DNA of 64,000 nucleotides from Longimicrobiales bacterium (lineage in GTDB: Bacteria; Gemmatimonadota; Gemmatimonadetes; Longimicrobiales; Gaopeijiaceae), in contig JAQWPM010000012.1 of assembly GCA_029245345.1 (NCBI GenBank), positions 620,001 to 684,000 of the forward strand, written 5' to 3'. Each line of letters begins with the position of its first letter. The first letter of the stretch is position 1. The notes below the pieces were generated by a model that saw nothing but the letters and a program-made list of their open reading frames with translations, was not told the DNA's origin and searched no databases. A program made the translations under genes and the position numbers. Below, piece by piece: positions 1-64,000 of the stretch.

Positions 1-297
1 GATAGAGCGCGGGGCCGGTGCAGATCCCTCCGTCGCCGACGGGCCGCCAAACGGTGCGCAACTAGAGGGAGCAGCTTCGGGTCCGCTGGATCCATGGGAG
101 CCCCCCGGAAGCCCGCGCAGGCTCTGTCATGGCGACCCCAGAATTCGTCTTCGATCAATCCCTACCCGACTACTTCGCCCATCTGAGCATCCGACCGGCT
201 CCGTACAGCATCCCCTCGCTGGCTCTCCGGTCCATCGAGCCTCCCTGCCTCCTCCCCTCCAGCGGCTCTGACACGTTCCCTCCCTACCTCTCACACC
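1..297. other. Left edge, no confident gene
   Basis: This stretch lies downstream of the minus-strand lipoprotein gene that ends at 298. All plus-strand frames are closed by stops and their translations are proline/arginine-rich with no family resemblance. On the minus strand an ATG at 95 opens a frame (MDPADPKLLPLVAHRL and on) that runs off the window edge without a stop. It could be the start of a neighbouring gene, but 31 codons are too few to judge and there is no clear Shine-Dalgarno site. I see no terminator hairpin. Confidence 0.4.
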
Positions 298-891
298 CTA
301 CCGTGCGCCGCGCTGGTTGTGGACGTGCCGAAGGCCCGCCGCGATTTCGTCACTCAGGCGCGCCAGAGCCCGGCTGAGGGCGACAACCTTCGCCTCAGTC
401 CCGTCTCTTTCAGTGTCCTCGTCCAGCACCGTCGCCCGGCGCTCGAGCACCGCCCCCGAACGGTCGTCGGTGATTTTCCACGCCACCTCCAGCCGAACGA
501 CTCCGGAGCTGTCGGCTTCGAAGTGGGCAAAGTCCAATGCCACCCCGTAGTCGACGCCGACGGAGGGGTGCCACGGAAAGGCGACGACCGACTCCGGCTG
601 GATCGAGCGCGTCAGGTTCTCCGCCAAGGCCCCCCATATGTTGTCGTAGAGCGGTTCGGCCCACCGGGCGGCCTCCGAACGCCCGACCTGGTTCTCGCTC
701 ATCCGGGTGACCATCTGGGGGCGGTCCAGATAGCCAGGGAGCGTGATGGGCCCGAGACCCACCCTCACCGGGACGGCGGAGGCACCGCGCGAAGCCTCGG
801 CGGTCAGGTGATAGAACGTGGACGGGTCGGGGCGGGGACCTAGGCACCCCGCCACGAACAATGCTCCGACCAGCAGTGAGATCTTCTTCAT
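298..891 (-). CDS. PqiC-like MCE-associated lipoprotein
   Basis: This is a 197-residue predicted outer-membrane lipoprotein. The signal peptide ends in a lipobox (VAGC, Cys16), followed by the STFYHL-type motif typical of the PqiC/ABC-type transport auxiliary lipoprotein family. The VRVGLGPITLPGYLDRPQMV region near residues 43-62 is the family's most recognisable stretch. Members are thought to be the outer-membrane partner of an MCE (mammalian cell entry) phospholipid transport complex. It is the last gene of a minus-strand operon and overlaps the 3' end of the MCE-domain gene by four bases, which supports a shared complex. No unusual features. The substrate cannot be read from the sequence. 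Confidence 0.8.
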   Translation of the reverse strand: MKKISLLVGALFVAGCLGPRPDPSTFYHLTAEASRGASAVPVRVGLGPITLPGYLDRPQMVTRMSENQVGRSEAARWAEPLYDNIWGALAENLTRSIQPESVVAFPWHPSVGVDYGVALDFAHFEADSSGVVRLEVAWKITDDRSGAVLERRATVLDEDTERDGTEAKVVALSRALARLSDEIAAGLRHVHNQRGAR

Positions 892-1847
892 CGTCCTCCT
901 CCAGGTTTGCCTCTCAGGATGGCGCTGGGGTTCCGCTCCAGGAACTCCGCAAGATCCCGGAGGGCGCGGCTCGCCGCGCTCAACTCCCGCATGGCCTCCT
1001 CGAATCGCACCGAAGCCGGTGAGGAAGGCTCCAGGGTCTCGCCGACTTCCTGGAGCGTGGATTCCAGTTGATGCATCGCAGACGTCGTCTGCTGGGCGGT
1101 GGCCAGTACACCGTCCCGGATGGGGATGAGGGACGAGTCGACGGTGACCATCAGACCCCGGAGGTCAGCCACCGCCGCGTTCAGGCCTTCCACGGCGCCG
1201 GGCAGGGAGCGCACGGTTTGACCAAGCTCCGGCGAAGAAGCCAGCGTCCCGATTTCGGACAGGGCCCCGATGGCGGCGTTGACCAGGGAGTCCAGGGGAA
1301 CGGCGCCGAGATCTGCGATGATGCCCTGAAGCGCCTCCTGGATTCCATCCAGGCCGGTGTTTATCGCCGGAATCTCCGGGTACCCCAGGCCGACCACAGG
1401 AACAAAAGACACGGGATCAGCCGGAACGAAGTCGAGGGCGACGTATTTCCGCCCGGTGACCAGACTCTCTGTGGACAGTTCGGCCCTGACCCCTAGCGCC
1501 ATGAGGGTGTCGATGTTGAATGGGTCCGAAAGCCGAACTGTGGCTCCCCTCGCTTCAAGTTGTCCACGGTCCAACTCGTAGACGACGGCAATACGCACGT
1601 CCCCGCTCTCACGCTCCAGGTTGGGGATGTCGAGGAGAACGCCTGTCACCTCCCCGACCTCGACTCCACGGAACTTCACCGGTGCGCCCTCGTCGAGGCC
1701 GGCCACGGATCCTCCGAAGAAGGTGACGAATGCCTGGGTATCGCGGAAGAACTGACCCGATCCGAACGCCACGACTGCGGCGACCGCGATGAACACCCCT
1801 CCGAGGACGAAGGCTCCGATGAGGGTAGGATTGGCCTTGCGACTCAA
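888..1847 (-). CDS. MlaD/MCE domain substrate-binding protein
   Basis: This is an inner-membrane-anchored periplasmic protein of about 319 residues, the lipid-binding component of an MCE transporter. One N-terminal membrane helix (residues about 9-30, LIGAFVLGGVFIAVAAVVAF) precedes a single MCE domain (about 38-150, with the GLDEGAPVKFRGVEVGEV signature). The C-terminal half is helical with few charged breaks, as expected for the hydrophobic-tunnel helices. I chose the TTG at 1847 as start: it directly follows the stop of the ATPase gene, an AGGGAGA Shine-Dalgarno lies just upstream, and the residues before it in the longer frame do not resemble a membrane anchor. The longer frame (to 1928) would overlap the ATPase gene by 80 bases. 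Order permease-ATPase-MCE-lipoprotein is the usual one. Confidence 0.88.
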   Translation of the reverse strand: MSRKANPTLIGAFVLGGVFIAVAAVVAFGSGQFFRDTQAFVTFFGGSVAGLDEGAPVKFRGVEVGEVTGVLLDIPNLERESGDVRIAVVYELDRGQLEARGATVRLSDPFNIDTLMALGVRAELSTESLVTGRKYVALDFVPADPVSFVPVVGLGYPEIPAINTGLDGIQEALQGIIADLGAVPLDSLVNAAIGALSEIGTLASSPELGQTVRSLPGAVEGLNAAVADLRGLMVTVDSSLIPIRDGVLATAQQTTSAMHQLESTLQEVGETLEPSSPASVRFEEAMRELSAASRALRDLAEFLERNPSAILRGKPGGGR

Positions 1848-1848
1848 A

Positions 1849-2616
1849 TTAGGTCTCCCTTCGCAGGAATCGACGAACACGCTCGTGTTCGGAATGGTCA
1901 CGGAGCTCACTAGGGGAGCCGCTGGCAATTATGGTGCGGCTCTCGGCGTCCAGGAAGACGCTATTGGTGCCGATGGCGAAGATGCTCGCCAACTCGTGGG
2001 TGACGATCACGACGGTGGCACCGAGGCTGTCACGTAGCTCCAAGATCAGGTTGTCCAGGAGCCCCGAGCTCACCGGGTCCAGCCCGGCACCCGGCTCGTC
2101 GAAGAACAGGATCTCCGGGTCCAGGGCCATGGCCCGTGCCAGCCCGGCGCGTTTCTGCATGCCTCCGCTGATATCGGACGGGTGGTAGTCCTCGAAGCCG
2201 GAAAGCCCGACCAGCGCCAGCTTCAGGGAGGCGACCTCCCGGATCTCCTTGGGACTGAGGTCCGTGAACTCGCCGAGGGGGAGGGCCACGTTCTCCGCGA
2301 GAGTCATGGAACTCCAGAGCGCCCCACTCTGGTACAGGACGCCGACACGACGCAAGATCTCACGGCGACGCGCGGGCTCCGCCGCGGTGAAGCTCTCCGG
2401 CCCGTAGTAGACCTCTCCCCTGGCCGGCGTGTTCAGGCCCACGAGGTGACGCAGTAACGTGCTCTTGCCGCACCCGCTTCCGCCCATGATGACAAAGATG
2501 TCCCCCTTGGCGATACTGAAGTCGAGGTCGCGTTGGAGCACAAAGTCGCCGTACGCCATCGTCACGTCGCGGACGGTGATGGCCGCCGTATCCTGGACCG
2601 GACCTGACGAAAGCAC
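1849..2616 (-). CDS. MlaF-like ABC transporter ATP-binding protein
   Basis: This is the cytoplasmic ATPase (about 255 residues) that powers the MCE lipid transporter. Walker A is GGSGCGKSTLLRHLVGL (about 47-63), the ABC signature is SGGMQKRAGLARAMAL, Walker B is ILFFDEPGAGLDP, and the switch His is in VTHE. The DEPGAGLDPV form is typical of the MlaF/Mkl branch. I take the GTG at 2616 as start because it sits two bases after the permease stop; the longer frame to 2661 would lie inside the permease gene. Translational coupling with both neighbours is likely. Confidence 0.9.
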   Translation of the reverse strand: MLSSGPVQDTAAITVRDVTMAYGDFVLQRDLDFSIAKGDIFVIMGGSGCGKSTLLRHLVGLNTPARGEVYYGPESFTAAEPARRREILRRVGVLYQSGALWSSMTLAENVALPLGEFTDLSPKEIREVASLKLALVGLSGFEDYHPSDISGGMQKRAGLARAMALDPEILFFDEPGAGLDPVSSGLLDNLILELRDSLGATVVIVTHELASIFAIGTNSVFLDAESRTIIASGSPSELRDHSEHERVRRFLRRET

Positions 2617-2618
2617 AG

Positions 2619-3770
2619 TCAGATGCCCAACGTGTAGAAGACGAAGGCGAACATCCCGCACGCGATGATGATGCTCACGATCCCGGTCACCACCGCCGAT
2701 GTAGCGGCGTCACCCACGGCCGACGAGCTCTTCCCCGACTGCATCCCCCTGAGGCAGCCCGAGATCGCGATGAGGATTCCGTACACGGTTCCCTTCAGGA
2801 CTCCGCCAGCGACGTCCGTCAGGCTCACCGCGGTGCTGGTCTGACGGAGGTACTCCATGGCCGAGAGGTCGAGCATGGTCAGGCCCACGAACCCGCCGCC
2901 CAGGACGCCCATCGCGTCGCCGTAGAGCGTCAGGAGGGGCATCATCAGGCATAGCGCCAACACCCTCGGCACCACGAGGAACTCCATCGGCGAGATGGCC
3001 ATGGTGGTGAGCGCGTCGGTCTCCTGGGTCACTTTCATGGAGCCCAGTTGCGCCGCGAACGCCGCACCGCTGCGGCCGGCCATCACGATGCCCGTGATGA
3101 GGGCCCCCATGTCCCGCACCATGGCGACGCCGACGAGATCGGCCACGTAGATCGTGGCGCCGAACGTCTGGAGCTGGACCGCGCCTACGAACGCCAGGAT
3201 GAGTCCCAGCAGGAACGTCACGAGGGTCACGATGGGTAGCGCTTCGAAGCCGTTCTGCTCGACCAGCAGCGCGAGGTCCGACCCGCGGAACCGGGCGCGG
3301 CCCAGCAGGGCTCTGCCCAACGCGATGGTCAGGTCGCCGACGAAGTCGACCCCTTCCCACGCGACGCGGTGGGTCTGGAGGGCGGTCTCTCCCACGCGGT
3401 CGATGAAGTCGCTGCCCGTCGTCGCCGTGCGCGCGTCGGGCCGGGCCGGAACGGCCTGGGAGAGCGACAGGAGTCGTTGAAGTCCCAGCGGCAGCCCCGA
3501 GGTGTCGACATCGACGCCGTACTCCTTGCCGAGAGCGGAGACCGCGACCAAATGCGTGAGCAGGCTGCTGTCCCAGTCCCCCAGATCATCCGTGTCGAAG
3601 CGGATGGCCACCGGCCGCTCGTCAACGAGAGCCGTTTCGAGGAGGTCTGCCCCCCGTAACCCCTGGGCGAGTGCCCAACTTCCCCCGAGACGGACCACGA
3701 TGGACTCGTCCACACGGCGATCGAGGCCGTACACCGGGGTAGTCGACTGGGAGGACATACGCGCCAACAT
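2619..3770 (-). CDS. MlaE-family permease with N-terminal STAS domain
   Basis: This is the inner-membrane permease of the MCE system, about 383 residues from the ATG at 3770. Residues about 1-110 look like a STAS domain (IRFDTDDLGDWDSSLLTHLVAV region), the role played by separate MlaB in E. coli. The rest is a MlaE/YrbE permease with several membrane helices and the family pattern around MGALITGIVMAGRSGAAFAA and LGSMKVTQETDAL. A longer frame to 3953 exists but its extra residues are arginine/proline-rich and overlap the phosphatase gene. ATG 3758 is an alternative start. It follows the phosphatase gene by 55 bases on the same strand, so the two may be co-transcribed. Confidence 0.88.
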   Translation of the reverse strand: MLARMSSQSTTPVYGLDRRVDESIVVRLGGSWALAQGLRGADLLETALVDERPVAIRFDTDDLGDWDSSLLTHLVAVSALGKEYGVDVDTSGLPLGLQRLLSLSQAVPARPDARTATTGSDFIDRVGETALQTHRVAWEGVDFVGDLTIALGRALLGRARFRGSDLALLVEQNGFEALPIVTLVTFLLGLILAFVGAVQLQTFGATIYVADLVGVAMVRDMGALITGIVMAGRSGAAFAAQLGSMKVTQETDALTTMAISPMEFLVVPRVLALCLMMPLLTLYGDAMGVLGGGFVGLTMLDLSAMEYLRQTSTAVSLTDVAGGVLKGTVYGILIAISGCLRGMQSGKSSSAVGDAATSAVVTGIVSIIIACGMFAFVFYTLGI

Positions 3771-3825
3771 GGCCGCCACTGAGTCTCTGCGCGAGGGACG
3801 GAGTCGAGACGGCGCGCCCGCCGGC

Positions 3826-4416
3826 TCAGGCGGGGCGGGCGGGCGGAAGGCCGTGCGCCAAGAGCCGAAGCTCACCGTTGGCCAGGGGCCCGACCTCGCG
3901 GTGTCGGCCCAGCGGAAGGCCGAGGGAGGCACAAAACAGCACCGACGCGACATCCCCGTGGGTACTCAGCACGGTGGCGTTCGGACCTTCCGCCAACTCC
4001 CGCAGAAGTGAGGCTCCCCGCTCCAGGATCGCCCGGGTGCTCTCGACGCCCCATCGCTCATGTCCCGGATCTTCACGGTCCTCAGACCAGACGCCCTCGT
4101 ACGCGTCGTCGGGCCCCAACTCCAGGCTTCCGAAGGCCCTCTCGATCAGCCGATCGTCCACCCGAACGTCCCCACCGAGGATCGCCGCTGCCTCCTGCGC
4201 CGATTGGACGGCGCGCAAAAGGGGAGAGCACACGATGGGACACCCCGGGGGGAGCTCACCCGCCGCCATCGCGGCACCCACCGAAGCCCGCACCTGGTCA
4301 CGCCCCAGGGAGGTCAGCCCAAAAGCGGCGGCGGCATTGGTTCGGTTGCTGGCCACCAGACCTGTGACGTTGGCCTGGCTCTGGCCGTGACGGAGCAGGT
4401 AGATGCGACTTGACAT
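3826..4416 (-). CDS. Histidine phosphatase superfamily protein
   Basis: This is a 196-residue cytoplasmic enzyme of the phosphoglycerate mutase-like superfamily. The catalytic RHG motif is in YLLRHGQSQAN (His about 9), CSPLLRAVQSAQ carries the second conserved Arg, and the acid/His region is SLELGPDD and STHGDVASVLF. Substrate cannot be inferred; members include sugar-phosphate, cobalamin-pathway and phosphoprotein phosphatases. It is the promoter-proximal gene of the run leading into the MCE transporter and is divergent from the nucleotidyltransferase-like gene, with about 135 bases between the two starts. Confidence 0.82.
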   Translation of the reverse strand: MSSRIYLLRHGQSQANVTGLVASNRTNAAAAFGLTSLGRDQVRASVGAAMAAGELPPGCPIVCSPLLRAVQSAQEAAAILGGDVRVDDRLIERAFGSLELGPDDAYEGVWSEDREDPGHERWGVESTRAILERGASLLRELAEGPNATVLSTHGDVASVLFCASLGLPLGRHREVGPLANGELRLLAHGLPPARPA

Positions 4417-4551
4417 GGCGCCATCCTAACGCTGCCGGAGCGGGACCGCGCTATGCTTGCTGCCTGCCTGCCTCTCCCATACCCTCTTCCATACCATCGG
4501 CCCATCTCGGCCCCACCGATTTTCGATTCCTCATTCGACTCGCACTGCCCC

Positions 4552-5298
4552 ATGCTCGACCCTCTGTCGACCGCTGAGAAACTGTCGAAGCAGTTCGTCA
4601 CTATTTTCGGCAGTGCCCTGCGAAGCGTTGTGCTGTTCGGTTCGGTCGCTCGGGGTGAAGCCATTCCAGGCATGAGCGACGTGAACGTTCTCGTCCTGCT
4701 GGATGAGGTCGACGCACAACAGCTCGCGGCCGCAGCCCCAATGCTCCAGCAGTGGGTCCGCGCCGGAAACACGCCCCCGCACATCTTCTCTTGTGAAGAA
4801 TGGGGTGGAATGGGCGACACGTTCGCCCTCGAGATCGCGGACATGCAGGACGCGCGGAAGGTTCTCTACGGAGGAGATCCCGTTGCCGCCGCGTCACCGA
4901 AGTACCACGAAGTGCGCCTCCACGCTGAGCACGAGATCCGCGACACGATCCTGCACCTTCGTCTCCGTACACTCCTGGCGGCGAACGACCCACGGGAACT
5001 CGGCAATCTCCTCGTCAGCGGGACCCCGTCGTTCGCGGCGTACATGCGGACGGCTCTCCGCTTAAGCGGACGCAAGGCGCCGCTGAAGACGATGGAGGTC
5101 ATCGAGTCGGCGGCGCAACTCATTGGGGCGGACCCGGCTCCGATGCTGCTCTGCTACGAGGCGAAATGTGCCCGGACTCCCCCACAGGTGTCCATCACCG
5201 CTCCACTGGTCGTGGAATACCATGAGTTCGCGCGGCATCTCAGGACGTTCATCGACCGGATTCCCCCCGAGGGCACCGTCGCCGGTTCCCCATCCTGA
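4552..5298 (+). CDS. Nucleotidyltransferase-fold protein with SDVN metal motif
   Basis: This is a protein of about 248 residues with an N-terminal pol-beta-type nucleotidyltransferase fold: VVLFGSVARGEAIPGMSDVN (about 24-43) matches the GS...DxD pattern. The second acidic position reads Asn (SDVN), as in a subfamily that may bind but not transfer nucleotides. The remaining 150 residues are helical (LRLRTLLAANDPRELGN) without a motif I recognise. ATG 4552 is preferred over an in-frame ATG at 4453, because the residues between them are proline/serine-rich and unlike the family. The stop is three bases before the next start, so it is the first gene of a four-gene operon. Confidence 0.7.
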   Translation: MLDPLSTAEKLSKQFVTIFGSALRSVVLFGSVARGEAIPGMSDVNVLVLLDEVDAQQLAAAAPMLQQWVRAGNTPPHIFSCEEWGGMGDTFALEIADMQDARKVLYGGDPVAAASPKYHEVRLHAEHEIRDTILHLRLRTLLAANDPRELGNLLVSGTPSFAAYMRTALRLSGRKAPLKTMEVIESAAQLIGADPAPMLLCYEAKCARTPPQVSITAPLVVEYHEFARHLRTFIDRIPPEGTVAGSPS

Positions 5299-5301
5299 CC
5301 C

Positions 5302-5769
5302 ATGAAGAAATTCTCCCACCACGAAACGCAGTCCTTCGCCGACGGTGACATCATCGTCCGGGAGGGCGAAGAGACCCGAGAGATGTTCGTCATCCAGCGC
5401 GGGGCTGTGGAGATCGTCAAGCAGGTGGGGGGACACGAGGTCCGCCTTGCCCTGCTGAGCAGGGGCGCCTTCTTCGGCGAGATGTCTCTCCTGGAGGGCC
5501 TGCCTCGCAGCGCCGATGCGCGCGCGTGTGGTGCAACCACCCTCGTGGTCTTTCGGCCCGGCTCGCTCCTGCTCCAGATCCGCCGGGACCCCACGTTCGC
5601 CTTCGAGTTGCTCCAGCAAATGAGCCGAAGGGTCCGCGAACTGAACGACAAGCTCGTCTTCAGAGTGGCGGGTGCCGAGTTCGGGAACCGGCTGGCACGC
5701 TCCTCTTTCATGATGACGGCTGCGTCGGAGTACGCCGCGTCCAGACCCGACGAAGAGACGGAGCCATGA
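5302..5769 (+). CDS. Cyclic-nucleotide-binding (Crp-type sensor) domain protein
   Basis: This 155-residue protein is almost entirely a cNMP-binding beta-barrel. The pattern FADGDIIVREGEE, MFVIQRGAVEIV, GAFFGEMSLLEGLPRSADARA (the phosphate-binding cassette region) and a C-terminal helix is clear. There is no helix-turn-helix DNA-binding domain after the barrel, so it is not a full Crp/Fnr regulator. It may act as a standalone sensor or bind a partner encoded beside it. It overlaps the next gene by four bases (ATGA), so its product is probably made with the phosphoesterase. Whether it binds cAMP, cGMP or nothing cannot be told from the sequence. Confidence 0.8.
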   Translation: MKKFSHHETQSFADGDIIVREGEETREMFVIQRGAVEIVKQVGGHEVRLALLSRGAFFGEMSLLEGLPRSADARACGATTLVVFRPGSLLLQIRRDPTFAFELLQQMSRRVRELNDKLVFRVAGAEFGNRLARSSFMMTAASEYAASRPDEETEP

Positions 5770-6620
5770 ACACCACGGTCACCGAGGACCGCCTTCTCGT
5801 GGTTTCGGACGTCCATCTCGGGAACCGACTCCACCGGCCTCGCCGCTCGTTCATGGACTTCCTTCATTTCGCCATCGAAAACAACTACTCCATCTGCATC
5901 AACGGCGATGGCGTGGACATCCAACAGATGGCCTTGTCCCAACTCACGGGCGACCTGGCGGCATGTACGCCCCTGTTTCTCAAGTTCGGGGCGACCGATC
6001 GCAAGATCTACCACACCGTGGGCAACCACGACATCGTGCTGGAGCACTTCCTCAGCGACATCGGCCGGCTGACCGTGGTGCCTTTCCTGAACGTGCATTG
6101 TGGGGACAAGCGGATCCGCATCGAGCACGGCCATATGTACGACGGGATGTTCCTCAAATTCCCCCGTACATATTCGGTGTTCACGTTCATCGGCTTGCTG
6201 GCTATCAGCGTGAGCCCCGCGTTCTACGATCGGGTCCATGACCTCAACCTCGCCATCATCGGCTTCGCCGAGTTCCTTCTGTCCGGGTTCAAGACCAAGG
6301 CGCAGCGGAACAAGGACCGTCCCGGTGAGGTGATCGAGGGAGAACGCGACTGCTTCCGCCAGGGTGCTGAGGAGGTCGGTGCCCGTGGCTTCGACACGGT
6401 GATCTTCGGGCATACGCACCTTGCCGGCACTGTGCGTCTGTCCTCGGGCGCCCGCTACTACAACACAGGTGGGTGGTTCTCCAAGCCGCACTGTGTCGCC
6501 ATCTCGAACGGACAGGAGTGGTTTGGGTCGGTGGAGGAGCTGACCCAGAACGGGGACCCGTTTCCCGCTGCCGCACCCAAGGACGACCACACCCATTCAG
6601 AGGTCCAACAGAGCGCATGA
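5766..6620 (+). CDS. Metallophosphoesterase, LpxH-like
   Basis: This protein of about 284 residues has the calcineurin-like metallophosphoesterase motifs in order: SDVHLGNR (about 14-21), NGDGVDI in place of GDxxD, VGNHD (about 87), a GHTH-type motif (FGHTHLAG) near 220. Overall layout resembles UDP-2,3-diacylglucosamine hydrolases such as LpxH, with a hydrophobic insert (FTFIGLLAISVSPAFYDRV) that could contact membrane lipid. The first Asp pair reads NGDGVD, which keeps the metal-binding Asp. The start overlaps the previous stop (ATGA), and the stop overlaps the next start in the same way. A lipid-phosphate substrate fits the lipid-oriented neighbourhood but is inference. Confidence 0.75.
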   Translation: MNTTVTEDRLLVVSDVHLGNRLHRPRRSFMDFLHFAIENNYSICINGDGVDIQQMALSQLTGDLAACTPLFLKFGATDRKIYHTVGNHDIVLEHFLSDIGRLTVVPFLNVHCGDKRIRIEHGHMYDGMFLKFPRTYSVFTFIGLLAISVSPAFYDRVHDLNLAIIGFAEFLLSGFKTKAQRNKDRPGEVIEGERDCFRQGAEEVGARGFDTVIFGHTHLAGTVRLSSGARYYNTGGWFSKPHCVAISNGQEWFGSVEELTQNGDPFPAAAPKDDHTHSEVQQSA

Positions 6621-9600
6621 GCAACCTGGCCACACCCATCGAACAGTTGGCGAGGGAGTACGACGTGGTGGTGGTGGGGTCGGGCTACGGCGGGGCCATC
6701 GCCGCCAGCCGCTTTGCGCGGGCAGGACGCCGCGTGTGCCTCCTCGAACGCGGCGAGGAGCGTCACCCCGGGGACTTCCCCGAGAACTCGGCAGAGGGGC
6801 TTCGGGAGATTCAGGCGGATTCGCCCGACCGTCGGATCGGCTCCTCGACAGCGCTGTTCGACCTCCATATCAACCCGGACATTAGCGTGCTGTCCGGATG
6901 CGGGCTCGGGGGTACGTCGCTCATCAACGCCAACGTCGCCATTCCTCCGGACGAGCGGGTGTGGGCCGATCCACTGTGGCCCGACGCGATCCGCGCGGAC
7001 GTCCAGCATGGGGTCGCCCAGGGTGTCCGGCGTGCCCAGGAGATGCTCCGCCCCACGCCCCTACCGTCGGATCAGTCTCCTCCGAAGCTCCAGGCCATGG
7101 AGAAGTCGGCTCAGGCCATGGGCGCCAGGTTCGAGCGGCTCCCTATCACGGTGAACTTCGAAGATCGGATCAACCACGTCGGGGTCGAGCAACCCGCATG
7201 CAACTCGTGCGGCAACTGCGTCGGCGGGTGCAACGTGGGAGCCAAGAACACGTTGATGATGAACTACCTCCCCGACGCACGGAACCACGGGGCGGAGATC
7301 TTCACGTGCACCGCCGTGCGCCGTGTGGAGCGTCGGGGCACGCGGTGGGTCGTCCACTTCGATCTGCTGGAGGCGGGTCCGAAGCGGTTCAACGCGCCCG
7401 GCCTGTTCGTGGCGGCCGACGTGGTGGTCTTGGCGGCCGGTAGCTTGGGAAGCACGGAAATCCTGCTCCGCTCGAGGGAATCCGGCCTGCCCGTGTCTGA
7501 CCGGCTTGGGGAGGGGTTCACGGGCAACGGCGATGTGCTCGGATTCGCCTACAACGCCGACCAGTTCATCGGTGGCGTGGGCGTGGGAAGCACGCGCGGG
7601 AAGAAAGGGCCCGGGCCCTGCATCACGTCGGTTATCGACCTACGAGGAACGGACCGGCTGAACGACGGGATGATCATCGAGGAAGGTGTTATCCCCTCGA
7701 CTCTCGGCCCCATTCTGGCCCCGGCGTTGCTGATGGCTTCCCGGGCGGTCGGCGAGGACACAGACGCCGGCCTGCGCGACTACGCAGAGGAGAAGTACCG
7801 GGAGATCCAGGCACTCGTGCCTGGTGGGAGCACTGGCGCCGTCGGCAACACGCAGACCTTTCTCGTCATGGCCCACGACGACTCGGCTGGCCGGATCCAT
7901 CTGGCGGATGACCGCGTTCGCATCGCGTGGCCCGGCGTGGGATCCCAGGCCGTGTTCGACAAAATCAACGGCGAGTTGCTCCGGGCTACCGCTGCCCTGG
8001 GAGGCACGTACGTCACGAACCCGCTCTGGACGAAGTTCGCCGGGAAGAGCCTGGTCACGGTCCACCCGTTGGGTGGCTGCGGCATGGGCGAGACCTCGGA
8101 GACGGGCGTAGTCGACCACCGGGGCCGAGTGTTCTCGGGGGAGTCGGGGGACCAGGTCCACGACGGGCTCTACGTCTCCGACGGGTCCGTGATTCCGCGC
8201 TCCTTGGGGGTCAACCCGTTGCTTACGATTTCCGCCCTGGCAGAGCGGACCGCCGACCTCATCGCCCGTGATCGCGGATGGGAGATCCCGTACGACCTCC
8301 CGTCTGCCCCCAGGGCCGCGTCCGTGGAGAAGCGAGTCGGCGTTCAGTTCACCGAGGCCATGAGGGGGTTCTTCTCCCTCGGGTCGGACCTGGACTTCGC
8401 AGAGGCCGCGGAGCAGGGGAAGGAGTCCGACTCGCCCCTCGAGTTCACGCTCACGGTAAACTCAGACGACCTGTACGACATGCTGCGCCGGCCGGACCAC
8501 AGCGCGAGCCTGTACGGGAGCGTCTCGGTTCCTGCGCTGTCGACGGAGCCGTTCAGCGTCACTAAGGGCACGTTCCACCTCCTGACGGTCGACCCCGACG
8601 AGGTGCGTACGCGGCGGATGACGTACAAGATGCCCATGGAGCATCCCGACGGCCGGACGTTCTTCCTGCACGGCTTCAAGCGTATCCACGATGACCGAGG
8701 CTTCGACGTCTGGTCGGACACCACCACCCTGTTCGTGTCGGTCCACGAGGGAGAAGATGAATCGGGCCCAGTGGTCGGGCGTGGCGTCCTTCGCATCAAG
8801 ACCAAGGACTTCTCGAAGCAACTCCGGACGTTCAAGATCACCAACGCCGGGGGGATCGCCCGGCGCCTGAAGGCCATGGCCGACTTCGGGAAATTCTTCG
8901 CCGGTGCCTTGTACGATACGTACGGTGGGGTGCTCGCGCCCCGCAGCACACTCGATCCGGGAGCCACGGCCAGGACGCGCAGGGAATTGGTGGTCGATCC
9001 CCCGGATGCGCACTACTTCAGTACGGCCGACGGCGTGTCGCTTCGGCTGGTGCGCTATGAAGGTGGCTCCAAGGGACCGGTCCTGCTGGTCCACGGCCTG
9101 GGCATGTCCGGACAGGTGTTCGCGGTGGATACGGTGGATGTGAACCTCGTGGAGTACCTCGCCGCGAGCGGGTACGACGTGTGGGTTCTGGACAGCCGCG
9201 CGAGCATCGACATCGCCGGCTCCGAGGACCAGTTCACGGCCGACCTCATCGCCGAGCAGGATCTCCCCGCAGCGGTGGGCAAGGTCCGCGAGCTCACGGG
9301 AGCGGCAGCGGTCGACGTGGTCGCCCACGGCCTTGGAGCGACGACCCTGCTCATGGCGATCGTGGGGGGGCTCCAGGGGGTGCGCTCCGCAGTGTGCTCA
9401 CAGGGCGGGCTCCACGTCGTCACGCAACGGGCGGCCCGCGTCAAAGCCGGACTCTACCTTCCTGGTGTGATCAAGGCGCTGGGGCAACAGTCCCTGCGCG
9501 CCGACGGGGGTGGCACCAAGGGGTGGAAGAACAGGCTCTTCGACGTGGGGCTTAGACTCCTCCCAGTCGAGCTGGAGGAACGGTGCTCAAGCCCGGTATG

Positions 9601-10012
9601 CCGACGAATCACCTTCATGTACGGACCGCTCTACGAGCACGACCAGATCAACCTGGCGACGCACGAAGCCCTTCACGAACTTTTTGGGGTCGTGAACCTC
9701 CAGGTCTTCGACCACCTCGCGCGCATGGTGCGCGAAGGGCACGCGGTGCGCGCCACCGGGGGGTCCTGGCTACGGGACCTGGACCGTCTGGCCCTGCCTA
9801 TCACGTTCCTGCACGGCGCGGACAATGCGTGCTTCCTTCCGGAGAGCACGCAGGCGACCATGGCGGCGCTGGCCGACGCCAATGGGCCGGATTTCTATCA
9901 CCACACGGTGATTCCCGACTACGGCGATATGGACTGCCTCATCGGGAAGGACGCCGCCCGCGACGTCTTCCCGCTGATCCTCGAGCACCTGGAGCGGCAG
10001 ACCTCCTCGTAG
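6617..10012 (+). CDS. GMC/cholesterol-oxidase-like oxidoreductase fused to pseudo-hydrolase
   Basis: This is a three-part protein of 1131 residues. (1) Residues 1 to about 555: FAD-binding GMC oxidoreductase, with VVVVGSGYGGAIAASRFA at 17-34, a Cys-rich loop CNSCGNCVGGC near 195-205, and the C-terminal FAD motif VHPLGGCGMG; the layout resembles cholesterol oxidase-like enzymes, which oxidise an alcohol with release of H2O2. (2) Residues about 570-775: a domain with FTEAMRGFF and DVWSDTTTLFV, clearly homologous to the separate 235-residue protein at 15028-15735. (3) Residues about 798-1131: alpha/beta hydrolase fold (LLVHGLGMSG), but the nucleophile elbow reads AHGLG (Gly905 for Ser/Cys) and the usual catalytic His position reads Asp (YGDMDCLIG, Asp1104). 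So this domain is probably non-catalytic. It is the last gene of its operon and converges on the DyP gene cluster. Confidence 0.85.
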   Translation: MSNLATPIEQLAREYDVVVVGSGYGGAIAASRFARAGRRVCLLERGEERHPGDFPENSAEGLREIQADSPDRRIGSSTALFDLHINPDISVLSGCGLGGTSLINANVAIPPDERVWADPLWPDAIRADVQHGVAQGVRRAQEMLRPTPLPSDQSPPKLQAMEKSAQAMGARFERLPITVNFEDRINHVGVEQPACNSCGNCVGGCNVGAKNTLMMNYLPDARNHGAEIFTCTAVRRVERRGTRWVVHFDLLEAGPKRFNAPGLFVAADVVVLAAGSLGSTEILLRSRESGLPVSDRLGEGFTGNGDVLGFAYNADQFIGGVGVGSTRGKKGPGPCITSVIDLRGTDRLNDGMIIEEGVIPSTLGPILAPALLMASRAVGEDTDAGLRDYAEEKYREIQALVPGGSTGAVGNTQTFLVMAHDDSAGRIHLADDRVRIAWPGVGSQAVFDKINGELLRATAALGGTYVTNPLWTKFAGKSLVTVHPLGGCGMGETSETGVVDHRGRVFSGESGDQVHDGLYVSDGSVIPRSLGVNPLLTISALAERTADLIARDRGWEIPYDLPSAPRAASVEKRVGVQFTEAMRGFFSLGSDLDFAEAAEQGKESDSPLEFTLTVNSDDLYDMLRRPDHSASLYGSVSVPALSTEPFSVTKGTFHLLTVDPDEVRTRRMTYKMPMEHPDGRTFFLHGFKRIHDDRGFDVWSDTTTLFVSVHEGEDESGPVVGRGVLRIKTKDFSKQLRTFKITNAGGIARRLKAMADFGKFFAGALYDTYGGVLAPRSTLDPGATARTRRELVVDPPDAHYFSTADGVSLRLVRYEGGSKGPVLLVHGLGMSGQVFAVDTVDVNLVEYLAASGYDVWVLDSRASIDIAGSEDQFTADLIAEQDLPAAVGKVRELTGAAAVDVVAHGLGATTLLMAIVGGLQGVRSAVCSQGGLHVVTQRAARVKAGLYLPGVIKALGQQSLRADGGGTKGWKNRLFDVGLRLLPVELEERCSSPVCRRITFMYGPLYEHDQINLATHEALHELFGVVNLQVFDHLARMVREGHAVRATGGSWLRDLDRLALPITFLHGADNACFLPESTQATMAALADANGPDFYHHTVIPDYGDMDCLIGKDAARDVFPLILEHLERQTSS

Positions 10013-10045
10013 AGCCCCGGCCCAATCGGCTCTGTTATCGCAGGG

Positions 10046-10981
10046 TCAGAACTTGCTGGCGTGGCACTGAGTGCACGAGAAGGGCGGCAGGCCGACGGGT
10101 GCCCAGAGCTCGGGGTTCCGGTTCAAATACGTCGCGTAACGCGCCTCGAGGTCCTCCGAGAGACGCGATTCCAACTCGTCCTTGTGCTTCCACCGGTCGT
10201 AGTTGACGCCCAGGCGGGCGTTGAGGTAGGCCCGCTTGGCTGCACCTAGATGGCCTCCCTTCACGAGCAGGTCGCCCGTGATCAGCCAACTACCCTCGAA
10301 ACCGTGCGGAACGCGCGGCGACCCCCAGCAGAAGCCCTCGGGCATCGCTTCGGTGGGCAGCCGCACTAGATCTGTGAAGTCCGGGTTGTCCCGGTCGACG
10401 GGCACTCCGGCACAGTACTCCCAGAACTTGAAGCCGGCCTCGATGGCGTTTGCGGTGACCGTGTCGTCGGCCGCGGCGAAGCGGCGGATGTGCATCTGCT
10501 GGAAGAAGCCCACCTCGGGTACATACTTGGCAGCGCTGTCCACGAGCGCGCTCCCCTGGGCCCGGTCGAAGCCGGTTTCGAAGAGGAAGGCGCCCAACAG
10601 ACCGCTGGCCCCCGGCCCGTTCCGGTCGTCGTTGAGGATGACGTCGAAGAAGCTCTCCAGAATCAAGGGAATCGCCTGAGCGACGACCTGAAGCCCGTTG
10701 ACCGTTTCTGGACGAGCCACCTCTCCCAGCCACCAGAGCGCGGTGGCTCCGAGCAGGAACGTGGTTCGATGGTTCTCGGGGTCCTTGTCGTGCAGTTCCC
10801 ACAGCTCTCCGACGAAGTCCCCGGCCGACGCGTAGTCGTCCCGGTTCATGGCGTCGAAGAGACGTGCCTCCACGTCGACCACCGGATCCGGCCCGGTGAT
10901 GTCGTCGCCACAAGAAGCGACGACGAGGGCGCCGAACATGGCGACCACGATCACCAAAACACGAACGATCCAAGACTTCAT
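10046..10981 (-). CDS. Lipoprotein with C-terminal CxxCH motif
   Basis: This 311-residue predicted lipoprotein begins with a hydrophobic signal and lipobox (LVVASC, Cys24). The body is alpha-helical and looks TPR-like or like a secreted all-helical fold; I do not recognise a named family. The last nine residues hold CTQCH (Cys303, Cys306, His307), the covalent haem-attachment motif of c-type cytochromes, only four residues before the end. It directly follows the DyP peroxidase gene (start one base from that gene's stop region), which suggests it serves the same pathway, perhaps as electron donor or docking protein. Haem attachment is not proven: the distal ligand is not obvious. Confidence 0.7.
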   Translation of the reverse strand: MKSWIVRVLVIVVAMFGALVVASCGDDITGPDPVVDVEARLFDAMNRDDYASAGDFVGELWELHDKDPENHRTTFLLGATALWWLGEVARPETVNGLQVVAQAIPLILESFFDVILNDDRNGPGASGLLGAFLFETGFDRAQGSALVDSAAKYVPEVGFFQQMHIRRFAAADDTVTANAIEAGFKFWEYCAGVPVDRDNPDFTDLVRLPTEAMPEGFCWGSPRVPHGFEGSWLITGDLLVKGGHLGAAKRAYLNARLGVNYDRWKHKDELESRLSEDLEARYATYLNRNPELWAPVGLPPFSCTQCHASKF

Positions 10982-10982
10982 A

Positions 10983-12413
10983 TCAAAAGTCCGCCAACCA
11001 GCGAAGCGCGGCCATGCTCGGCTGGAATAGGTATTCGCCCCCCCGCAGGGTTACGAAGCGGGGTAGAGGCGTGAGGAAGAAGGGGGGCTTACCGGGGATG
11101 GTCATCTTGCCGGATTCGTCCGCCGGACATCCAATGAGGGGGTCCTTATCGGGGCCGACGCCGAAGGGGTCGCCATCGTCCAACCACAGGCTCTGGATGG
11201 TCTCGAATTGACGCCAGATGCTGGTGTTGAAGCACACGAAGACGAGTCCCCGGTCCTGCCCGTCGTCCGCGGCCCCCTTGGGCAGCACCGGGCCGTAGGA
11301 ACGCCCACGCCGGATGATGCGGTGCCTGTTGGTGAGCCGCCCACCGAAGAACCCCTCGGAATCACGCGGGTGACAACGTCGGATATGCGACCCCATGGGG
11401 CACTTGAGCCCCTTGGGATCGTCCATGTACGAGAAGTCGTTGATACGTAGCGGGTCCGCGGACACGTCGGCGTCCGGCGCCTCCGGAGAGGTGCTCAGCG
11501 GGGTGCCGTCGCGCCACCGCCCCACAACCTTGGCAGCGAGCATCTCCGCTCCGCCCGGGTAGCGCGCCCCCTGCTCCTCCATGGACCTCCTGAACGCAGC
11601 GGTGTGTTGTTGCAGCTTCCGGTAGACCATAAACGTACCGTTCCGATGGAACGGCTCCGCGGGAGCGTCGGGAAGGGTGCCGTCCTCGTCCACGTACCCG
11701 AGCACGAACTCCCCGGTGGCCACGTCCCGCCAACCGCCTGCACCGTTGGGCTGGCCGTCGCCGGGCCGCCCCTGGACCCCGGTTCCTTCCACGGCGGGCT
11801 GCGAGATGCCGTCAAAGAAGCCGAAGTGATCACGTCCGTGCTTGAGGGCCTCCGCCCGGGTCTCGTTGATCACCGTTGTGGCGCCCGCGGAGGCTCCCAC
11901 CTGCCGCAACTCCTCGCGCACCGCGTCCAGGTGCTCGTTGTCCACGGCCCATACCGTCACGAGCACGTGGGCCTCTCCGGTCCCCAGACCGGACTCCCAC
12001 TGCTCCGGGGCACTGGGACCGCGATCGCCGAGGGATTCGGCCCGGGCGGCCATGCCTTCTCGGAACTCCTCCGGGAACGTAGCCAGCATCTCGTCGGGAA
12101 CACCCAGGCGCTGAAGACCCGCATACGTGAAAGCGACCTGGATGGCCGTGGTGGGGGCGGTGTCGCACCAGGGCTGACCCGTCGTGATACGGGGGAGCAT
12201 CCTGTCGATGAGTGCCTTGCCTTTGGCCACGTCATCGATGCGGAGGAAGATGTACGCCGCCATCGGGTGGGAATACCCGCGCAGCACGTTCCCCTGGATG
12301 TCGGCGGCTTCGACCTCGGACTGCTCTTCGTGGCGTCGTGGAAGATTGAGGGGGCGACGCTGCAGAAGGGGTCGCTCCCCACCGGAACCTACGGCCTGCC
12401 GACGTTTCTGCAT
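10983..12413 (-). CDS. DyP-type haem peroxidase
   Basis: This peroxidase of about 476 residues belongs to the dye-decolorizing family. The distal signature GxxDG is present (FGFFDGISQP, about residue 197) and the proximal haem His is in MGSHIRRCHPRD (about 343). C-terminal stretches VFVCFNTSIWRQFETIQ and PPFFLTPLPRFVTLRGGEYLF match the family. No signal peptide or Tat motif is evident, so it is probably cytoplasmic. I chose ATG 12413: it overlaps the upstream stop (ATGA), and residues N-terminal to it in the longer frame fall inside that gene. DyP enzymes use H2O2 to oxidise bulky substrates; the convergent GMC oxidase could supply it. Confidence 0.92.
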   Translation of the reverse strand: MQKRRQAVGSGGERPLLQRRPLNLPRRHEEQSEVEAADIQGNVLRGYSHPMAAYIFLRIDDVAKGKALIDRMLPRITTGQPWCDTAPTTAIQVAFTYAGLQRLGVPDEMLATFPEEFREGMAARAESLGDRGPSAPEQWESGLGTGEAHVLVTVWAVDNEHLDAVREELRQVGASAGATTVINETRAEALKHGRDHFGFFDGISQPAVEGTGVQGRPGDGQPNGAGGWRDVATGEFVLGYVDEDGTLPDAPAEPFHRNGTFMVYRKLQQHTAAFRRSMEEQGARYPGGAEMLAAKVVGRWRDGTPLSTSPEAPDADVSADPLRINDFSYMDDPKGLKCPMGSHIRRCHPRDSEGFFGGRLTNRHRIIRRGRSYGPVLPKGAADDGQDRGLVFVCFNTSIWRQFETIQSLWLDDGDPFGVGPDKDPLIGCPADESGKMTIPGKPPFFLTPLPRFVTLRGGEYLFQPSMAALRWLADF

Positions 12414-12970
12414 CAGATACCCTCCACGAAGGTTGTACGAAACCGCTTCTGCAGCTCCACTGCGTCCACCCCTTGATTGGCGATCGCGAATTCCAGCACC
12501 TGCTCGCGTAGGGCGAGACTGTCCACCACATCGGAAACACTGCGGTTGGGGGACGCCACGGCGAACAGGGACGTGTGCAGCTGGTTGTGCCGGATCCAAT
12601 GGCCGAAGGCTGCGCGGTCCTTCAAGCCGGGATACCCAACGCAATGGCGCCACCAAGAGTCCGCCGCCGCCGGTAGCTTGTCGGCGATGGAAGCCAGGAA
12701 GACATCAAGATCCGCGCCATCGAAGGCCGCCGTGAACACCAGGTAGTTCGAACGGAGTTGGTCCCGCTTTTGCGGGGCTCCTTGGTAGACCAGGTGGTCG
12801 ACAATCTGGATGCGTGATGTGTGGATCGTTCCGAGCCGCGCCAGTGGAGAGTCCTCTCCGAGGGGGAGACTCTCGATGGTCTGACGAAGCTTCTCTTCGT
12901 GGCCCGGAAGGATCGCAGTCAGGACGGTGAGCGCGTACGCGGTTCCCGTGCGGTTACGCGATTCCCCCAT
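12413..12970 (-). CDS. Small FDG-motif protein, ferredoxin-like fold (2)
   Basis: This 185-residue protein has an N-terminal half with the rhythm LTVLTAILPGHEEKLRQTI ... LARLGTIHTSRIQIVD ... YLVFTAAFDGADLDVFLASI. This looks like a dimeric alpha/beta-barrel (ferredoxin-like) fold, the same fold class as DyP domains. The C-terminal part (WWRHCVGYPG) has no assignment. It is a paralogue of the next upstream gene: both share RDxL-N/Y-Y-L and FDG in the same places. No haem ligand or catalytic residue can be picked out. Overlaps the DyP gene and the upstream gene by four bases each, so the three are almost certainly made together. Confidence 0.7.
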   Translation of the reverse strand: MGESRNRTGTAYALTVLTAILPGHEEKLRQTIESLPLGEDSPLARLGTIHTSRIQIVDHLVYQGAPQKRDQLRSNYLVFTAAFDGADLDVFLASIADKLPAAADSWWRHCVGYPGLKDRAAFGHWIRHNQLHTSLFAVASPNRSVSDVVDSLALREQVLEFAIANQGVDAVELQKRFRTTFVEGI

Positions 12971-13581
12971 CAGAGGTGCCCCTGTACGCTGGAGAGGAAC
13001 TGCTCATAGCGCACCTTGAACTCGTCCGCGCCGAGCCTCTCCGAGTCCGCTATAAGCCCGCCCAAGGCGTCGCCGGTGGCCAGCGCGCCCTTCACCATCC
13101 GCGTGCTCGCCTGCGGGTACCCGCAGTAGTAGCTGCCCCCATCCATGCTGTTCATGGCGATCCACTTCTTCAACGGCTCCGCGGGGGGTGGGCTCGGGAA
13201 CGCGAAACCGCGGCCCCAGACGAACCGGATGTCCAGAGGGATGCAGTACGCGAACGCATCGATGTAGTGCTGCCATGGCCCATCGAAGTTGCTCTCGAAG
13301 AACAGGTAGGCGTAGTTGAGCCGGTCCCGCTCCTGAGGTGGGCCGTTGTGGGGGAGGTCCCGCACGATGGTCCAGCGCACGAACCGGATGAAGTTGAACT
13401 GGAGGATGTGCTTCTGCGCGAACGGGATCCATTTCGCCACCCACATCGCCGCTGCCAGCACAGGCACCCATTGCCTGCGGATGGGTGTAAAAAGCGTCAG
13501 GCAGAAGATCCTACCGAGTTGGTTGCCGGGCAACGCCGTGGTGCCTCCATCCCGGGCGTCGGGGCTCTCGATCGTCGTCAT
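12970..13581 (-). CDS. Small FDG-motif protein, ferredoxin-like fold (1)
   Basis: This 203-residue protein shares order and motifs with its downstream neighbour: CLTLFTPIRRQWVPVL, FIRFVRWTIVRDLPHN, LNYAYLFFESNFDGPWQHYI and a GYPQ segment matching the neighbour's GYPG. The shared FDG sits in the expected third strand/turn of a ferredoxin-like repeat. A hydrophobic stretch near residues 30-50 (WVPVLAAAMWVAKWIPFAQ) could pack on a membrane. I do not know a characterised member. The pair probably arose by duplication and may act as a heterodimer. The upstream gene ends 13 bases before its start. Confidence 0.7.
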   Translation of the reverse strand: MTTIESPDARDGGTTALPGNQLGRIFCLTLFTPIRRQWVPVLAAAMWVAKWIPFAQKHILQFNFIRFVRWTIVRDLPHNGPPQERDRLNYAYLFFESNFDGPWQHYIDAFAYCIPLDIRFVWGRGFAFPSPPPAEPLKKWIAMNSMDGGSYYCGYPQASTRMVKGALATGDALGGLIADSERLGADEFKVRYEQFLSSVQGHL

Positions 13582-13594
13582 AGAGCGTGTCTCC

Positions 13595-15031
13595 TCAGCG
13601 TCCGTGCCACAGCTTGTCGTGGGCCGCCTGACGCTCGTACTGAGCCTTGTCGTAGTAGCGGTCGTAGTACTCCATCTCCAGGTGTGAGAACTGGAGCCAC
13701 ATGCCCGGCGTGTAGAAGGCGTCGACGTGGGCAGGGAAGCGTCCGTACGTATCGTAGATGTAGTTACACATCTCCTTCACGTACTCGACCTGCCTGGGCG
13801 CGAACTTCGTGGCCTTCTTCATGTACTTTCCAGCGCTGGCGCGGTCCTTGTACTGCCGCGAGAACACGTCCTCGTCGCCGTACGCGCCCCCGGCGGCGCT
13901 GTACTTGGCCTCGATGACCCGGTCCACCGCCTCATCCATGGACTTCACGTAGGGAGGTGTGAGGCCTTCCAGGATGCCGTCGATGCCGATGGGGTTCGGC
14001 TGTGAAGCCGGAACCGGAGCCCACGGCGACAGCGTGTTCGGTTGCTGGAACCGGAAGCCGAGTCCATGCAATCCCTTGGCGGGATCGTCCTGGAAGACGT
14101 ATGGCGGGAAGACGGATCCGTGGATCCAACCGCCCAAGCCCATGGCCTGCCCCACCAGCATGAGGTTCTGGAAGTAGAAGAACGCCTCATAGTCCGTACG
14201 TAAGGCCCCGCCGAAGCCCAGGGGGGCGACGTTGTCCTTGTTGACGAACCCGTTGCGCACCCACTTGAGGCCCCCTATGGGGTGATAGGGAACCTTCTCG
14301 GCCATTCCCAGGGTGCCCGCGAGCTTGGCCATCCGCTCCACGAGGCCCTTGGGGTGGAACGTGCGCCAGTCGTCGACGAAGATGGGGCGTTTTCCGTCCG
14401 GTTCGCTGGCGATGATGAGCAGCGCGTTGATGTACTGCGAGGTGCAGTCCACGACCGGGAAGAGGACGGTGGACCCGGGGACGTTGGACATCTGTGCGTT
14501 CCAACCGAGGTAGTACGGCCACTCCCGGGGGAACTCCATGCGCCGGTCTGAGACGCGAATCTTGCAACTGTCGGCCGCACGGATCCAATCGCTTTCGCTC
14601 CAATCGGCCCATCGGGGGGGCAGCGATGTGAGCAGCGCAAGAGCCTCCTTGCCCGTCGGATGCCGAAGCAGAAAAATCCCGTCGTCGTTGATCATGAAGA
14701 AGTGCGTGGCCTGGCAGTTGTCCGCGCTACTTCCCGTGCGTGCCATGATGTGGAGGAAGGGTGTCCCGAGCTCGTCGGTCCCGTCGGCCTTGGTGAGGGG
14801 TCCGTCGTGCGTGGTGACGCCGGTGATTCCCGTCACGCACGTGATCAGGATCGCTTCCTCGAGCGCCGACAATGGCGCCGGGTCGTTCTTGCTCTCGTGG
14901 GAGAGGGGTCCGGCCTTCATCGATGTGCCGCGGGCCAGGCGTCGCGTGCGCCGGTCGACCAACGCCGACATTAAGGGATACTCGAAGAGGTCGTTCAGGC
15001 TGCCGTGCTGGTGTCCGTTCTCGGTGCTCAT
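13595..15031 (-). CDS. Unrecognised 478-residue protein
   Basis: I cannot assign this protein. It has no signal peptide. The N-terminal third (LEEAILITCVTGITGV, HFFMINDDGIFLLRHPTG) faintly recalls nitroreductase-type sequences, where an arginine-rich start precedes a helix and a flavin pocket, but I would not rely on it. The centre is rich in Trp, Phe, Pro and Gly (FGGALRTDYEAFFYFQNLML, GGWIHGSVFPPYVF), and the C-terminus is helical and Tyr-rich (YIYDTYGRFPAHVDAFYTPG, MEYYDRYYDKAQYE). It lies inside the peroxidase gene cluster, overlapping the upstream gene by four bases, so a function with those proteins is likely. Confidence 0.75.
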   Translation of the reverse strand: MSTENGHQHGSLNDLFEYPLMSALVDRRTRRLARGTSMKAGPLSHESKNDPAPLSALEEAILITCVTGITGVTTHDGPLTKADGTDELGTPFLHIMARTGSSADNCQATHFFMINDDGIFLLRHPTGKEALALLTSLPPRWADWSESDWIRAADSCKIRVSDRRMEFPREWPYYLGWNAQMSNVPGSTVLFPVVDCTSQYINALLIIASEPDGKRPIFVDDWRTFHPKGLVERMAKLAGTLGMAEKVPYHPIGGLKWVRNGFVNKDNVAPLGFGGALRTDYEAFFYFQNLMLVGQAMGLGGWIHGSVFPPYVFQDDPAKGLHGLGFRFQQPNTLSPWAPVPASQPNPIGIDGILEGLTPPYVKSMDEAVDRVIEAKYSAAGGAYGDEDVFSRQYKDRASAGKYMKKATKFAPRQVEYVKEMCNYIYDTYGRFPAHVDAFYTPGMWLQFSHLEMEYYDRYYDKAQYERQAAHDKLWHGR

Positions 15032-15735
15032 GCTTCTTCCTCCAGGGGCGTGGGTCGAGACGTGGCTGCAGAATGCGCATCCGGGTCGGACGCGCTCGGT
15101 CGGGCGAAGACACCCCCGTAGACCTCGGTCAAGGCGCCCATGAAGAAACTCCCGAACTTTGCCATGGCCTGAAGTTCCTGGAGCTTGTTGCGCGCGCCCA
15201 CGGCTTTCATCGTACCAAGTTGTTTCCTGAAATCGTTGATGAGGATCTTCACGATCCCCTTGGCCACCACCGGCCCCGCCTCGTCACCCTCCCTGACCGT
15301 GACGAAGAGCGTCGTCGTGTCCGACCAGATGTCGGGGCCCGCATCGTCATGGATGGTCTTGAATCCGTCCATGTAGAAGTGTCGACCGTCATCGGCTGAC
15401 AGGGGCATGTGGTAGATCATCTTGCGAGTACGGGCCTGCTCGGGATCACGCACGAGGAGGAAGAAGCGACCCTTCCCCACCCGGAGGGGCATCGGTGAAA
15501 GGGCCGGCGCGGTCACGGTGCCGCTCAGGAGCGCTTCGTGATTCGGATCGGCAATCAGCGCGTCGACGTCGGGTGCGATCACGGTGACCGTGAAGTCGAG
15601 GAGGGAGCCCTCGGCCTTTCCCGTGGCCCAACCCGTTTCGTAGTCGTCGGTGGCGTGGGTCGACACGAACCCGCGCATGGTCTCGGTGAATGTGACGCCG
15701 GCGGCGTCTGACTTCGTGTGCTCGTCTGCTGTCAT
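15028..15735 (-). CDS. Standalone copy of the GMC-fusion middle domain
   Basis: This 235-residue protein aligns by eye along its length with residues about 570-775 of the GMC fusion at 6617-10012. Shared landmarks are FTE(T/A)MRGF, GTV/SVSVPALS, PLRVGKGRFFLL against FSVTKGTFHLL, HMPLSADDGR, FKTIHDDAG, DIWSDTTTLFV and the closing FFMGALTEVYGGVFA. The pattern is beta-rich in the middle with a helical end. Function is unknown. One copy fused to an oxidase and one free copy in the peroxidase cluster suggest a binding or assembly module used by both. It begins 20 bases after the TolC-like gene on the same strand. Confidence 0.78.
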   Translation of the reverse strand: MTADEHTKSDAAGVTFTETMRGFVSTHATDDYETGWATGKAEGSLLDFTVTVIAPDVDALIADPNHEALLSGTVTAPALSPMPLRVGKGRFFLLVRDPEQARTRKMIYHMPLSADDGRHFYMDGFKTIHDDAGPDIWSDTTTLFVTVREGDEAGPVVAKGIVKILINDFRKQLGTMKAVGARNKLQELQAMAKFGSFFMGALTEVYGGVFARPSASDPDAHSAATSRPTPLEEEA

Positions 15736-15755
15736 GGTTTTTTCTTGGATCAGAG

Positions 15756-17102
15756 TCAGCGGCCGAGGATCCCGGCGGCCCGTCCGAGTTCCGCGATGGC
15801 GATCCGGTAGCCCATCTCGGCCTTCAACATGTCCATCTCGGCCTCCAGGCGATCGGCGATCGCCTCGCGCTCCTGCGCGGCTACCGCGTAGCCGGCGGTC
15901 ACCGCCACGATGCGAAGCCGAGAGCCTTCGGTGCGCAGCGCGAGTGCATCCTTGGCCAGCTCGACCAGATCCCTCGCCCGAGCGAGCTTCCGGTAGGCGG
16001 CCTCGACCTCTCCGCGCACCCTGCCCTCGACCATGGTCAGGTTACTCTCCGCTTGTCCGAGCTGGGCGCGGCGCTCCCGCACGGTCTTTCTCCGGGCCCC
16101 GAAGTCCAAGATGGTCCAACTCCCCGATATCCCAATGCCCATCGTATTCTTGGGAAAGAACGGGACGGAGTTCTGATAGAGATGCGCTCCCAGGATCCCG
16201 ATTTCGGGGATGTACTCAGCGCGCGCTGCGCCGACACCGTGGGTGGCCTTGTTGACCATCGCTCGCGCCTCGAGAAGGCCGGGACTACTACGCAAGGCCG
16301 TCTCGACATAGTAATCGAGAGGCTCGTCGGTCACCGCTGAAGGTGGGGGCGGAGTGACCTCCACGCGGGTCCCGGCCGGAAGGCCCACCGCATCCGCCAG
16401 CACGTACGTCAGATCGTCAACCTCGCCTTCCCGCTCCAGGAGCACCTGTCGGGCCTGAAGCCAGCGTATCCGGGCCTCCCTTCCGGCCAGATCAGCGGCG
16501 GTACCCGCCTCTACGGCAGACGCGAGGTAGGCCATCCGCTCCTCGCTCGCGGCAACGCGCTCCCGGGCGGCGTCTCTGCCGAGGTCGGCGAGCAGGAGCC
16601 CCGCGTACGCACGGAGCACGCCAAGGGAGACGTCCTGTTCGGCCGAGCGGAGTCCGGCCCCCGCAACTTCCTCGTCGGCTCTCAGAACGCCCCGGCCCTC
16701 GCGGATCTTGAAGTAGTGGGTGAGGGGTTGTGTGATCGTGGTCAGCGCGAAGAAGACGTTGGTGCCCCCCTGGGGGACGGTGCGATCAGTCCGCGGAAAC
16801 TTGCCTCCCAACTCGGAGAAATAGCCGAGCGACCCAGCCGGCAGGAGGATTCCCTGCGTGTTGTTGTTGGCCAGGTAACTGGCCTGCGTTCGAATCTGCG
16901 GCAGGTAGTTGGTGAAGGCGATGGAACTGCTCTGGCGTGTTTCCTCCACCTTCTGCCGGACCACGTTGAGGCCAGGGTTCCCCTCCCTGGCCATCTCGAG
17001 GGCCTGTCCGAGCGTCAGGATGCGCGAGGTTTCCTGGCCCCCGGCGGGGGCAGCGAGGAGTGCGCCTAAGAGCAGCGCCGTTGGCAGGGAGGATCTCACC
17101 AT
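15756..17102 (-). CDS. TolC-like outer membrane efflux protein
   Basis: This protein of about 448 residues has a cleavable signal peptide (LPTALLLGALLAAPAGGQE) followed by the two TolC-type repeats. LTLGQALEMAREGNPGLNVVR opens the first, and the long helical stretches (EEVAGAGLRSAEQDVSLGVLRAYAGLLLADLG, GEVEAAYRKLARARDLVELAKDAL, noted in part) are coiled-coil tunnel helices. It forms the outer-membrane channel of a tripartite pump with the two genes upstream. I use ATG 17102, 13 bases after the pump gene's stop; the frame extends further but into the pump gene. Confidence 0.88.
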   Translation of the reverse strand: MVRSSLPTALLLGALLAAPAGGQETSRILTLGQALEMAREGNPGLNVVRQKVEETRQSSSIAFTNYLPQIRTQASYLANNNTQGILLPAGSLGYFSELGGKFPRTDRTVPQGGTNVFFALTTITQPLTHYFKIREGRGVLRADEEVAGAGLRSAEQDVSLGVLRAYAGLLLADLGRDAARERVAASEERMAYLASAVEAGTAADLAGREARIRWLQARQVLLEREGEVDDLTYVLADAVGLPAGTRVEVTPPPPSAVTDEPLDYYVETALRSSPGLLEARAMVNKATHGVGAARAEYIPEIGILGAHLYQNSVPFFPKNTMGIGISGSWTILDFGARRKTVRERRAQLGQAESNLTMVEGRVRGEVEAAYRKLARARDLVELAKDALALRTEGSRLRIVAVTAGYAVAAQEREAIADRLEAEMDMLKAEMGYRIAIAELGRAAGILGR

Positions 17103-17115
17103 GGTCGTTGCATCT

Positions 17116-20100
17116 TCAGACGGCAGCGGGGGAGGGTTCGGTATTCGGCGACACCAAGACATAGAGCACAGGCACCACCACCAGGGTGAACACCATCGAG
17201 AAGACGATGCCCACAGCAATCACGCTGGCCATCGGGGACCAGAGCGCCGAACCGGAAAGGATCATGGGCGTGAGGCCGGCGGCCGCAGACATCGTGGTGA
17301 GGAAGATGGGGCGGAGGCGCCGCCGCCCTGCTTCGAGCGCGGCCTCCTCGAGCGTGCCACCCTCGGCCATCCGCTCATGGATGAAGTCGAGCAGGATGAT
17401 GGCGTTGCGCACGACGACTCCGGTCAGGCTGATCAGCCCCATGAAGGCGGTGAAGCCGAACGGATTGTCGGTGATCAGCAGGCCCAGGTACGCCCCAAAC
17501 AGCGCCAAGGGAATCGATACCATGACGACCAGGACGTCCTTCACCCGCTGGAACTGGAAGAGCAGAATCAGTGCGATCAGCAGCATGCTCACGAGCATGC
17601 CGACACTCAGATAGCCGAAGCTCTCGGTCTGGATCTCGACCTCTCCCCCGTACGAGAGGTCGTATCCGGCCGCGAGCGTCAAAGTGTCGAGGGTGGGCTG
17701 CGCAGCCCCCAGTACGACGGACGGGAACACACCGTCCTGAGCGAAGCTCCCCACTGTGATCGTGCGGATGCCATTGCGGCGCACGATGCGGCTCGAATGC
17801 CACACCGGGTTCAGATCGGCGATCCCGCGGAGCGGCACTCGAGCCACCGGTGAGACGACGTAGGTGCTGCCGAGGTCCTCGAAGGAATCCCGATGGCTCT
17901 CATCCAGCTGCAGCACAATGTCAACGGCATCATCGCCCTCCCAGAACGTCGACACCGGCGTTCCCAGGAACGTTCCGGCCAGCAGGTTGGAGACCACCGT
18001 TGAGCTCATGCCGAGTCGGCTGGCGACCTCCGGTCGCAGGTCAACCTGAAGGGCGTAGGAGTCCTCGCGGAAGTTGTTGCGCACCATGAAACTGCCCGGC
18101 GTGTCTTCCAGGACCATGGCCGCGCGGTCCCCCATCGAGCGCAACACGGACAGGTCCTCGCCCGCAATCCTGACTTCGATGGGAGCCCACATGGGATCCC
18201 CCATTATCAAGCGCTGCACCTCCACCTCCGCCTCGGGGACGTGGCCGGGCAACGCGGCCCGCAGCCGTTTCACTACCTCCGGCGTGACGTCCACCGCGAC
18301 CGTGCGAACGATGATCTGGGCGGTGTTCGGCCGCGGAAGCACCGGCTCGAACGAAAAGAAAAAGCGAGGGGCGCCCACGCCGACAAAGGAAGCGTACTCC
18401 CGCACGTCGGGATCTGCGGCGAGGACCTCCTCCACAACCCGAGTGACGTCGTCCGTCGCCTCGAGGCGCGTGCCCTCGGGCATCCAGACATTGATAGCGA
18501 ATTCGTCGCGATCGGCCGCCGGGAAGAACTGCTGGGGCACCATGCTGGCGAAAACGCCACCGGCCGCCACCACCAGAATGCCGAACGCCATGGTCAGTCG
18601 CTTGTTCTTCATGGCCAGGGCGATCGTGCTGTCGTAGGCGTCCTGCAGGATGTCCAGGGGCCCCCGACGCTTGGGAGCCTCGGCGTCGGTCGGCTGGTCG
18701 ACGTGCAGCCCCTTCTTGATGAAGGTCCGGCACAGCAACGGAGTCAGGAGCATGGCCACCACGTACGAATTGGCCAGCGCCAGGGCCACGGTAATGGGGA
18801 GTGCGTGCATGAACTCACCCATCTGGCCGGGAATGAGCGCGAGCGGCAAGAAGGCCGCGGCGATGGTGAGCGTGGCCGCGAGAACCGGAATGGCGAGTTC
18901 GGCGGCGGAGCGCCGGGCGGCATCGTGCCTCGAAAGCCCTTGGTCGAGGAGTTCCACATAGTTGTCAGCGATGACGATGGCGTCGTCCACCACCAAGCCG
19001 AGCACCACGATGAGCCCCGCGAGCGAAACCTGGTGCAGTTCGATCCCAAACCCCCGCAACATCGCAAAGGTCATGAGGATGGTTACGGGAATCGCCGTGG
19101 CCGCCACCGTCGCCACAGGGAACGGGAGCAGCAACAGGGTCACGGCGATCACCGCGATGAGTGCCATCCCGAATTCACTCATGAAGTGCCCGATACGCTC
19201 TTCGACGACCTTGGGCTGGTCGACCATGGATTCGACCTGGACGTCGGGCGGCAGTCGGAGCCTGACTTCGGCGATCGTCTCGTCCACCTCGCGCCCGAAC
19301 TCGACGATGTTGTAGCCCTCGCGCATCTCGAGGCTGAGCATGACGGACGGTTGACCGTTCGCCCGCACGAGGAAGTCTGGATCAGAGTACCGCCGCTGGA
19401 CGTTGGCCACGTCGCCGATGTAGATCGGGACCCCCGTGGGGGAAACCCCCGCGATCTGCCTGCGGATCTGGTCCTCGTTCCCGTAGAGCCCCGCCGTTTG
19501 GATCGGCACCCGGGTGCTCGCGGCGTCGAAGGCCCCGGCCTCGGAAATGACGTTCTGATCCTGGAGGGCTCCGACCAGGTGGAGGGGCGTGATTCCGTAC
19601 TGCACGAGCTGCTGCATCGTACTGGTGACGTAGATCTTCTCTTCCTGCTCCCCGATAAGCTTGACCTTGGATACCGCTGGGAGTCGGAGGATCTCGGCCT
19701 CCACACGCTCCAGGTATCCCTGGAGTTCTCGATACCCGTAATTCTCACCGGTGACAGAGAGGAGGATTGCGATCACGTCGCCAAAGTCAGAGTTGACGAT
19801 GGGCCCGAGAACGCCCTTTGGTAGATCTGTGACGCCCAGCTCGTTGAGGTCGTGACGGAGCTTCGACCAGAACTGGTCGGCCTCCTTCACGGAGTTCTCG
19901 AGAGTGACGTCGATGACCACGCCACCGATCATGCTCGTCGACACGGTCTTGGCCTTCCTTACCTCACCGAAGGCAAAGAGGCGTTCCTCGATGCGCTTGG
20001 TGACCTGTTCCTCCACCTCGGCGGCGGTGGCGCCGGGGTAGGCGGCCAACACTAGGCCCCTTCGGATCGGAATATTCGGATCCTCGCGGCGCGGCATGGT

Positions 20101-20190
20101 CATCACGGCGTTGATGCCCGCGAGGCATACTATCGCGGTCACGACATAGATGACCTGGGGATGCCGGAGCGACATCCGGATGAGATTCAT
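17116..20190 (-). CDS. RND family efflux transporter (inner membrane pump)
   Basis: This 1024-residue proton-driven pump has full family length. The first helix (VIYVVTAIVCLAGINAVMTM) is followed by the porter domain (PGATAAEVEEQVTKRIEE), TM4 carries the proton-relay Asp pair in LGLVVDDAIVIADNY, and the second half repeats the layout, ending with the last helices (LVVVPVLYVL). It resembles the HAE1/AcrB branch but substrate cannot be predicted. The start overlaps the adaptor gene's stop (ATGA). Its product should assemble with the adaptor and the TolC-like protein. Confidence 0.93.
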   Translation of the reverse strand: MNLIRMSLRHPQVIYVVTAIVCLAGINAVMTMPRREDPNIPIRRGLVLAAYPGATAAEVEEQVTKRIEERLFAFGEVRKAKTVSTSMIGGVVIDVTLENSVKEADQFWSKLRHDLNELGVTDLPKGVLGPIVNSDFGDVIAILLSVTGENYGYRELQGYLERVEAEILRLPAVSKVKLIGEQEEKIYVTSTMQQLVQYGITPLHLVGALQDQNVISEAGAFDAASTRVPIQTAGLYGNEDQIRRQIAGVSPTGVPIYIGDVANVQRRYSDPDFLVRANGQPSVMLSLEMREGYNIVEFGREVDETIAEVRLRLPPDVQVESMVDQPKVVEERIGHFMSEFGMALIAVIAVTLLLLPFPVATVAATAIPVTILMTFAMLRGFGIELHQVSLAGLIVVLGLVVDDAIVIADNYVELLDQGLSRHDAARRSAAELAIPVLAATLTIAAAFLPLALIPGQMGEFMHALPITVALALANSYVVAMLLTPLLCRTFIKKGLHVDQPTDAEAPKRRGPLDILQDAYDSTIALAMKNKRLTMAFGILVVAAGGVFASMVPQQFFPAADRDEFAINVWMPEGTRLEATDDVTRVVEEVLAADPDVREYASFVGVGAPRFFFSFEPVLPRPNTAQIIVRTVAVDVTPEVVKRLRAALPGHVPEAEVEVQRLIMGDPMWAPIEVRIAGEDLSVLRSMGDRAAMVLEDTPGSFMVRNNFREDSYALQVDLRPEVASRLGMSSTVVSNLLAGTFLGTPVSTFWEGDDAVDIVLQLDESHRDSFEDLGSTYVVSPVARVPLRGIADLNPVWHSSRIVRRNGIRTITVGSFAQDGVFPSVVLGAAQPTLDTLTLAAGYDLSYGGEVEIQTESFGYLSVGMLVSMLLIALILLFQFQRVKDVLVVMVSIPLALFGAYLGLLITDNPFGFTAFMGLISLTGVVVRNAIILLDFIHERMAEGGTLEEAALEAGRRRLRPIFLTTMSAAAGLTPMILSGSALWSPMASVIAVGIVFSMVFTLVVVPVLYVLVSPNTEPSPAAV

Positions 20191-21269
20191 GGAGAGCCGC
20201 TCCCGCCTTCCGCGACCTGAACCAACGAGCCTTCCCGCAGGCGATGTTGACCCCCGACGACCACCTGCTCGTCACCCGCCAGGCCCTCTCGAATCTCGAT
20301 CTGCGTCCCGTACGCAGAGCCCACCTCGACCCGGCGCGCGTGAACACGCTCCTCTTCCGGGAAGTACACGAAGACCCGGGTGATTCCGTCCGCCCCACGC
20401 ACGATGGCCTCCCCTGGCACCGTCAGCGCCTCCACTCTCGCGTCGGTCTCCACCCGCACCTCGGCGATCATGCCGGGGCGCAGTCGACCATCCGCGTTGG
20501 GGACCTGGACCTTCACAGTGTACGTCCGCGACGTTGGGTCGGCCGCGATCCCCACGAGCCGGACACGGCCCTCGAAGGCGGCATCCAACGCCGGGATCGT
20601 GATGTCTGCGCGCTGACCCACGGCGATGGGGCCGATTTCAGCTTCCGGAACCCCGATCCTGACCTGAACAGGGTCGATGGAGACGATGGTGAAGACTGGG
20701 AAGCCCGGCCCCGCCTGCTCGCCCGGCTGGATGTTACGACGCGCCACGACGCCGTTCATGGGTGACGTGATGCGAGCATCGGCCAGCTTTTTGGCGGCCA
20801 TCGCCTCCTGAGCGCGAGCCATGCGGACAGCCGTCTGGGCTTTCTGGAAGTCGTTCTCCGGAATGCCGTCTTCCGCGAAGACCACCTGCGCCCGTCCGAA
20901 CTCGTCCTCGGCCCGCTGTCGTTGGGCGGCGGCCAACTCCAAATTGAGCTCGTAGTCGGTCGGGTCGAGCTCGGCCAGCAGGTCGCCCTGCCTGACTCGA
21001 TCACCCTCCTCGGGACCCACCGCGGTGACGAGACCGGGTACCATGAAACCGACGTTGGCGGTCCTCAGTGGCTCGACATCACCACTCAGGCCGATCCACG
21101 CGGGTCGGTCGACGCGGGCCACCTCGTGGAGACGCACCGGGACCGGGCTCGCGCCGGCTCCCTCCATTGAATCCGGCCCACCGCAGCCGAAGATGGTCAA
21201 GGCTAAAAGCAACGCCATCCGGACGCCGATCGGCGCACGGGCGCGTAGGGTGGGCAGTTCGGTGTCCAC
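20187..21269 (-). CDS. RND periplasmic adaptor (membrane fusion protein)
   Basis: This 360-residue adaptor links pump and outer-membrane channel. A hydrophobic segment (MALLLALTIFGCGG) ends in a Cys, so it is probably a lipoprotein. The biotinyl-lipoyl half-domains are at VTAVGPEEGDRVRQGDLLAELDPTDYE and ITSPMNGVVARRNIQPGE, with a short helical hairpin between them, then a beta-barrel and a membrane-proximal domain. The GTG start at 21269 is supported by a GGAGGAG Shine-Dalgarno (minus strand of 21278-21284) eight bases upstream. It is the first gene of a nine-gene co-directional run reaching to 10046. Confidence 0.9.
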   Translation of the reverse strand: MDTELPTLRARAPIGVRMALLLALTIFGCGGPDSMEGAGASPVPVRLHEVARVDRPAWIGLSGDVEPLRTANVGFMVPGLVTAVGPEEGDRVRQGDLLAELDPTDYELNLELAAAQRQRAEDEFGRAQVVFAEDGIPENDFQKAQTAVRMARAQEAMAAKKLADARITSPMNGVVARRNIQPGEQAGPGFPVFTIVSIDPVQVRIGVPEAEIGPIAVGQRADITIPALDAAFEGRVRLVGIAADPTSRTYTVKVQVPNADGRLRPGMIAEVRVETDARVEALTVPGEAIVRGADGITRVFVYFPEEERVHARRVEVGSAYGTQIEIREGLAGDEQVVVGGQHRLREGSLVQVAEGGSGSP

Positions 21270-21579
21270 GCTATCAACTCCTCCGTCCTCAAATAGTTAC
21301 CCCCAAGCCTCCCACGTGCGGCCGAGGCAGGGCGCAAGAAACTTCATTATGGGTTCTGGCTCGTTGACCAGGGCCGTGTACCCGTCGAAGGGCTCTTTGC
21401 AAGGAAACCAGAATAGAACGAACCGCTTCCCGTGTCGAATGGGCCATCGCCTGGACGTCCTCGACACTCCCCCTCGCTCGCGGGCGACTGCGCCTGGTTC
21501 CTCTAAGTGTGGAGCTTGCCTGTGCACGGCAACGGCACACATTGGCTGCGTCAAGACTCCTCTCCTCCCTCGAAGTCCC
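21270..21579. promoter_or_regulatory. Divergent intergenic region, pump operon / hydrolase
   Basis: This stretch of about 310 bases between two divergent starts must hold both promoters. On the minus side the only clear element is the GGAGGAG ribosome site at 21278-21284. The sequence upstream of it is AT-richer (AACTATTTGAGGA on the minus strand), which could belong to a promoter, but I see no convincing -35/-10 pair. No operator palindrome stands out and no regulator gene is adjacent. A frame open from 21025 on the plus strand crosses this region but shows no family-like residues before 21580. Confidence 0.4.
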
Positions 21580-22659
21580 ATGTCATCCAATTCCCTCAAC
21601 GAGGGTGTCCCAGTTGCGGCCCATCCGCCCCTGTTCGGAGTGCGGCGTCCCCTGTCATGTCCAACCCCCGTCCGGACCGCCCTGACCGCCGGGGACGGTG
21701 CGGCACTTCAGGTGCACCATATCGCCGGCGGCGACAAGGGCCCGGTCATCCTGGCTCCCGGCACGGCGATGTCGGCCCTGTGCTTCCTGACCGACACCAC
21801 CGAGCAGAGCTTCGCCGAATACCTGGCGGCCGAGGGCTTCGACATCTGGCTGTTCGACTGGCGCACCAGCCCCTACCTCGCGGCGCACAACCAGGAATAC
21901 GACTTCGATGACGTGGCGCGGTACGACTGGCCCGCGGCCATCGAGCACGTCCGAGAGGCAACCGGCGCGGCACAGGTGTCGGTGTTGGCCCACTGCCTGA
22001 GTTCGCCGTGCATGATGTTATCCCTGGTTCGGGGATATACTGACCCGGGGCACATCAAGGCCTTCGTGCCCAGCCAGGTCGGCCTGCACCTTGTGATGAA
22101 CAAGGCGAATCGCCTCAAGGTGAGCCTGGGCGTCGACCGGCTGTTGCCGGCGAACCGGATGGTGCACCAGGCCCAGGACACGCCTCGCGAGGGAATGTGG
22201 GATCTGGCCGTGGGGTTCCTGGCGGCGGTGTGGCCCAAGTCCTACTCGTGCGACAACCCCGCGTGCCATCGTCACAGCGCGACGTATGGTGATATCGTCC
22301 TCCACGAGAAGATCAACGACGCCACCCACGCGCTCATGGGCGAACTGGTCCCCGAGGTGAACAGTTCGTTTCTCAAGGGCGTGGCGCCGAGCAGCCGGGC
22401 CGACGACATCCTCGACGACGACGATCGCCGGCACCTCGACCGCCTCGACGTGCCCATGTTGCTCATCTCCGGGCAGGAGAACCAGATGTTCGTACCGGAA
22501 GCCACGGAGCGCACGTGGCATATGCTCCACGACGCCCTCGGGGCCAACATCCAACGCGAGACCTTCGAGGGATTCGGACACCTGGACTGCTATCTCAGCG
22601 GAGAGGCCCGCAGACCCATCTGGGAACGTCTTGCGGGCTTCCTGGAGAACGGAGGGTGA
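21580..22659 (+). CDS. Alpha/beta hydrolase with Cys nucleophile
   Basis: This protein of about 359 residues is homologous to the C-terminal domain of the GMC fusion: both share the oxyanion stretch (ILAPGTAMSALCF against LLVHGLGMSG), YLAAEGFDIWLFDWR against YLAASGYDVWVLDSR, and REATGAAQVSVLAHC against RELTGAAAVDVVAHG. Here the elbow reads AHCLS with Cys139 as nucleophile, and the catalytic His is present (GFGHLDC, His334). The Cys-centred box recalls PHA synthases and related acyltransferases, so this could be an acyltransferase or hydrolase. The start is ATG 21580; its stop overlaps the GTG of the next, broken gene. Confidence 0.75.
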   Translation: MSSNSLNEGVPVAAHPPLFGVRRPLSCPTPVRTALTAGDGAALQVHHIAGGDKGPVILAPGTAMSALCFLTDTTEQSFAEYLAAEGFDIWLFDWRTSPYLAAHNQEYDFDDVARYDWPAAIEHVREATGAAQVSVLAHCLSSPCMMLSLVRGYTDPGHIKAFVPSQVGLHLVMNKANRLKVSLGVDRLLPANRMVHQAQDTPREGMWDLAVGFLAAVWPKSYSCDNPACHRHSATYGDIVLHEKINDATHALMGELVPEVNSSFLKGVAPSSRADDILDDDDRRHLDRLDVPMLLISGQENQMFVPEATERTWHMLHDALGANIQRETFEGFGHLDCYLSGEARRPIWERLAGFLENGG

Positions 22660-22890
22660 AGGCGTCGCCCACGCGCATCGTCTGCCTTGGGGGGGGTGGG
22701 CCGCAGTTTACCTGGTCAAGAGGCTGTGCAAGGCCATCAAGCGGGGTGACCCCAAGCTTACGGTCGTGAGCCGGAAGAACTACCACACCTTCCACGGCTT
22801 CATTCCCGAGATGCTGGTGGGCCGAATCCAGCCCCAGCAGTTGGTCACGCCGGCGCAGTGGTTGTTCAAACCCTCCCACGTCCAACGTTT
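22656..22890 (+). pseudogene. Frameshifted, truncated type II NADH dehydrogenase-like gene
   Basis: A GTG at 22656 overlaps the hydrolase stop and begins VKASPTRIVCLGGG, the FAD-binding start of NDH-2-like oxidoreductases. A run of eight G at 22689-22696 shifts the frame. Nine G would restore LGGGWAAVYLVKRL. In the shifted frame the match continues (KLTVVSRKNYHTFHGFIPE, GRIQPQQLVTPAQWLF) and stops being family-like near 22885. About 80 of the usual 400 or more residues remain. The frameshift is in a homopolymer and may be a sequencing error; the truncation cannot be. Confidence 0.7.
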
Positions 22891-22918
22891 CCCAAGGGTC
22901 GGCCGAGGCCGAAGTATA

Positions 22919-22991
22919 TGGTCGCTGCAGGACTCGAACCTGCGACATCCACGATGTGAACGTGGCGCTCTACCAGCTGAGCTAAGCGACC
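22919..22991 (-). tRNA. tRNA-Val (anticodon CAC)
   Basis: The minus strand gives a full cloverleaf of 73 bases. Acceptor stem GGTCGCT pairs with AGCGACC, discriminator A. The D arm is AGCTCAGCTGGTAGAGC, the anticodon stem CCACG/CGTGG encloses loop TTCACAT, and the T arm is GCAGGTTCGAGTCCTGC. The anticodon is CAC, reading GTG valine codons. CCA is not encoded after the discriminator. It lies 55 bases downstream of tRNA-Glu on the same strand, so both may be cut from one precursor. Confidence 0.97.
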
Positions 22992-23005
22992 TACTTACCA
23001 GACGC

Positions 23006-23035
23006 GCGAGGCCCGGACCGCTGTCCGGACCTCGC
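23006..23035. repeat. Imperfect hairpin between the two tRNA genes
   Basis: GCGAGG, a mismatch, CCGGAC, a CGCT loop, GTCCGG, a mismatch and CCTCGC form a 12-pair stem with one C/A mismatch. It falls in the 55-base spacer of a probable tRNA-Glu/tRNA-Val precursor. No T-run follows on either strand, so it is not a standard intrinsic terminator; an RNA-processing or stability role is possible. Confidence 0.6.
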
Positions 23036-23046
23036 TCATTCGTCGA

Positions 23047-23119
23047 TACCCCTACGGGGACTCGAACCCCGGTCTCCGCCGTGAGAGGGCGATATCCTAG
23101 GCCACTAGACGATAAGGGC
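23047..23119 (-). tRNA. tRNA-Glu (anticodon CTC)
   Basis: The minus strand folds as a 73-base tRNA. Acceptor GCCCTTA pairs with TAGGGGT (with G-T pairs), the D arm is GTCTAGTGGCCTAGGAT, and the anticodon loop CTCTCAC gives anticodon CTC, reading GAG. The T arm GGGGTTCGAGTCCCC is perfect. CCA is not encoded. An 18-base palindrome ends eight bases before the 5' end. Confidence 0.96.
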
Positions 23120-23126
23120 ATTCATA

Positions 23127-23144
23127 CCCTCCGATATCGGAGGG
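23127..23144. repeat. 18-bp perfect palindrome upstream of tRNA-Glu
   Basis: CCCTCCGATATCGGAGGG reads the same on both strands. It lies directly upstream of the tRNA-Glu 5' end (23119). As DNA it could bind a dimeric protein; as RNA it would form a nine-pair stem without a loop large enough to fold fully. Function unknown. Confidence 0.6.
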
Positions 23145-23318
23145 CTCAAAGTCTACAAAGGGCCGCTTCCGAGGGTCAACCCCTCAACGCTTTCGGCCCC
23201 GGATGTGTCTTCTAGTTCGGTACGTGTGGGAGGTGACGGCCGCTGAATTGGACTGCTCACACCCGTGATAAGTCGTTTCTTCACAAAGACTTGAATCTTT
23301 GTTCGCGTAAGGTGAGAT

Positions 23319-23603
23319 ATGAAGCTCAATACAGAATCGGTTCGGGGATGGATTAAGGGCCGGAAGGGCTGGAGGCGACGGTCGAACAAGCTCATGAAGG
23401 CCTTCGAGTTCAGTTCGTTCCGGGACTCGATCGTCTTCGTGAATCGGGTAGCAACGCTAGCCGACACACACAGCCATCATCCGGACATCGATGTGCGTGT
23501 CGAGAAGGTGACGATCACTCTGTCGACACACGACGCGGGTGGGATTACGGAGAAGGACATCAAGCTGGCAGAGCAGATCGACTTCGCGACTTCGACCCAC
23601 TAA
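23319..23603 (+). CDS. Pterin-4a-carbinolamine dehydratase
   Basis: This 94-residue protein has the family's usual length. It dehydrates 4a-hydroxytetrahydrobiopterin to regenerate cofactor for aromatic amino acid hydroxylases, and its relatives can moonlight as transcription cofactors. The signature is ADTHSHHPDIDVRVEKVTI, which contains the catalytic His residues, followed by LSTHDAGGITEKD. An AAGGTGAG ribosome site ends three bases before the ATG. No phenylalanine hydroxylase gene is adjacent. The gene stands alone between the tRNAs and a convergent HAD gene. Confidence 0.9.
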   Translation: MKLNTESVRGWIKGRKGWRRRSNKLMKAFEFSSFRDSIVFVNRVATLADTHSHHPDIDVRVEKVTITLSTHDAGGITEKDIKLAEQIDFATSTH

Positions 23604-23611
23604 GTGACGAT

Positions 23612-24265
23612 TTAGGGAGCGGTCTCCAAAACGCTCCTGATCTCATCGAACCAATAGTCCGGCTGCTGTGCCTCGAGCGCATCTCGTTCGAACGGGCCCC
23701 AAAGTGCGGCCCCTGTCTTCGTGCCCGCACCACGTCCGGCCTGCATGTCGAAGGGAGAGTCTCCCACGAAGATCACGTCCCCCGGGCGATCCGTGAGGTC
23801 GAAGTACTCGAGCGCACGCACGACCGATTCGGGATCGGGTTTGGGCTTCTCCACTTCGTCATGACACACCAAGAAATCGATGTGCCCAAACAAGCCGCAC
23901 GCTTCGAGCGTCCGCGCGGCGATTCCGCTTGCCTTGCTCGTTACCACGCCGAGTTTGACCCCGCGGCCGCGCAGTTCTTCCAAAACTGAATCAGCCCCGG
24001 GATAAGGCTTCACCATGTCGTCGTGAATCTCCCGCTGGAACGAGACATAGGTCTGGCGCATAGCTTCAGCCTGCGCCTCGTCCTCGGCGAAGTCTCTGAT
24101 CTGCGTCGGGAGCGGCTTTCCCATGGTGTCGAGGAATAGCCGGTCCGGAGGTGCCTCACCCAAGTGTGTCTCCATCGTGTGCCGGTAGCTGCGCAGAATC
24201 AGCTCAACGGTGTCCGCGAGCGTACCGTCCAGATCAAAGAGTACGGCGGACCAATCGCGGCTCAT
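23612..24265 (-). CDS. HAD-superfamily phosphatase
   Basis: This protein of about 217 residues is a HAD hydrolase of the phosphoglycolate-phosphatase-like group. Motif I is VLFDLDGTLADT (nucleophile Asp about 10), motif II is VTSKA, motif III Lys is in EKPKPDPESV, and motif IV is FVGDSPFDMQAG. The small helical cap lies between motifs I and II. Substrate is not predictable beyond a small phosphoester. I use ATG 24265, which overlaps the lipase stop; the frame is open to 24355 but the extra residues lie inside the lipase gene. Confidence 0.85.
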   Translation of the reverse strand: MSRDWSAVLFDLDGTLADTVELILRSYRHTMETHLGEAPPDRLFLDTMGKPLPTQIRDFAEDEAQAEAMRQTYVSFQREIHDDMVKPYPGADSVLEELRGRGVKLGVVTSKASGIAARTLEACGLFGHIDFLVCHDEVEKPKPDPESVVRALEYFDLTDRPGDVIFVGDSPFDMQAGRGAGTKTGAALWGPFERDALEAQQPDYWFDEIRSVLETAP

Positions 24266-24948
24266 CGCTGCTTCTCGTACCCGTCTTCGAGAAATCGTCG
24301 AATGATCTGGAAAACTTGAGTATCCCTCAGCAGACCGGCATGCGTGGGGCAGCACACTCGGTAGTCCGGAAAACCCACAAGCTTCGCGCTCTCAACCGGG
24401 ATGATGCGCGTGTCGAGTGGCGTCCACACGGTAATCGCTTGCGTGCCCAGAGGAACCGCGGTCGCGGCATTGAGGGTGTCGAGGAACGCACTCTCAGGCT
24501 TCATCTCTAGGCGCCCCTCACCCCAGGACAGATAGGCGCTGTAAGTGCCCCGGTGGGGGGACGCGATAAACGCCACTCGCCGGACGGGTGCGTCCTGTTG
24601 GTGGAGGAGGTACCACCTCGTTGCCAAGCCCCCCATCGAGTGCGCCACGATATCCACCTTGTCGGCACCCGTCCGCTTCCGAAGATCTGTGACGGCAGCC
24701 GCGATCTCCTCCGCATGAACTCGGTTGCTTCCTGTGGGGCTGCGGAAGCCCATCGTCTCTATGTCTTTCCCCGCCCACCCAGATGCCACCAATCGGATCT
24801 TCAGAGCGGCGAGATCACGATCAGTGTCGAACCAGCCAGGGACGAGGAGAACCGGTACAAGAAGGAGCGCTTCTTCGGGCTCGGTCCGAACACTCATCGA
24901 ACCAACTCCGACCATCGCCGCAATAATCACCGAAAACACGACGCGCAT
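24262..24948 (-). CDS. Secreted lipase/esterase, alpha/beta hydrolase
   Basis: This protein of about 228 residues has an N-terminal hydrophobic segment (VVFSVIIAAMVGVGSM) that could be a signal peptide. The oxyanion region is VLLVPGWFDT, and the nucleophile elbow is VAHSMGGLATRWYL (Ser in AHSMGG). This matches class 2/PGAP1-like lipases. The catalytic acid and His are probably in the DTRIIP and HAGLLRD segments. ATG 24948 follows the aminotransferase stop by one base, and a longer frame to 25356 lies inside that gene. Substrate is unknown. Confidence 0.8.
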   Translation of the reverse strand: MRVVFSVIIAAMVGVGSMSVRTEPEEALLLVPVLLVPGWFDTDRDLAALKIRLVASGWAGKDIETMGFRSPTGSNRVHAEEIAAAVTDLRKRTGADKVDIVAHSMGGLATRWYLLHQQDAPVRRVAFIASPHRGTYSAYLSWGEGRLEMKPESAFLDTLNAATAVPLGTQAITVWTPLDTRIIPVESAKLVGFPDYRVCCPTHAGLLRDTQVFQIIRRFLEDGYEKQR

Positions 24949-24949
24949 C

Positions 24950-26290
24950 TCAGACCCCCTGACGAATGAGTCGCTCGAGTGCGTCGAGCGCGAAGTCCGC
25001 CTGCGCGTCACTGAGCTCTGCGGGGGGTGACAGCTCGAGAACCTGGCCCCTGTCACCAGCAGGCAATACCAGAAGGCCCATCTCGAGCGCGGCTGAAGCC
25101 AATCGGACCGCATAGCCGTCCTCCTCGAACTCGATCCCGATGAGAAGGCCAAGGCCGCGGACGTCCACAACTCCGGCGGCCCCCTCGACGCGAGACCGAA
25201 GGGACTTGAGAAGCTGAGCCCCCAGCACACGGGAGCGCTCCACCACCGCCTCATTTTCGAGCGTCTCCAGGGCAGCCAGAGCGGCGGCACACGCGACGGG
25301 ATGACCCAGGAACGTGCTCGTATGAATCGCCTCACCATCGCTCGCTGGCCAGGCATCCATCACATCCGCACGAGCCAAGCACGCGGAGATCGGCATGCCG
25401 CCACCAAGGGCCTTCCCCACACAAACCACATCAGGCCGAAGGCCCACCCGCTCGGAAGCCAGAGCCGCGCCACACCGGCCGAGGCCCGTGAACACTTCGT
25501 CCGCGATAAGCACCGCGTGGGACTCGGCTACGATCCGCGACAGAGCAGACATAAACCCGTGCGGCGCCAAGCGGACTCCGGCCCTTCCCTGTACGGGCTC
25601 GATGATGACAGCACCCACCGCGTCCCCGTTCGTAGCGCCCTCTGACAACGCCTGCCGAACGACATCTAGTGCGCGCTCAGCCCCGGCCTCACCTTCGCGC
25701 ATGAAGTCCGGAAATGGGGCGAAGGCCACCCCCCCATACAGGCGCTCCTGGAACGGGGCCCGGAAATGCGTTCGCTCGGTCGTTGCAAGAGAACCGAGCG
25801 TAAGTCCGTGGTATCCACCCTCGAACGCGACGATACCCGGGCGGTTCGTGGCCAGGGCCGCAGTCTTCAAAGCGATCTCAACCGCCTCGGAGCCAGTCGA
25901 CGCCAACGTCGCCTTCGTGTCCGACCACGGAGCCAAGCCGCACAACCGCTCCAAGAGCTGCACCTTCTGAACCGGTGGGTGCACATCTCCCATGCCGTGC
26001 ATGAGACGAGCAGCCTGCCTCTGGACAGCCCCGACTACCGCCGGGTGCGCATGTCCGAGCAGAGCCACACCAAAGGCGCTTGTCAGGTCGAGATAGACAC
26101 TCCCGTCCGGGTCACGGACGTTCGACCCCAACGCCTCTTCCCAGAAGACCGGCCATCCGGCGTCTCCGAACGTGACGTTACGCGATTCAACTGCCCGGAG
26201 GCGTTCAAGCAAAGCGCGCGAAACGGGACCAGGAGGACGTGAGCGGACGTCGGGCAGGAGCGATCCAAAATGATCGGCCTGTACGGTCAC
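24950..26290 (-). CDS. Class III PLP aminotransferase
   Basis: This 446-residue enzyme transfers amino groups using pyridoxal phosphate. The cofactor-binding region is ASTGSEAVEIALKTA and GGYHGLTLGSLATT, the Asp is in LIADEVFTGLGR, and the PLP Lys is in VCVGKALGGGMPISACLA. It belongs with acetylornithine/ornithine and omega-aminotransferase types; the substrate is not clear. The start is GTG at 26290 behind GGAGGGTGA. It forms a run with the lipase and HAD genes downstream, with FabI 53 bases upstream on the same strand. Confidence 0.88.
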   Translation of the reverse strand: MTVQADHFGSLLPDVRSRPPGPVSRALLERLRAVESRNVTFGDAGWPVFWEEALGSNVRDPDGSVYLDLTSAFGVALLGHAHPAVVGAVQRQAARLMHGMGDVHPPVQKVQLLERLCGLAPWSDTKATLASTGSEAVEIALKTAALATNRPGIVAFEGGYHGLTLGSLATTERTHFRAPFQERLYGGVAFAPFPDFMREGEAGAERALDVVRQALSEGATNGDAVGAVIIEPVQGRAGVRLAPHGFMSALSRIVAESHAVLIADEVFTGLGRCGAALASERVGLRPDVVCVGKALGGGMPISACLARADVMDAWPASDGEAIHTSTFLGHPVACAAALAALETLENEAVVERSRVLGAQLLKSLRSRVEGAAGVVDVRGLGLLIGIEFEEDGYAVRLASAALEMGLLVLPAGDRGQVLELSPPAELSDAQADFALDALERLIRQGV

Positions 26291-26343
26291 TCACCCTCCG
26301 TTGATTGGGTCCTAGGCGGCTGCGATCTCAGCAACCCCTGGGT

Positions 26344-27243
26344 TCACTCTGGAGATAGTCGATCGAAAGCCTGCATCCCCATCGCGTGGTACCCACAGTC
26401 TACATGAAGCGTCTCACCAGAGATCCCGGCACCCAAGGGAGAGCACAAGAACGCTGCCGCGTTACCGACGTCGGCAGCCGTGTTGGCCGCAAAAAGTGGG
26501 GAGTTCTCCTCATAGTACTTAACCATCGCGTCGATGGTGCCGATGGCTTTTGCCGCACGGCTCGCCAGAGGACCTGCACTGATCGTGTTGACCCGAATCC
26601 CGTACTTACGGCCGGCTTCATAGGCGAGAGTGCGCGTGTCGCCCTCGAGCGCGGACTTCGCGGAACTCATGCCACCACCGTACCCCGGGACAGCTTTCTC
26701 ACCCGCGAGGTAGGAGAGCGACACGAGCGCGCCTCCCTTGTTCATGAGAGGGCCAAAGCGCTGGATCATACTCACCATCGAATAGGCGCTCGCGCTCACA
26801 GCTGCGAGATACCCGGCTCGGCTCGTCTCGATAAGTGGATTCCGAACTTCAGGTCCGTTCGCGAGCGAGTGCACGACGATGTCGAGGCAACCTTCGCCGA
26901 AGTCCGCCTTGAGCGAATCTGCTACCCCCTGGATGCTGTAGTTCTTGAGCTCCCGATACCGCTTGTCCGAGCTCACTTCCTCGGGCACATCGTCCTGCGT
27001 GTCAAAGACCGCATCGAGTGGGTAGATCTTCTCGAGGACGATCTCGCCACCGCCGGGCAGAGACATGTCGAGTTTTCCCCGCTCGAGACTCTTGGTGAAA
27101 ATTTTTAAGGTCGGGGGCCACGTACCCACGCAGACGTTCGCACCCGCGGCTGACAGCGCGCGGACGATCGCCCATCCGTATCCCTTGTCGTCGGCGACTC
27201 CGGCTACGAGCGCGCGCTTTCCGGTAAGATCGATCGGCAGCAT
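26344..27243 (-). CDS. fabI: Enoyl-[ACP] reductase (NADH), plant-like FabI
   Basis: This 299-residue enzyme carries out the last reduction of type II fatty acid elongation. The Rossmann start is [19 protein letters not shown] and the catalytic Tyr-x6-Lys pair is in [15 protein letters not shown] with [13 protein letters not shown] ahead of it. The insertion after the NAD motif ([15 protein letters not shown]) and total length near 300 are typical of plant and cyanobacterial FabI rather than the 262-residue E. coli form. A GAGGAG ribosome site lies eight bases before the ATG. Confidence 0.93.
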
Positions 27244-27323
27244 GCTGCGGTACTCCTCACGAGTGTGCTTGTGGCGTCCCTGCTTCTGCGGGACTCAAAA
27301 GTACCGGGCGAGGCGCGGGTCGC

Positions 27324-28484
27324 CTACCCCGCAGGCTCGACCGAGTCAGCCGAAGCCGTCGCACGCATCCGACCCGAAAGCCAAAAGAGCAACCCGGCAG
27401 TCGCGAAGAGAGCGAGCGCCGCCCCCAGAGCGCCACCGCGCTCGACACCCCAATACCACAGAGCCGCAATGAAGGCGAGCGCCGAAACTGCCATCAATGT
27501 TCTCAGGTCGTGACGATCCGCGTGCAGGAAGCCAGCGACACCAGCACTCCCCACGAGGAGAAGTCCGACTTCTGGGGGACCGTCTATTGCCTGGGTCGCG
27601 GTGCCAAACCCCAGTGGGATCCAGAACAGCATGAGAACAGCGAGGATCCTCTCTAGCCCTGCGTCTCGCACATGCGCGGGACCCTTGTGGAGCCCCCAGA
27701 GCGCCAGTGTAGCCACCACACCCAGCCACAGATCGAGCGGATAGAGCACCTCGTCACCCAGATCAAGCGGACCGGAAGCGGTCGCGATCACCAATACGAA
27801 ACCCGCGAGTAATCCCGTAATGAACGAGTAGAGTGCCCACGGACGCTTCTCACCGGTCGGGTCAGTCGCAAGCACCCTCAGGAGACCGAGGACGGCGACA
27901 AGGAAGACCACATCAGTGGCCCACACGACACCATCACTGTCCAACGGAGTCGCACGCATCAAAAAGAAAGCGATCGACACCAGACCGAAAGCGAACCCCA
28001 CTGCCGGTGTCACGACGTTGGTGCGCATACCTCGAATACCCACAACAATCGGCATCGCCAGACTCATCACCGCGAACGCGATCGCGCCAAACGTCTCATC
28101 CGGCCAAGCCTCGCCAGAATAGATCATGGCGGCCAGGACAACTCCGAGCCCACCTGCCTGAAGCAGAAAGGAGGCCGGAATCCACCGACGGAGCAGCTCG
28201 AGCCGCGCTCCAATCGCGACCACGCTGATACCGATCACAGCGAGCACCCCGGAGCGCACTGCCTCGCTCATCTGAGGCCAGCTCCACTCCAAAAAGACTC
28301 CGGCGGCGATCACCAGAACAACACCGCCGGTGGTGGCCACAACGTACTGGGACATGCGTCGCGAAAACTTGCCGGCCTCGCGGGTCGTCTCGGCGCGAAG
28401 CCGCGCCCCGGCCTCCGCATCGACAAGGCCATCCTGTTCCCATCGATCGATGGCCGCCAAGACGGCTCTGGGTTCTGCGCTCAT
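27324..28484 (-). CDS. DUF2157-type membrane protein
   Basis: This 386-residue protein begins with a soluble helical segment (IDRWEQDGLVDAEAGARLRAE) that is typical of DUF2157, followed by about ten membrane helices. Examples are YVVATTGGVVLVIAAGVFLEW, FGAIAFAVMSLAMPIVVGI and AALALFATAGLLFWLSGRM. The family is of unknown function; nothing here reveals substrates. It follows the calcium/sodium antiporter gene by 34 bases on the same strand and is likely the last gene of the ligA operon. Confidence 0.82.
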   Translation of the reverse strand: MSAEPRAVLAAIDRWEQDGLVDAEAGARLRAETTREAGKFSRRMSQYVVATTGGVVLVIAAGVFLEWSWPQMSEAVRSGVLAVIGISVVAIGARLELLRRWIPASFLLQAGGLGVVLAAMIYSGEAWPDETFGAIAFAVMSLAMPIVVGIRGMRTNVVTPAVGFAFGLVSIAFFLMRATPLDSDGVVWATDVVFLVAVLGLLRVLATDPTGEKRPWALYSFITGLLAGFVLVIATASGPLDLGDEVLYPLDLWLGVVATLALWGLHKGPAHVRDAGLERILAVLMLFWIPLGFGTATQAIDGPPEVGLLLVGSAGVAGFLHADRHDLRTLMAVSALAFIAALWYWGVERGGALGAALALFATAGLLFWLSGRMRATASADSVEPAG

Positions 28485-28518
28485 TGGATCAGCCCTCTGG
28501 ATTGGAGTGATACGGACG

Positions 28519-29484
28519 CTAGAGCAGGATGACTACGACGGCGCAGTAGGCGCTCAGCAGGATCGCTCCCTCCCAACGGCGGATCTTCCAGCCACTGCGC
28601 AGCACAGGGAAGAGCAGCAATGACATGAGAACAACCGCCGGCAATTCCCGGTAAAGCACACTCTCAGGAATCGTGAGGGGCTCGAGGAACGAAGCTGTTC
28701 CAAGAATCGCGGCGACATTGAAAATGTTGGATCCGATGACGTTCCCCACGGCGATATCCGCCTCTTGCCTCATCGCAGCGATCATCGAAGTCGCCAACTC
28801 CGGTAGCGAAGTCCCGACGGCCACCACGGTGAGTCCGATCACGATTTCCGAAATGCCGAGAGCGCCAGCCACTTCTACTGCCCCTTCGACGATGGCGTAA
28901 CCACCCAAGACGAGGCAGCCCGAGCCGACCACTACCCAACCCACGTCACCTAAGGATACGCGTTGTGTGGCCTGATCCGAGTGCTTCATGAAGTCCTCGT
29001 CCTCACCCAGACTCTCCGGGGCTTCATCCTCTGAGGACTGGAAGACGAAGAGCAGATACGCCACGAGCGCCATAAGGAGCAGGACACCGTCACCTCGGCT
29101 CAACTCAAGGTCATCCCAAATGAGCGGATACAGGGCGAGCGTGATGATCAACATGAGCGGCAGCTCGCGCCAAACTACCCGTGCGTGAACCTCGAGGGGC
29201 CGGACAAGCGCCGTGAGACCGAGAATCAGGCCGATGTTGGCGAGGTTGGAGCCCATCACGTTCCCGATGGCCAGGTTCGGATTCCCGCTTATTGCTGCGA
29301 CGGTGCACACGACCAACTCAGGCGCTGACGTTCCGAACGAGACGATCGTGAGCCCAACGACGATCGGACTCACGCCGAGCGATGCGGCGAGCCGAGCGGA
29401 GCCCCTCACGAGCCATTCAGCACCGTAGTAGAGGACCCCGATGCCGCAGATCAGCAGAACTACATCACCGGTCAGCTCGGGCAA
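28519..29484 (-). CDS. Calcium/sodium antiporter family protein (YrbG-like)
   Basis: This 321-residue inner-membrane exchanger has the two inverted CaCA repeats. The first is GLTIVSFGTSAPELVV with GNVMGSNLANIGLILG, and the second is GLTVVAVGTSLPELATS with GNVIGSNIFNVAAILG. Both carry the Glu and Asn ion ligands. About ten membrane helices flank a charged cytoplasmic loop (SSEDEAPESLGEDEDFMK). Start is TTG with GAGGGA seven bases before it. It sits 13 bases after polX, possibly co-transcribed. Confidence 0.9.
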   Translation of the reverse strand: MPELTGDVVLLICGIGVLYYGAEWLVRGSARLAASLGVSPIVVGLTIVSFGTSAPELVVCTVAAISGNPNLAIGNVMGSNLANIGLILGLTALVRPLEVHARVVWRELPLMLIITLALYPLIWDDLELSRGDGVLLLMALVAYLLFVFQSSEDEAPESLGEDEDFMKHSDQATQRVSLGDVGWVVVGSGCLVLGGYAIVEGAVEVAGALGISEIVIGLTVVAVGTSLPELATSMIAAMRQEADIAVGNVIGSNIFNVAAILGTASFLEPLTIPESVLYRELPAVVLMSLLLFPVLRSGWKIRRWEGAILLSAYCAVVVILL

Positions 29485-29497
29485 ACGCTTTCCCTCA

Positions 29498-31258
29498 TCA
29501 TGCTCTCCGACCCAGCCACGTCTTCATGTCCTCGACCGACCGCGTATTCAACACATCCGCCGCTTCGAGCCAGCCCCGCCGCGCTTGATCTACTCCGTAG
29601 CGCATATCAGCAAGCCCCCGCGGGGAATGCGCATCTGTGCTGATAACGACGGGTACTCCCAGTTCCTGGGCGCGGTGAACATGCACGTCGTTGAGGTCCA
29701 GTCGGTTCGGGTTCGCGTTCAACTCCACTGCCACGGAGGCCGCCGCCGCAACTTCGAGAACTGCTTCAACATCCATCTCGAACGGTTCGCGGCGGTTGAT
29801 TCGGCGCCCAGTGGGGTGGGCCAATATATCGACAGATGGATGTCGAATGGCACGTATCACACGCTCCGTCATCGTTTTGCGGTCTTGGTCCATCAATGAA
29901 TGCACGGACACGACGACCACATCAAGTTCTTCGAGAACGTCGTCGGGGAGATCGAGGGAGCCGTCTTTGAGAATGTCGACCTCGACGCTTCGAAGGATGA
30001 GGATCTCAGGGACACCCTCCTGAACTTCCGCGATCTCTTCCCACTGCGCGCGCGCTCGCTCGGGCGTAAGCCCGCCAACCATGGCCATAGCCTGGCTATG
30101 GTCGGTGAGCGCGAAGTACTCGTAGCCGCGCGCCAAACATGCACGCGCCATCTCCTCAATGGAAGCCTCCCCGTCACTCCAAGTGGAGTGCATCTGAAGG
30201 TCCCCCTTCATGTCCTCTAGGGAGACGAGAGCGGGCAGTTCCCCTGACGTGGCCGACTCCACTTCACCCCGATTCTCACGCAATACGGGAGGTACCCACC
30301 TCATCCCGAGCGCCTCGTACACGCCTTCCTCCGTGTCCCCAGCCAACCGCTCGCCATCTTCTTTCTCCAGCGTCTCTGGGTCCGCGTCCTCGGGCACTCG
30401 AAACACACCCCATTCATTCACGCGCAGTCCTTGGCGCACCGCTCGGGTCCGCACCGAGACGTTGTGCTCCTTCGAACCGCTGAAGTACTGCAGGGCCGCC
30501 CCGAAGGAGCGCGGCGGGATGACCCGAAGGTCGACCTGCAGGCCGGAATGAAGCACAACACTGCCCTTGGTACTCCCTGCTCCGTCGATCCGCTCCGCGC
30601 CAGAGTAGCCCACGAAGTGGTCGACAATGGGAGTGCCGTCTCCGTCGAACTCAGCAAGGATGTCAACGTCGCCAATCGTCTCTTTGCGCCGGCGCAGACT
30701 CCCCGCGACCGCCACACGGCCCACGCCAGTGGCAGCGCGGACATGATCGAGAACCGGCGCGATCAGCTTCTCGACCTGGTGGATCTGGAAGCGCCCTGTG
30801 TGCTTCCGATGGTCGTCGATGGCCCGAATGATCTTGTCGGCACTCTTCGCGCCGAAGCCTTCTAACTTCTGCACGCGCCCCGACTGCAGCTCACGCTCCA
30901 AGTCGTCTACGGTGCAAATCTCAAGCTCGTCGAACAGCTTGCGCGCCTTCTTAGGCCCGACCCCGTCCAAGCGCATCAGCTCGACTAATGTCCGTGGGAA
31001 CTCCGCAGAAACCTCTTCCATGCGGCTGATCTTTCCTGTGTCGAGCAGCTCGCCGATGTACTTGGCGACGCTCTTCCCCACTCCCGGCAACTCGGTGAGG
31101 TCTTCGCCCGCCTCGAGCATCGAATAGAGCGGACGACTCAGCGAGTTGATCGTGTTGACCGCGTTGCGGTATGCTCGAATGCGGAACATAGACGCACCCT
31201 GGATCTCGAGCAGATCCGCCAGCTCCGTGAGCGTGCGCGAGACATCGAGGTTCTCCAT
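29498..31258 (-). CDS. polX: DNA polymerase/3'-5' exonuclease PolX
   Basis: This protein of about 586 residues joins a pol-beta-type polymerase to a PHP exonuclease and acts in base-excision and gap-filling repair. Helix-hairpin-helix motifs are at LPGVGKSVAKYIGE, LDGVGPKKARKLFDE and LEGFGAKSADKII. The polymerase core has AGSLRRRKETIGDVDIL with the two catalytic Asp residues. The PHP domain (from about 345) has GDLQMHSTWSDGEAS, LTDHSQ and STDAHSP metal ligands. ATG 31258 is preferred to a TTG one codon before it. It follows ligA by ten bases. Confidence 0.95.
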   Translation of the reverse strand: MENLDVSRTLTELADLLEIQGASMFRIRAYRNAVNTINSLSRPLYSMLEAGEDLTELPGVGKSVAKYIGELLDTGKISRMEEVSAEFPRTLVELMRLDGVGPKKARKLFDELEICTVDDLERELQSGRVQKLEGFGAKSADKIIRAIDDHRKHTGRFQIHQVEKLIAPVLDHVRAATGVGRVAVAGSLRRRKETIGDVDILAEFDGDGTPIVDHFVGYSGAERIDGAGSTKGSVVLHSGLQVDLRVIPPRSFGAALQYFSGSKEHNVSVRTRAVRQGLRVNEWGVFRVPEDADPETLEKEDGERLAGDTEEGVYEALGMRWVPPVLRENRGEVESATSGELPALVSLEDMKGDLQMHSTWSDGEASIEEMARACLARGYEYFALTDHSQAMAMVGGLTPERARAQWEEIAEVQEGVPEILILRSVEVDILKDGSLDLPDDVLEELDVVVVSVHSLMDQDRKTMTERVIRAIRHPSVDILAHPTGRRINRREPFEMDVEAVLEVAAAASVAVELNANPNRLDLNDVHVHRAQELGVPVVISTDAHSPRGLADMRYGVDQARRGWLEAADVLNTRSVEDMKTWLGRRA

Positions 31259-31268
31259 CAAGCGACCG

Positions 31269-34358
<3,090 letters not shown>

Positions 34359-34454
34359 CTCCAGGCCGAGGTGTGGCGCGTCCTGCCAACCGGGCCAATA
34401 CTTACCGCCCCCGAGCCACCTGGGTCGGGTGAGAAACACGATTTCGGAGGCTTT

Positions 34455-36095
34455 ATGAAGAGGCACCACTCGCTGCTTGGCTTTGTGATGGCAGCAGCTA
34501 CCGTCTTCGCCCTGGCCGCTCCTATCGCTGCTCAAGGCGGCGGAATGGAAGTGACCACCCTCAGGGGAGCGGACGAAGGCGACGGACCGCACGAGCGACT
34601 CATCCTGCGTGGCGTGACCTATATCGACGGTGCGGGCAGCCCGCCGTTGGGCCCGGTCGACATTGTTGTGGAGGGCGACAGGATCGCCGAGATCCGCAGC
34701 GTCGGCTTCCCCGGCGTGCCGATCGACGAACGACGCCGTCCGGGCGACCCCACGCGTGAAATCGACCTGACCGGCCACTACGTGCTGCCCGGCTTCGTCG
34801 ACATGCATGCCCACACCGGTGGTGGGGGCAAGGCGCCGCAGGCCGAGTACACGTACAAGCTGTGGATGGGCAACGGCATCACGACGTCACGCGGCGTCGG
34901 CCACGGTCCCATGATGTGGGCGCTCGAAGAGAAGGCGAAGTCCGAACGCAACGAGATCGTCGCTCCGCGGATGTACACCTACGCCCGCCCGGGTGAAGGG
35001 TGGGATCAAGGGGCGGTGAACACACCAGAAAAGGCCCGTGAATGGGTCCGCTACGCTGCCGCAGTCGACGTAGATGGTGCCAAGATCGATGGCCTAAAGC
35101 TGTCCTCGCTTCCGCCCGCGATCATGGAAGCTCTCATTGATGAGGCCCATAAGCACGGCCTCGGTACTGTCGCCCACTTGGCGCAGACCGGTGTGGCACG
35201 TATGAATGCGCTCGATGCAGCCGAACTGGGTCTCGACATGATGACCCACTACTACGGTCTCTTCGAGGCGCTCTTCGACGACCAGACCATTCAGGACTTT
35301 CCAAACGACTACAACTACAACAACGAACAGCATCGTTTCGGGCAGGTCGGCCGCCTTTGGTATCAGTCCGCAGAACGTGGCTCCGATACCTGGAACGAGC
35401 TTATCGATCGGTTCCTGGAGCTCGACTTCGGCATCGACCCCACCATGACGATCTACGAAGCGAGCCGTGACGTGATGCGCGCCCGTGAGGCCGATTGGCA
35501 TGAGGAGTACACACTCCCCACGCAGTGGGACTACTACCAGGCCAGCCGGCAGGCGCATGGGTCCTACTGGTTCTACTGGACCAGCGAAGACGAGTACCAC
35601 TGGGGCAAGTTCTACGAAAAATGGATGCAGTTCCTGAACGACTACAAGAACGCTGGTGGCATCGTCACCACGGGTTCGGATTCAGGCTTCATCTACAAGC
35701 TCTACGGCTTCGACTACATTCGTGAGCTTGAGCTTCTCCGCGAGGCCGGATTCAACCCGCTCGAGGTGATCCGGGCCGCCACATACCACGGCGCCGTGCA
35801 GCTACACAAGCCGAGTGGCCAGGAGAACAATCTGCAGTTCGGCGTACTCGAAGTGGGCGCGAAGGCCGACATGGTCGTCGTCGAAGAAAACCCACTGGCC
35901 AACCTCAAGGTGCTCTACGGCAACGGTGCCTGGCGCCTGAACGACGAGACCGGCGAGAACGAGCGTGTCGGCGGCATCAAGTACACGATCAAAGACGGTA
36001 TCGTGTACGACGCGCAGCAGCTGCTCGCGGACGTCCGTGAGATGGTTCGCGAGCAGAAGGAAGCGCGCGTGATCAGCGAGCAGGGTTCGCACTAG
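34455..36095 (+). CDS. Secreted amidohydrolase (imidazolonepropionase-like)
   Basis: This protein of about 546 residues has a signal peptide (LLGFVMAAATVFALAAPIAAQ) and the composite-domain amidohydrolase fold. The metal-binding HxH is in GFVDMHAHTGGG, the further metal His in LGTVAHLAQTG and HYYGLFEA, and the Asp in TGSDSGF. The C-terminal composite strand is ADMVVVEENPLANL. A GGAGG ribosome site lies four bases before ATG 34455, which fixes the start against the longer frame from 34371. It is followed by a strong terminator, so it is probably monocistronic. Confidence 0.88.
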   Translation: MKRHHSLLGFVMAAATVFALAAPIAAQGGGMEVTTLRGADEGDGPHERLILRGVTYIDGAGSPPLGPVDIVVEGDRIAEIRSVGFPGVPIDERRRPGDPTREIDLTGHYVLPGFVDMHAHTGGGGKAPQAEYTYKLWMGNGITTSRGVGHGPMMWALEEKAKSERNEIVAPRMYTYARPGEGWDQGAVNTPEKAREWVRYAAAVDVDGAKIDGLKLSSLPPAIMEALIDEAHKHGLGTVAHLAQTGVARMNALDAAELGLDMMTHYYGLFEALFDDQTIQDFPNDYNYNNEQHRFGQVGRLWYQSAERGSDTWNELIDRFLELDFGIDPTMTIYEASRDVMRAREADWHEEYTLPTQWDYYQASRQAHGSYWFYWTSEDEYHWGKFYEKWMQFLNDYKNAGGIVTTGSDSGFIYKLYGFDYIRELELLREAGFNPLEVIRAATYHGAVQLHKPSGQENNLQFGVLEVGAKADMVVVEENPLANLKVLYGNGAWRLNDETGENERVGGIKYTIKDGIVYDAQQLLADVREMVREQKEARVISEQGSH

Positions 36096-36117
36096 TTCAC
36101 AGCTAGCTCTAAGAACG

Positions 36118-36156
36118 GAGGCGCCGTCCGGCATTGTCTGGGCGGCGCCTCTTTTT
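36118..36156 (+). terminator. Rho-independent terminator after the amidohydrolase
   Basis: GAGGCGCCG pairs with CGGCGCCTC (36143-36151) across a 16-base loop and is followed by TTTTT at 36152-36156. It lies 23 bases after the amidohydrolase stop and reads in the plus direction. Confidence 0.9.
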
Positions 36157-36212
36157 CTAGTTGCACCACGAGCCCGAGCCGAGCACGCCCCTGAGCCCAA
36201 GGTCGCAGTCGA

Positions 36213-36476
36213 TCACCGACTCATGGCTGGGAACTCGGACAGGTCATCCAAGACGCGTAGCCGCGCGAGGAGCTCCCCACCATCTAAGCCCTGCATGACG
36301 ATGTCCAAGACCGCGAGTTGAGGGGCGAATGCCTTCGCGATTTCGACCGCCCTTAAGGGGTCGTTCACCTCAACTACCTCGTACCGGCCCGTGTTCTCGA
36401 GGAAGCGGGCGATGACTCTCGTGACTGCGGGTTCGTCGTCTACGACTAGAATTCTTTTCTTGTCCCGTAGTGATCT
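36213..36476 (-). pseudogene. Truncated response-regulator receiver domain
   Basis: The minus strand encodes KKRILVVDDEPAVTRVIARF, later LDIVMQGLDGGELLARL, then stops at 36213 after LSEFPAMSR. This is the first two thirds of a CheY-like receiver with the acidic pair (DDE) and phosphoacceptor Asp (LDIVMQ) intact, but without the beta-4/beta-5 Thr and Lys residues. No ATG, GTG or TTG lies between the upstream stop (36477-36479) and the domain. I read it as a decayed gene. It fills most of the gap between the amidohydrolase terminator and the class V aminotransferase. Confidence 0.75.
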
Positions 36477-36539
36477 TTAGTCACAGACTCACGCTCGGCA
36501 ATCGTTTCCACTCAACATCCCATACACGAGGACGCCCTC

Positions 36540-37724
36540 TTGAACATCACCGATCTCAGGGCTGACACACCCGGCTGCGCAACACGGGTCCATCTGAACA
36601 ACGCCGGAGCGTCCCTGATGCCACGGCCCGTGATCGCCGCAATTCAGGAACACCTCGATCTTGAGACGACGATCGGTGGGTATGAGGCTGAGGCCGAAGC
36701 CGCCCCCAAGATCGCGAAGGCCTACGAGCAGGTGGCGACGCTCCTGAGTACTGAGCCGGGAAACATCGCCTTTACCGAGCATGCCACAGCTTCCTTCGTG
36801 TCCGCACTCTCGGCCATTCCATTCGAGCGGGGGGACGTGGTCGTCACGACCCGTCACGACTACGTCTCGAATCAGATCCAGTACCTCGCTCTGTCCGAAC
36901 GCTTCGGGGTCGAGGTCGTCCGTGCGCCTGACGCTCCCGAGAGTGGCGTGGATCTCGTGGCCATGGAGCAGATCATCCACAAGCGACGGCCCCGCTTGGT
37001 GGCTGTGACCCATATCCCAACCAGCTCCGGCCTCGTTCAAGACGTGCATGCGGTGGGGCAGATGTGCCGCGCGCGTAACATCATCTACATGGTCGACGGG
37101 TGCCAATCCGTAGGGCAAATGCCGGTGGACGTGGAGTCGATCGGGTGTGACTTCTTCTCCGCGACAGCCCGGAAGTACTTGCGCGGGCCCCGGGGCGCCG
37201 GATTTCTCTACGTCTCCAATCGGGCCCTCGACGCGGGACTCGAGCCCCTCTTTCCGGATCTACGAGGAGCCGACTGGATCGATGCAGATCTCTACCAACC
37301 GGCCCCCGACGCAAAACGCTTCGAGACGTGGGAGTTCTTCTGGGGTTTGGTCCTCGCTACCGGGGCTGCTGCGCAGTACGCCACCGACCTGGGCCTAGGC
37401 AACATCCAGGAGCGTTCGTGGGCACTCGCCGCGAAACTCAGGGGCTTGCTGACCGCCATGGACGGAGTCGAGGTGCTCGACCACGGCGCTGTCTTGAGTG
37501 CGACCGTCACTTTGTCAGTCGATGGCTGGTCGCCCCCAGACCTCGTTCGGGAACTCCGCAAACGAGGGATCAACACGACGGGTCAATCCCGGATCGACGC
37601 CGTCATCGACTACGACCACAAGAGCGTAGACGGCTCACTCCGTGCCTCGCCGCACTACTTCAACACTGAAGATGAGCTCGATGTTTTCGTGGGAGCGTTG
37701 CACGAAATCACCGGCAAAGGCTGA
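36540..37724 (+). CDS. Class V PLP-dependent aminotransferase/desulfurase family
   Basis: This 394-residue protein is a fold-type I PLP enzyme of the NifS/Csd/isopenicillin-epimerase-like class. The PLP-binding His/Asp segments are TRHDYVSNQIQ and YMVDGCQSVGQMPVD. The Lys is in FFSATARKYLRGPRGAGFLYV (within ARKYL). Opening LNNAGASLMP is characteristic of the class. The catalytic Cys loop needed for cysteine desulfurases is not obvious, so aminotransferase or lyase is more likely. The start is TTG at 36540, with GAGGA about eight bases before it. Confidence 0.8.
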   Translation: MNITDLRADTPGCATRVHLNNAGASLMPRPVIAAIQEHLDLETTIGGYEAEAEAAPKIAKAYEQVATLLSTEPGNIAFTEHATASFVSALSAIPFERGDVVVTTRHDYVSNQIQYLALSERFGVEVVRAPDAPESGVDLVAMEQIIHKRRPRLVAVTHIPTSSGLVQDVHAVGQMCRARNIIYMVDGCQSVGQMPVDVESIGCDFFSATARKYLRGPRGAGFLYVSNRALDAGLEPLFPDLRGADWIDADLYQPAPDAKRFETWEFFWGLVLATGAAAQYATDLGLGNIQERSWALAAKLRGLLTAMDGVEVLDHGAVLSATVTLSVDGWSPPDLVRELRKRGINTTGQSRIDAVIDYDHKSVDGSLRASPHYFNTEDELDVFVGALHEITGKG

Positions 37725-37939
37725 CCCCGCCCAAGCCATCGCGCATACACCTTGATACCATGTATGAAGAAATTGGCGCGGGCTCGCGTACCTCTAATCA
37801 CGTGAAAGGGAGTAACATTGCAGCCTGAGGTGGAGCGACGGTTGAAGAGACAGCATTCTCCTTGGGGTATTCGACCGCTGCAGCGCTGGCTCGTGCGATG
37901 AAGATGGACACGGGCCGAACCCCTGGTGAGGTTGCGACC

Positions 37940-39487
37940 ATGGATGGAATCAACAGCGTACGGAGTCTCCTGTGCTCTGCGGCACGTCCCCGAACGGGCG
38001 GGTCGGTCGCCAAGAGTATGGTCCTACTCGCCCTCTTCGCTGCGCAGACGGCGTGCGCCGGAATTGGGGGTGGGTTCCATGGAGTAGACCGGGACGCGGT
38101 GGAGGCCACGCTCGACACCTCCCCCGTGGATCAGGTGCACTTCGGTGTCATGGCCGTCGACGTACGAACAGGCCGCGCTCTGTACGCTCGTAATGCTCAC
38201 CGGAAGTTCGTGCCGGCCTCGAATCAGAAGGTGTTGGTCACATCTACCGCCCTCTCGCTTCTTGGACCTGACTACCGGTACGAGACGGAAGTGTGGGCCA
38301 CAGGCTCACGTATGGACTCCATGCTCGACGGAGACATCGTCGTGTTGGCCTCCGGCGACCCGACGATGTCGGACCGTTTCTGGGCGTCGGGTGAAGCGGC
38401 GCTCGCCGCGATCGCCGATACGCTGCACCGACGCGGACTCCGCCACCTCACGGGATCGGTGTTCGTGGATGTGTCCCAGTGGGACTCCACGACGGTCGGG
38501 CCTACGTGGGAGGTCGAAGATCTCCGCTTCGCATACGGCTCGACAGGCGGTGCCTTCGCGATCGACGAGGGTGAGATCCAAGTCGTTGTGACGGCGGGCC
38601 CTGCCGTGGGCACTCCGGCAAGCGTGGAGTGGAGTCCTCGAGGGACGAGTGACTATCTCACATCTCGGATCCTCACCGCACCACCTGACAGCAGCACTCG
38701 CGTGCGTCCTTTCTACCTTCCCGAGTCTCGGAGATTGGTCCTAGAGGGTCGAACTGGGCTGGGGACCGTGGACACGGCCTCCTTCGCCATTCGCGATCCG
38801 GTGCGTCAGGCCACAGCGGCCCTCGGCACAGCGATACGGCAGGCGGGCATCACCATGGAAGGCACGGCCCGGGTCGCATGGGCCGACAGCATGCGTGTCG
38901 GACGTGGATGTCTCTCGGGTCTCGTACAAGAGTGTCCCAACGCCGGACACATCTTCACGTTCTCGTCACCCCCGCTGGCCGTCATCTCGCAACAACTCCT
39001 CGAGCGCAGCCAAAACTGGATGACCGAACAGCTCATCCGCACACTGGGCGCCGAACTGGGAGAAGAAGGGAGCTGGGATGAGGGGGTCGATGTGATTCGG
39101 ACGTTCCTCACCGAGGAAGTCGGCATCGACAGCCTCGACGTGGCCCCGCGGGACGGCTCCGGCCTGTCCGCGTATAACCTGGTCACTCCGAGGGCGCTGG
39201 TCAGCATCTTGTCCTTCATGCGTCACAGCGAGAATTGGGACATCTTCAAAGAGGCGCTCGCGTCGCCCGGAGAGGAGGACTCGACGCTCGAACACCGCCT
39301 TCTCGACCTCGAAGGTCGCGTCTTCGCGAAGACCGGCACGATCTCAAATGTGAACTCTCTCTCCGGATATCTCGTAAGAGAGGATGGTAGTGAGGTCATA
39401 TTCTCTGTCCTGTCCAACGGTTCGGGCTTACCTGCCTCCGTTGTCCGGGCTGCCATAGATGACGTCGTGCGCGATCTAGCCCGCTGA
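37940..39487 (+). CDS. D-Ala-D-Ala carboxypeptidase, PBP4 (DacB) family
   Basis: This is a periplasmic peptidoglycan enzyme of about 515 residues that trims or cleaves cross-links. The three penicillin-binding motifs are present: SNQK in VPASNQKVLVTS (nucleophile Ser), SAYN in GSGLSAYNLVTP, and KTG in FAKTGTISNVNS. Length and the insert between SxxK and SxN fit PBP4. The N-terminus has a hydrophobic stretch (MVLLALFAAQTACAG) that could be a signal or lipobox. ATG 37940 is preferred (GGTGAGG upstream), with 37898 and 38018 as alternatives. Confidence 0.88.
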   Translation: MDGINSVRSLLCSAARPRTGGSVAKSMVLLALFAAQTACAGIGGGFHGVDRDAVEATLDTSPVDQVHFGVMAVDVRTGRALYARNAHRKFVPASNQKVLVTSTALSLLGPDYRYETEVWATGSRMDSMLDGDIVVLASGDPTMSDRFWASGEAALAAIADTLHRRGLRHLTGSVFVDVSQWDSTTVGPTWEVEDLRFAYGSTGGAFAIDEGEIQVVVTAGPAVGTPASVEWSPRGTSDYLTSRILTAPPDSSTRVRPFYLPESRRLVLEGRTGLGTVDTASFAIRDPVRQATAALGTAIRQAGITMEGTARVAWADSMRVGRGCLSGLVQECPNAGHIFTFSSPPLAVISQQLLERSQNWMTEQLIRTLGAELGEEGSWDEGVDVIRTFLTEEVGIDSLDVAPRDGSGLSAYNLVTPRALVSILSFMRHSENWDIFKEALASPGEEDSTLEHRLLDLEGRVFAKTGTISNVNSLSGYLVREDGSEVIFSVLSNGSGLPASVVRAAIDDVVRDLAR

Positions 39488-39501
39488 GAGAACCGAAGTG
39501 A

Positions 39502-42330
39502 ATGAGTGATTTCGACCTACCTAATCTTCCTTCCGATGAAGATCTCGGACTATCAAAGGAAGAGATCGCAGAGCTTGAAAAGGAGTTCGGCGACACCGGA
39601 CCAGAGATGAGCGACGCCGAGATGGCGGCGCTATTGGGTGAAAGCCCGCCACCTCAGGCCACTCCTGCAGCGGCGAGCCAGTCTCCGGCACAGGGCGAGC
39701 CCTCAGGCGGCCAGGCGGCCGACTCAGAGCCTGACCCGAAGGTGGCCAAGACAGCCGCCAAAGCCGCCGCCAAACAGGCGAAGGCTGAGGCGAAGCGTGC
39801 TGCGAAGGAGCAGAAGGCCCAGCCACCTGGTGAAGAGACACCTCGGCCAGCGAACGAGGACGGTCCTAGGACGAAGTGGCGGGGACCGGCGACCTTGGTG
39901 TTGCTGCTTCTGATGGCATTCGTGTCGAGCAGCAGGACCGGACTCCCCCGTCCTGAGCCTGCTAACGCGCCCAGCACAGAATTCTCGTCGGCGCGAGCCA
40001 TGACAATGCTGGTCGACATCGCGAGAGAGGCGCACCCCCCCGGCTCGCCGTACCACGCCGTGGTACGGCAATACGTAGTGGACCGACTGACCTCGATGGG
40101 CCTCAAGCCCGAGATCCAGACGACCACCTCGATGATTCAAGGGCCCACCCGAGCCCAAGCGGCCACCGTCCATAACGTTGTCGTGCGCATACCGGGCACG
40201 GCCTCGACCGGTGCTGTCCTGGCGACCGCACACTACGACAGCCGGGAAATTTCGAGAGGTGCTGGCGATGACGGTTCTGGTGTCGTTTCGCTCCTCGAGG
40301 CTTACAGGGCGATCCAGGCAGGCGAGCCCCTCCAAAACGACCTCATCCTGTTGTTCACCGACGCGGAAGAACTCGGTCTCCTTGGAGCCCGTGCCTTTGT
40401 GGATGAGCACCCCTGGATGGCCGATGTGCGAGTCGCACTCTCCTTCGAAATGCGTGGCGGCGCGGGCCCGGCAATGATGTTCGAGACCAACAATGAAAAC
40501 GGTTGGGTCGTTGGGGCTCTTAGAGAGGGCGTGCCCAGCGCGAGGGCAAACTCGATGGGATACGAGGTCTATCAGCGTATGCCCAACGACACGGACTTCA
40601 CGCCATTTCGTGAAGCGGGCATCCAGGGACTCAACTTCGCGGGAATCGACAACGCCCACGTCTACCACCAGGAGTACGACACCCCGGAGAATTTCTCCGA
40701 GACAACGCTCCAACATCAGGGCCTCAACGCGCTCGGCTCCATGCGCTACATGGGCAACCAGGACCTCACCACGGTAGACGCGCCCAACGCGGTCTATCTG
40801 AGCCTGCCCGTGTTGGGGCTCGTCGTATACGCCGCAAAGTGGGTAACGCCCATTAGTGGCATTCTGCTCGTGCTGCTCGTGCTGGCACTCGTGCTCGTAC
40901 GAACCGGCGGATGGGGATACACCGGAACGCTCGTCGGCGTGGTGACCGCACTGGTAGGTGGGGGGCTCGCCGTGGGCGCCACCGTTGGCCTTACCGGCTG
41001 GCTAGCGAGCCAGCATCCCGAGTTGGGCAGCCTGCACGGGTCGGCCTACCATCGAGAAGGCTGGTACATCGTGGCGCTGGTAGCTGCGTCCTTCGCGATC
41101 GTGACGGCGCTGCATGGAATCGCACGTCGTCGGTTCCGTTGGCAGGAACTGACCCTGGGCGCCGCAATCGTCCCAGTGGCCGCGGCTGTCGCCCTAGGGC
41201 AGTTCGCTCCCCTCGCAGCCATGAACCTCCAGTTGCCTGCCGCTGCGGCGCTGGTGGCGCTCATCGTCGCACTCGTTCTGGCCCAGAACGCCGACGGAGT
41301 CGTGGGTTGGGTGATCGCGATGGCGTTCGCGCTTCCCGTCGTAGCGATCATGGAGCCGCTCACGGAGATCCTTTGGATCGCGATGTCGATTCAGCTCGGT
41401 ACCGCCATCGTTGGCCTGGCCGTGGTCGCGCTCTACTGCGCTCTGCCTGCACTGGACTCGTTGAGGCATCCGAATAGCTGGTGGGCGCCTGTGACTGGCG
41501 TCGTGGTCGCAGCGAGCGCGCTCGGACTGGGGCTACTCGGCGCGCGTCCGTCCGCCGAGCGGCCGGCGCCGTCCACGCTCGTGTACGCCTACGAATACGG
41601 GGAGCCCCGGGGACTCTGGGCCACTGAAGCCCTGACCGACTCTGTAGACACGCCAGCATACGCATGGGCAGCCGAACGGGCCGGGGCCGCCTTCGGGGCG
41701 GAACAGGACCTCACTGCCTTCGGCTACGTGGGTGGAAATGTGCCTGTGGCCCCGGCACCCGTCGTTGACGCCGCTCCTCCGCTCGTGACCTACGAATCCG
41801 ACGAAACGGTCGACGGGACCCGGCGTGTCACGCTCGCGCTCGTCTCACAGATTGGGGCGGAGATGCTCCGCTTCACCTATCCGGTGGGTGGGCGCACGCG
41901 GCTGATCGCACTGAACGGAAGGAGGATCGACGACCCTGAGGCCTTGCAGTGGGCTCAGCACTGGGGGACACCTGATCCAGCTGTCTTCCTCACGCTCGAA
42001 ATGCCGGAAGGGGCCAACGTGGAGTTGAACGTCATCGAGCACCTGCTGCGTCCGGAGGAACTCCTCGGAGCGGACGCCTTCGCGCGACCCTCGACGTTGG
42101 CGCCCAACATCAACCGAATGAGTGACCGCGCGATGCTGCTGTCCTCGATCCGGCCCGACGGGGAAGAGCCGGAACAGGCCCTGGTTCCATCCGAGACAGA
42201 GGCGAGAGAGGAGAGCACCGCTGCCGAGACTCCAGACGGTCAGACGCTCACCCCCGACACCGTCTTAACGCCCGATACAGCTGCTGCTCCCGACACGACA
42301 GTTGTCCTCGATAGCACGACAGCTCCCTAA
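39502..42330 (+). CDS. Membrane M28-family metallopeptidase
   Basis: This 942-residue protein has a charged, Ala/Lys/Glu-rich cytoplasmic start (about 1-125), one membrane anchor (TLVLLLLMAFVSSS), then an M28 aminopeptidase domain. Zinc ligands are ATAHYDSRE (His, Asp in GAGDDGSG), FTDAEELGLLGAR (Glu pair) and HVYHQEYDTPENF. About eight helices follow (ISGILLVLLVLALVLVRT onwards), then a periplasmic C-terminal domain and a tail of PDT repeats. This layout resembles ERMP1/Fxna-type peptidases. It starts 14 bases after the PBP4 gene. Confidence 0.87.
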   Translation: MSDFDLPNLPSDEDLGLSKEEIAELEKEFGDTGPEMSDAEMAALLGESPPPQATPAAASQSPAQGEPSGGQAADSEPDPKVAKTAAKAAAKQAKAEAKRAAKEQKAQPPGEETPRPANEDGPRTKWRGPATLVLLLLMAFVSSSRTGLPRPEPANAPSTEFSSARAMTMLVDIAREAHPPGSPYHAVVRQYVVDRLTSMGLKPEIQTTTSMIQGPTRAQAATVHNVVVRIPGTASTGAVLATAHYDSREISRGAGDDGSGVVSLLEAYRAIQAGEPLQNDLILLFTDAEELGLLGARAFVDEHPWMADVRVALSFEMRGGAGPAMMFETNNENGWVVGALREGVPSARANSMGYEVYQRMPNDTDFTPFREAGIQGLNFAGIDNAHVYHQEYDTPENFSETTLQHQGLNALGSMRYMGNQDLTTVDAPNAVYLSLPVLGLVVYAAKWVTPISGILLVLLVLALVLVRTGGWGYTGTLVGVVTALVGGGLAVGATVGLTGWLASQHPELGSLHGSAYHREGWYIVALVAASFAIVTALHGIARRRFRWQELTLGAAIVPVAAAVALGQFAPLAAMNLQLPAAAALVALIVALVLAQNADGVVGWVIAMAFALPVVAIMEPLTEILWIAMSIQLGTAIVGLAVVALYCALPALDSLRHPNSWWAPVTGVVVAASALGLGLLGARPSAERPAPSTLVYAYEYGEPRGLWATEALTDSVDTPAYAWAAERAGAAFGAEQDLTAFGYVGGNVPVAPAPVVDAAPPLVTYESDETVDGTRRVTLALVSQIGAEMLRFTYPVGGRTRLIALNGRRIDDPEALQWAQHWGTPDPAVFLTLEMPEGANVELNVIEHLLRPEELLGADAFARPSTLAPNINRMSDRAMLLSSIRPDGEEPEQALVPSETEAREESTAAETPDGQTLTPDTVLTPDTAAAPDTTVVLDSTTAP

Positions 42331-42362
42331 ACCACCGCGCTCCCGACAGACAGGATCAGCCG

Positions 42363-43385
42363 ATGAAACGACATGCTGCGTTCCTTCTAGTAGCCCTCAG
42401 CGCATGCACAGGCACTGCTGAACAGGGCGCACTTGCCTCTGCAGACGTGCGCTTTGAGATCCCCGACTACGCATCGGATAATTGGTACAAGGGCAACACC
42501 CACGCACACACGCTCGAGAGCGACGGCGACTCTCCGCCGGAATACGTGGCACAGTGGTACAAAGACCAGGACTACGACTTCCTCGTTCTGACGGACCACA
42601 ACGTCTTTACGGACCCGGCGACGTTGGCTCACCTAGTCGACTCGACCTTTCTGCTCGTGCCCGGCGAAGAAGTGACGTCTAGCTTCGAGGAGTCCTCCGT
42701 GCACGTGAACGGACTCAACTTGCCCGGCCTGGTTGAGGCACGGCAGGCGGAGTCACTCGTGGCGACGATCCAGGCCAACGTAGATGCGATCCGCGAAGTG
42801 GAAGGTGTGCCCCACATCAACCACCCGAACTTCGGTTGGTCCTTCGGAGCAGAAGAGCTCGCTCAAATCGAGAACGACAAGCTCATCGAGATATGGAATG
42901 GTCACCCCACCGTGCACAATGAGGGCGGCAGCGGCGCACCGGGACTCGAGGAGATCTGGGACATTCTACTCACCGGTGGAAAACGCATCTTCGGCATCGC
43001 CGTGGACGACGCACATCACTTCCAAGGTGAGTTCTCCGCGGACCGCGCGAACCCGGGCCGAGGCTGGGTATCGATCCGAGCAGCGGCCCTAGAACCGCTC
43101 GCGCTCATGACCGCGCTCGAGGCCGGTCACTTCTACGCGAGCACCGGCGTGGAGCTCGCAGACGTGATGGTGAGCGAAACTCGCCTCGAGGTACACATCG
43201 AGCAGGATAGAGACTTCAAATACACGACCACATTCATTGGGTCGAGCGGGCAGATCATCGGTGCAACTGAAGCGAATCCAGCCATTTTCAACCTAACCTC
43301 CGATGTCGGTTACGTTCGAGCCAAGATCGTGGACTCGGGTGGATGGGTGGCGTGGACACAGCCGGTGTTTGTCACCGGCGGATAA
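42363..43385 (+). CDS. PHP-domain metallohydrolase lipoprotein
   Basis: This 340-residue protein has a lipobox (LVALSAC) and a PHP-type metal site: YKGNTHAHTLESDGDSPPE, LVLTDHNVF, PHINHPNFGW and GIAVDDAHHF. This pattern is like CehA/McbA family metallohydrolases. It is predicted to act outside the cytoplasm on a phosphoester or related bond. It follows the M28 gene by 32 bases. It may belong with the other lipoprotein hydrolases in the run. Confidence 0.84.
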   Translation: MKRHAAFLLVALSACTGTAEQGALASADVRFEIPDYASDNWYKGNTHAHTLESDGDSPPEYVAQWYKDQDYDFLVLTDHNVFTDPATLAHLVDSTFLLVPGEEVTSSFEESSVHVNGLNLPGLVEARQAESLVATIQANVDAIREVEGVPHINHPNFGWSFGAEELAQIENDKLIEIWNGHPTVHNEGGSGAPGLEEIWDILLTGGKRIFGIAVDDAHHFQGEFSADRANPGRGWVSIRAAALEPLALMTALEAGHFYASTGVELADVMVSETRLEVHIEQDRDFKYTTTFIGSSGQIIGATEANPAIFNLTSDVGYVRAKIVDSGGWVAWTQPVFVTGG

Positions 43386-43398
43386 AGGCAAACCGCGC

Positions 43399-43899
43399 AT
43401 GCTCCGTTGGATCGTGACCGCCGGCTTCCTCGGCACCGCAGGGCTCACCGTGTGGGTCACGTTCCTCATGGGCGCGGAGACACCACGCGGCAACCTGCTC
43501 ATCAACCTCGGGACCGAAATGGTCGGCATCGTGATCACGGTCGCAGTCGTGGAGTGGTTCTTCGAGAAGCGCCGGCACAACACGCGTGGTCGCCAGCTTC
43601 TGAACAACACCCCCGGTGCCGTCGCGGCCGTACCGGGCTTCATGAATGGACTCGAGCAGCTCGCCCGACTCAGTGCCATGCGTGACGGAAAGACGCCGGT
43701 GGCCTCGCATAAGGTGGCCGACATTCTGGACGAAGAGACTGCCGAGTTGGCCAAGGCACTCGGCAAACCGACCGCACGGCACCTCGCGAGCCTCCTTCGA
43801 TATCGCGACCCCTCCCTGGAGAGTCAGGAGCGGCCCCACTTTGGTGGACATGGGCACGTCTCAATGCTCTCGACCTCGCCGTCTGAGCCGATGGTATGA
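43399..43899 (+). CDS. Small membrane protein of unknown function
   Basis: This protein of about 166 residues has two membrane helices (WIVTAGFLGTAGLTVWVTFLM and LLINLGTEMVGIVITVAVVEW) followed by a soluble helical C-terminus (DILDEETAELAKALGKPTAR). I do not recognise a family. The ATG at 43399 follows the PHP gene by 13 bases; a longer frame from 43303 overlaps it. The stop overlaps the next start. Confidence 0.65.
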   Translation: MLRWIVTAGFLGTAGLTVWVTFLMGAETPRGNLLINLGTEMVGIVITVAVVEWFFEKRRHNTRGRQLLNNTPGAVAAVPGFMNGLEQLARLSAMRDGKTPVASHKVADILDEETAELAKALGKPTARHLASLLRYRDPSLESQERPHFGGHGHVSMLSTSPSEPMV

Positions 43900-44720
43900 T
43901 GCGCCCCCTTGCCGTACTTCTCGTCGCCACCTGCGCAGCTTGCAGCGGGGACGGGACGCCTGAAGCCGCCGATGGCGCGGCGGCCGTCGAAGCTTCCGCC
44001 CCCGGAATCGAGATCGAATACATCGCGCACGCCTCCTTCCTGCTGCGCGCGCCAGACGGGACCGAACTGCTGATCGATCCTTACGCGAGCCGAGTGTGGC
44101 TCGGATATGACTGGCCGGCTGGTGTGGCTCCTGATGCGATTCTCATCACACATCCGCACTACGACCACGACGCGGGGCGGTACCGTGAGATGCCGTTCCC
44201 GTGGGGGGATGAAGTGCCCGTGATAGACTCTCCGGGCGAACAGATCTTGGGCGACTTCACCGTGACCGGCGTGGAAGGAAAACACGCGGATCCGTACGGA
44301 ATGGAGTTCGGGCAACTGAACACGCCCATGGTCATTGAGGCCGGCGGACTACGCATCGCTCACCTCGGCGACAACGGGCCGCTCACGCCTGACATGGTCG
44401 CTGGGCTTGGCCGTGTCGACGTGCTCATGGTGCCTGGCGACGGTGTGTGGCATATCCTGTCGCAGGAGACCACGCAGGAGATCATGGAGACGCTTCAGCC
44501 CAAGATCGTCATCCCGATGCACTACAGGCTCGGAGACCTAGAGGTTGAAGCGGACAGCCCGAGCGATCTGGGCGGTGTAGATCCATGGCTCGAGGGCCGA
44601 GAAGGCATCGAGCGAGTGGGTGGTCATGTAACAACGCTGCGCGCGGGTGAGCTGCCTGCCACGCAGACGTTCCTGGTGTTTGAGCACGCGCCTTATGTGA
44701 CGGGACCAGGAGGCAACTAA
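43896..44720 (+). CDS. Metallo-beta-lactamase-fold lipoprotein
   Basis: This 274-residue protein has a lipobox (LVATCAAC) and a metallo-beta-lactamase fold close to UPF0173-type hydrolases. Metal motifs are THPHYDHDAG (HxHxDH), GKHADPYG, HLGDNG (Asp) and IPMHYRLGDL (His). It should bind zinc and act in the periplasm; the substrate is unknown. The start overlaps the previous gene's stop. The next gene begins 13 bases after it. Confidence 0.84.
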   Translation: MMRPLAVLLVATCAACSGDGTPEAADGAAAVEASAPGIEIEYIAHASFLLRAPDGTELLIDPYASRVWLGYDWPAGVAPDAILITHPHYDHDAGRYREMPFPWGDEVPVIDSPGEQILGDFTVTGVEGKHADPYGMEFGQLNTPMVIEAGGLRIAHLGDNGPLTPDMVAGLGRVDVLMVPGDGVWHILSQETTQEIMETLQPKIVIPMHYRLGDLEVEADSPSDLGGVDPWLEGREGIERVGGHVTTLRAGELPATQTFLVFEHAPYVTGPGGN

Positions 44721-44733
44721 CTCAGGAGATGTC

Positions 44734-46701
44734 ATGAGGTCGTTCGATAGAAGCGCTTCATCTTTCGCCCTCATTTTGACTCTTCTGTTGGCCGCGTGCG
44801 CGGGGCCCGATGGTGGCGCTGCAGATGCGGTCTCCAGCGTCTTCGCCGACTCTGATTGGCCGGCTTATGGCCGCGACCAGGCGGGCACGAAGTTCTCGCC
44901 GCTGACGACCATCGACCGATCGAACGTGGCATCTCTTGAAGTCGCGTGGACGTGGGAAACCGGCGAGACGGTGATCGAAGGGCCAGCAGCTCCCGTCCGC
45001 GGATCCACCGTGCGCCCCGGGACGTTCGAGGTCACGCCGATCGTCGTTTCAGACACGATGTATGTGGTGACTTCCTACAACCGTGTGCTGGCGCTTGATG
45101 CCTCCACGGGCGAGGAAATCTGGGAGTACGACCCTCTCACCACGGACTTTGGGCAGCCGCCAAACGGCACCGGCTTCGTGCACCGCGGCATCGCGATGTG
45201 GACGGGTGAGAGCGAGACCGGTGCGCCGCAACGCAGGATCTTCCTCAACTCGCGCTGGCGGTTGATCGCGATCGATGCTGCCACGGGGATGGAGATCGAG
45301 TCGTTCGGATACCGGGGGGAGATCGACCTTACTGCTGACATGATCTGGCACACCAATCCGCTCCACTACACGCAGACGTCGCCGCCTGTGGTGTTCGGGA
45401 ACGTCGTGATCCTGGGGAACGGTGTCGGGGACGCGATCGTGTATCCCTACGACCCACCCGGCCAGCTGCAGGCCTTCGATGTCCTCACCGGCGAGCGCGT
45501 ATGGAATCTCAACCTGATCCCACAGGAGGGTGAGCCAGGCAACGAGACGTGGGAGGGTGACTCGGAGACCTTCACCGGCCACACCAACGCGTGGGCTCCA
45601 ATGGCACTCGACGATGAGCGCGGCATCGTGTACCTAGGCGTCGGGACACCGAGCAACGACTACTACGGCGGGCATCGCTTGGGGGACAACCTTTACGCGG
45701 AGTCACTGCTCGCAGTCGATGCGCGGACCGGTGAGCTGCTTTGGCACTTCCAGACCGTGCACCACGGCCTGTGGGACTACGACCTCCCTGCCCCGCCTGT
45801 GTTGTATACGGCAGAGGTCGACGGCCGCAGCATCGAAGCGGTGGCCATCGTGGGGAAGACGGGCTTCGTATACGTCTTCGACCGGGTGACGGGTGAACCC
45901 GTGTGGCCGATCGAGGAGCGGGCCGTTCCGGGGAGCGAGGTGCCGGGTGAGGTCGCGGCGCCGACGCAGCCCTTCCCGACCTTGCCGGAGCCGTTTTCGC
46001 GGCAGCAATTCACACCGGACGACTTGATCGACCTGACGCCCGAGCTGCGCCGTCGGGCTGTGGAAATGACACGGGGCGTGCAGTTCGGCGGGCTCTTCAC
46101 GCCTCCGACCATGCAGGGCACGCTGGCCATGCCGGGCATCATTGGCGGGGGAAACTGGGGCGGCTCAGCCGTGGACCCGACGACCGGCCTCATGTTCGTA
46201 AAGGCGACCGAGGAGGCGAGCCTACTCAAGATCGCGGCTCCGGATCCAGCCAGGACGGTAGGCGACTACGGGATCGACAGAGCGTCCAACCGCTCGCTGC
46301 GCATCGAAGGCATCCCCATCACGAACCCGCCGTGGGGCACACTTTCAGCCATCGACATGAGTACGGGACGACTCGCATGGCAGGTGCCTGTGGGTGATCG
46401 GCCGGAGTTGCGGGACCACCCGTTGCTGCGTGGTGTGGAGCTACCGGACAGGCTCGGTGTTCAGGGTGCTGCGGGACCGGTAGTAACGGCCGGTGGGCTC
46501 ATCTTCCTGACGGGAGGCGGCGACGTGCTGTATGCCTTCGACTCCTCGAGCGGTGAGGAAGTGTGGAGTGCGCAGCTGCCTGCGGTGGGTTATGCCAACC
46601 CGATGACGTATGGAGACGCGAGTGGGCGGCAGTTCGTGGTGATCGCTACGGGTGCCCGAGGGGAGAACGGGATACTCGTAGCGTTTGCGTTGCCGGAGTA
46701 G
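44734..46701 (+). CDS. PQQ-dependent dehydrogenase
   Basis: This 655-residue lipoprotein (LLLAACAGPDG) is an eight-bladed PQQ dehydrogenase. Blade signatures are WPAYGRDQAGTKFSPLTTI at the start, ALDASTGEEIWEYDP, and the active-site stretch HHGLWDYDLPAPPVL. It oxidises an alcohol or sugar in the periplasm and passes electrons to quinone or a cytochrome. It lacks a CxxCH haem domain, so it is not a quinohaemoprotein by itself. No pqq biosynthesis genes are in the window. Confidence 0.9.
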   Translation: MRSFDRSASSFALILTLLLAACAGPDGGAADAVSSVFADSDWPAYGRDQAGTKFSPLTTIDRSNVASLEVAWTWETGETVIEGPAAPVRGSTVRPGTFEVTPIVVSDTMYVVTSYNRVLALDASTGEEIWEYDPLTTDFGQPPNGTGFVHRGIAMWTGESETGAPQRRIFLNSRWRLIAIDAATGMEIESFGYRGEIDLTADMIWHTNPLHYTQTSPPVVFGNVVILGNGVGDAIVYPYDPPGQLQAFDVLTGERVWNLNLIPQEGEPGNETWEGDSETFTGHTNAWAPMALDDERGIVYLGVGTPSNDYYGGHRLGDNLYAESLLAVDARTGELLWHFQTVHHGLWDYDLPAPPVLYTAEVDGRSIEAVAIVGKTGFVYVFDRVTGEPVWPIEERAVPGSEVPGEVAAPTQPFPTLPEPFSRQQFTPDDLIDLTPELRRRAVEMTRGVQFGGLFTPPTMQGTLAMPGIIGGGNWGGSAVDPTTGLMFVKATEEASLLKIAAPDPARTVGDYGIDRASNRSLRIEGIPITNPPWGTLSAIDMSTGRLAWQVPVGDRPELRDHPLLRGVELPDRLGVQGAAGPVVTAGGLIFLTGGGDVLYAFDSSSGEEVWSAQLPAVGYANPMTYGDASGRQFVVIATGARGENGILVAFALPE

Positions 46702-46718
46702 CGGGAAGCGGAGCCGGA

Positions 46719-48200
46719 TCAGGTCCCGCAGAAGGTTTTGTACGGCCCGAAACTCTCGGGCGCGGGGCCTTCGTACCCCTCTAGTCCTTCGCGTTGATCG
46801 AACGGATTCTCGAGTACGGCTAGAAGCTTCTTGAACGGTTCGTAATCGGACGAGTCCGCTGCAGCTTGCAGGGCTTCTTCGACTTTGTGGTTGCGGGGGA
46901 TATAGATGGGGTTCACCCCGTCCATCCCGCTGGCGGTCAGCTCGGCGTCCGCGTCCTCGCGCTCCAACCTGGCCAGCCAACGCTCTAGCCACGGCGCTAG
47001 CTCGGTCGGATCGTCGAACAGCGCGTGCGCTACCGCCGTGTCTCCTCTGAGCACTTGGGCCAGGGCACGGAACAGCCCGGTGAAGTCCACGGTCTGGGCC
47101 TGCATGACAGCGAGCAAGTCTTCGGTCAACCCACGGTCCCCGTCTTCGGCACGGCTCAGGCCGAGTTTCGCCCGCATGTCGGCAAGCCAGAAGGCCTGGT
47201 ACATGGGCATGAAGCGTTCGATCTCTTCTGTAGCCATCCGGACCGCATCTTCGGAGTCGTCCGGGTTGATGAGCGGCAGCAGGGTCTCGGCGAGGCGAGA
47301 GAGATTCCACTGGGCGATCGCGGGTTGGTTGCCGTAGGCATAACGCCCATGCTGGTCGATCGAACTGAACACCGCCCCGGTGTCGTACGCGTCGATAAAC
47401 GCGCAGGGCCCGTAGTCCAGAGTCTCACCGGAGATGGTCATGTTGTCGGTGTTCATCACCCCGTGGACGAACCCCACGGACAGCCACTTCGCGACGAGGA
47501 CAGCTTGTCTTTGGCTCACTGCACCTAACAGTGCGAGGTAAGGGTTCTCGTCGGTTGCGAGGTCGGGGAAGTGACGCCGAAGGGAGTAGTCCGCCAATTG
47601 CCGAACTCGCTCGATCTCTTGGCGTGCGGAGAAGAACTGGAACGTCCCGATCCGGAGGTGACTGGCGGCCACCCGAGCCAGAACCGCACCCGGCTGAGGA
47701 CCCTCGCGGAACACGCTATCCCCCGTGGTGACGGCTGCGAGAGCGCGTGTGGTCGGAATACCCAAAGCATGCATCGCCTCACCAATCAGGTACTCACGCA
47801 GCACCGGACCGAGGACCGCCTTGCCGTCTCCACCGCGTGAGAACGGCGTCCGGCCCGCCCCCTTGAGCTGAAGGTCCCGGCGCACGCCGTCTCCGTCGAT
47901 GAGTTCACCGAGAAGAAGCGCACGACCGTCACCGAGCATCGGCGAGAAGCCACCGAACTGATGACCCGCGTAGGCCTGCGCCAAGGGCTCAGCACCGGGA
48001 GGCGCGACCACACCCGCGAAGAACGCCGCCCCCTGGGGGCTGGCCAGCACTTCTAGGTCCAACCCCAGCTCGGCCGATAGCTCCGTATTCAGCTGGACAA
48101 TCTTCGGGTCGGGTACGGCCTCACCCTTCCAGGGCACATAGAACCCCTTGAGTTCGGCCGCATAACTGTTGTCGAACTGGAATGTGTCAACGGAGGGCAT
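46719..48200 (-). CDS. selO: SelO/YdiU family protein adenylyltransferase
   Basis: This 493-residue pseudokinase AMPylates proteins and is linked to redox control in characterised members. Conserved stretches are QLKGAGRTPFSRGGDGKAVLGP, NTDNMTISGETLDYGPC and the C-terminal YKTFCGT ending with a single Cys. The catalytic-like Asp/Asn pair sits in the NTDN and DYGP segments. It is downstream of msrB on the minus strand with a 15-base gap, so they are probably co-transcribed. Confidence 0.92.
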   Translation of the reverse strand: MPSVDTFQFDNSYAAELKGFYVPWKGEAVPDPKIVQLNTELSAELGLDLEVLASPQGAAFFAGVVAPPGAEPLAQAYAGHQFGGFSPMLGDGRALLLGELIDGDGVRRDLQLKGAGRTPFSRGGDGKAVLGPVLREYLIGEAMHALGIPTTRALAAVTTGDSVFREGPQPGAVLARVAASHLRIGTFQFFSARQEIERVRQLADYSLRRHFPDLATDENPYLALLGAVSQRQAVLVAKWLSVGFVHGVMNTDNMTISGETLDYGPCAFIDAYDTGAVFSSIDQHGRYAYGNQPAIAQWNLSRLAETLLPLINPDDSEDAVRMATEEIERFMPMYQAFWLADMRAKLGLSRAEDGDRGLTEDLLAVMQAQTVDFTGLFRALAQVLRGDTAVAHALFDDPTELAPWLERWLARLEREDADAELTASGMDGVNPIYIPRNHKVEEALQAAADSSDYEPFKKLLAVLENPFDQREGLEGYEGPAPESFGPYKTFCGT

Positions 48201-48215
48201 AGGTGTACTCAGCCG

Positions 48216-48677
48216 TCAGGCGCCGTCGGGCGACAGGTCTTCGACCTGGGCGACATAGGCACCGTAGCCCTCCGCTGCCATGTCATTGCGATGAACGAAC
48301 CGTAGCGAGGCTCCATTGATGCAGTAGCGTAGCCCACCGCGATCCGCTGGGCCGTCCGGGAACACGTGCCCCAGGTGGCTGTCGCCGTGGAGTGAGCGCA
48401 CTTCGGTGCGAGTCATTCCGTGTGTCTCATCACGGAGCTCAGCCACGTGTTCGGCAAGAACAGGCTTGGTGAAGCTCGGCCAACCGCAGCCCGAGTCGTA
48501 CTTGTCCGACGAGGCGAACAGGGGCTCCCCGGACACGATGTCCACGTAGATGCCCGGGTCTTTGTTATCGAGGTAAGGCCCGGTGCCGGCCCGCTCGGTG
48601 CCGCTTTCCTGGGTGACCCGGAACTGCTCAGGGGTCAGAGCAGCCACAGCCTCTGGAGTCCTCTTATAGTCTGACAT
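48216..48677 (-). CDS. msrB: Peptide-methionine (R)-S-oxide reductase
   Basis: This enzyme of about 153 residues reduces methionine-R-sulfoxide in proteins. [29 protein letters not shown] and [13 protein letters not shown] (catalytic Cys) are clear. The two CxxC pairs of zinc-binding MsrB are absent (DIVSGEPLF and RSLHGDSH instead), so it is the zinc-free type. ATG 48677 removes an unrelated N-terminal stretch. The upstream gap (48678-48951) holds its promoter and an inverted repeat. Confidence 0.93.
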
Positions 48678-48913
48678 CTTGGTTGATTCCCGTGTCGGTC
48701 CTACGTCATCCACGTTGCCCACCCGATGAGTGCTCGGGGCGCTGACATAGACGGTAGCGATCGAGTCAAGCGGCGTGCCCCATTTCGTCATGTCAAATCC
48801 GTGGGGCCCGGTTGCGTTTCAGGTGAGTGGGGACTTCGGAGCGCCTATGAGTAGTCGTCTCGTCCGCGTATGGGGCCGCACGCCACCTGCCCTCAGATTG
48901 CGACGAAGCCACT

Positions 48914-48936
48914 GTCCCATAATCATTATATGGGAC
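48914..48936. repeat. 8-bp inverted repeat, possible operator
   Basis: GTCCCATA (48914-48921) and TATGGGAC (48929-48936) are perfect inverted copies with a 7-base AT-rich centre. They end 15 bases before the ATG of an antitoxin-like ORF. This is the place and size expected of an antitoxin autoregulatory site, but could also be promoter sequence. The rest of 48678-48951 shows nothing else. Confidence 0.55.
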
Positions 48937-48951
48937 TATGGGTGCATAAAT

Positions 48952-49074
48952 ATGCCTAACCTTATGAAGACCACCATCGAGATCTCTGACGCACGGCTAA
49001 ACGCCCCCAAGGAGCGAGCAACCGCACAGGGCACTCACGGCCGGACTGAAAGCCGAAGGGAACTAGCCGCATGA
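48952..49074 (+). pseudogene. Antitoxin-like ORF (VapB-type), probably decayed
   Basis: Forty residues: the core MKTTIEISDARLNAPKER matches the DNA-binding beta-strand and first helix of VapB-type antitoxins. The C-terminal half (GTHGRTESRRELAA) no longer looks like the usual toxin-binding helix. No toxin gene follows. Instead the stop overlaps the start of the GMC small-subunit gene (ATGA). ATG 48964 is an equally good start. Confidence 0.5.
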
Positions 49075-49655
49075 CCCAAGACCGCAGAACGTTCCTTAAG
49101 CGCACCAGCGCTGCGCTAGGCGCCGTCGTTGTCGGGCCTGCGTTACCGATGGATGGGGCGGACCACGAAAGACAGGTCCGCCGCCTCGATCCCGCGCTCC
49201 TCCGCTCCGTCGCAGAGGTTGTCCTTCCTTCGGAGCTGAGCGCAGGGGCCCGGGAGGAAGCCGTGGCGGACTTCGAATACTGGGCAGACGAATACGAACC
49301 CGTCGCTGAGATGAACCACGGGTATGGTACAGATGTGATTCGGTATGGCCCTCCGGACCCCATCCCCGCCTGGACCGCCCAGCTCGCAGCCCTTCAGCTC
49401 GAAGCACAGCAACGCTCGAGCACCGGCTTCGCCGACCTGGATATGGACGCTCGGCGCACACTCTTAGAAGGACAAACCCTCGACACCGACGATGGCCTCC
49501 CAAGCCCTCTGCGTGCCCAGCACATCGCGGTCGCGCTCATGGCGCACTGGTTCCGTTCACCTGACGCCATCGACCGCTGCTATGATCGCCGCATCGCGGA
49601 GCGTCGCTGCCGAAGTATCGATACAGCGCAGGCTGAACCGGAGCGCCGAAGATGA
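49071..49655 (+). CDS. Gluconate 2-dehydrogenase subunit 3-like, Tat-exported
   Basis: This 194-residue small subunit begins with a Tat signal (DRRTFLKRTSAALGAVV). Its helical body (LLRSVAEVVLPSE, HIAVALMAHWFRSPDAIDRCY) matches the gluconate 2-dehydrogenase subunit 3/gamma family. Such subunits piggy-back the FAD subunit across the membrane. It overlaps the GMC gene by four bases. The usual separate c-type cytochrome subunit is absent here. Confidence 0.82.
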   Translation: MTQDRRTFLKRTSAALGAVVVGPALPMDGADHERQVRRLDPALLRSVAEVVLPSELSAGAREEAVADFEYWADEYEPVAEMNHGYGTDVIRYGPPDPIPAWTAQLAALQLEAQQRSSTGFADLDMDARRTLLEGQTLDTDDGLPSPLRAQHIAVALMAHWFRSPDAIDRCYDRRIAERRCRSIDTAQAEPERRR

Positions 49656-51262
49656 GCGCGCGACGCACGCGTCAGGTCGAGACCGATGTTCTCATCATCG
49701 GGGGCGGCATCTCCGCGGCGATGGTCGCCGAGAAACTCACCGCGAACACGGATGACAACGTCCTGATCGTCGAGGCTGGCCAGCACTCGACCCCGACGGA
49801 CCAGCGCGCCCGCGCTCGCCAGCGGTACATCGATTACGGCGAGAATCCGTGGCACAACGACCACATCGACGACCAACACCCGATGGGAATCATGTCCCGG
49901 TCTATGGCGGTCGGGGGCCAGGCGCTCCACTGGGGCGGCACGGTGCCGCGCTACAGCCCGGAAGACTTCCAGCTGCAGTCGACGTTCGGTGTGCACGAGG
50001 ACTGGCCAATCACGTACGACGACCTCGACCCGTACTACCAAGAGGCCGAAGAACGCATGGGGGTGTCGGGCATGCAGGGCCCGAGTGCACTCGATCCGCG
50101 TGGGGCACCCTACCCCATGCGGCACGTACCGCTGACCTGGACGCTGGAACGGCTTCAGGAATGGATCGAGGGCGCCGATATCCCGATCTGGGCGAATCCG
50201 GTCGCGAAGAACACCGAGCCGTACAACGGACGGAACGTCTGCGCACGCTGCGACACGTGTAACATCTGCCCAACGGGCGCGAAGTACTCGCCGGACTTCA
50301 CCTTCGCACAACTCTTGGCCGCGGAGCGCATTCGGCTTCAGACAGGCACGCTCATTCGGCGCCTCGAGCTCGAAGCCGGCTCGGATCGCATTCTCGCAGC
50401 CATTGGACGGAGCTACGACGATCCGGACACAGACATCGTGTACCGGGCTCGCAAGTTCGTACTGGCGGGCGGGTATACGTGGTCGCCACATCTCCTCATG
50501 TTGTCTGCCAACGATCGATTCCCGGACGGGCTCGCTAATTCATCCGGTACCCTGGGTCGCTACATGACGGGCCACCGCGCAGTGAGCGCGACGGTCGAGC
50601 TGCCCATGCGGCTCCTGCCGGGCATGTACTACGGTCACAGCCTGATCTCGAAGTACTTCCAACGCCCTCAGCTTCCCGGCGGGCCGGGGCTCTCTAATGG
50701 GCGCTACGTGCGCAGTGACTTCCGGGTCTGGGAGTCCGCAACGGGACGGGGGCCACGCATGCGAGGGTCCGACGGCCAACTGATGTTGGGCGACGAGGTC
50801 ATGGCGGACTGGCGGTCGCGGACAGCCACGGGCACCGCCCGGCTCCGTTCCTACTACGACGTGATCCCGGACCGCTCGAGTCGTATCGTTCTGGACTCGT
50901 CTCGGAAGAACCGATTCGGTGACCCGATGCCCAATCTGGAATTCGTGGACGCGCCTGTGTCTCGTGACCTACGGGCGCACACCGAGGACCGGCTGAGTGA
51001 GAACTTCGAGCGCGTAGCGCGGGCTGGTGGCGGACGGGTTCTGCGGACCTCCGTCGACTCGACTCAGGACCACCCGGCAGGAGGTTGCCGCATGGGCGAC
51101 GACCCCGGCACGAGCGTCGTCGATTCATGGGGCCGCGCACACGATCACGAAAACCTCTTCGTGGTTGGTGCACCGACGCACGTGTCCGGTGGATGTAACA
51201 ACGGCACGCTGACGTTCTCGGCTCTGTCGCTGCGGGCGGCTGAGGAGATCGGGCGGGGGTGA
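49652..51262 (+). CDS. GMC oxidoreductase (FAD dehydrogenase large subunit)
   Basis: This 536-residue flavoprotein has the FAD-binding start TDVLIIGGGISAAMVAEKL, GGQALHWGGTVPR, and the C-terminal HPAGGCRMGDDPGTSVVD and GGCNNGTLTFSAL. A Cys-rich loop, CARCDTCNICPTGAK, is like the Fe-S cluster region reported in FAD-glucose dehydrogenases. It has no signal of its own and should be exported with the Tat-bearing partner. It probably oxidises a sugar, gluconate or alcohol and passes electrons to the quinone pool or the nearby cytochromes. Confidence 0.86.
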   Translation: MSARRTRQVETDVLIIGGGISAAMVAEKLTANTDDNVLIVEAGQHSTPTDQRARARQRYIDYGENPWHNDHIDDQHPMGIMSRSMAVGGQALHWGGTVPRYSPEDFQLQSTFGVHEDWPITYDDLDPYYQEAEERMGVSGMQGPSALDPRGAPYPMRHVPLTWTLERLQEWIEGADIPIWANPVAKNTEPYNGRNVCARCDTCNICPTGAKYSPDFTFAQLLAAERIRLQTGTLIRRLELEAGSDRILAAIGRSYDDPDTDIVYRARKFVLAGGYTWSPHLLMLSANDRFPDGLANSSGTLGRYMTGHRAVSATVELPMRLLPGMYYGHSLISKYFQRPQLPGGPGLSNGRYVRSDFRVWESATGRGPRMRGSDGQLMLGDEVMADWRSRTATGTARLRSYYDVIPDRSSRIVLDSSRKNRFGDPMPNLEFVDAPVSRDLRAHTEDRLSENFERVARAGGGRVLRTSVDSTQDHPAGGCRMGDDPGTSVVDSWGRAHDHENLFVVGAPTHVSGGCNNGTLTFSALSLRAAEEIGRG

Positions 51263-51381
51263 GGACTCGACGCAGCGCGCGCCATGTGGCACATACATCC
51301 ACATTTAACATCTTTATGTACACAGGCGTCAAAGGTCCGGAAGGGGAGGTGCGAACCCCACATCAAGAGAAAGGCGAGAAA

Positions 51382-52194
51382 ATGCGAATGAGACGATCCG
51401 GCTTCACCCCAGTCGGGATGGCCCTGGCCGCCGTAGTGGCGATCAGTGCATGCGACAGTATGACCGGAATCGAGTCGATTGATGATCCGGTACTGCGCGA
51501 CATGGCCCTCGTTGCGGCTGACGCTGCGCTCGAGGACGTGAACACCTGGGCTCAACCGTTCGGCTTCGGGGCACCCGGTGCCGAGATGGGACGCGCGATG
51601 GGAGGACCCGGAAAGGCGGTGGGTCGAGCCGGTGGCCGCCGTGGATTGGGCCATGCAGGCTCGGGAACCGTCGAGAGGACCTTCTACGATGCGGTCGGTA
51701 ACGAACAAGCCGAATTGGACGACCTCACGACCGAACGAATCGAGGTCGTGACCGAGGTAGGCGGTGATGTCAGTCGCGAGAACTGGGCCGCCTCGGTCTA
51801 CCGAGTGCGAACCATGACGCTCACTGGGCTGGAAGGTGAGGAAACCCACCGTACGGTGAACGGGACAGGCGAGAGCAAGATCAGTCGCAGCCGGCACACC
51901 GACGAGGGTAACCGTTCGTACGAGATGACCGGCTCGATCACCTACAACGACGTGGTGGTGCCCATTCCGGGCTCCGACCCGCGTTACCCGATTTCTGGCA
52001 CGATCACTCATGCTATGGAGTCGACGCGGACGGATGCAGACGGCACGGAGACGAAGTCGATGACCATGACGATCACGTTCGATGGTGACGAAACAGCTAG
52101 CGCTGTTGTGAACGGTGAGTCGGTGGAGATCGATCTAACGACTCGCGAGGGGCGTCACCCTTTCCGGGGAAGAGGGGGTAAGTCGGGCGGCTGA
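51382..52194 (+). CDS. Lipoprotein of unknown function
   Basis: This protein of about 270 residues has a lipobox (VVAISACDSM). A Gly/Arg-rich linker (GGPGKAVGRAGGRRGLG) is followed by a beta-rich domain (TLTGLEGEETHRTVNGTG, MTMTITFDGDETASAVV). I do not recognise the family. ATG 51382 has an AAGGCGAGAAA ribosome site; a longer frame starts at 51259 without one. It is followed by a terminator, so it may be a single-gene unit. Confidence 0.7.
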   Translation: MRMRRSGFTPVGMALAAVVAISACDSMTGIESIDDPVLRDMALVAADAALEDVNTWAQPFGFGAPGAEMGRAMGGPGKAVGRAGGRRGLGHAGSGTVERTFYDAVGNEQAELDDLTTERIEVVTEVGGDVSRENWAASVYRVRTMTLTGLEGEETHRTVNGTGESKISRSRHTDEGNRSYEMTGSITYNDVVVPIPGSDPRYPISGTITHAMESTRTDADGTETKSMTMTITFDGDETASAVVNGESVEIDLTTREGRHPFRGRGGKSGG

Positions 52195-52220
52195 TCGCCG
52201 ACTGATTCTCGGTCTTCATG

Positions 52221-52257
52221 AGGGGCGGTGGGCTTCGGCCTGCCGCCCCTTTTGTTT
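52221..52257 (+). terminator. Rho-independent terminator with TTCG loop
   Basis: AGGGGCGG (52221-52228) pairs with CCGCCCCT (52243-52250), and an inner stem closes on a TTCG tetraloop. A short T-rich run (TTTTGTTT) follows. It lies about 25 bases after the lipoprotein stop. Confidence 0.88.
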
Positions 52258-52326
52258 CGCCCCTCTCCCGCCCAGAGAAGCTACTTGTCGCCTACCTCGT
52301 ATTCACGGCAGACCCTGTCCACGACC

Positions 52327-52331
52327 AGGAG
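52327..52331 (+). promoter_or_regulatory. Shine-Dalgarno before an ATC codon
   Basis: AGGAG ends seven bases before ATC at 52339, where the downstream frame begins its family-like residues. This is ideal spacing, but the start codon position holds ATC rather than ATG. Confidence 0.45.
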
Positions 52332-52338
52332 TAGCACG

Positions 52339-52662
52339 ATCAGCGATCGTAGATACTCCGATGAGGAGTTCGCCCTCGTTGTAAGGAAGGCGAGCGAACT
52401 TCAGCAGCCCGGCAAAGAGGGGACTGGTGGGCTCACGCTCGCCGATATGAAATCGGTGGGCCAAGACGTGGGTATTGATGCCGAGCTCATTGAACGGGCG
52501 GCCTCTCTCGTGCCGCAAGCGGCCGCCGACTCTGGCATCGCAGGCTCTTGGGTGGACCGATCAGGCACCTCCGCGCACGAGGACCGACCACCCCTCTCTG
52601 ATCTGTTCGCCATCGAACACGCGGTCGGGGGTCAGCAGCACAGACTCCTGTGCCGAGGCTGA
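52339..52662 (+). pseudogene. Fragment of a small regulatory-type protein, start lost
   Basis: The frame opens at ATC as ISDRRYSDEEFALVVRKAS and continues GLTLADMKSVGQDVGIDAEL. This helical N-terminal module recurs in many bacterial proteins of this kind, where it begins with Met. After about residue 65 the sequence becomes unrelated (RSGTSAHEDRPPLSD) and stops at 52662. I read it as a truncated gene with a mutated start. The remaining gap to 52894 shows no further gene. Confidence 0.5.
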
Positions 52663-52894
52663 TCCAAGCGAGACAAATACGATAAAGACAGCAGCAAACA
52701 GGCTACACATGGAGTGTCCTCAGCTTCATAAAAGTGGGCGTAACACGAATCTTGGACCGGGAACCACCATCGAGCCAGCGGGCTTGCCGAATGAGGAGTC
52801 GACCCTCAGGCTAGGGTTCGTTTTTCGGCTCCCTCCCACCCGCCGGCCATCGATTCGAGTCCAGCTTCACCCCCCGACTCAATACACGACCGCT

Positions 52895-53443
52895 ATGGAC
52901 GAGGAAACACAGAACCCACCGGTACAGCCGCGCCGAACCTTCTTGGCGGGCATGAGTGCCGTCTTCGTCGGGACCGTTGCCGCGCTCGTGCCGGTCTTGT
53001 CAGGTGCCACGTCTCTCCTGGACCCTCTCCGACGCAAACGGAATGAGGCGGGAATGAGTCGGGTGACCACACTGGCCGTACTCCCCAACGACGGCACACC
53101 GAAGAAATTCACGATCACCGCGGACCTCACCGACGCGTGGACGATCCACCGCGACGCACCCATCGGGGCGGTCTATCTGCGAAAGGTCGGAGAGGACGTA
53201 CACGCTCTGAACGTCGTCTGTCCGCACGCAGGCTGCTTCGTGGGGATCGCGAAGGACCGGCCCGGTTTCACGTGCCCCTGTCACAAGAGTTCGTTCGACT
53301 TGGCCGGAGTCATCGACGACCCGGCGAGTCCCAGTCCCAGAGATATGGACTCGCTGCAGGTCGAAGTGCGAAATGGTGACGAGATATGGGTCCGCTTCCA
53401 GAGCTTTCAGGCGGGCCATACCGTAAAGACCCCGGTGCAATGA
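52895..53443 (+). CDS. Rieske iron-sulfur protein
   Basis: This 182-residue membrane-anchored [2Fe-2S] protein is the Rieske subunit of a cytochrome bc-type complex. After one N-terminal helix (TFLAGMSAVFVGTVAALVPVL, with an upstream PRR), the cluster-binding boxes are CPHAGC and CPCHKSSF, giving the two Cys and two His ligands. ATG 52895 is used; a longer frame upstream is not family-like. Its stop overlaps the next start (ATGA). Confidence 0.92.
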   Translation: MDEETQNPPVQPRRTFLAGMSAVFVGTVAALVPVLSGATSLLDPLRRKRNEAGMSRVTTLAVLPNDGTPKKFTITADLTDAWTIHRDAPIGAVYLRKVGEDVHALNVVCPHAGCFVGIAKDRPGFTCPCHKSSFDLAGVIDDPASPSPRDMDSLQVEVRNGDEIWVRFQSFQAGHTVKTPVQ

Positions 53444-55263
53444 GAGCACTCCTCGACTGGTTCGACGATCGCACCGGAGCCAGAACGCTCCTTCGTGCGG
53501 TGCTTTTCGAGCGGATCCCAGGTGGTGCCCGTTGGCGGTATGTGTGGGGCAGCACTCTGACGTTTGCCATCGTCGTCCAATTCGTTACCGGCCTCGTGCT
53601 TTGGGCGAGCTACAGCGCTAACGCTCAAGGCGCCTGGGAGAGCGTCTACTTCATTCAGCACCAGATGCTTGGCGGTTGGGTCCTCCGGGGCATCCACCAC
53701 TACATGGCCCAGGCCACGATCATCCTGCTTGTCGTCCATCTCATGCAGGTCGTGATCGACGGCGCCTACCGAGCTCCGCGCGAGGTGAATTTCTGGTTCG
53801 GGCTCGGGCTCCTGCTCGTGGTCCTGGGATTGTCACTCACCGGCTACCTCCTGCCTTGGGACCAGAAGGGGTATTGGGCGACCAAGGTCGCCACCAACAT
53901 CGCTGCCATGACTCCGGTCGTGGGAGAGAGCCTGCAACGCCTGTTGATTGGGGGCGTCGACTATGGGCATCTAACCCTCACTCGATTCTTCGCGCTGCAC
54001 GCAGGTGTCCTACCGGGCCTCTTGGTCCTCATGATCGTCGGCCACGTCTACCTCTTTCGCCGACACGGCGTGACCACGGCCAATACCAAAGATGCTCCGG
54101 ACGGCATGTTTTGGCCGGAGCAGGTCCTCCGTGACGGAGTGGCCTCTCTCGCCGTGATGCTGGCGGTGCTCGCCGTCGTGTGGGCAACCGGCGGCGCCGA
54201 TCTGGGAGCCCCGGCCGACCCAACCGAACCATACGCTGCCGCCAGACCTGAGTGGTACTTCCTCTTTCTTTTCCAATGGCTGAAGTACTTCCCTGCAGGA
54301 CTCGAAGTGGTGGGTGCACACCTCGTTCCAGGCCTCGTGTTCACCGTCCTCGCAGCGATGCCGATCATCGCCCGATGGCGATGGGGGCACCGGTTCAATC
54401 TGGCAACGCTCGCAGCTTTGCTGGTTACGATGGCGGGGCTGACACGCCTCGCAATGATCCAGGACGGCGCAGACCCTGAGTACGCGGCGGCGACCGCCGA
54501 GTCACACGCCCAGGCAGAGCGTATGGACATCTTGGTCACGGCCCAGCACGGGATCCCGGCGGCAGGAGGGTTGGCCCTGCTCCGCGCCGACCCACTCACC
54601 CAAGGTCCCCGGATCTTCTCCACACACTGCTCTGGATGTCATAGGGTGGATGGCCTCGATGGATTGGGAGGCACACCAACCGACACGCAGTCCGCCCCGG
54701 ACCTGGCGGGCTTCGGGAGCCGTGCCTGGCTCGAGGGCATGCTCGACCCCGAACAATTCGGGTCGCCAGCCTACTTCGGCGGCACATCACACCGACGGGG
54801 GGCGATGTCGCGCGTGGTTGAGCGCAGGATCGCAAATTATGACGACAGCCAGGTGGCTCAACTGCAACGGGTCATCAAAGCTCTCTCCGCTGAGGCGCAG
54901 CTGCCAAGCCAAGCGCTACTCGACGCAAGCGACTCTCGAGAGATCGAACAAGGGCGACTCGACATGAGCAGCGAGAGCATCGGATGCACGGATTGCCACG
55001 TCTTCCATGGTGTGAATCAGGAACAGCGCGGCCCCGAGCTTACCGGATGGGGGTCACGGACCTGGATGCTCGGCATGCTTCACGACCCGGGGCACGCTGA
55101 CTACTACGGCGAAGACAATGACGACATGCCCGCATTCGGCATGGACGAAATCCTCACCGAGGCAGAGATGGCCCTCGTCGTCGACTGGCTACGGGGTGTC
55201 TGGGTCAGAGAGGGCGATGATGCTACAGCCCAAAGCCGCGGGGACGATGTCGGCGGAACCTGA
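53440..55263 (+). CDS. Cytochrome b fused to a diheme cytochrome c
   Basis: This 607-residue protein carries the whole cytochrome b of a bc complex: N-terminal helices with WVLRGIHHYMAQATIILLVVH, TGYLLPWDQKGYWA, FFALHAGVLPGLL and the C-terminal ARPEWYFLFLFQWLKYFP. Then follow two c-type haem sites, CSGCH near 397 and CTDCH near 516. The fused diheme tail presumably replaces cytochrome c1. It overlaps the Rieske gene by four bases. No other subunit follows. Confidence 0.9.
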   Translation: MRALLDWFDDRTGARTLLRAVLFERIPGGARWRYVWGSTLTFAIVVQFVTGLVLWASYSANAQGAWESVYFIQHQMLGGWVLRGIHHYMAQATIILLVVHLMQVVIDGAYRAPREVNFWFGLGLLLVVLGLSLTGYLLPWDQKGYWATKVATNIAAMTPVVGESLQRLLIGGVDYGHLTLTRFFALHAGVLPGLLVLMIVGHVYLFRRHGVTTANTKDAPDGMFWPEQVLRDGVASLAVMLAVLAVVWATGGADLGAPADPTEPYAAARPEWYFLFLFQWLKYFPAGLEVVGAHLVPGLVFTVLAAMPIIARWRWGHRFNLATLAALLVTMAGLTRLAMIQDGADPEYAAATAESHAQAERMDILVTAQHGIPAAGGLALLRADPLTQGPRIFSTHCSGCHRVDGLDGLGGTPTDTQSAPDLAGFGSRAWLEGMLDPEQFGSPAYFGGTSHRRGAMSRVVERRIANYDDSQVAQLQRVIKALSAEAQLPSQALLDASDSREIEQGRLDMSSESIGCTDCHVFHGVNQEQRGPELTGWGSRTWMLGMLHDPGHADYYGEDNDDMPAFGMDEILTEAEMALVVDWLRGVWVREGDDATAQSRGDDVGGT

Positions 55264-55293
55264 CCTCATCCGCGTGTCGAGAGGACCGTAACT

Positions 55294-56514
55294 TCAGCCG
55301 CCTACCGGCTCGAAGAACCCGTAGTGTTCGAGCATGAATGCGCGAATGACCCGGGCGAGCTTCGCGGCATAGGCCCTTCGGTTCTCCTCGGTATCGCGCA
55401 GCCCATCGAAATGATGCTCGATCTGTATGCCACTGATGAACTCCCCATCCGTCCGCGACCCGTGCCTCCGGGTGTTGTATCCGCCTGTGAAGTATGGCTC
55501 CGCCCCCGGACTCGGATCGCCAGGGCTTGGCACCGCACGCACACCCTCCCCCTGTAGAAATCCTCCGAAAGACAGCGGCCCGCGTAGGAGTTGGGAGAAC
55601 GGAAGCGACGAGTCACGGCCCAGGTCACGGATGCTCGAACTCGCGACTGCCGCCAGCGAGTTGAGCAATGCGTCAGCCTGGTTCAGCTCGTCCGCCCCCA
55701 AGAGGTATCCCAGTTCAAGTCGGTCGATCGCGTGGCCGTGACCATGCATATCGAAGTACATGCCCCTGTCCAAGCGCTCTTCGACATCGACCCGGGCCAT
55801 CGAAATCCAGTCCTGGAACTCGTGCCACGCCTGCTCTGCGTAAATGTTCTGCTGGGCGGCCTCGACGATCTCGCGATTGGGATCGAGCTTGGCCCGATGA
55901 AGGCGGGAGATAATGACGTAGGGGGCGTACCCGGTCAGTTCAATGAGTGCCTCTCGCACGGCCTCCGTCAGTTCTGCTGTGTTCCGATCGGAGCCGATTG
56001 TACCATAGGTACGGTCCGGGATCTCGTTCGGGGTGAGCGCCCCTCCGTGCGGCGACGAAATGACGACCGGGAGTTCACCGGGGATGTACTCGACATACTG
56101 GCCGCGGCCGAAGTAGCTGACACCCGGCTCATAGACAGCGACGTCCTCCGGGACGTAGACCTCGAGCTGCGCGGTTCCCGTCGCACCATCGATCGTCGCG
56201 GACACCGTCGTCTTCCCTGGCGCGAGACTAGTGATCACTCCGTTGACCCCTACAGAGGCGACCTCAGGATCGGCCAAGCTCCACAACGGCGTTCTCGACA
56301 CGAGGGCGCCCGAAGCATCTCGGGCGACGGCGTCGAAGTCCGCTGATCGGCCGACCCCGACGATGAGCGCAGCGGTCGGCTGAACGCTGACAGAGATCGT
56401 TGCGACATCCGTCCCACTGCCTTCCCCGCACGCGAGTACGACACAGGCAGCGAGAAGACTCAAGCGGCGCGCGGTCGCCCGCGCGGTGCGTCCGATTGGA
56501 TGAAGACTGATCAT
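55294..56514 (-). CDS. Lipoprotein with Big_2 domain and N-formylglutamate amidohydrolase-like domain
   Basis: This protein of about 406 residues has a lipobox (LAACVVLAC). A bacterial Ig-like (Big_2) domain at about 40-125 (SVGVNGVITSLAPGKTTVSA) precedes a domain like N-formylglutamate amidohydrolase: VVISSPHGGALTPNEIPDR, FDMHGHGHAIDRLELGYLL, and IEHHFDGLRD. Substrate is uncertain, since secretion is unusual for that enzyme. ATG 56514 is preferred; ATG 56529 is five codons upstream. Confidence 0.78.
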   Translation of the reverse strand: MISLHPIGRTARATARRLSLLAACVVLACGEGSGTDVATISVSVQPTAALIVGVGRSADFDAVARDASGALVSRTPLWSLADPEVASVGVNGVITSLAPGKTTVSATIDGATGTAQLEVYVPEDVAVYEPGVSYFGRGQYVEYIPGELPVVISSPHGGALTPNEIPDRTYGTIGSDRNTAELTEAVREALIELTGYAPYVIISRLHRAKLDPNREIVEAAQQNIYAEQAWHEFQDWISMARVDVEERLDRGMYFDMHGHGHAIDRLELGYLLGADELNQADALLNSLAAVASSSIRDLGRDSSLPFSQLLRGPLSFGGFLQGEGVRAVPSPGDPSPGAEPYFTGGYNTRRHGSRTDGEFISGIQIEHHFDGLRDTEENRRAYAAKLARVIRAFMLEHYGFFEPVGG

Positions 56515-56668
56515 GGTCACAAGGTACATTGCAGACTAAAGCGACTGAAGGAGTAACTGCGGCGCCGGCCCGTGACTTTCGGAACGCCCGGTGCGATCCT
56601 GATTGCCCCTGTGTCGCGGCCGGAAACCCTCGCACCTGGCTGGACCGCCCCGTGGAGCTGCTGACACC

Positions 56669-57832
56669 ATGACCGAACAGCCAGACCGGCGGGCCGAAAA
56701 GGCACTCGCGGGCCTCGTCCGACTCCTAGAGCACTCCGGGGAGGCGCGCTGGCTCAAGTGGGCCCGAGACCACCTCAAGACGACACTTGTGAGCGGCCTG
56801 AGCCCGACCGTGCTCGACGCCTACGGTGGCATGGGCTCGTTCAACGACTTGATCCTCGATCCAGCGAATGGTCACGCGCTGGAACAGCAGGAAGTACCGT
56901 GGGCGAACCGCCTTCTCGCTGTGCTCGGCGAACGGATCTACCAGTTGGCCGTCGAAATCACGGATGAGCGATTCAGCGCCGACTGGGTCCACCCCGCCGA
57001 TCCACCCATCGAAGGATCGCGTTGTCTGTTCTGTGGCCACGGGGAGATTTCTGACCAAGACATCGAGTGGTGGGCAGCGCGCATTCTGGTCCCGGCCTCC
57101 GTCGCGGACTCTACCCTAGAAGATCCCGGTGGACTGGTCGCGACGCTGTTGTCCGGTCAGGTCACTGGAGCGGCGGAATCACGAGCCGATGTCATGGCGC
57201 GCGCGACAGCAAGCGGTGTGCAGATCGCTTTCCGGGACGGAGACATGCGACCCTGTTCGGCGTGCGGTAACGCGGATACCGCGCGATATCGCTGGGTCTT
57301 CGCGGGCGGCGGGCTCCATCCGACCGAGGACAACGTTGAGCTCCGAGAGAAGGGCCACTCATACCGTCCCTCTTTGGAGCCTGCTGCCTTCCGTGCTGGA
57401 CTGAAGCCACAGGGTGCGGAGGTCATCGCGGAAGGTGTGTGGCACCTGGGTCCCAAGCCGCAAGACACGCTGCTCGATGCCCAGATTGAGATCATGGAAG
57501 CCCTGCGCGGCCTTCCCGGGAATATCTACGTCACGAGCCAGGAAGAACCGGAGCCCGCCGAAGTGGAAGGCTGGCAAAGGATCGGCGAACACACCTGGCT
57601 TGTCCCTCCGTCCATGTCTTCGCGCGTGTCACTCCAACTGTACCTCGAGGCCGGGGCCTGGCAGATGTATGTAGCCGACACACCGGTCAAGGCGTCCGAC
57701 CTCCCCGACCTCTTCAAGTTCGACTCGGACGAGGGACCGAAGGATCTCGCCGAAGTAGGAGTCCTGGCCCTCATCGATGCGTGGCACGACAACACGGCAT
57801 GGAGAGTCGCGATCGCCTTGCTGGGAGTGTAA
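56669..57832 (+). CDS. DUF6966-like protein with two Cys pairs
   Basis: This protein of about 387 residues begins with a helical module (EARWLKWARDHL, YGGMGSFNDLIL) typical of DUF6966. The middle has CLFCGHG and CSACGN, which could form a zinc site. The rest has no match I know. No signal peptide or membrane helices. ATG 56669 is used; the frame extends to 56603. Function unknown. Confidence 0.6.
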   Translation: MTEQPDRRAEKALAGLVRLLEHSGEARWLKWARDHLKTTLVSGLSPTVLDAYGGMGSFNDLILDPANGHALEQQEVPWANRLLAVLGERIYQLAVEITDERFSADWVHPADPPIEGSRCLFCGHGEISDQDIEWWAARILVPASVADSTLEDPGGLVATLLSGQVTGAAESRADVMARATASGVQIAFRDGDMRPCSACGNADTARYRWVFAGGGLHPTEDNVELREKGHSYRPSLEPAAFRAGLKPQGAEVIAEGVWHLGPKPQDTLLDAQIEIMEALRGLPGNIYVTSQEEPEPAEVEGWQRIGEHTWLVPPSMSSRVSLQLYLEAGAWQMYVADTPVKASDLPDLFKFDSDEGPKDLAEVGVLALIDAWHDNTAWRVAIALLGV

Positions 57833-57895
57833 AGCGCCTCTACCCTGCGCACTCGCAGCAGCACGATCGACACAACGACTCCCGGTTCCCGCACC

Positions 57896-60412
57896 ATGAA
57901 ACGACTTGCTCAGATCCTTCTCGTCGCCCTCGTTACCAGTGCTTCGCTACTGGTCCCGCAGGCCGCGTTCTCCCTGACGACACCCGTGGTAGCGCCTCAG
58001 CAACGTGGTGGTGGTGGCGGCGGACGCGGTGGTGGTGGTGACGACGGGGCGAGTTCGGACGGTCCCAAAGAATACTCCGAGGTCATCACGGAAGATGCTG
58101 TCACCAAGTTGGGCATGTTCGATGTGCACGAGGTGGATGACAAGCTCTACTTCGAGATCCCGACGTCCGAACTCAATGTGGAGATGCTGCTGATTCAACG
58201 ATCCGTGGAGTCCACACTTCAGAATCCGGGTTCGTTTTTCGGAGGCGGACCACGCTTGATCGTGCAGTGGGAGCTGAACGACGAACATGTGGTGCTGCGC
58301 GCGAAAGAGTACGACGTGATCGCGGACGAGGATTCGCCGATTTGGGGCCAGATTTCGGGCTTCCGTAAGGGCCCCGTCCTCGCCCGGCTCAGCGTGGAAG
58401 CGTTCAACGACGACGGATCGGCCGTGGTGGACGTCTCCAGCCTATTCATCTCGAACATCCCCCAGTTCGGACCCATCGACGGCATCAACGCCGGTCGGAG
58501 TTGGGTTGAGGACTTTTGGTCGTTCGGCGATGCGGTAAACGTCCAAGTCACGCAGAGTGGCTCCGCTGCTCCGGCCGCAACTGGCGGACGTGGAGGCCCT
58601 CCGGGTGGTGGACGTGGAGGCAGCGGGAGCAATCAGTTCCAGACGGTGAAGAAGTTCTTCAGCATGGCCCGGCTCCCCGAAGACCCCATGATGCCGCGGT
58701 GGCACGACGACCGTGTCGGATTCAACTCGAGCCGGTCGTACGACTTCTCTCGACCGGACAACCGGCTGGAGCAGGTGCGCTTCATCCACCGGTTCCGCCT
58801 GGACAAGCAGAACCCGAACGCTGAGATCTCTGACCCGGTCGAGCCCATCGTCTACTGGATCGACCCGTCGACGCCAGACTGGCTCAAGCCGTGGATCCAG
58901 AGCGGTGTGGACGCTTGGCAGTCCGCCTTCGAGAAGGCGGGATTCAGCAACGCGATCTTCGGGCGTATCGCCCCAACACCAGCCGAGGACCCGGACTTCT
59001 CGCTCTTCGATGCGAGGAATTCGGTTATTTACTGGCGCCCATCTACGGTCGCGAATGCCACAGGTGGACAGATCGTAGACCCCCGTTCAGGTCAGATCCT
59101 GAAGGGTGAGGTCAACATGTACCACAACATCATGGACCTGCAGAAGGCCTGGTACTTCATCCAGGTCGGGCCGCTTGACGAACGTGCCCAGACTCTGCCG
59201 CTGCCCGACTCCTTGATGGGCAAATTGGTCGAGTACGTCGTGACACATGAGATCGGTCACTCCATCGGCTTTCCCCACAACATGAAGGCCTCCGCCATGT
59301 ATCCGGCGGACTCACTCCGAAGCGCCAGCTTCCTCGAGCGGATGGGAGGCAGTCACGTCTCGACCCTCATGGACTACTCGCGCTTCAACTACGTGGCGCA
59401 ACCCGAAGACAACATCCCGCTCGACATGCTCATCCCGAAGGTCGGACCCTACGATGACTTCGCGGTGAATTGGGGGTACGGGTCGATCCCAGATGCCAGC
59501 ACGCCGGACGATGAGGGTGCGACGCTCGACGAGTGGGCGCGCCAGCAGGATCGCTTCCCGTGGCTGCGTTTCACGACCTCGGACGCAGCGGGCTCAGATC
59601 CGGAGGCACTGACCGAGGCCGTGGGTGATGCAGACGCGGTACAATCCACCACGTACGGGATGATGAATCTCGAACGCGTAATGGACATGATGCTGGACGC
59701 CACCGAGAAGCCCCAGGAGAGCTACGCTGAGTTGGAGAACATGTATGGCCAGGCGGTTGGCCAGTGGGGACGATACATGAACCACGTGGCAGCCCTGGTG
59801 GGTGGCGCGATCACGCAGGAGCGATACGGCACCGGCCCGCGGTTCACGCCGGTCGCTGAAGACCGTCAACGTGAGGCCCTCGAGTACCTGACCGAGACAT
59901 CGTTCCACGTACCGGAGATGTTCCTGGATGAGGCCATGCTGCGCCGTATGGAGCCGACTGGTGTGGTCGCGCGGTTCCGCACACAGCAGAGCCGGGTCCT
60001 CAACAGCCTCATGAGCCAAGCCAAGCTTGAGCGCCTCATCGAGTTCGAAGCGACATCAGACGACCCAGATGATGAGTACAGCATCGCCGACTTAATGGAC
60101 GATCTCGTGGCGGGTGTCTGGGATGAACTAGACGACGGCTCCGTGCGCATCAACACCTACCGACGGAATACCCAAAGAGCATTCCTGGAGACGGTCAACA
60201 ATCGGCTGAATCCGACGGAGGCCGAGCTGACCCGGGCGAACAACCCGGTACCTGGCGGGTGGACATCCGACATCCGCGGTGTCATGCGCGCGACGTTGGA
60301 AGACCTCAACTCCTCCGTGACATCGGCTATCGGGAACGCGGGAGACGGTATGACGCGCATCCATCTGCGGGACGTTGCCACCGAGATCGATAGGATCCTC
60401 GAGGGCAACTAA
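57896..60412 (+). CDS. Secreted zinc metalloprotease (DUF5117/DUF5118 type)
   Basis: This 838-residue protein has a signal peptide (ILLVALVTSASLLVPQAAFS) and a Gly-rich linker (QQRGGGGGGRGGGGDDG). DUF5118- and DUF5117-like N-terminal regions lead to the zinc site VTHEIGHSIGFPHN near 451, the HExxHxxGxxH pattern of metzincins. The C-terminal half is helical. It belongs to a large family of secreted enzymes common in this kind of genome. It is followed by a terminator. Confidence 0.9.
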   Translation: MKRLAQILLVALVTSASLLVPQAAFSLTTPVVAPQQRGGGGGGRGGGGDDGASSDGPKEYSEVITEDAVTKLGMFDVHEVDDKLYFEIPTSELNVEMLLIQRSVESTLQNPGSFFGGGPRLIVQWELNDEHVVLRAKEYDVIADEDSPIWGQISGFRKGPVLARLSVEAFNDDGSAVVDVSSLFISNIPQFGPIDGINAGRSWVEDFWSFGDAVNVQVTQSGSAAPAATGGRGGPPGGGRGGSGSNQFQTVKKFFSMARLPEDPMMPRWHDDRVGFNSSRSYDFSRPDNRLEQVRFIHRFRLDKQNPNAEISDPVEPIVYWIDPSTPDWLKPWIQSGVDAWQSAFEKAGFSNAIFGRIAPTPAEDPDFSLFDARNSVIYWRPSTVANATGGQIVDPRSGQILKGEVNMYHNIMDLQKAWYFIQVGPLDERAQTLPLPDSLMGKLVEYVVTHEIGHSIGFPHNMKASAMYPADSLRSASFLERMGGSHVSTLMDYSRFNYVAQPEDNIPLDMLIPKVGPYDDFAVNWGYGSIPDASTPDDEGATLDEWARQQDRFPWLRFTTSDAAGSDPEALTEAVGDADAVQSTTYGMMNLERVMDMMLDATEKPQESYAELENMYGQAVGQWGRYMNHVAALVGGAITQERYGTGPRFTPVAEDRQREALEYLTETSFHVPEMFLDEAMLRRMEPTGVVARFRTQQSRVLNSLMSQAKLERLIEFEATSDDPDDEYSIADLMDDLVAGVWDELDDGSVRINTYRRNTQRAFLETVNNRLNPTEAELTRANNPVPGGWTSDIRGVMRATLEDLNSSVTSAIGNAGDGMTRIHLRDVATEIDRILEGN

Positions 60413-60425
60413 GCCAACTAGGAAA

Positions 60426-60471
60426 GAAAGCGGCGAGCCTGGAGACGCTCCGGGCTCGCCGCTTTCTTTTT
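60426..60471 (+). terminator. Rho-independent terminator after the metalloprotease
   Basis: GAAAGCGGCGAGCC (60426-60439) pairs with GGCTCGCCGCTTTC (60453-60466) over a 13-base loop, followed by TTTTT at 60467-60471. It is 13 bases after the metalloprotease stop. Confidence 0.93.
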
Positions 60472-60490
60472 CACTGCCTGCGGGGGGAAC

Positions 60491-60700
60491 TCAGGTTTTA
60501 GGTAAGAGCCGCTTCTGTAAGAAGTCGATAAGCTCGTTGTCCGTGAACTTCTTCTGGGCACTCTCGCACGCATAGCCGGAGGTGATGAGGACCGGCATCG
60601 TCATGTCGAGTACGACAGCGACGTGGTCCTCCACGTCGCGCCGGAAGACCCTCAGCCTGGGACTCAAGCCCCAGGTCCCGTGGGAAACATTGGTGTGCAA
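60491..60700 (-). pseudogene. Receiver-domain fragment with internal deletion
   Basis: The 69-residue minus-strand frame contains VFRRDVEDHVAVVLDMTMP, the phosphoacceptor strand of a hybrid-kinase receiver. It then jumps directly to LITSGYACESAQKKF and LIDFLQKRL, the end of such a domain. About 25 residues between the phosphoacceptor loop and the Ser/Thr strand are missing. No kinase or output domain is adjacent. The rest of 60472-60782 shows nothing else. Confidence 0.6.
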
Positions 60701-60782
60701 CTTCCCTTCTGGTCCCGTATCCCTTAACGCCGGAGATTATACGTCTCCGAGACGATCCACACTGCACACAACTTAGGACTGT

Positions 60783-62933
60783 ATGATCACAGCACTGCTC
60801 TTGGCGTTCGCAACGCCCCAGGTGGCCGATTCTGGATCCGCGCTAGCCGCTCGCGTGGAAATCATCCGGACGGAGTACGGAATTCCTCACATCATGGCGG
60901 ACGACCTGAAGGCCATGGGGTTCGGCCTGGGATACGTGCAGTCCGAAGATTTCTCGGCGTCCATCGCGACCTCTCTGATCGAAAGCCGCGGTACGTATTC
61001 TCGCTTCACAGGAGAAGACGCCCTCGACGCGGACCACACGTCACGGGAGGTACACGCCCGAGCTGTCCGCACGTTCAGTCGCCTCGATCCGAACACCCAA
61101 GCGGTTTACTCCGGCTTCGCAGAAGGTGTGAACCACTACATCCGCCACCATGCAGACGAATTTTCCGATTGGATTCGTCCAGACTTCACCGGTGTGGACG
61201 CACTCGCGAGGGATGTACAAACGTGGAGCCGTGCCGACGCCGCCCGTTTCGTCAGAACCCTCGAATCGAACGGCATGCCGCCAGCGCCCGCCCCTGAAGA
61301 CGAGGCCGCCGAAACTGCGTTCCTCCTCGACGGTTCAAACGCATGGGCCTTCTCGGGTACACGCACCTCATCCGGTAATGCGATCCTGCTCCGAAACCCG
61401 CACCTGTCCTGGGCGACGGACGCGCAGTTGCTCACGCGCAGCCTCGGCTCGACCTACTACGAAGCACATGTTCGCGTACCTGGCGTTATCGAGTTCTATG
61501 GAGACTTCCGGATCGGGAGCGCGTTCGGGATCATCGGCGGCTTCAACGAACACCTGGGCTGGGCGACGACCAACAACTACCCGAGGTACTCCCAAGCTTA
61601 CGCACTGGAGGCTCATCCGACCCTAGAGAACCACGCAGTACTGGACGGACAGCCACTCGCGCTCACGGAGCGCACTTCGACCGTGGACTACATGGAAGTC
61701 AACGGTACTGTCGCGTCGGATACCCGGTCGACGTGGTGGACCTCTCACGGCCCGGTCATTCACCGAACCGACGACCGAGTCTACGTCCTCAAGGACCCGA
61801 GAGACGGCGAGTTCCGGCGCGGCGAGCAATTCCTGAAGATGATGATGTCCGAGTCGCTTGATGAATGGCTTGACGTCATGCACATGCGCGCCCACCCGAG
61901 CTCAAACTTCACTTACGCGGATGCGGCCGGGAACGCTGTTCACTACTACAACGCTCGACTGCCCCTCCTTCCCCACGAAGTCACCGGGGACACCGCCGCC
62001 TTCGCCGCGACCACCGTGGATATCTGGTCGGAGCTCGTCCCTTGGGACGACCTCCCGCTCTACGTGAATCCTCCGGGTGGGTATGTGTCGCAGACGAACG
62101 ACACACCCGACTACACCAACCTCAACGTGCCACTCGATCGAGACACGGTCGCTGCGAACCTGCCTGCACCGCGCCTGCGTCTTCGGAGTCAGTTGTCGTT
62201 GGACCTCGTGCACAACGACCGGAAACTCAGCCTAGAAGACGTGGTTGAGCTGAAACACTCTCCGCGCATGCTCATGGCGGAGCGAATCCTGGACGACCTG
62301 CTCAAAGCCATTAGGGACTCAGGCCGACGAGAGCTTCAGGACGCAGCCAATGTCCTCGGTGCATGGGACCGAACGGCAGCAGCCGAAAGTCGGGGCGGCG
62401 TGCTCTTCAAACGGTGGTCGAACTTCTACTTCGCTAACGAAGACACTACCGAATTGTGGACCCAATTCTGGGACCCCGCCCGGCCAGCCACGACACCATT
62501 CGGGCTGGGGAACGCAGCGAATGGAGTCGCCGCACTCGAGCGAGCACTGTCGTCCCTGGCCACCGAGGGCGTCGACATCGACGCGCAATGGGGAGACGTC
62601 CACCGGGTCATTCGTGGCGATGTGGACCTGCCGGTGTCGGGGTGTGAACCCACCCTGGGCTGCTTCAGGACACTGTCCTACAACCGGGTGAGCCCCGGGC
62701 GTTACGCAGCCAATCGCGGAGACGCCTGGATTTTCACAGTGGAATTCGGTGACATTCCCAGGGCGTACACGGTATTGTCCTACGGCCAAACTGCACGCGA
62801 AGACTCCCCGCACTACGATGACCAAGCAGTGCTGTTCGCCCGAGGCGAGATGAAGAGAGTCTCTTGGGCCGATAGTGACATCGAGCGGACAACCCTAGAA
62901 CGCTACAGACCTGGAGAAGAAGTCAGGCGATGA
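60783..62933 (+). CDS. Penicillin acylase family amidase
   Basis: This 716-residue N-terminal-nucleophile hydrolase cleaves amides such as acyl-homoserine lactones, beta-lactams or other N-acyl compounds. The start is signal-like (ITALLLAFATPQVADSG). The alpha chain has VEIIRTEYGIPHI, and the autoprocessing site and catalytic Ser are in LLDGSNAWAFSGTRT (Gly-Ser bond). Later motifs are NPHLSWA, GWATTNNYPRY and GPVIHRTDD. The substrate is unknown. It overlaps the desaturase start by four bases. Confidence 0.9.
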   Translation: MITALLLAFATPQVADSGSALAARVEIIRTEYGIPHIMADDLKAMGFGLGYVQSEDFSASIATSLIESRGTYSRFTGEDALDADHTSREVHARAVRTFSRLDPNTQAVYSGFAEGVNHYIRHHADEFSDWIRPDFTGVDALARDVQTWSRADAARFVRTLESNGMPPAPAPEDEAAETAFLLDGSNAWAFSGTRTSSGNAILLRNPHLSWATDAQLLTRSLGSTYYEAHVRVPGVIEFYGDFRIGSAFGIIGGFNEHLGWATTNNYPRYSQAYALEAHPTLENHAVLDGQPLALTERTSTVDYMEVNGTVASDTRSTWWTSHGPVIHRTDDRVYVLKDPRDGEFRRGEQFLKMMMSESLDEWLDVMHMRAHPSSNFTYADAAGNAVHYYNARLPLLPHEVTGDTAAFAATTVDIWSELVPWDDLPLYVNPPGGYVSQTNDTPDYTNLNVPLDRDTVAANLPAPRLRLRSQLSLDLVHNDRKLSLEDVVELKHSPRMLMAERILDDLLKAIRDSGRRELQDAANVLGAWDRTAAAESRGGVLFKRWSNFYFANEDTTELWTQFWDPARPATTPFGLGNAANGVAALERALSSLATEGVDIDAQWGDVHRVIRGDVDLPVSGCEPTLGCFRTLSYNRVSPGRYAANRGDAWIFTVEFGDIPRAYTVLSYGQTAREDSPHYDDQAVLFARGEMKRVSWADSDIERTTLERYRPGEEVRR

Positions 62934-63955
62934 GCCATCACCCCAAGCCCGATCGTGCGAAGATCGAAAAGTGGAACGGAGTCCTCAGTCCATACTGGGG
63001 AGCCGACACACCCAAAAGCGTAACGCAGATCTTCACGTCCCTAATTCCATACGCCGCCCTCTGGTACGCGATGTTGCGCAGCCTCGAGGTCGGGTACTGG
63101 CTCACGCTATTACTCGCCGTCCCCGCGGCTGGCTTCCTCATGCGGATGTTCATGATCCAGCATGACTGCGGCCATGGGTCTTTCTTCAAGTCACGAAAGG
63201 CTCGCGACTGGGTAGGCAGGTTCATCGGCGTTCTGCTGCTGACGCCCTACGACTACTGGAAGCGGACGCACGCATACCATCACGCGCACTCCGGCGACCT
63301 CGACTTCAGAGGATTCGGGGACGTCGACACGTTCACCGTTAAAGAGTACATGTCCTGGTCGCGCGCGGAACGTCTTCGGTATCGAATTTACCGACACCCA
63401 CTCGTGATGTTCGGGCTCGGTCCCATCTACCTCTTCGGGCTCAAACATCGGTATCCCTATGACATCCCGGACCACTGGAAGAAGGCGTGGAAGAGTGTCT
63501 GGTGGACGAACGTGGCGATTTTCGCAGCGGTAGTCCTCGGTGGCACGCTCGTCGGGTATCAGCGCTTCTTCCTCATCCAAATTCCGATTCAGTTCGCTGC
63601 GTCATCGCTCGGGATCTGGATGTTCTATGTGCAACACCAATTCGAACACACGTACTGGCACTCGCATGAAAACTGGGATTACTACGATGCGTCGCTGTAC
63701 GGCAGCTCATACCTCGTGCTCCCCAAGGTGCTCCAATGGATGACATCGAGTATCGGGGTACACCACGTGCACCACATGAGCGCGCGGATCCCGAACTACA
63801 AATTGCAGCAGGTTCACGACGAGAACCCAGAGTTCCACGGTGTGACAAAGGTGAGTTTCAAGGACACTCTGAAGCTCATCAGCCTCGCCCTTTGGGATGA
63901 GGAGAACCGACAGCTGATCCGGTTCAAGGACCTCAAGCAGTTGAAGGCCGCGTAG
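62930..63955 (+). CDS. Membrane fatty acid desaturase
   Basis: This 341-residue di-iron desaturase has the three His boxes: MIQHDCGHGSFF, HAYHHAHSGD and VHHVHHMSARIPNY, with QHQFEHTYW between. Membrane helices (IPYAALWYAMLRSL, AVVLGGTLVGYQRF) fit the DesA/acyl-lipid type. It probably introduces a double bond into membrane acyl chains. Its start overlaps the acylase stop (ATGA), linking acyl cleavage and acyl desaturation genes in one unit. Confidence 0.92.
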   Translation: MSHHPKPDRAKIEKWNGVLSPYWGADTPKSVTQIFTSLIPYAALWYAMLRSLEVGYWLTLLLAVPAAGFLMRMFMIQHDCGHGSFFKSRKARDWVGRFIGVLLLTPYDYWKRTHAYHHAHSGDLDFRGFGDVDTFTVKEYMSWSRAERLRYRIYRHPLVMFGLGPIYLFGLKHRYPYDIPDHWKKAWKSVWWTNVAIFAAVVLGGTLVGYQRFFLIQIPIQFAASSLGIWMFYVQHQFEHTYWHSHENWDYYDASLYGSSYLVLPKVLQWMTSSIGVHHVHHMSARIPNYKLQQVHDENPEFHGVTKVSFKDTLKLISLALWDEENRQLIRFKDLKQLKAA

Positions 63956-63977
63956 CGAGCTTTCCAAGGAGAAAGGC

Positions 63978-64000
63978 ATGGCGCTAGGAGCGTTTTCCGT
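63978..64000 (+). CDS. Start of a gene cut by the window edge (possible VOC protein)
   Basis: ATG 63978 is preceded by AAGGAG six bases upstream and reads MALGAFS before the window ends. This opening is common in VOC/glyoxalase-like proteins, but seven residues cannot prove it. Confidence 0.35.

What the first reader, a model, noticed from the sequence alone, without database searches (positions are those of the whole stretch)
10046..10981. Lipoprotein with a CxxCH motif at its extreme C-terminus
CTQCH lies four residues from the end of a 311-residue lipoprotein that follows a peroxidase gene. A terminal haem site would be an unusual design for passing electrons to a peroxidase; but the DyP protein lacks a signal peptide, which conflicts unless one partner is exported by another route.
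Basis: partly seen in the sequence, partly recalled or inferred. Interest (0 to 1): 0.5.

Follow-up and report, generated by a model that had tools for sequence, protein, structure and literature searches.

The report
TPR lipoprotein with terminal haem motif
A membrane-anchored helical-repeat protein ends in a haem-attachment motif that is kept in all seven relatives found in other bacteria, so it is probably a little-noticed kind of cytochrome, but it looks like a local addition to the peroxidase gene cluster beside it rather than the peroxidase's electron supplier.

Summary
In detail: the lipoprotein (10046-10981, minus strand) has CTQCH four residues from its end, and its start lies one base after the stop of a DyP peroxidase gene. 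Pfam and NCBIfam name no family for it. The homology is significant without the motif. Five of seven end 2-5 residues after it; two have a 25-26 residue tail. The family has a TPR-like scaffold and two more invariant cysteines. No second His or Met is invariant: a His in 6 of 6 relatives with an N-terminus is Asn46 here. A link to the peroxidase is not borne out: none of the seven homologues lies near a DyP gene in the stretches read, none of 95 distinct DyP loci has the lipoprotein, the closest DyP operon found (Solirubrobacter soli) ends at DyP, and DyP has no export signal. Most likely: an exported single-haem c-type cytochrome on a TPR scaffold, added locally to a cytoplasmic DyP operon. 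Haem binding is inferred, not shown.

The parts
10046..10981 (-). 311-aa lipoprotein with a TPR-like helical scaffold and one CxxCH at the extreme C-terminus
10061..10075 (-). CTQCH, residues 303-307; CxxCH kept in 8 of 8 aligned sequences
10910..10912 (-). Lipobox cysteine 24
   Evidence: sequence, (read by eye)
10412..10414 (-). Cys190, invariant in 8 of 8; probable disulphide partner of Cys218 (inference)
10328..10330 (-). Cys218, invariant in 8 of 8
10844..10849 (-). Met45-Asn46; the Asn column is His in 6 of 6 relatives with an N-terminus (possible distal haem ligand, inference)
10982..10985 (-). DyP stop codon and the one base before the lipoprotein start (TGATATG), probable translational coupling
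10983..12413 (-). DyP-type peroxidase, 476 aa from ATG 12413 (start overlaps the P3 stop, TGATG); GxxDG, HIRRxxPR and RxGxxYG motifs present; no signal-like N-terminus
12413..12970 (-). P3, alpha+beta protein whose relatives accompany DyP genes
12970..13581 (-). P4, related to P3 (shared homologues)
13595..15031 (-). P5, 478-aa protein without a Pfam family; 52% identical relative in the Solirubrobacter soli operon
15028..15735 (-). P6, similar to the middle part of the GMC fusion of L014

Best explanation
The lipoprotein belongs to an uncurated family of exported, often lipid-anchored proteins made of TPR-like helix pairs that end in a single c-type haem site. The protein is exported, anchored by Cys24, and Cys190/Cys218 probably form a disulphide. 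The cytochrome c maturation machinery then attaches one haem to Cys303 and Cys306 with His307 as the proximal ligand, so that the haem caps the last helix pair. The TPR surface would dock a partner and the terminal haem would exchange electrons, or bind a small ligand. In this Gemmatimonadota genome the gene was added to the 3' end of a cytoplasmic DyP operon and is probably co-expressed with it, but it works in another compartment and is not the peroxidase's dedicated electron donor. Shown: the motif, its conservation, the gene order. Supported: TPR similarity, export signal. Inferred: haem attachment, the disulphide, docking and electron transfer.
For: Seven homologous proteins in 6 of 185 genomes, 7 of 7 with CxxCH; C303, C306 and H307 are among 19 invariant columns. 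With the query cut at residue 295 and every homologue cut eight residues before its motif, 7 of 7 are still found (phmmer E 1e-23 to 4e-10) and 0 of 1400 shuffled sequences, so the conservation of the motif is independent of how the homologues were found. The two residues between the cysteines vary freely (TQ, MA, MG, SI, AI, VA, SV, VV), as in c-type haem sites. TPR models match some homologues (best TPR_14 4.5e-5, TPR_19 6e-4), and a designed TPR is the best PDB match of the family profile (whole-sequence E 6.9e-5, though no single stretch passes alone). Lipoboxes are seen in the window protein, L151 and L155, other signal-like N-termini in L153, L154, L156 and L159 (by eye). The window encodes a cytochrome b/c fusion with two CxxCH and a Rieske protein, so the organism probably makes c-type cytochromes.
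Against: No haem stain, spectrum or reliable structure: AlphaFold2 on the single sequence gave mean pLDDT 43. No distal Met/His ligand is conserved in all members; the best candidate His is Asn46 here. No cytochrome family of Pfam matches any of 8 members at E up to 1; the only NCBIfam cytochrome match is one member at 0.056. Two of seven homologues have 25-26 residues after the motif. The window protein alone has no TPR match. Three partial matches to the family profile lack CxxCH (L160, L161, L149; 48-86 profile positions; E 9e-6 to 5e-4 in a set of 257 frames). I read them as shared TPR similarity because they cover so little of the 322-position profile, but they are not proven non-members. 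Cytochrome c maturation genes were not searched for.
Confidence: 0.7

Rival explanations
1. The motif is not a haem site: CxxC forms a disulphide or redox pair, or the Cys and His bind a metal, at the end of a TPR protein.
For: Two further invariant cysteines suggest thiol chemistry in the family; no conserved distal ligand; no cytochrome family match in Pfam.
Against: The His directly after the second Cys is invariant in 8 of 8, which a CxxC redox pair does not need; an exported CxxCH normally receives haem where a maturation system exists (established knowledge).
Confidence: 0.18
2. One reading: the terminal haem passes electrons to the DyP peroxidase.
For: The two genes are one base apart on one strand (TGATATG); DyP has its catalytic motifs.
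Against: Different predicted compartments; no DyP match beside any of 7 homologues in the stretches read; no family member in 95 distinct DyP loci, by single sequence or by profile; the Solirubrobacter soli operon ends at DyP, with the next gene convergent and overlapping it by 14 bases. DyP enzymes are not known to take electrons from c-type cytochromes (recalled).
Confidence: 0.05
3. The protein is a maturation factor: a TPR chaperone (in the style of CcmI or NrfG) whose CxxCH tail takes or hands on haem or an apocytochrome.
For: TPR domains of cytochrome c biogenesis proteins bind apocytochrome ends (established knowledge); TPR similarity and CxxCH in one chain.
Against: None of 18 neighbouring ORFs of the homologues scanned with Pfam is a maturation gene (4 of the 18 have no Pfam family, and not all ORFs were scanned).
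Confidence: 0.05

Closest known systems
Class II cytochromes c (cytochrome c', c-556; Pfam PF01322)
   Same: Helical protein with a single CxxCH a few residues from the C-terminus; exported (recalled features).
   Different: About 130 aa four-helix bundle without TPRs (recalled); no PF01322 match for any of 8 members at E up to 1; the seven full-length sequences here are 311-379 aa with two extra invariant cysteines.
TPR proteins of cytochrome c biogenesis (CcmI, NrfG)
   Same: TPR scaffold in the periplasm (recalled).
   Different: Those bind the ends of apocytochromes and have no CxxCH of their own (recalled); no biogenesis gene among 18 neighbours scanned.
DyP-type peroxidase operons with tandem P4-P3 genes (e.g. 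Solirubrobacter soli L069)
   Same: Same order abhydrolase-P5-P4-P3-DyP, 49-65% identity for P5, P4, P3 and DyP.
   Different: No lipoprotein follows DyP there.

Membership tests
c-type cytochromes (general) | CxxCH conserved across homologues | tested here: met
   8 of 8 aligned sequences; three short partial profile matches without it are read as TPR similarity
c-type cytochromes (general) | Export signal | tested here: met
   Lipobox in the window protein, L151, L155; signal-like N-termini in L153, L154, L156, L159; L152 is a contig-edge fragment (read by eye)
c-type cytochromes (general) | Covalently bound haem | not testable with these tools
   needs the protein
c-type cytochromes (general) | Conserved distal Met or His ligand | tested here: inconclusive
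   No invariant second His/Met; column 104 is His in 6 of 6 relatives with an N-terminus and Asn46 in the window protein. Some cytochromes c have an open distal site (recalled).
Class II cytochrome c (PF01322) | Match to the family model | tested here: not met
   No match at E up to 1 for 8 of 8 members
Class II cytochrome c (PF01322) | CxxCH near the C-terminus | tested here: met
   2-5 residues from the end in 6 of 8, 25-26 in 2 of 8
Class I cytochrome c | CxxCH followed by a domain with a Met ligand | tested here: not met
   Only 2-26 residues follow the motif
TPR proteins | Match to TPR models | tested here: inconclusive
   At most 3 of 8 members match any one TPR model at E up to 1 (best 4.5e-5); the window protein alone does not; the family profile matches a designed TPR at 6.9e-5
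DyP electron donor | Gene association beyond this genome | tested here: not met
   0 of 7 homologue regions with a DyP match, 0 of 95 distinct DyP loci with a family member
DyP electron donor | Same compartment | tested here: not met
   DyP has no signal-like N-terminus, the lipoprotein has (hydropathy only)

The most novel reading that the evidence does not exclude
An undescribed family of exported TPR-scaffold cytochromes carries its only haem at the extreme C-terminus, with an invariant disulphide elsewhere; the relatives use bis-His ligation through a His near the N-terminus, while this Gemmatimonadota member has exchanged that ligand (Met45/Asn46) and so acquired a different haem chemistry after joining a DyP operon.
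Probability: 0.2. Interest if true: 0.55.

Novelty: new variant of a known kind. Interest (0 to 1): 0.4.

Why it matters
c-type cytochromes are found in genomes mainly through a few family models, and none of those in Pfam matches this family. A single-haem protein built on a protein-docking TPR scaffold would be a simple, testable design for a partner-specific redox or sensing protein outside the cytoplasm. It also shows that a one-base gene spacing can mislead: comparison across loci separates the lipoprotein from the peroxidase.

Tried and rejected
Homologue searches that gave nothing usable with the window protein: Pfam and NCBIfam, PDB sequences (best E 0.42), plasmids, viral contigs, genome contigs by exact peptides. 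Phylum sample: 2 of 395 genomes at E up to 0.001, its own and G321, where the match lies inside a 468-aa ORF. Relatives: 1 of 59, own. Family: 4 of 121 at E up to 0.01, own plus three matches of 26-29 residues. Genomes of 30 of the 77 named DyP loci: 0 of 30; the tool warns that an empty answer without a known positive shows nothing. Phylum of G415: 2 of 199 at E up to 0.01, best 0.0026, about what chance gives over 199 genomes. Class of G408 (BD1-7 clade genome; recalled to be Gammaproteobacteria): 8 of 185 at E up to 0.1, namely six genomes with seven homologues (E 1.6e-23 to 1.4e-9), and two weak ones (0.086, 0.096) not counted. Family profile: 3 of 111 phylum genomes, own plus G104 (6.7e-4) and G089 (0.009) over short stretches; 1 of 1 and 1 of 5 in two small orders, both re-finding known members. 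Homologues against plasmids and viral contigs: none.

Check of the weak matches: the family profile was run on all frames of 60 aa or more in the 10 loci behind them (L002, L146-L150, L157, L158, L160, L161). Three give short TPR-like matches without CxxCH (L160 58 positions, L161 86, L149 48); seven give none at E up to 10. They were left out of the counts because of their short coverage, not because they lack the motif; a reader may weigh them otherwise.

Considered and rejected: a chance motif (8 of 8 conserved); class I cytochrome (nothing follows the motif); multi-haem cytochrome (one CxxCH in each of 8); an electron wire to DyP. The single-sequence AlphaFold2 model was too poor to use. 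P3 was folded with 18 sequences (mean pLDDT 77); its best PDB matches, to polyketide ABM/SchA-like domains, stay above E 0.001, so no function is claimed.

Literature: seven searches were answered. bear on the question and list no paper that, by title and abstract start, describes this family; searches added nothing. I saw listings only, except passages of PMC5371394, where a TPR protein co-transcribed with proposed electron-transfer genes of Candidatus Tenderia electrophaga is mentioned, without haem. The library holds open-licence papers only.

Full report
What is there. The minus-strand ORF 10981-10046 encodes 311 residues: a lipoprotein signal ending at Cys24, a body that is probably helical, and CTQCH at residues 303-307 followed by four residues. 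It is the last gene of a run on one strand: P6 (15735-15028), P5 (15031-13595), P4 (13581-12970), P3 (12970-12413), a DyP-type peroxidase (ATG 12413 to 10983; TIGR01413) and the lipoprotein, whose ATG lies one base after the DyP stop (TGATATG). A GMC-oxidoreductase/hydrolase fusion (6473-10012) points towards it from the other strand. The DyP has the GxxDG, HIRRxxPR and RxGxxYG motifs; neither it nor P3, P4, P5 or P6 has a stretch near its N-terminus as hydrophobic as a signal peptide (hydropathy only). The window probably lies in the phylum Gemmatimonadota: two genomes of its class (G140, G142) share sequence with records titled Gemmatimonadaceae and Gemmatimonadetes (L071, L095).

Is the motif more than chance? 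The expected number of CxxCH in the last ten residues of one protein is 9e-6. More telling is conservation. A search of 185 genomes of another class (the class of a BD1-7 clade genome) found seven homologous proteins in six genomes, E 1.6e-23 to 1.4e-9. All seven carry CxxCH: CMACH, CMGCH, CSICH, CAICH, CVACH, CSVCH, CVVCH, at 2, 5, 25, 26, 2, 2 and 2 residues from the end (L151, L152, L154, L153, L155, L156, L159). With the query cut at residue 295 and each homologue cut eight residues before its motif, phmmer still finds 7 of 7 (E 1e-23 to 4e-10) and 0 of 1400 shuffled sequences. So the motif was not what made them homologues, and its conservation is independent evidence. Weak matches elsewhere were checked with the family profile: of 10 loci, three (L160, L161, L149) match over 48-86 of 322 positions and have no CxxCH, seven do not match. 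I take the three as ordinary TPR similarity.

What kind of protein. In the alignment of eight 19 columns are invariant: G143 P155 F160 C190 R197 P200 C218 E229 G236 D237 L239 K241 G243 Y252 W264 R273 C303 C306 H307. The block around 236-252 reads like a TPR helix pair (by eye). Pfam TPR models match some homologues (TPR_14 best 4.5e-5 in 2 of 8; TPR_19 in 3 of 8), and the family profile's best PDB match is a designed TPR (6.9e-5). No cytochrome model of Pfam matches any member at E up to 1. Cys190 and Cys218 probably form a disulphide (inference).

The haem ligand. Besides His307 no His or Met is invariant. Column 104 is His in all six relatives that have an N-terminus (L152 is a fragment) but Asn46 in the window protein, preceded by Met45; column 305 (His226 here) is His in 5 of 8 and Tyr in 3 of 8. 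So relatives may have bis-His haem, while this protein may have Met, water or nothing as the distal ligand. This is an inference from sequence only.

Is it a partner of the peroxidase? The evidence is against it. In the phylum sample 25 of 395 genomes have a DyP match; I read 20 DyP neighbourhoods from 19 of the 24 other genomes, some cut short by contig ends. None has a homologue of the lipoprotein. The only ORF there with CxxCH within 25 residues of its end is an 88-aa one in L067 that looks spurious. In 77 DyP loci from named genomes, 4694 ORFs of 80 aa or more include no homologue and none with CxxCH within 15 residues of the end. Two of the 97 loci are duplicates. The more sensitive family profile finds nothing better than E 0.017, in a 1304-residue frame, among 11905 frames of the 97 loci. 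The operon with the closest DyP found, in Solirubrobacter soli (L069), has abhydrolase, P5 (52%), P4 (55%), P3 (49%) and DyP (65%) in the same order and ends at DyP, with the next gene convergent and overlapping it by 14 bases. The regions of the seven homologues (7-14 kb each) have no match to DyP or to any other protein of the window's cluster at E up to 0.1, apart from the homologues themselves. Their neighbours differ: cytochrome bd oxidase two genes away in L162; a glutathione S-transferase in L164; a GFA-family protein, a histidine kinase and a short-chain dehydrogenase in L165; MAPEG and CorA in L166; MalT-like regulators in L167 and L168, two copies in one genome. The only other genome of the same genus listed has no match for the lipoprotein, P5 or DyP, so the cluster may be a recent gain, or was lost or missed there.

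Reading. The best-supported account is an exported, lipid-anchored single-haem c-type cytochrome built on a TPR-like scaffold, belonging to a family that Pfam and NCBIfam do not name, and attached in this lineage to the 3' end of a cytoplasmic DyP operon. Motif, conservation and gene order are shown; fold class and export signal are supported; haem attachment, ligand, partner and electron transfer are inferred. The presence in the same window of a cytochrome b/c fusion with two CxxCH and a Rieske protein makes it likely that the organism matures c-type cytochromes, but maturation genes were not searched for.

Novelty. A terminal CxxCH on a helical protein has a known parallel in class II cytochromes c (recalled), but this family fails that family's model, is longer and has TPR similarity. 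The searches of the open-licence library listed no description of it; that is a limited library.

Noticed in passing
window 12413-13581; loci L069-L145: Relatives of P3 or P4 occur in 36 of 77 DyP loci of named genomes and align to N-terminal parts of some very long DyP proteins (L064-L066). P3 folds as an alpha+beta protein with only weak ABM-like PDB matches. No Pfam family.
   Followed up: partly
L164 4711-5325, L165 3828-4160, L166 6511-6903: Three of the seven homologues have a neighbouring gene of a glutathione-related family: GST, GFA and MAPEG, in different orientations. It may be chance; if not, it would hint at a detoxification role.
   Followed up: no
L051/L095 7157-10222; L092 11800-13161: A DyP gene is fused to, or followed by, a cytochrome P450-like protein: L092 confirmed as PF00067; the L051 tail was recognised by eye from its haem-loop-like sequence.
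   Followed up: partly
window 6473-10012 and 13595-15031; L014; L069: Relatives of the GMC-hydrolase fusion and P5 also sit side by side in another genome of the phylum (48% and 49%, no DyP in the 18 kb read); in Solirubrobacter soli only the hydrolase part precedes P5.
   Followed up: partly
window 15028-15735: P6 is 39% identical over 208 residues to the middle region of the GMC fusion of L014: perhaps a stand-alone copy of a domain of unknown role.
   Followed up: no
window 49071-55263: Gluconate-2-dehydrogenase subunit 3-like protein, GMC oxidoreductase, Rieske protein and a cytochrome b/c fusion with two CxxCH in one run of genes.
   Followed up: no
L166 3-869 (minus strand): In the same region as homologue L155, a 289-aa protein without Pfam match has a CxxCH 19 residues from its end.
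   Followed up: no
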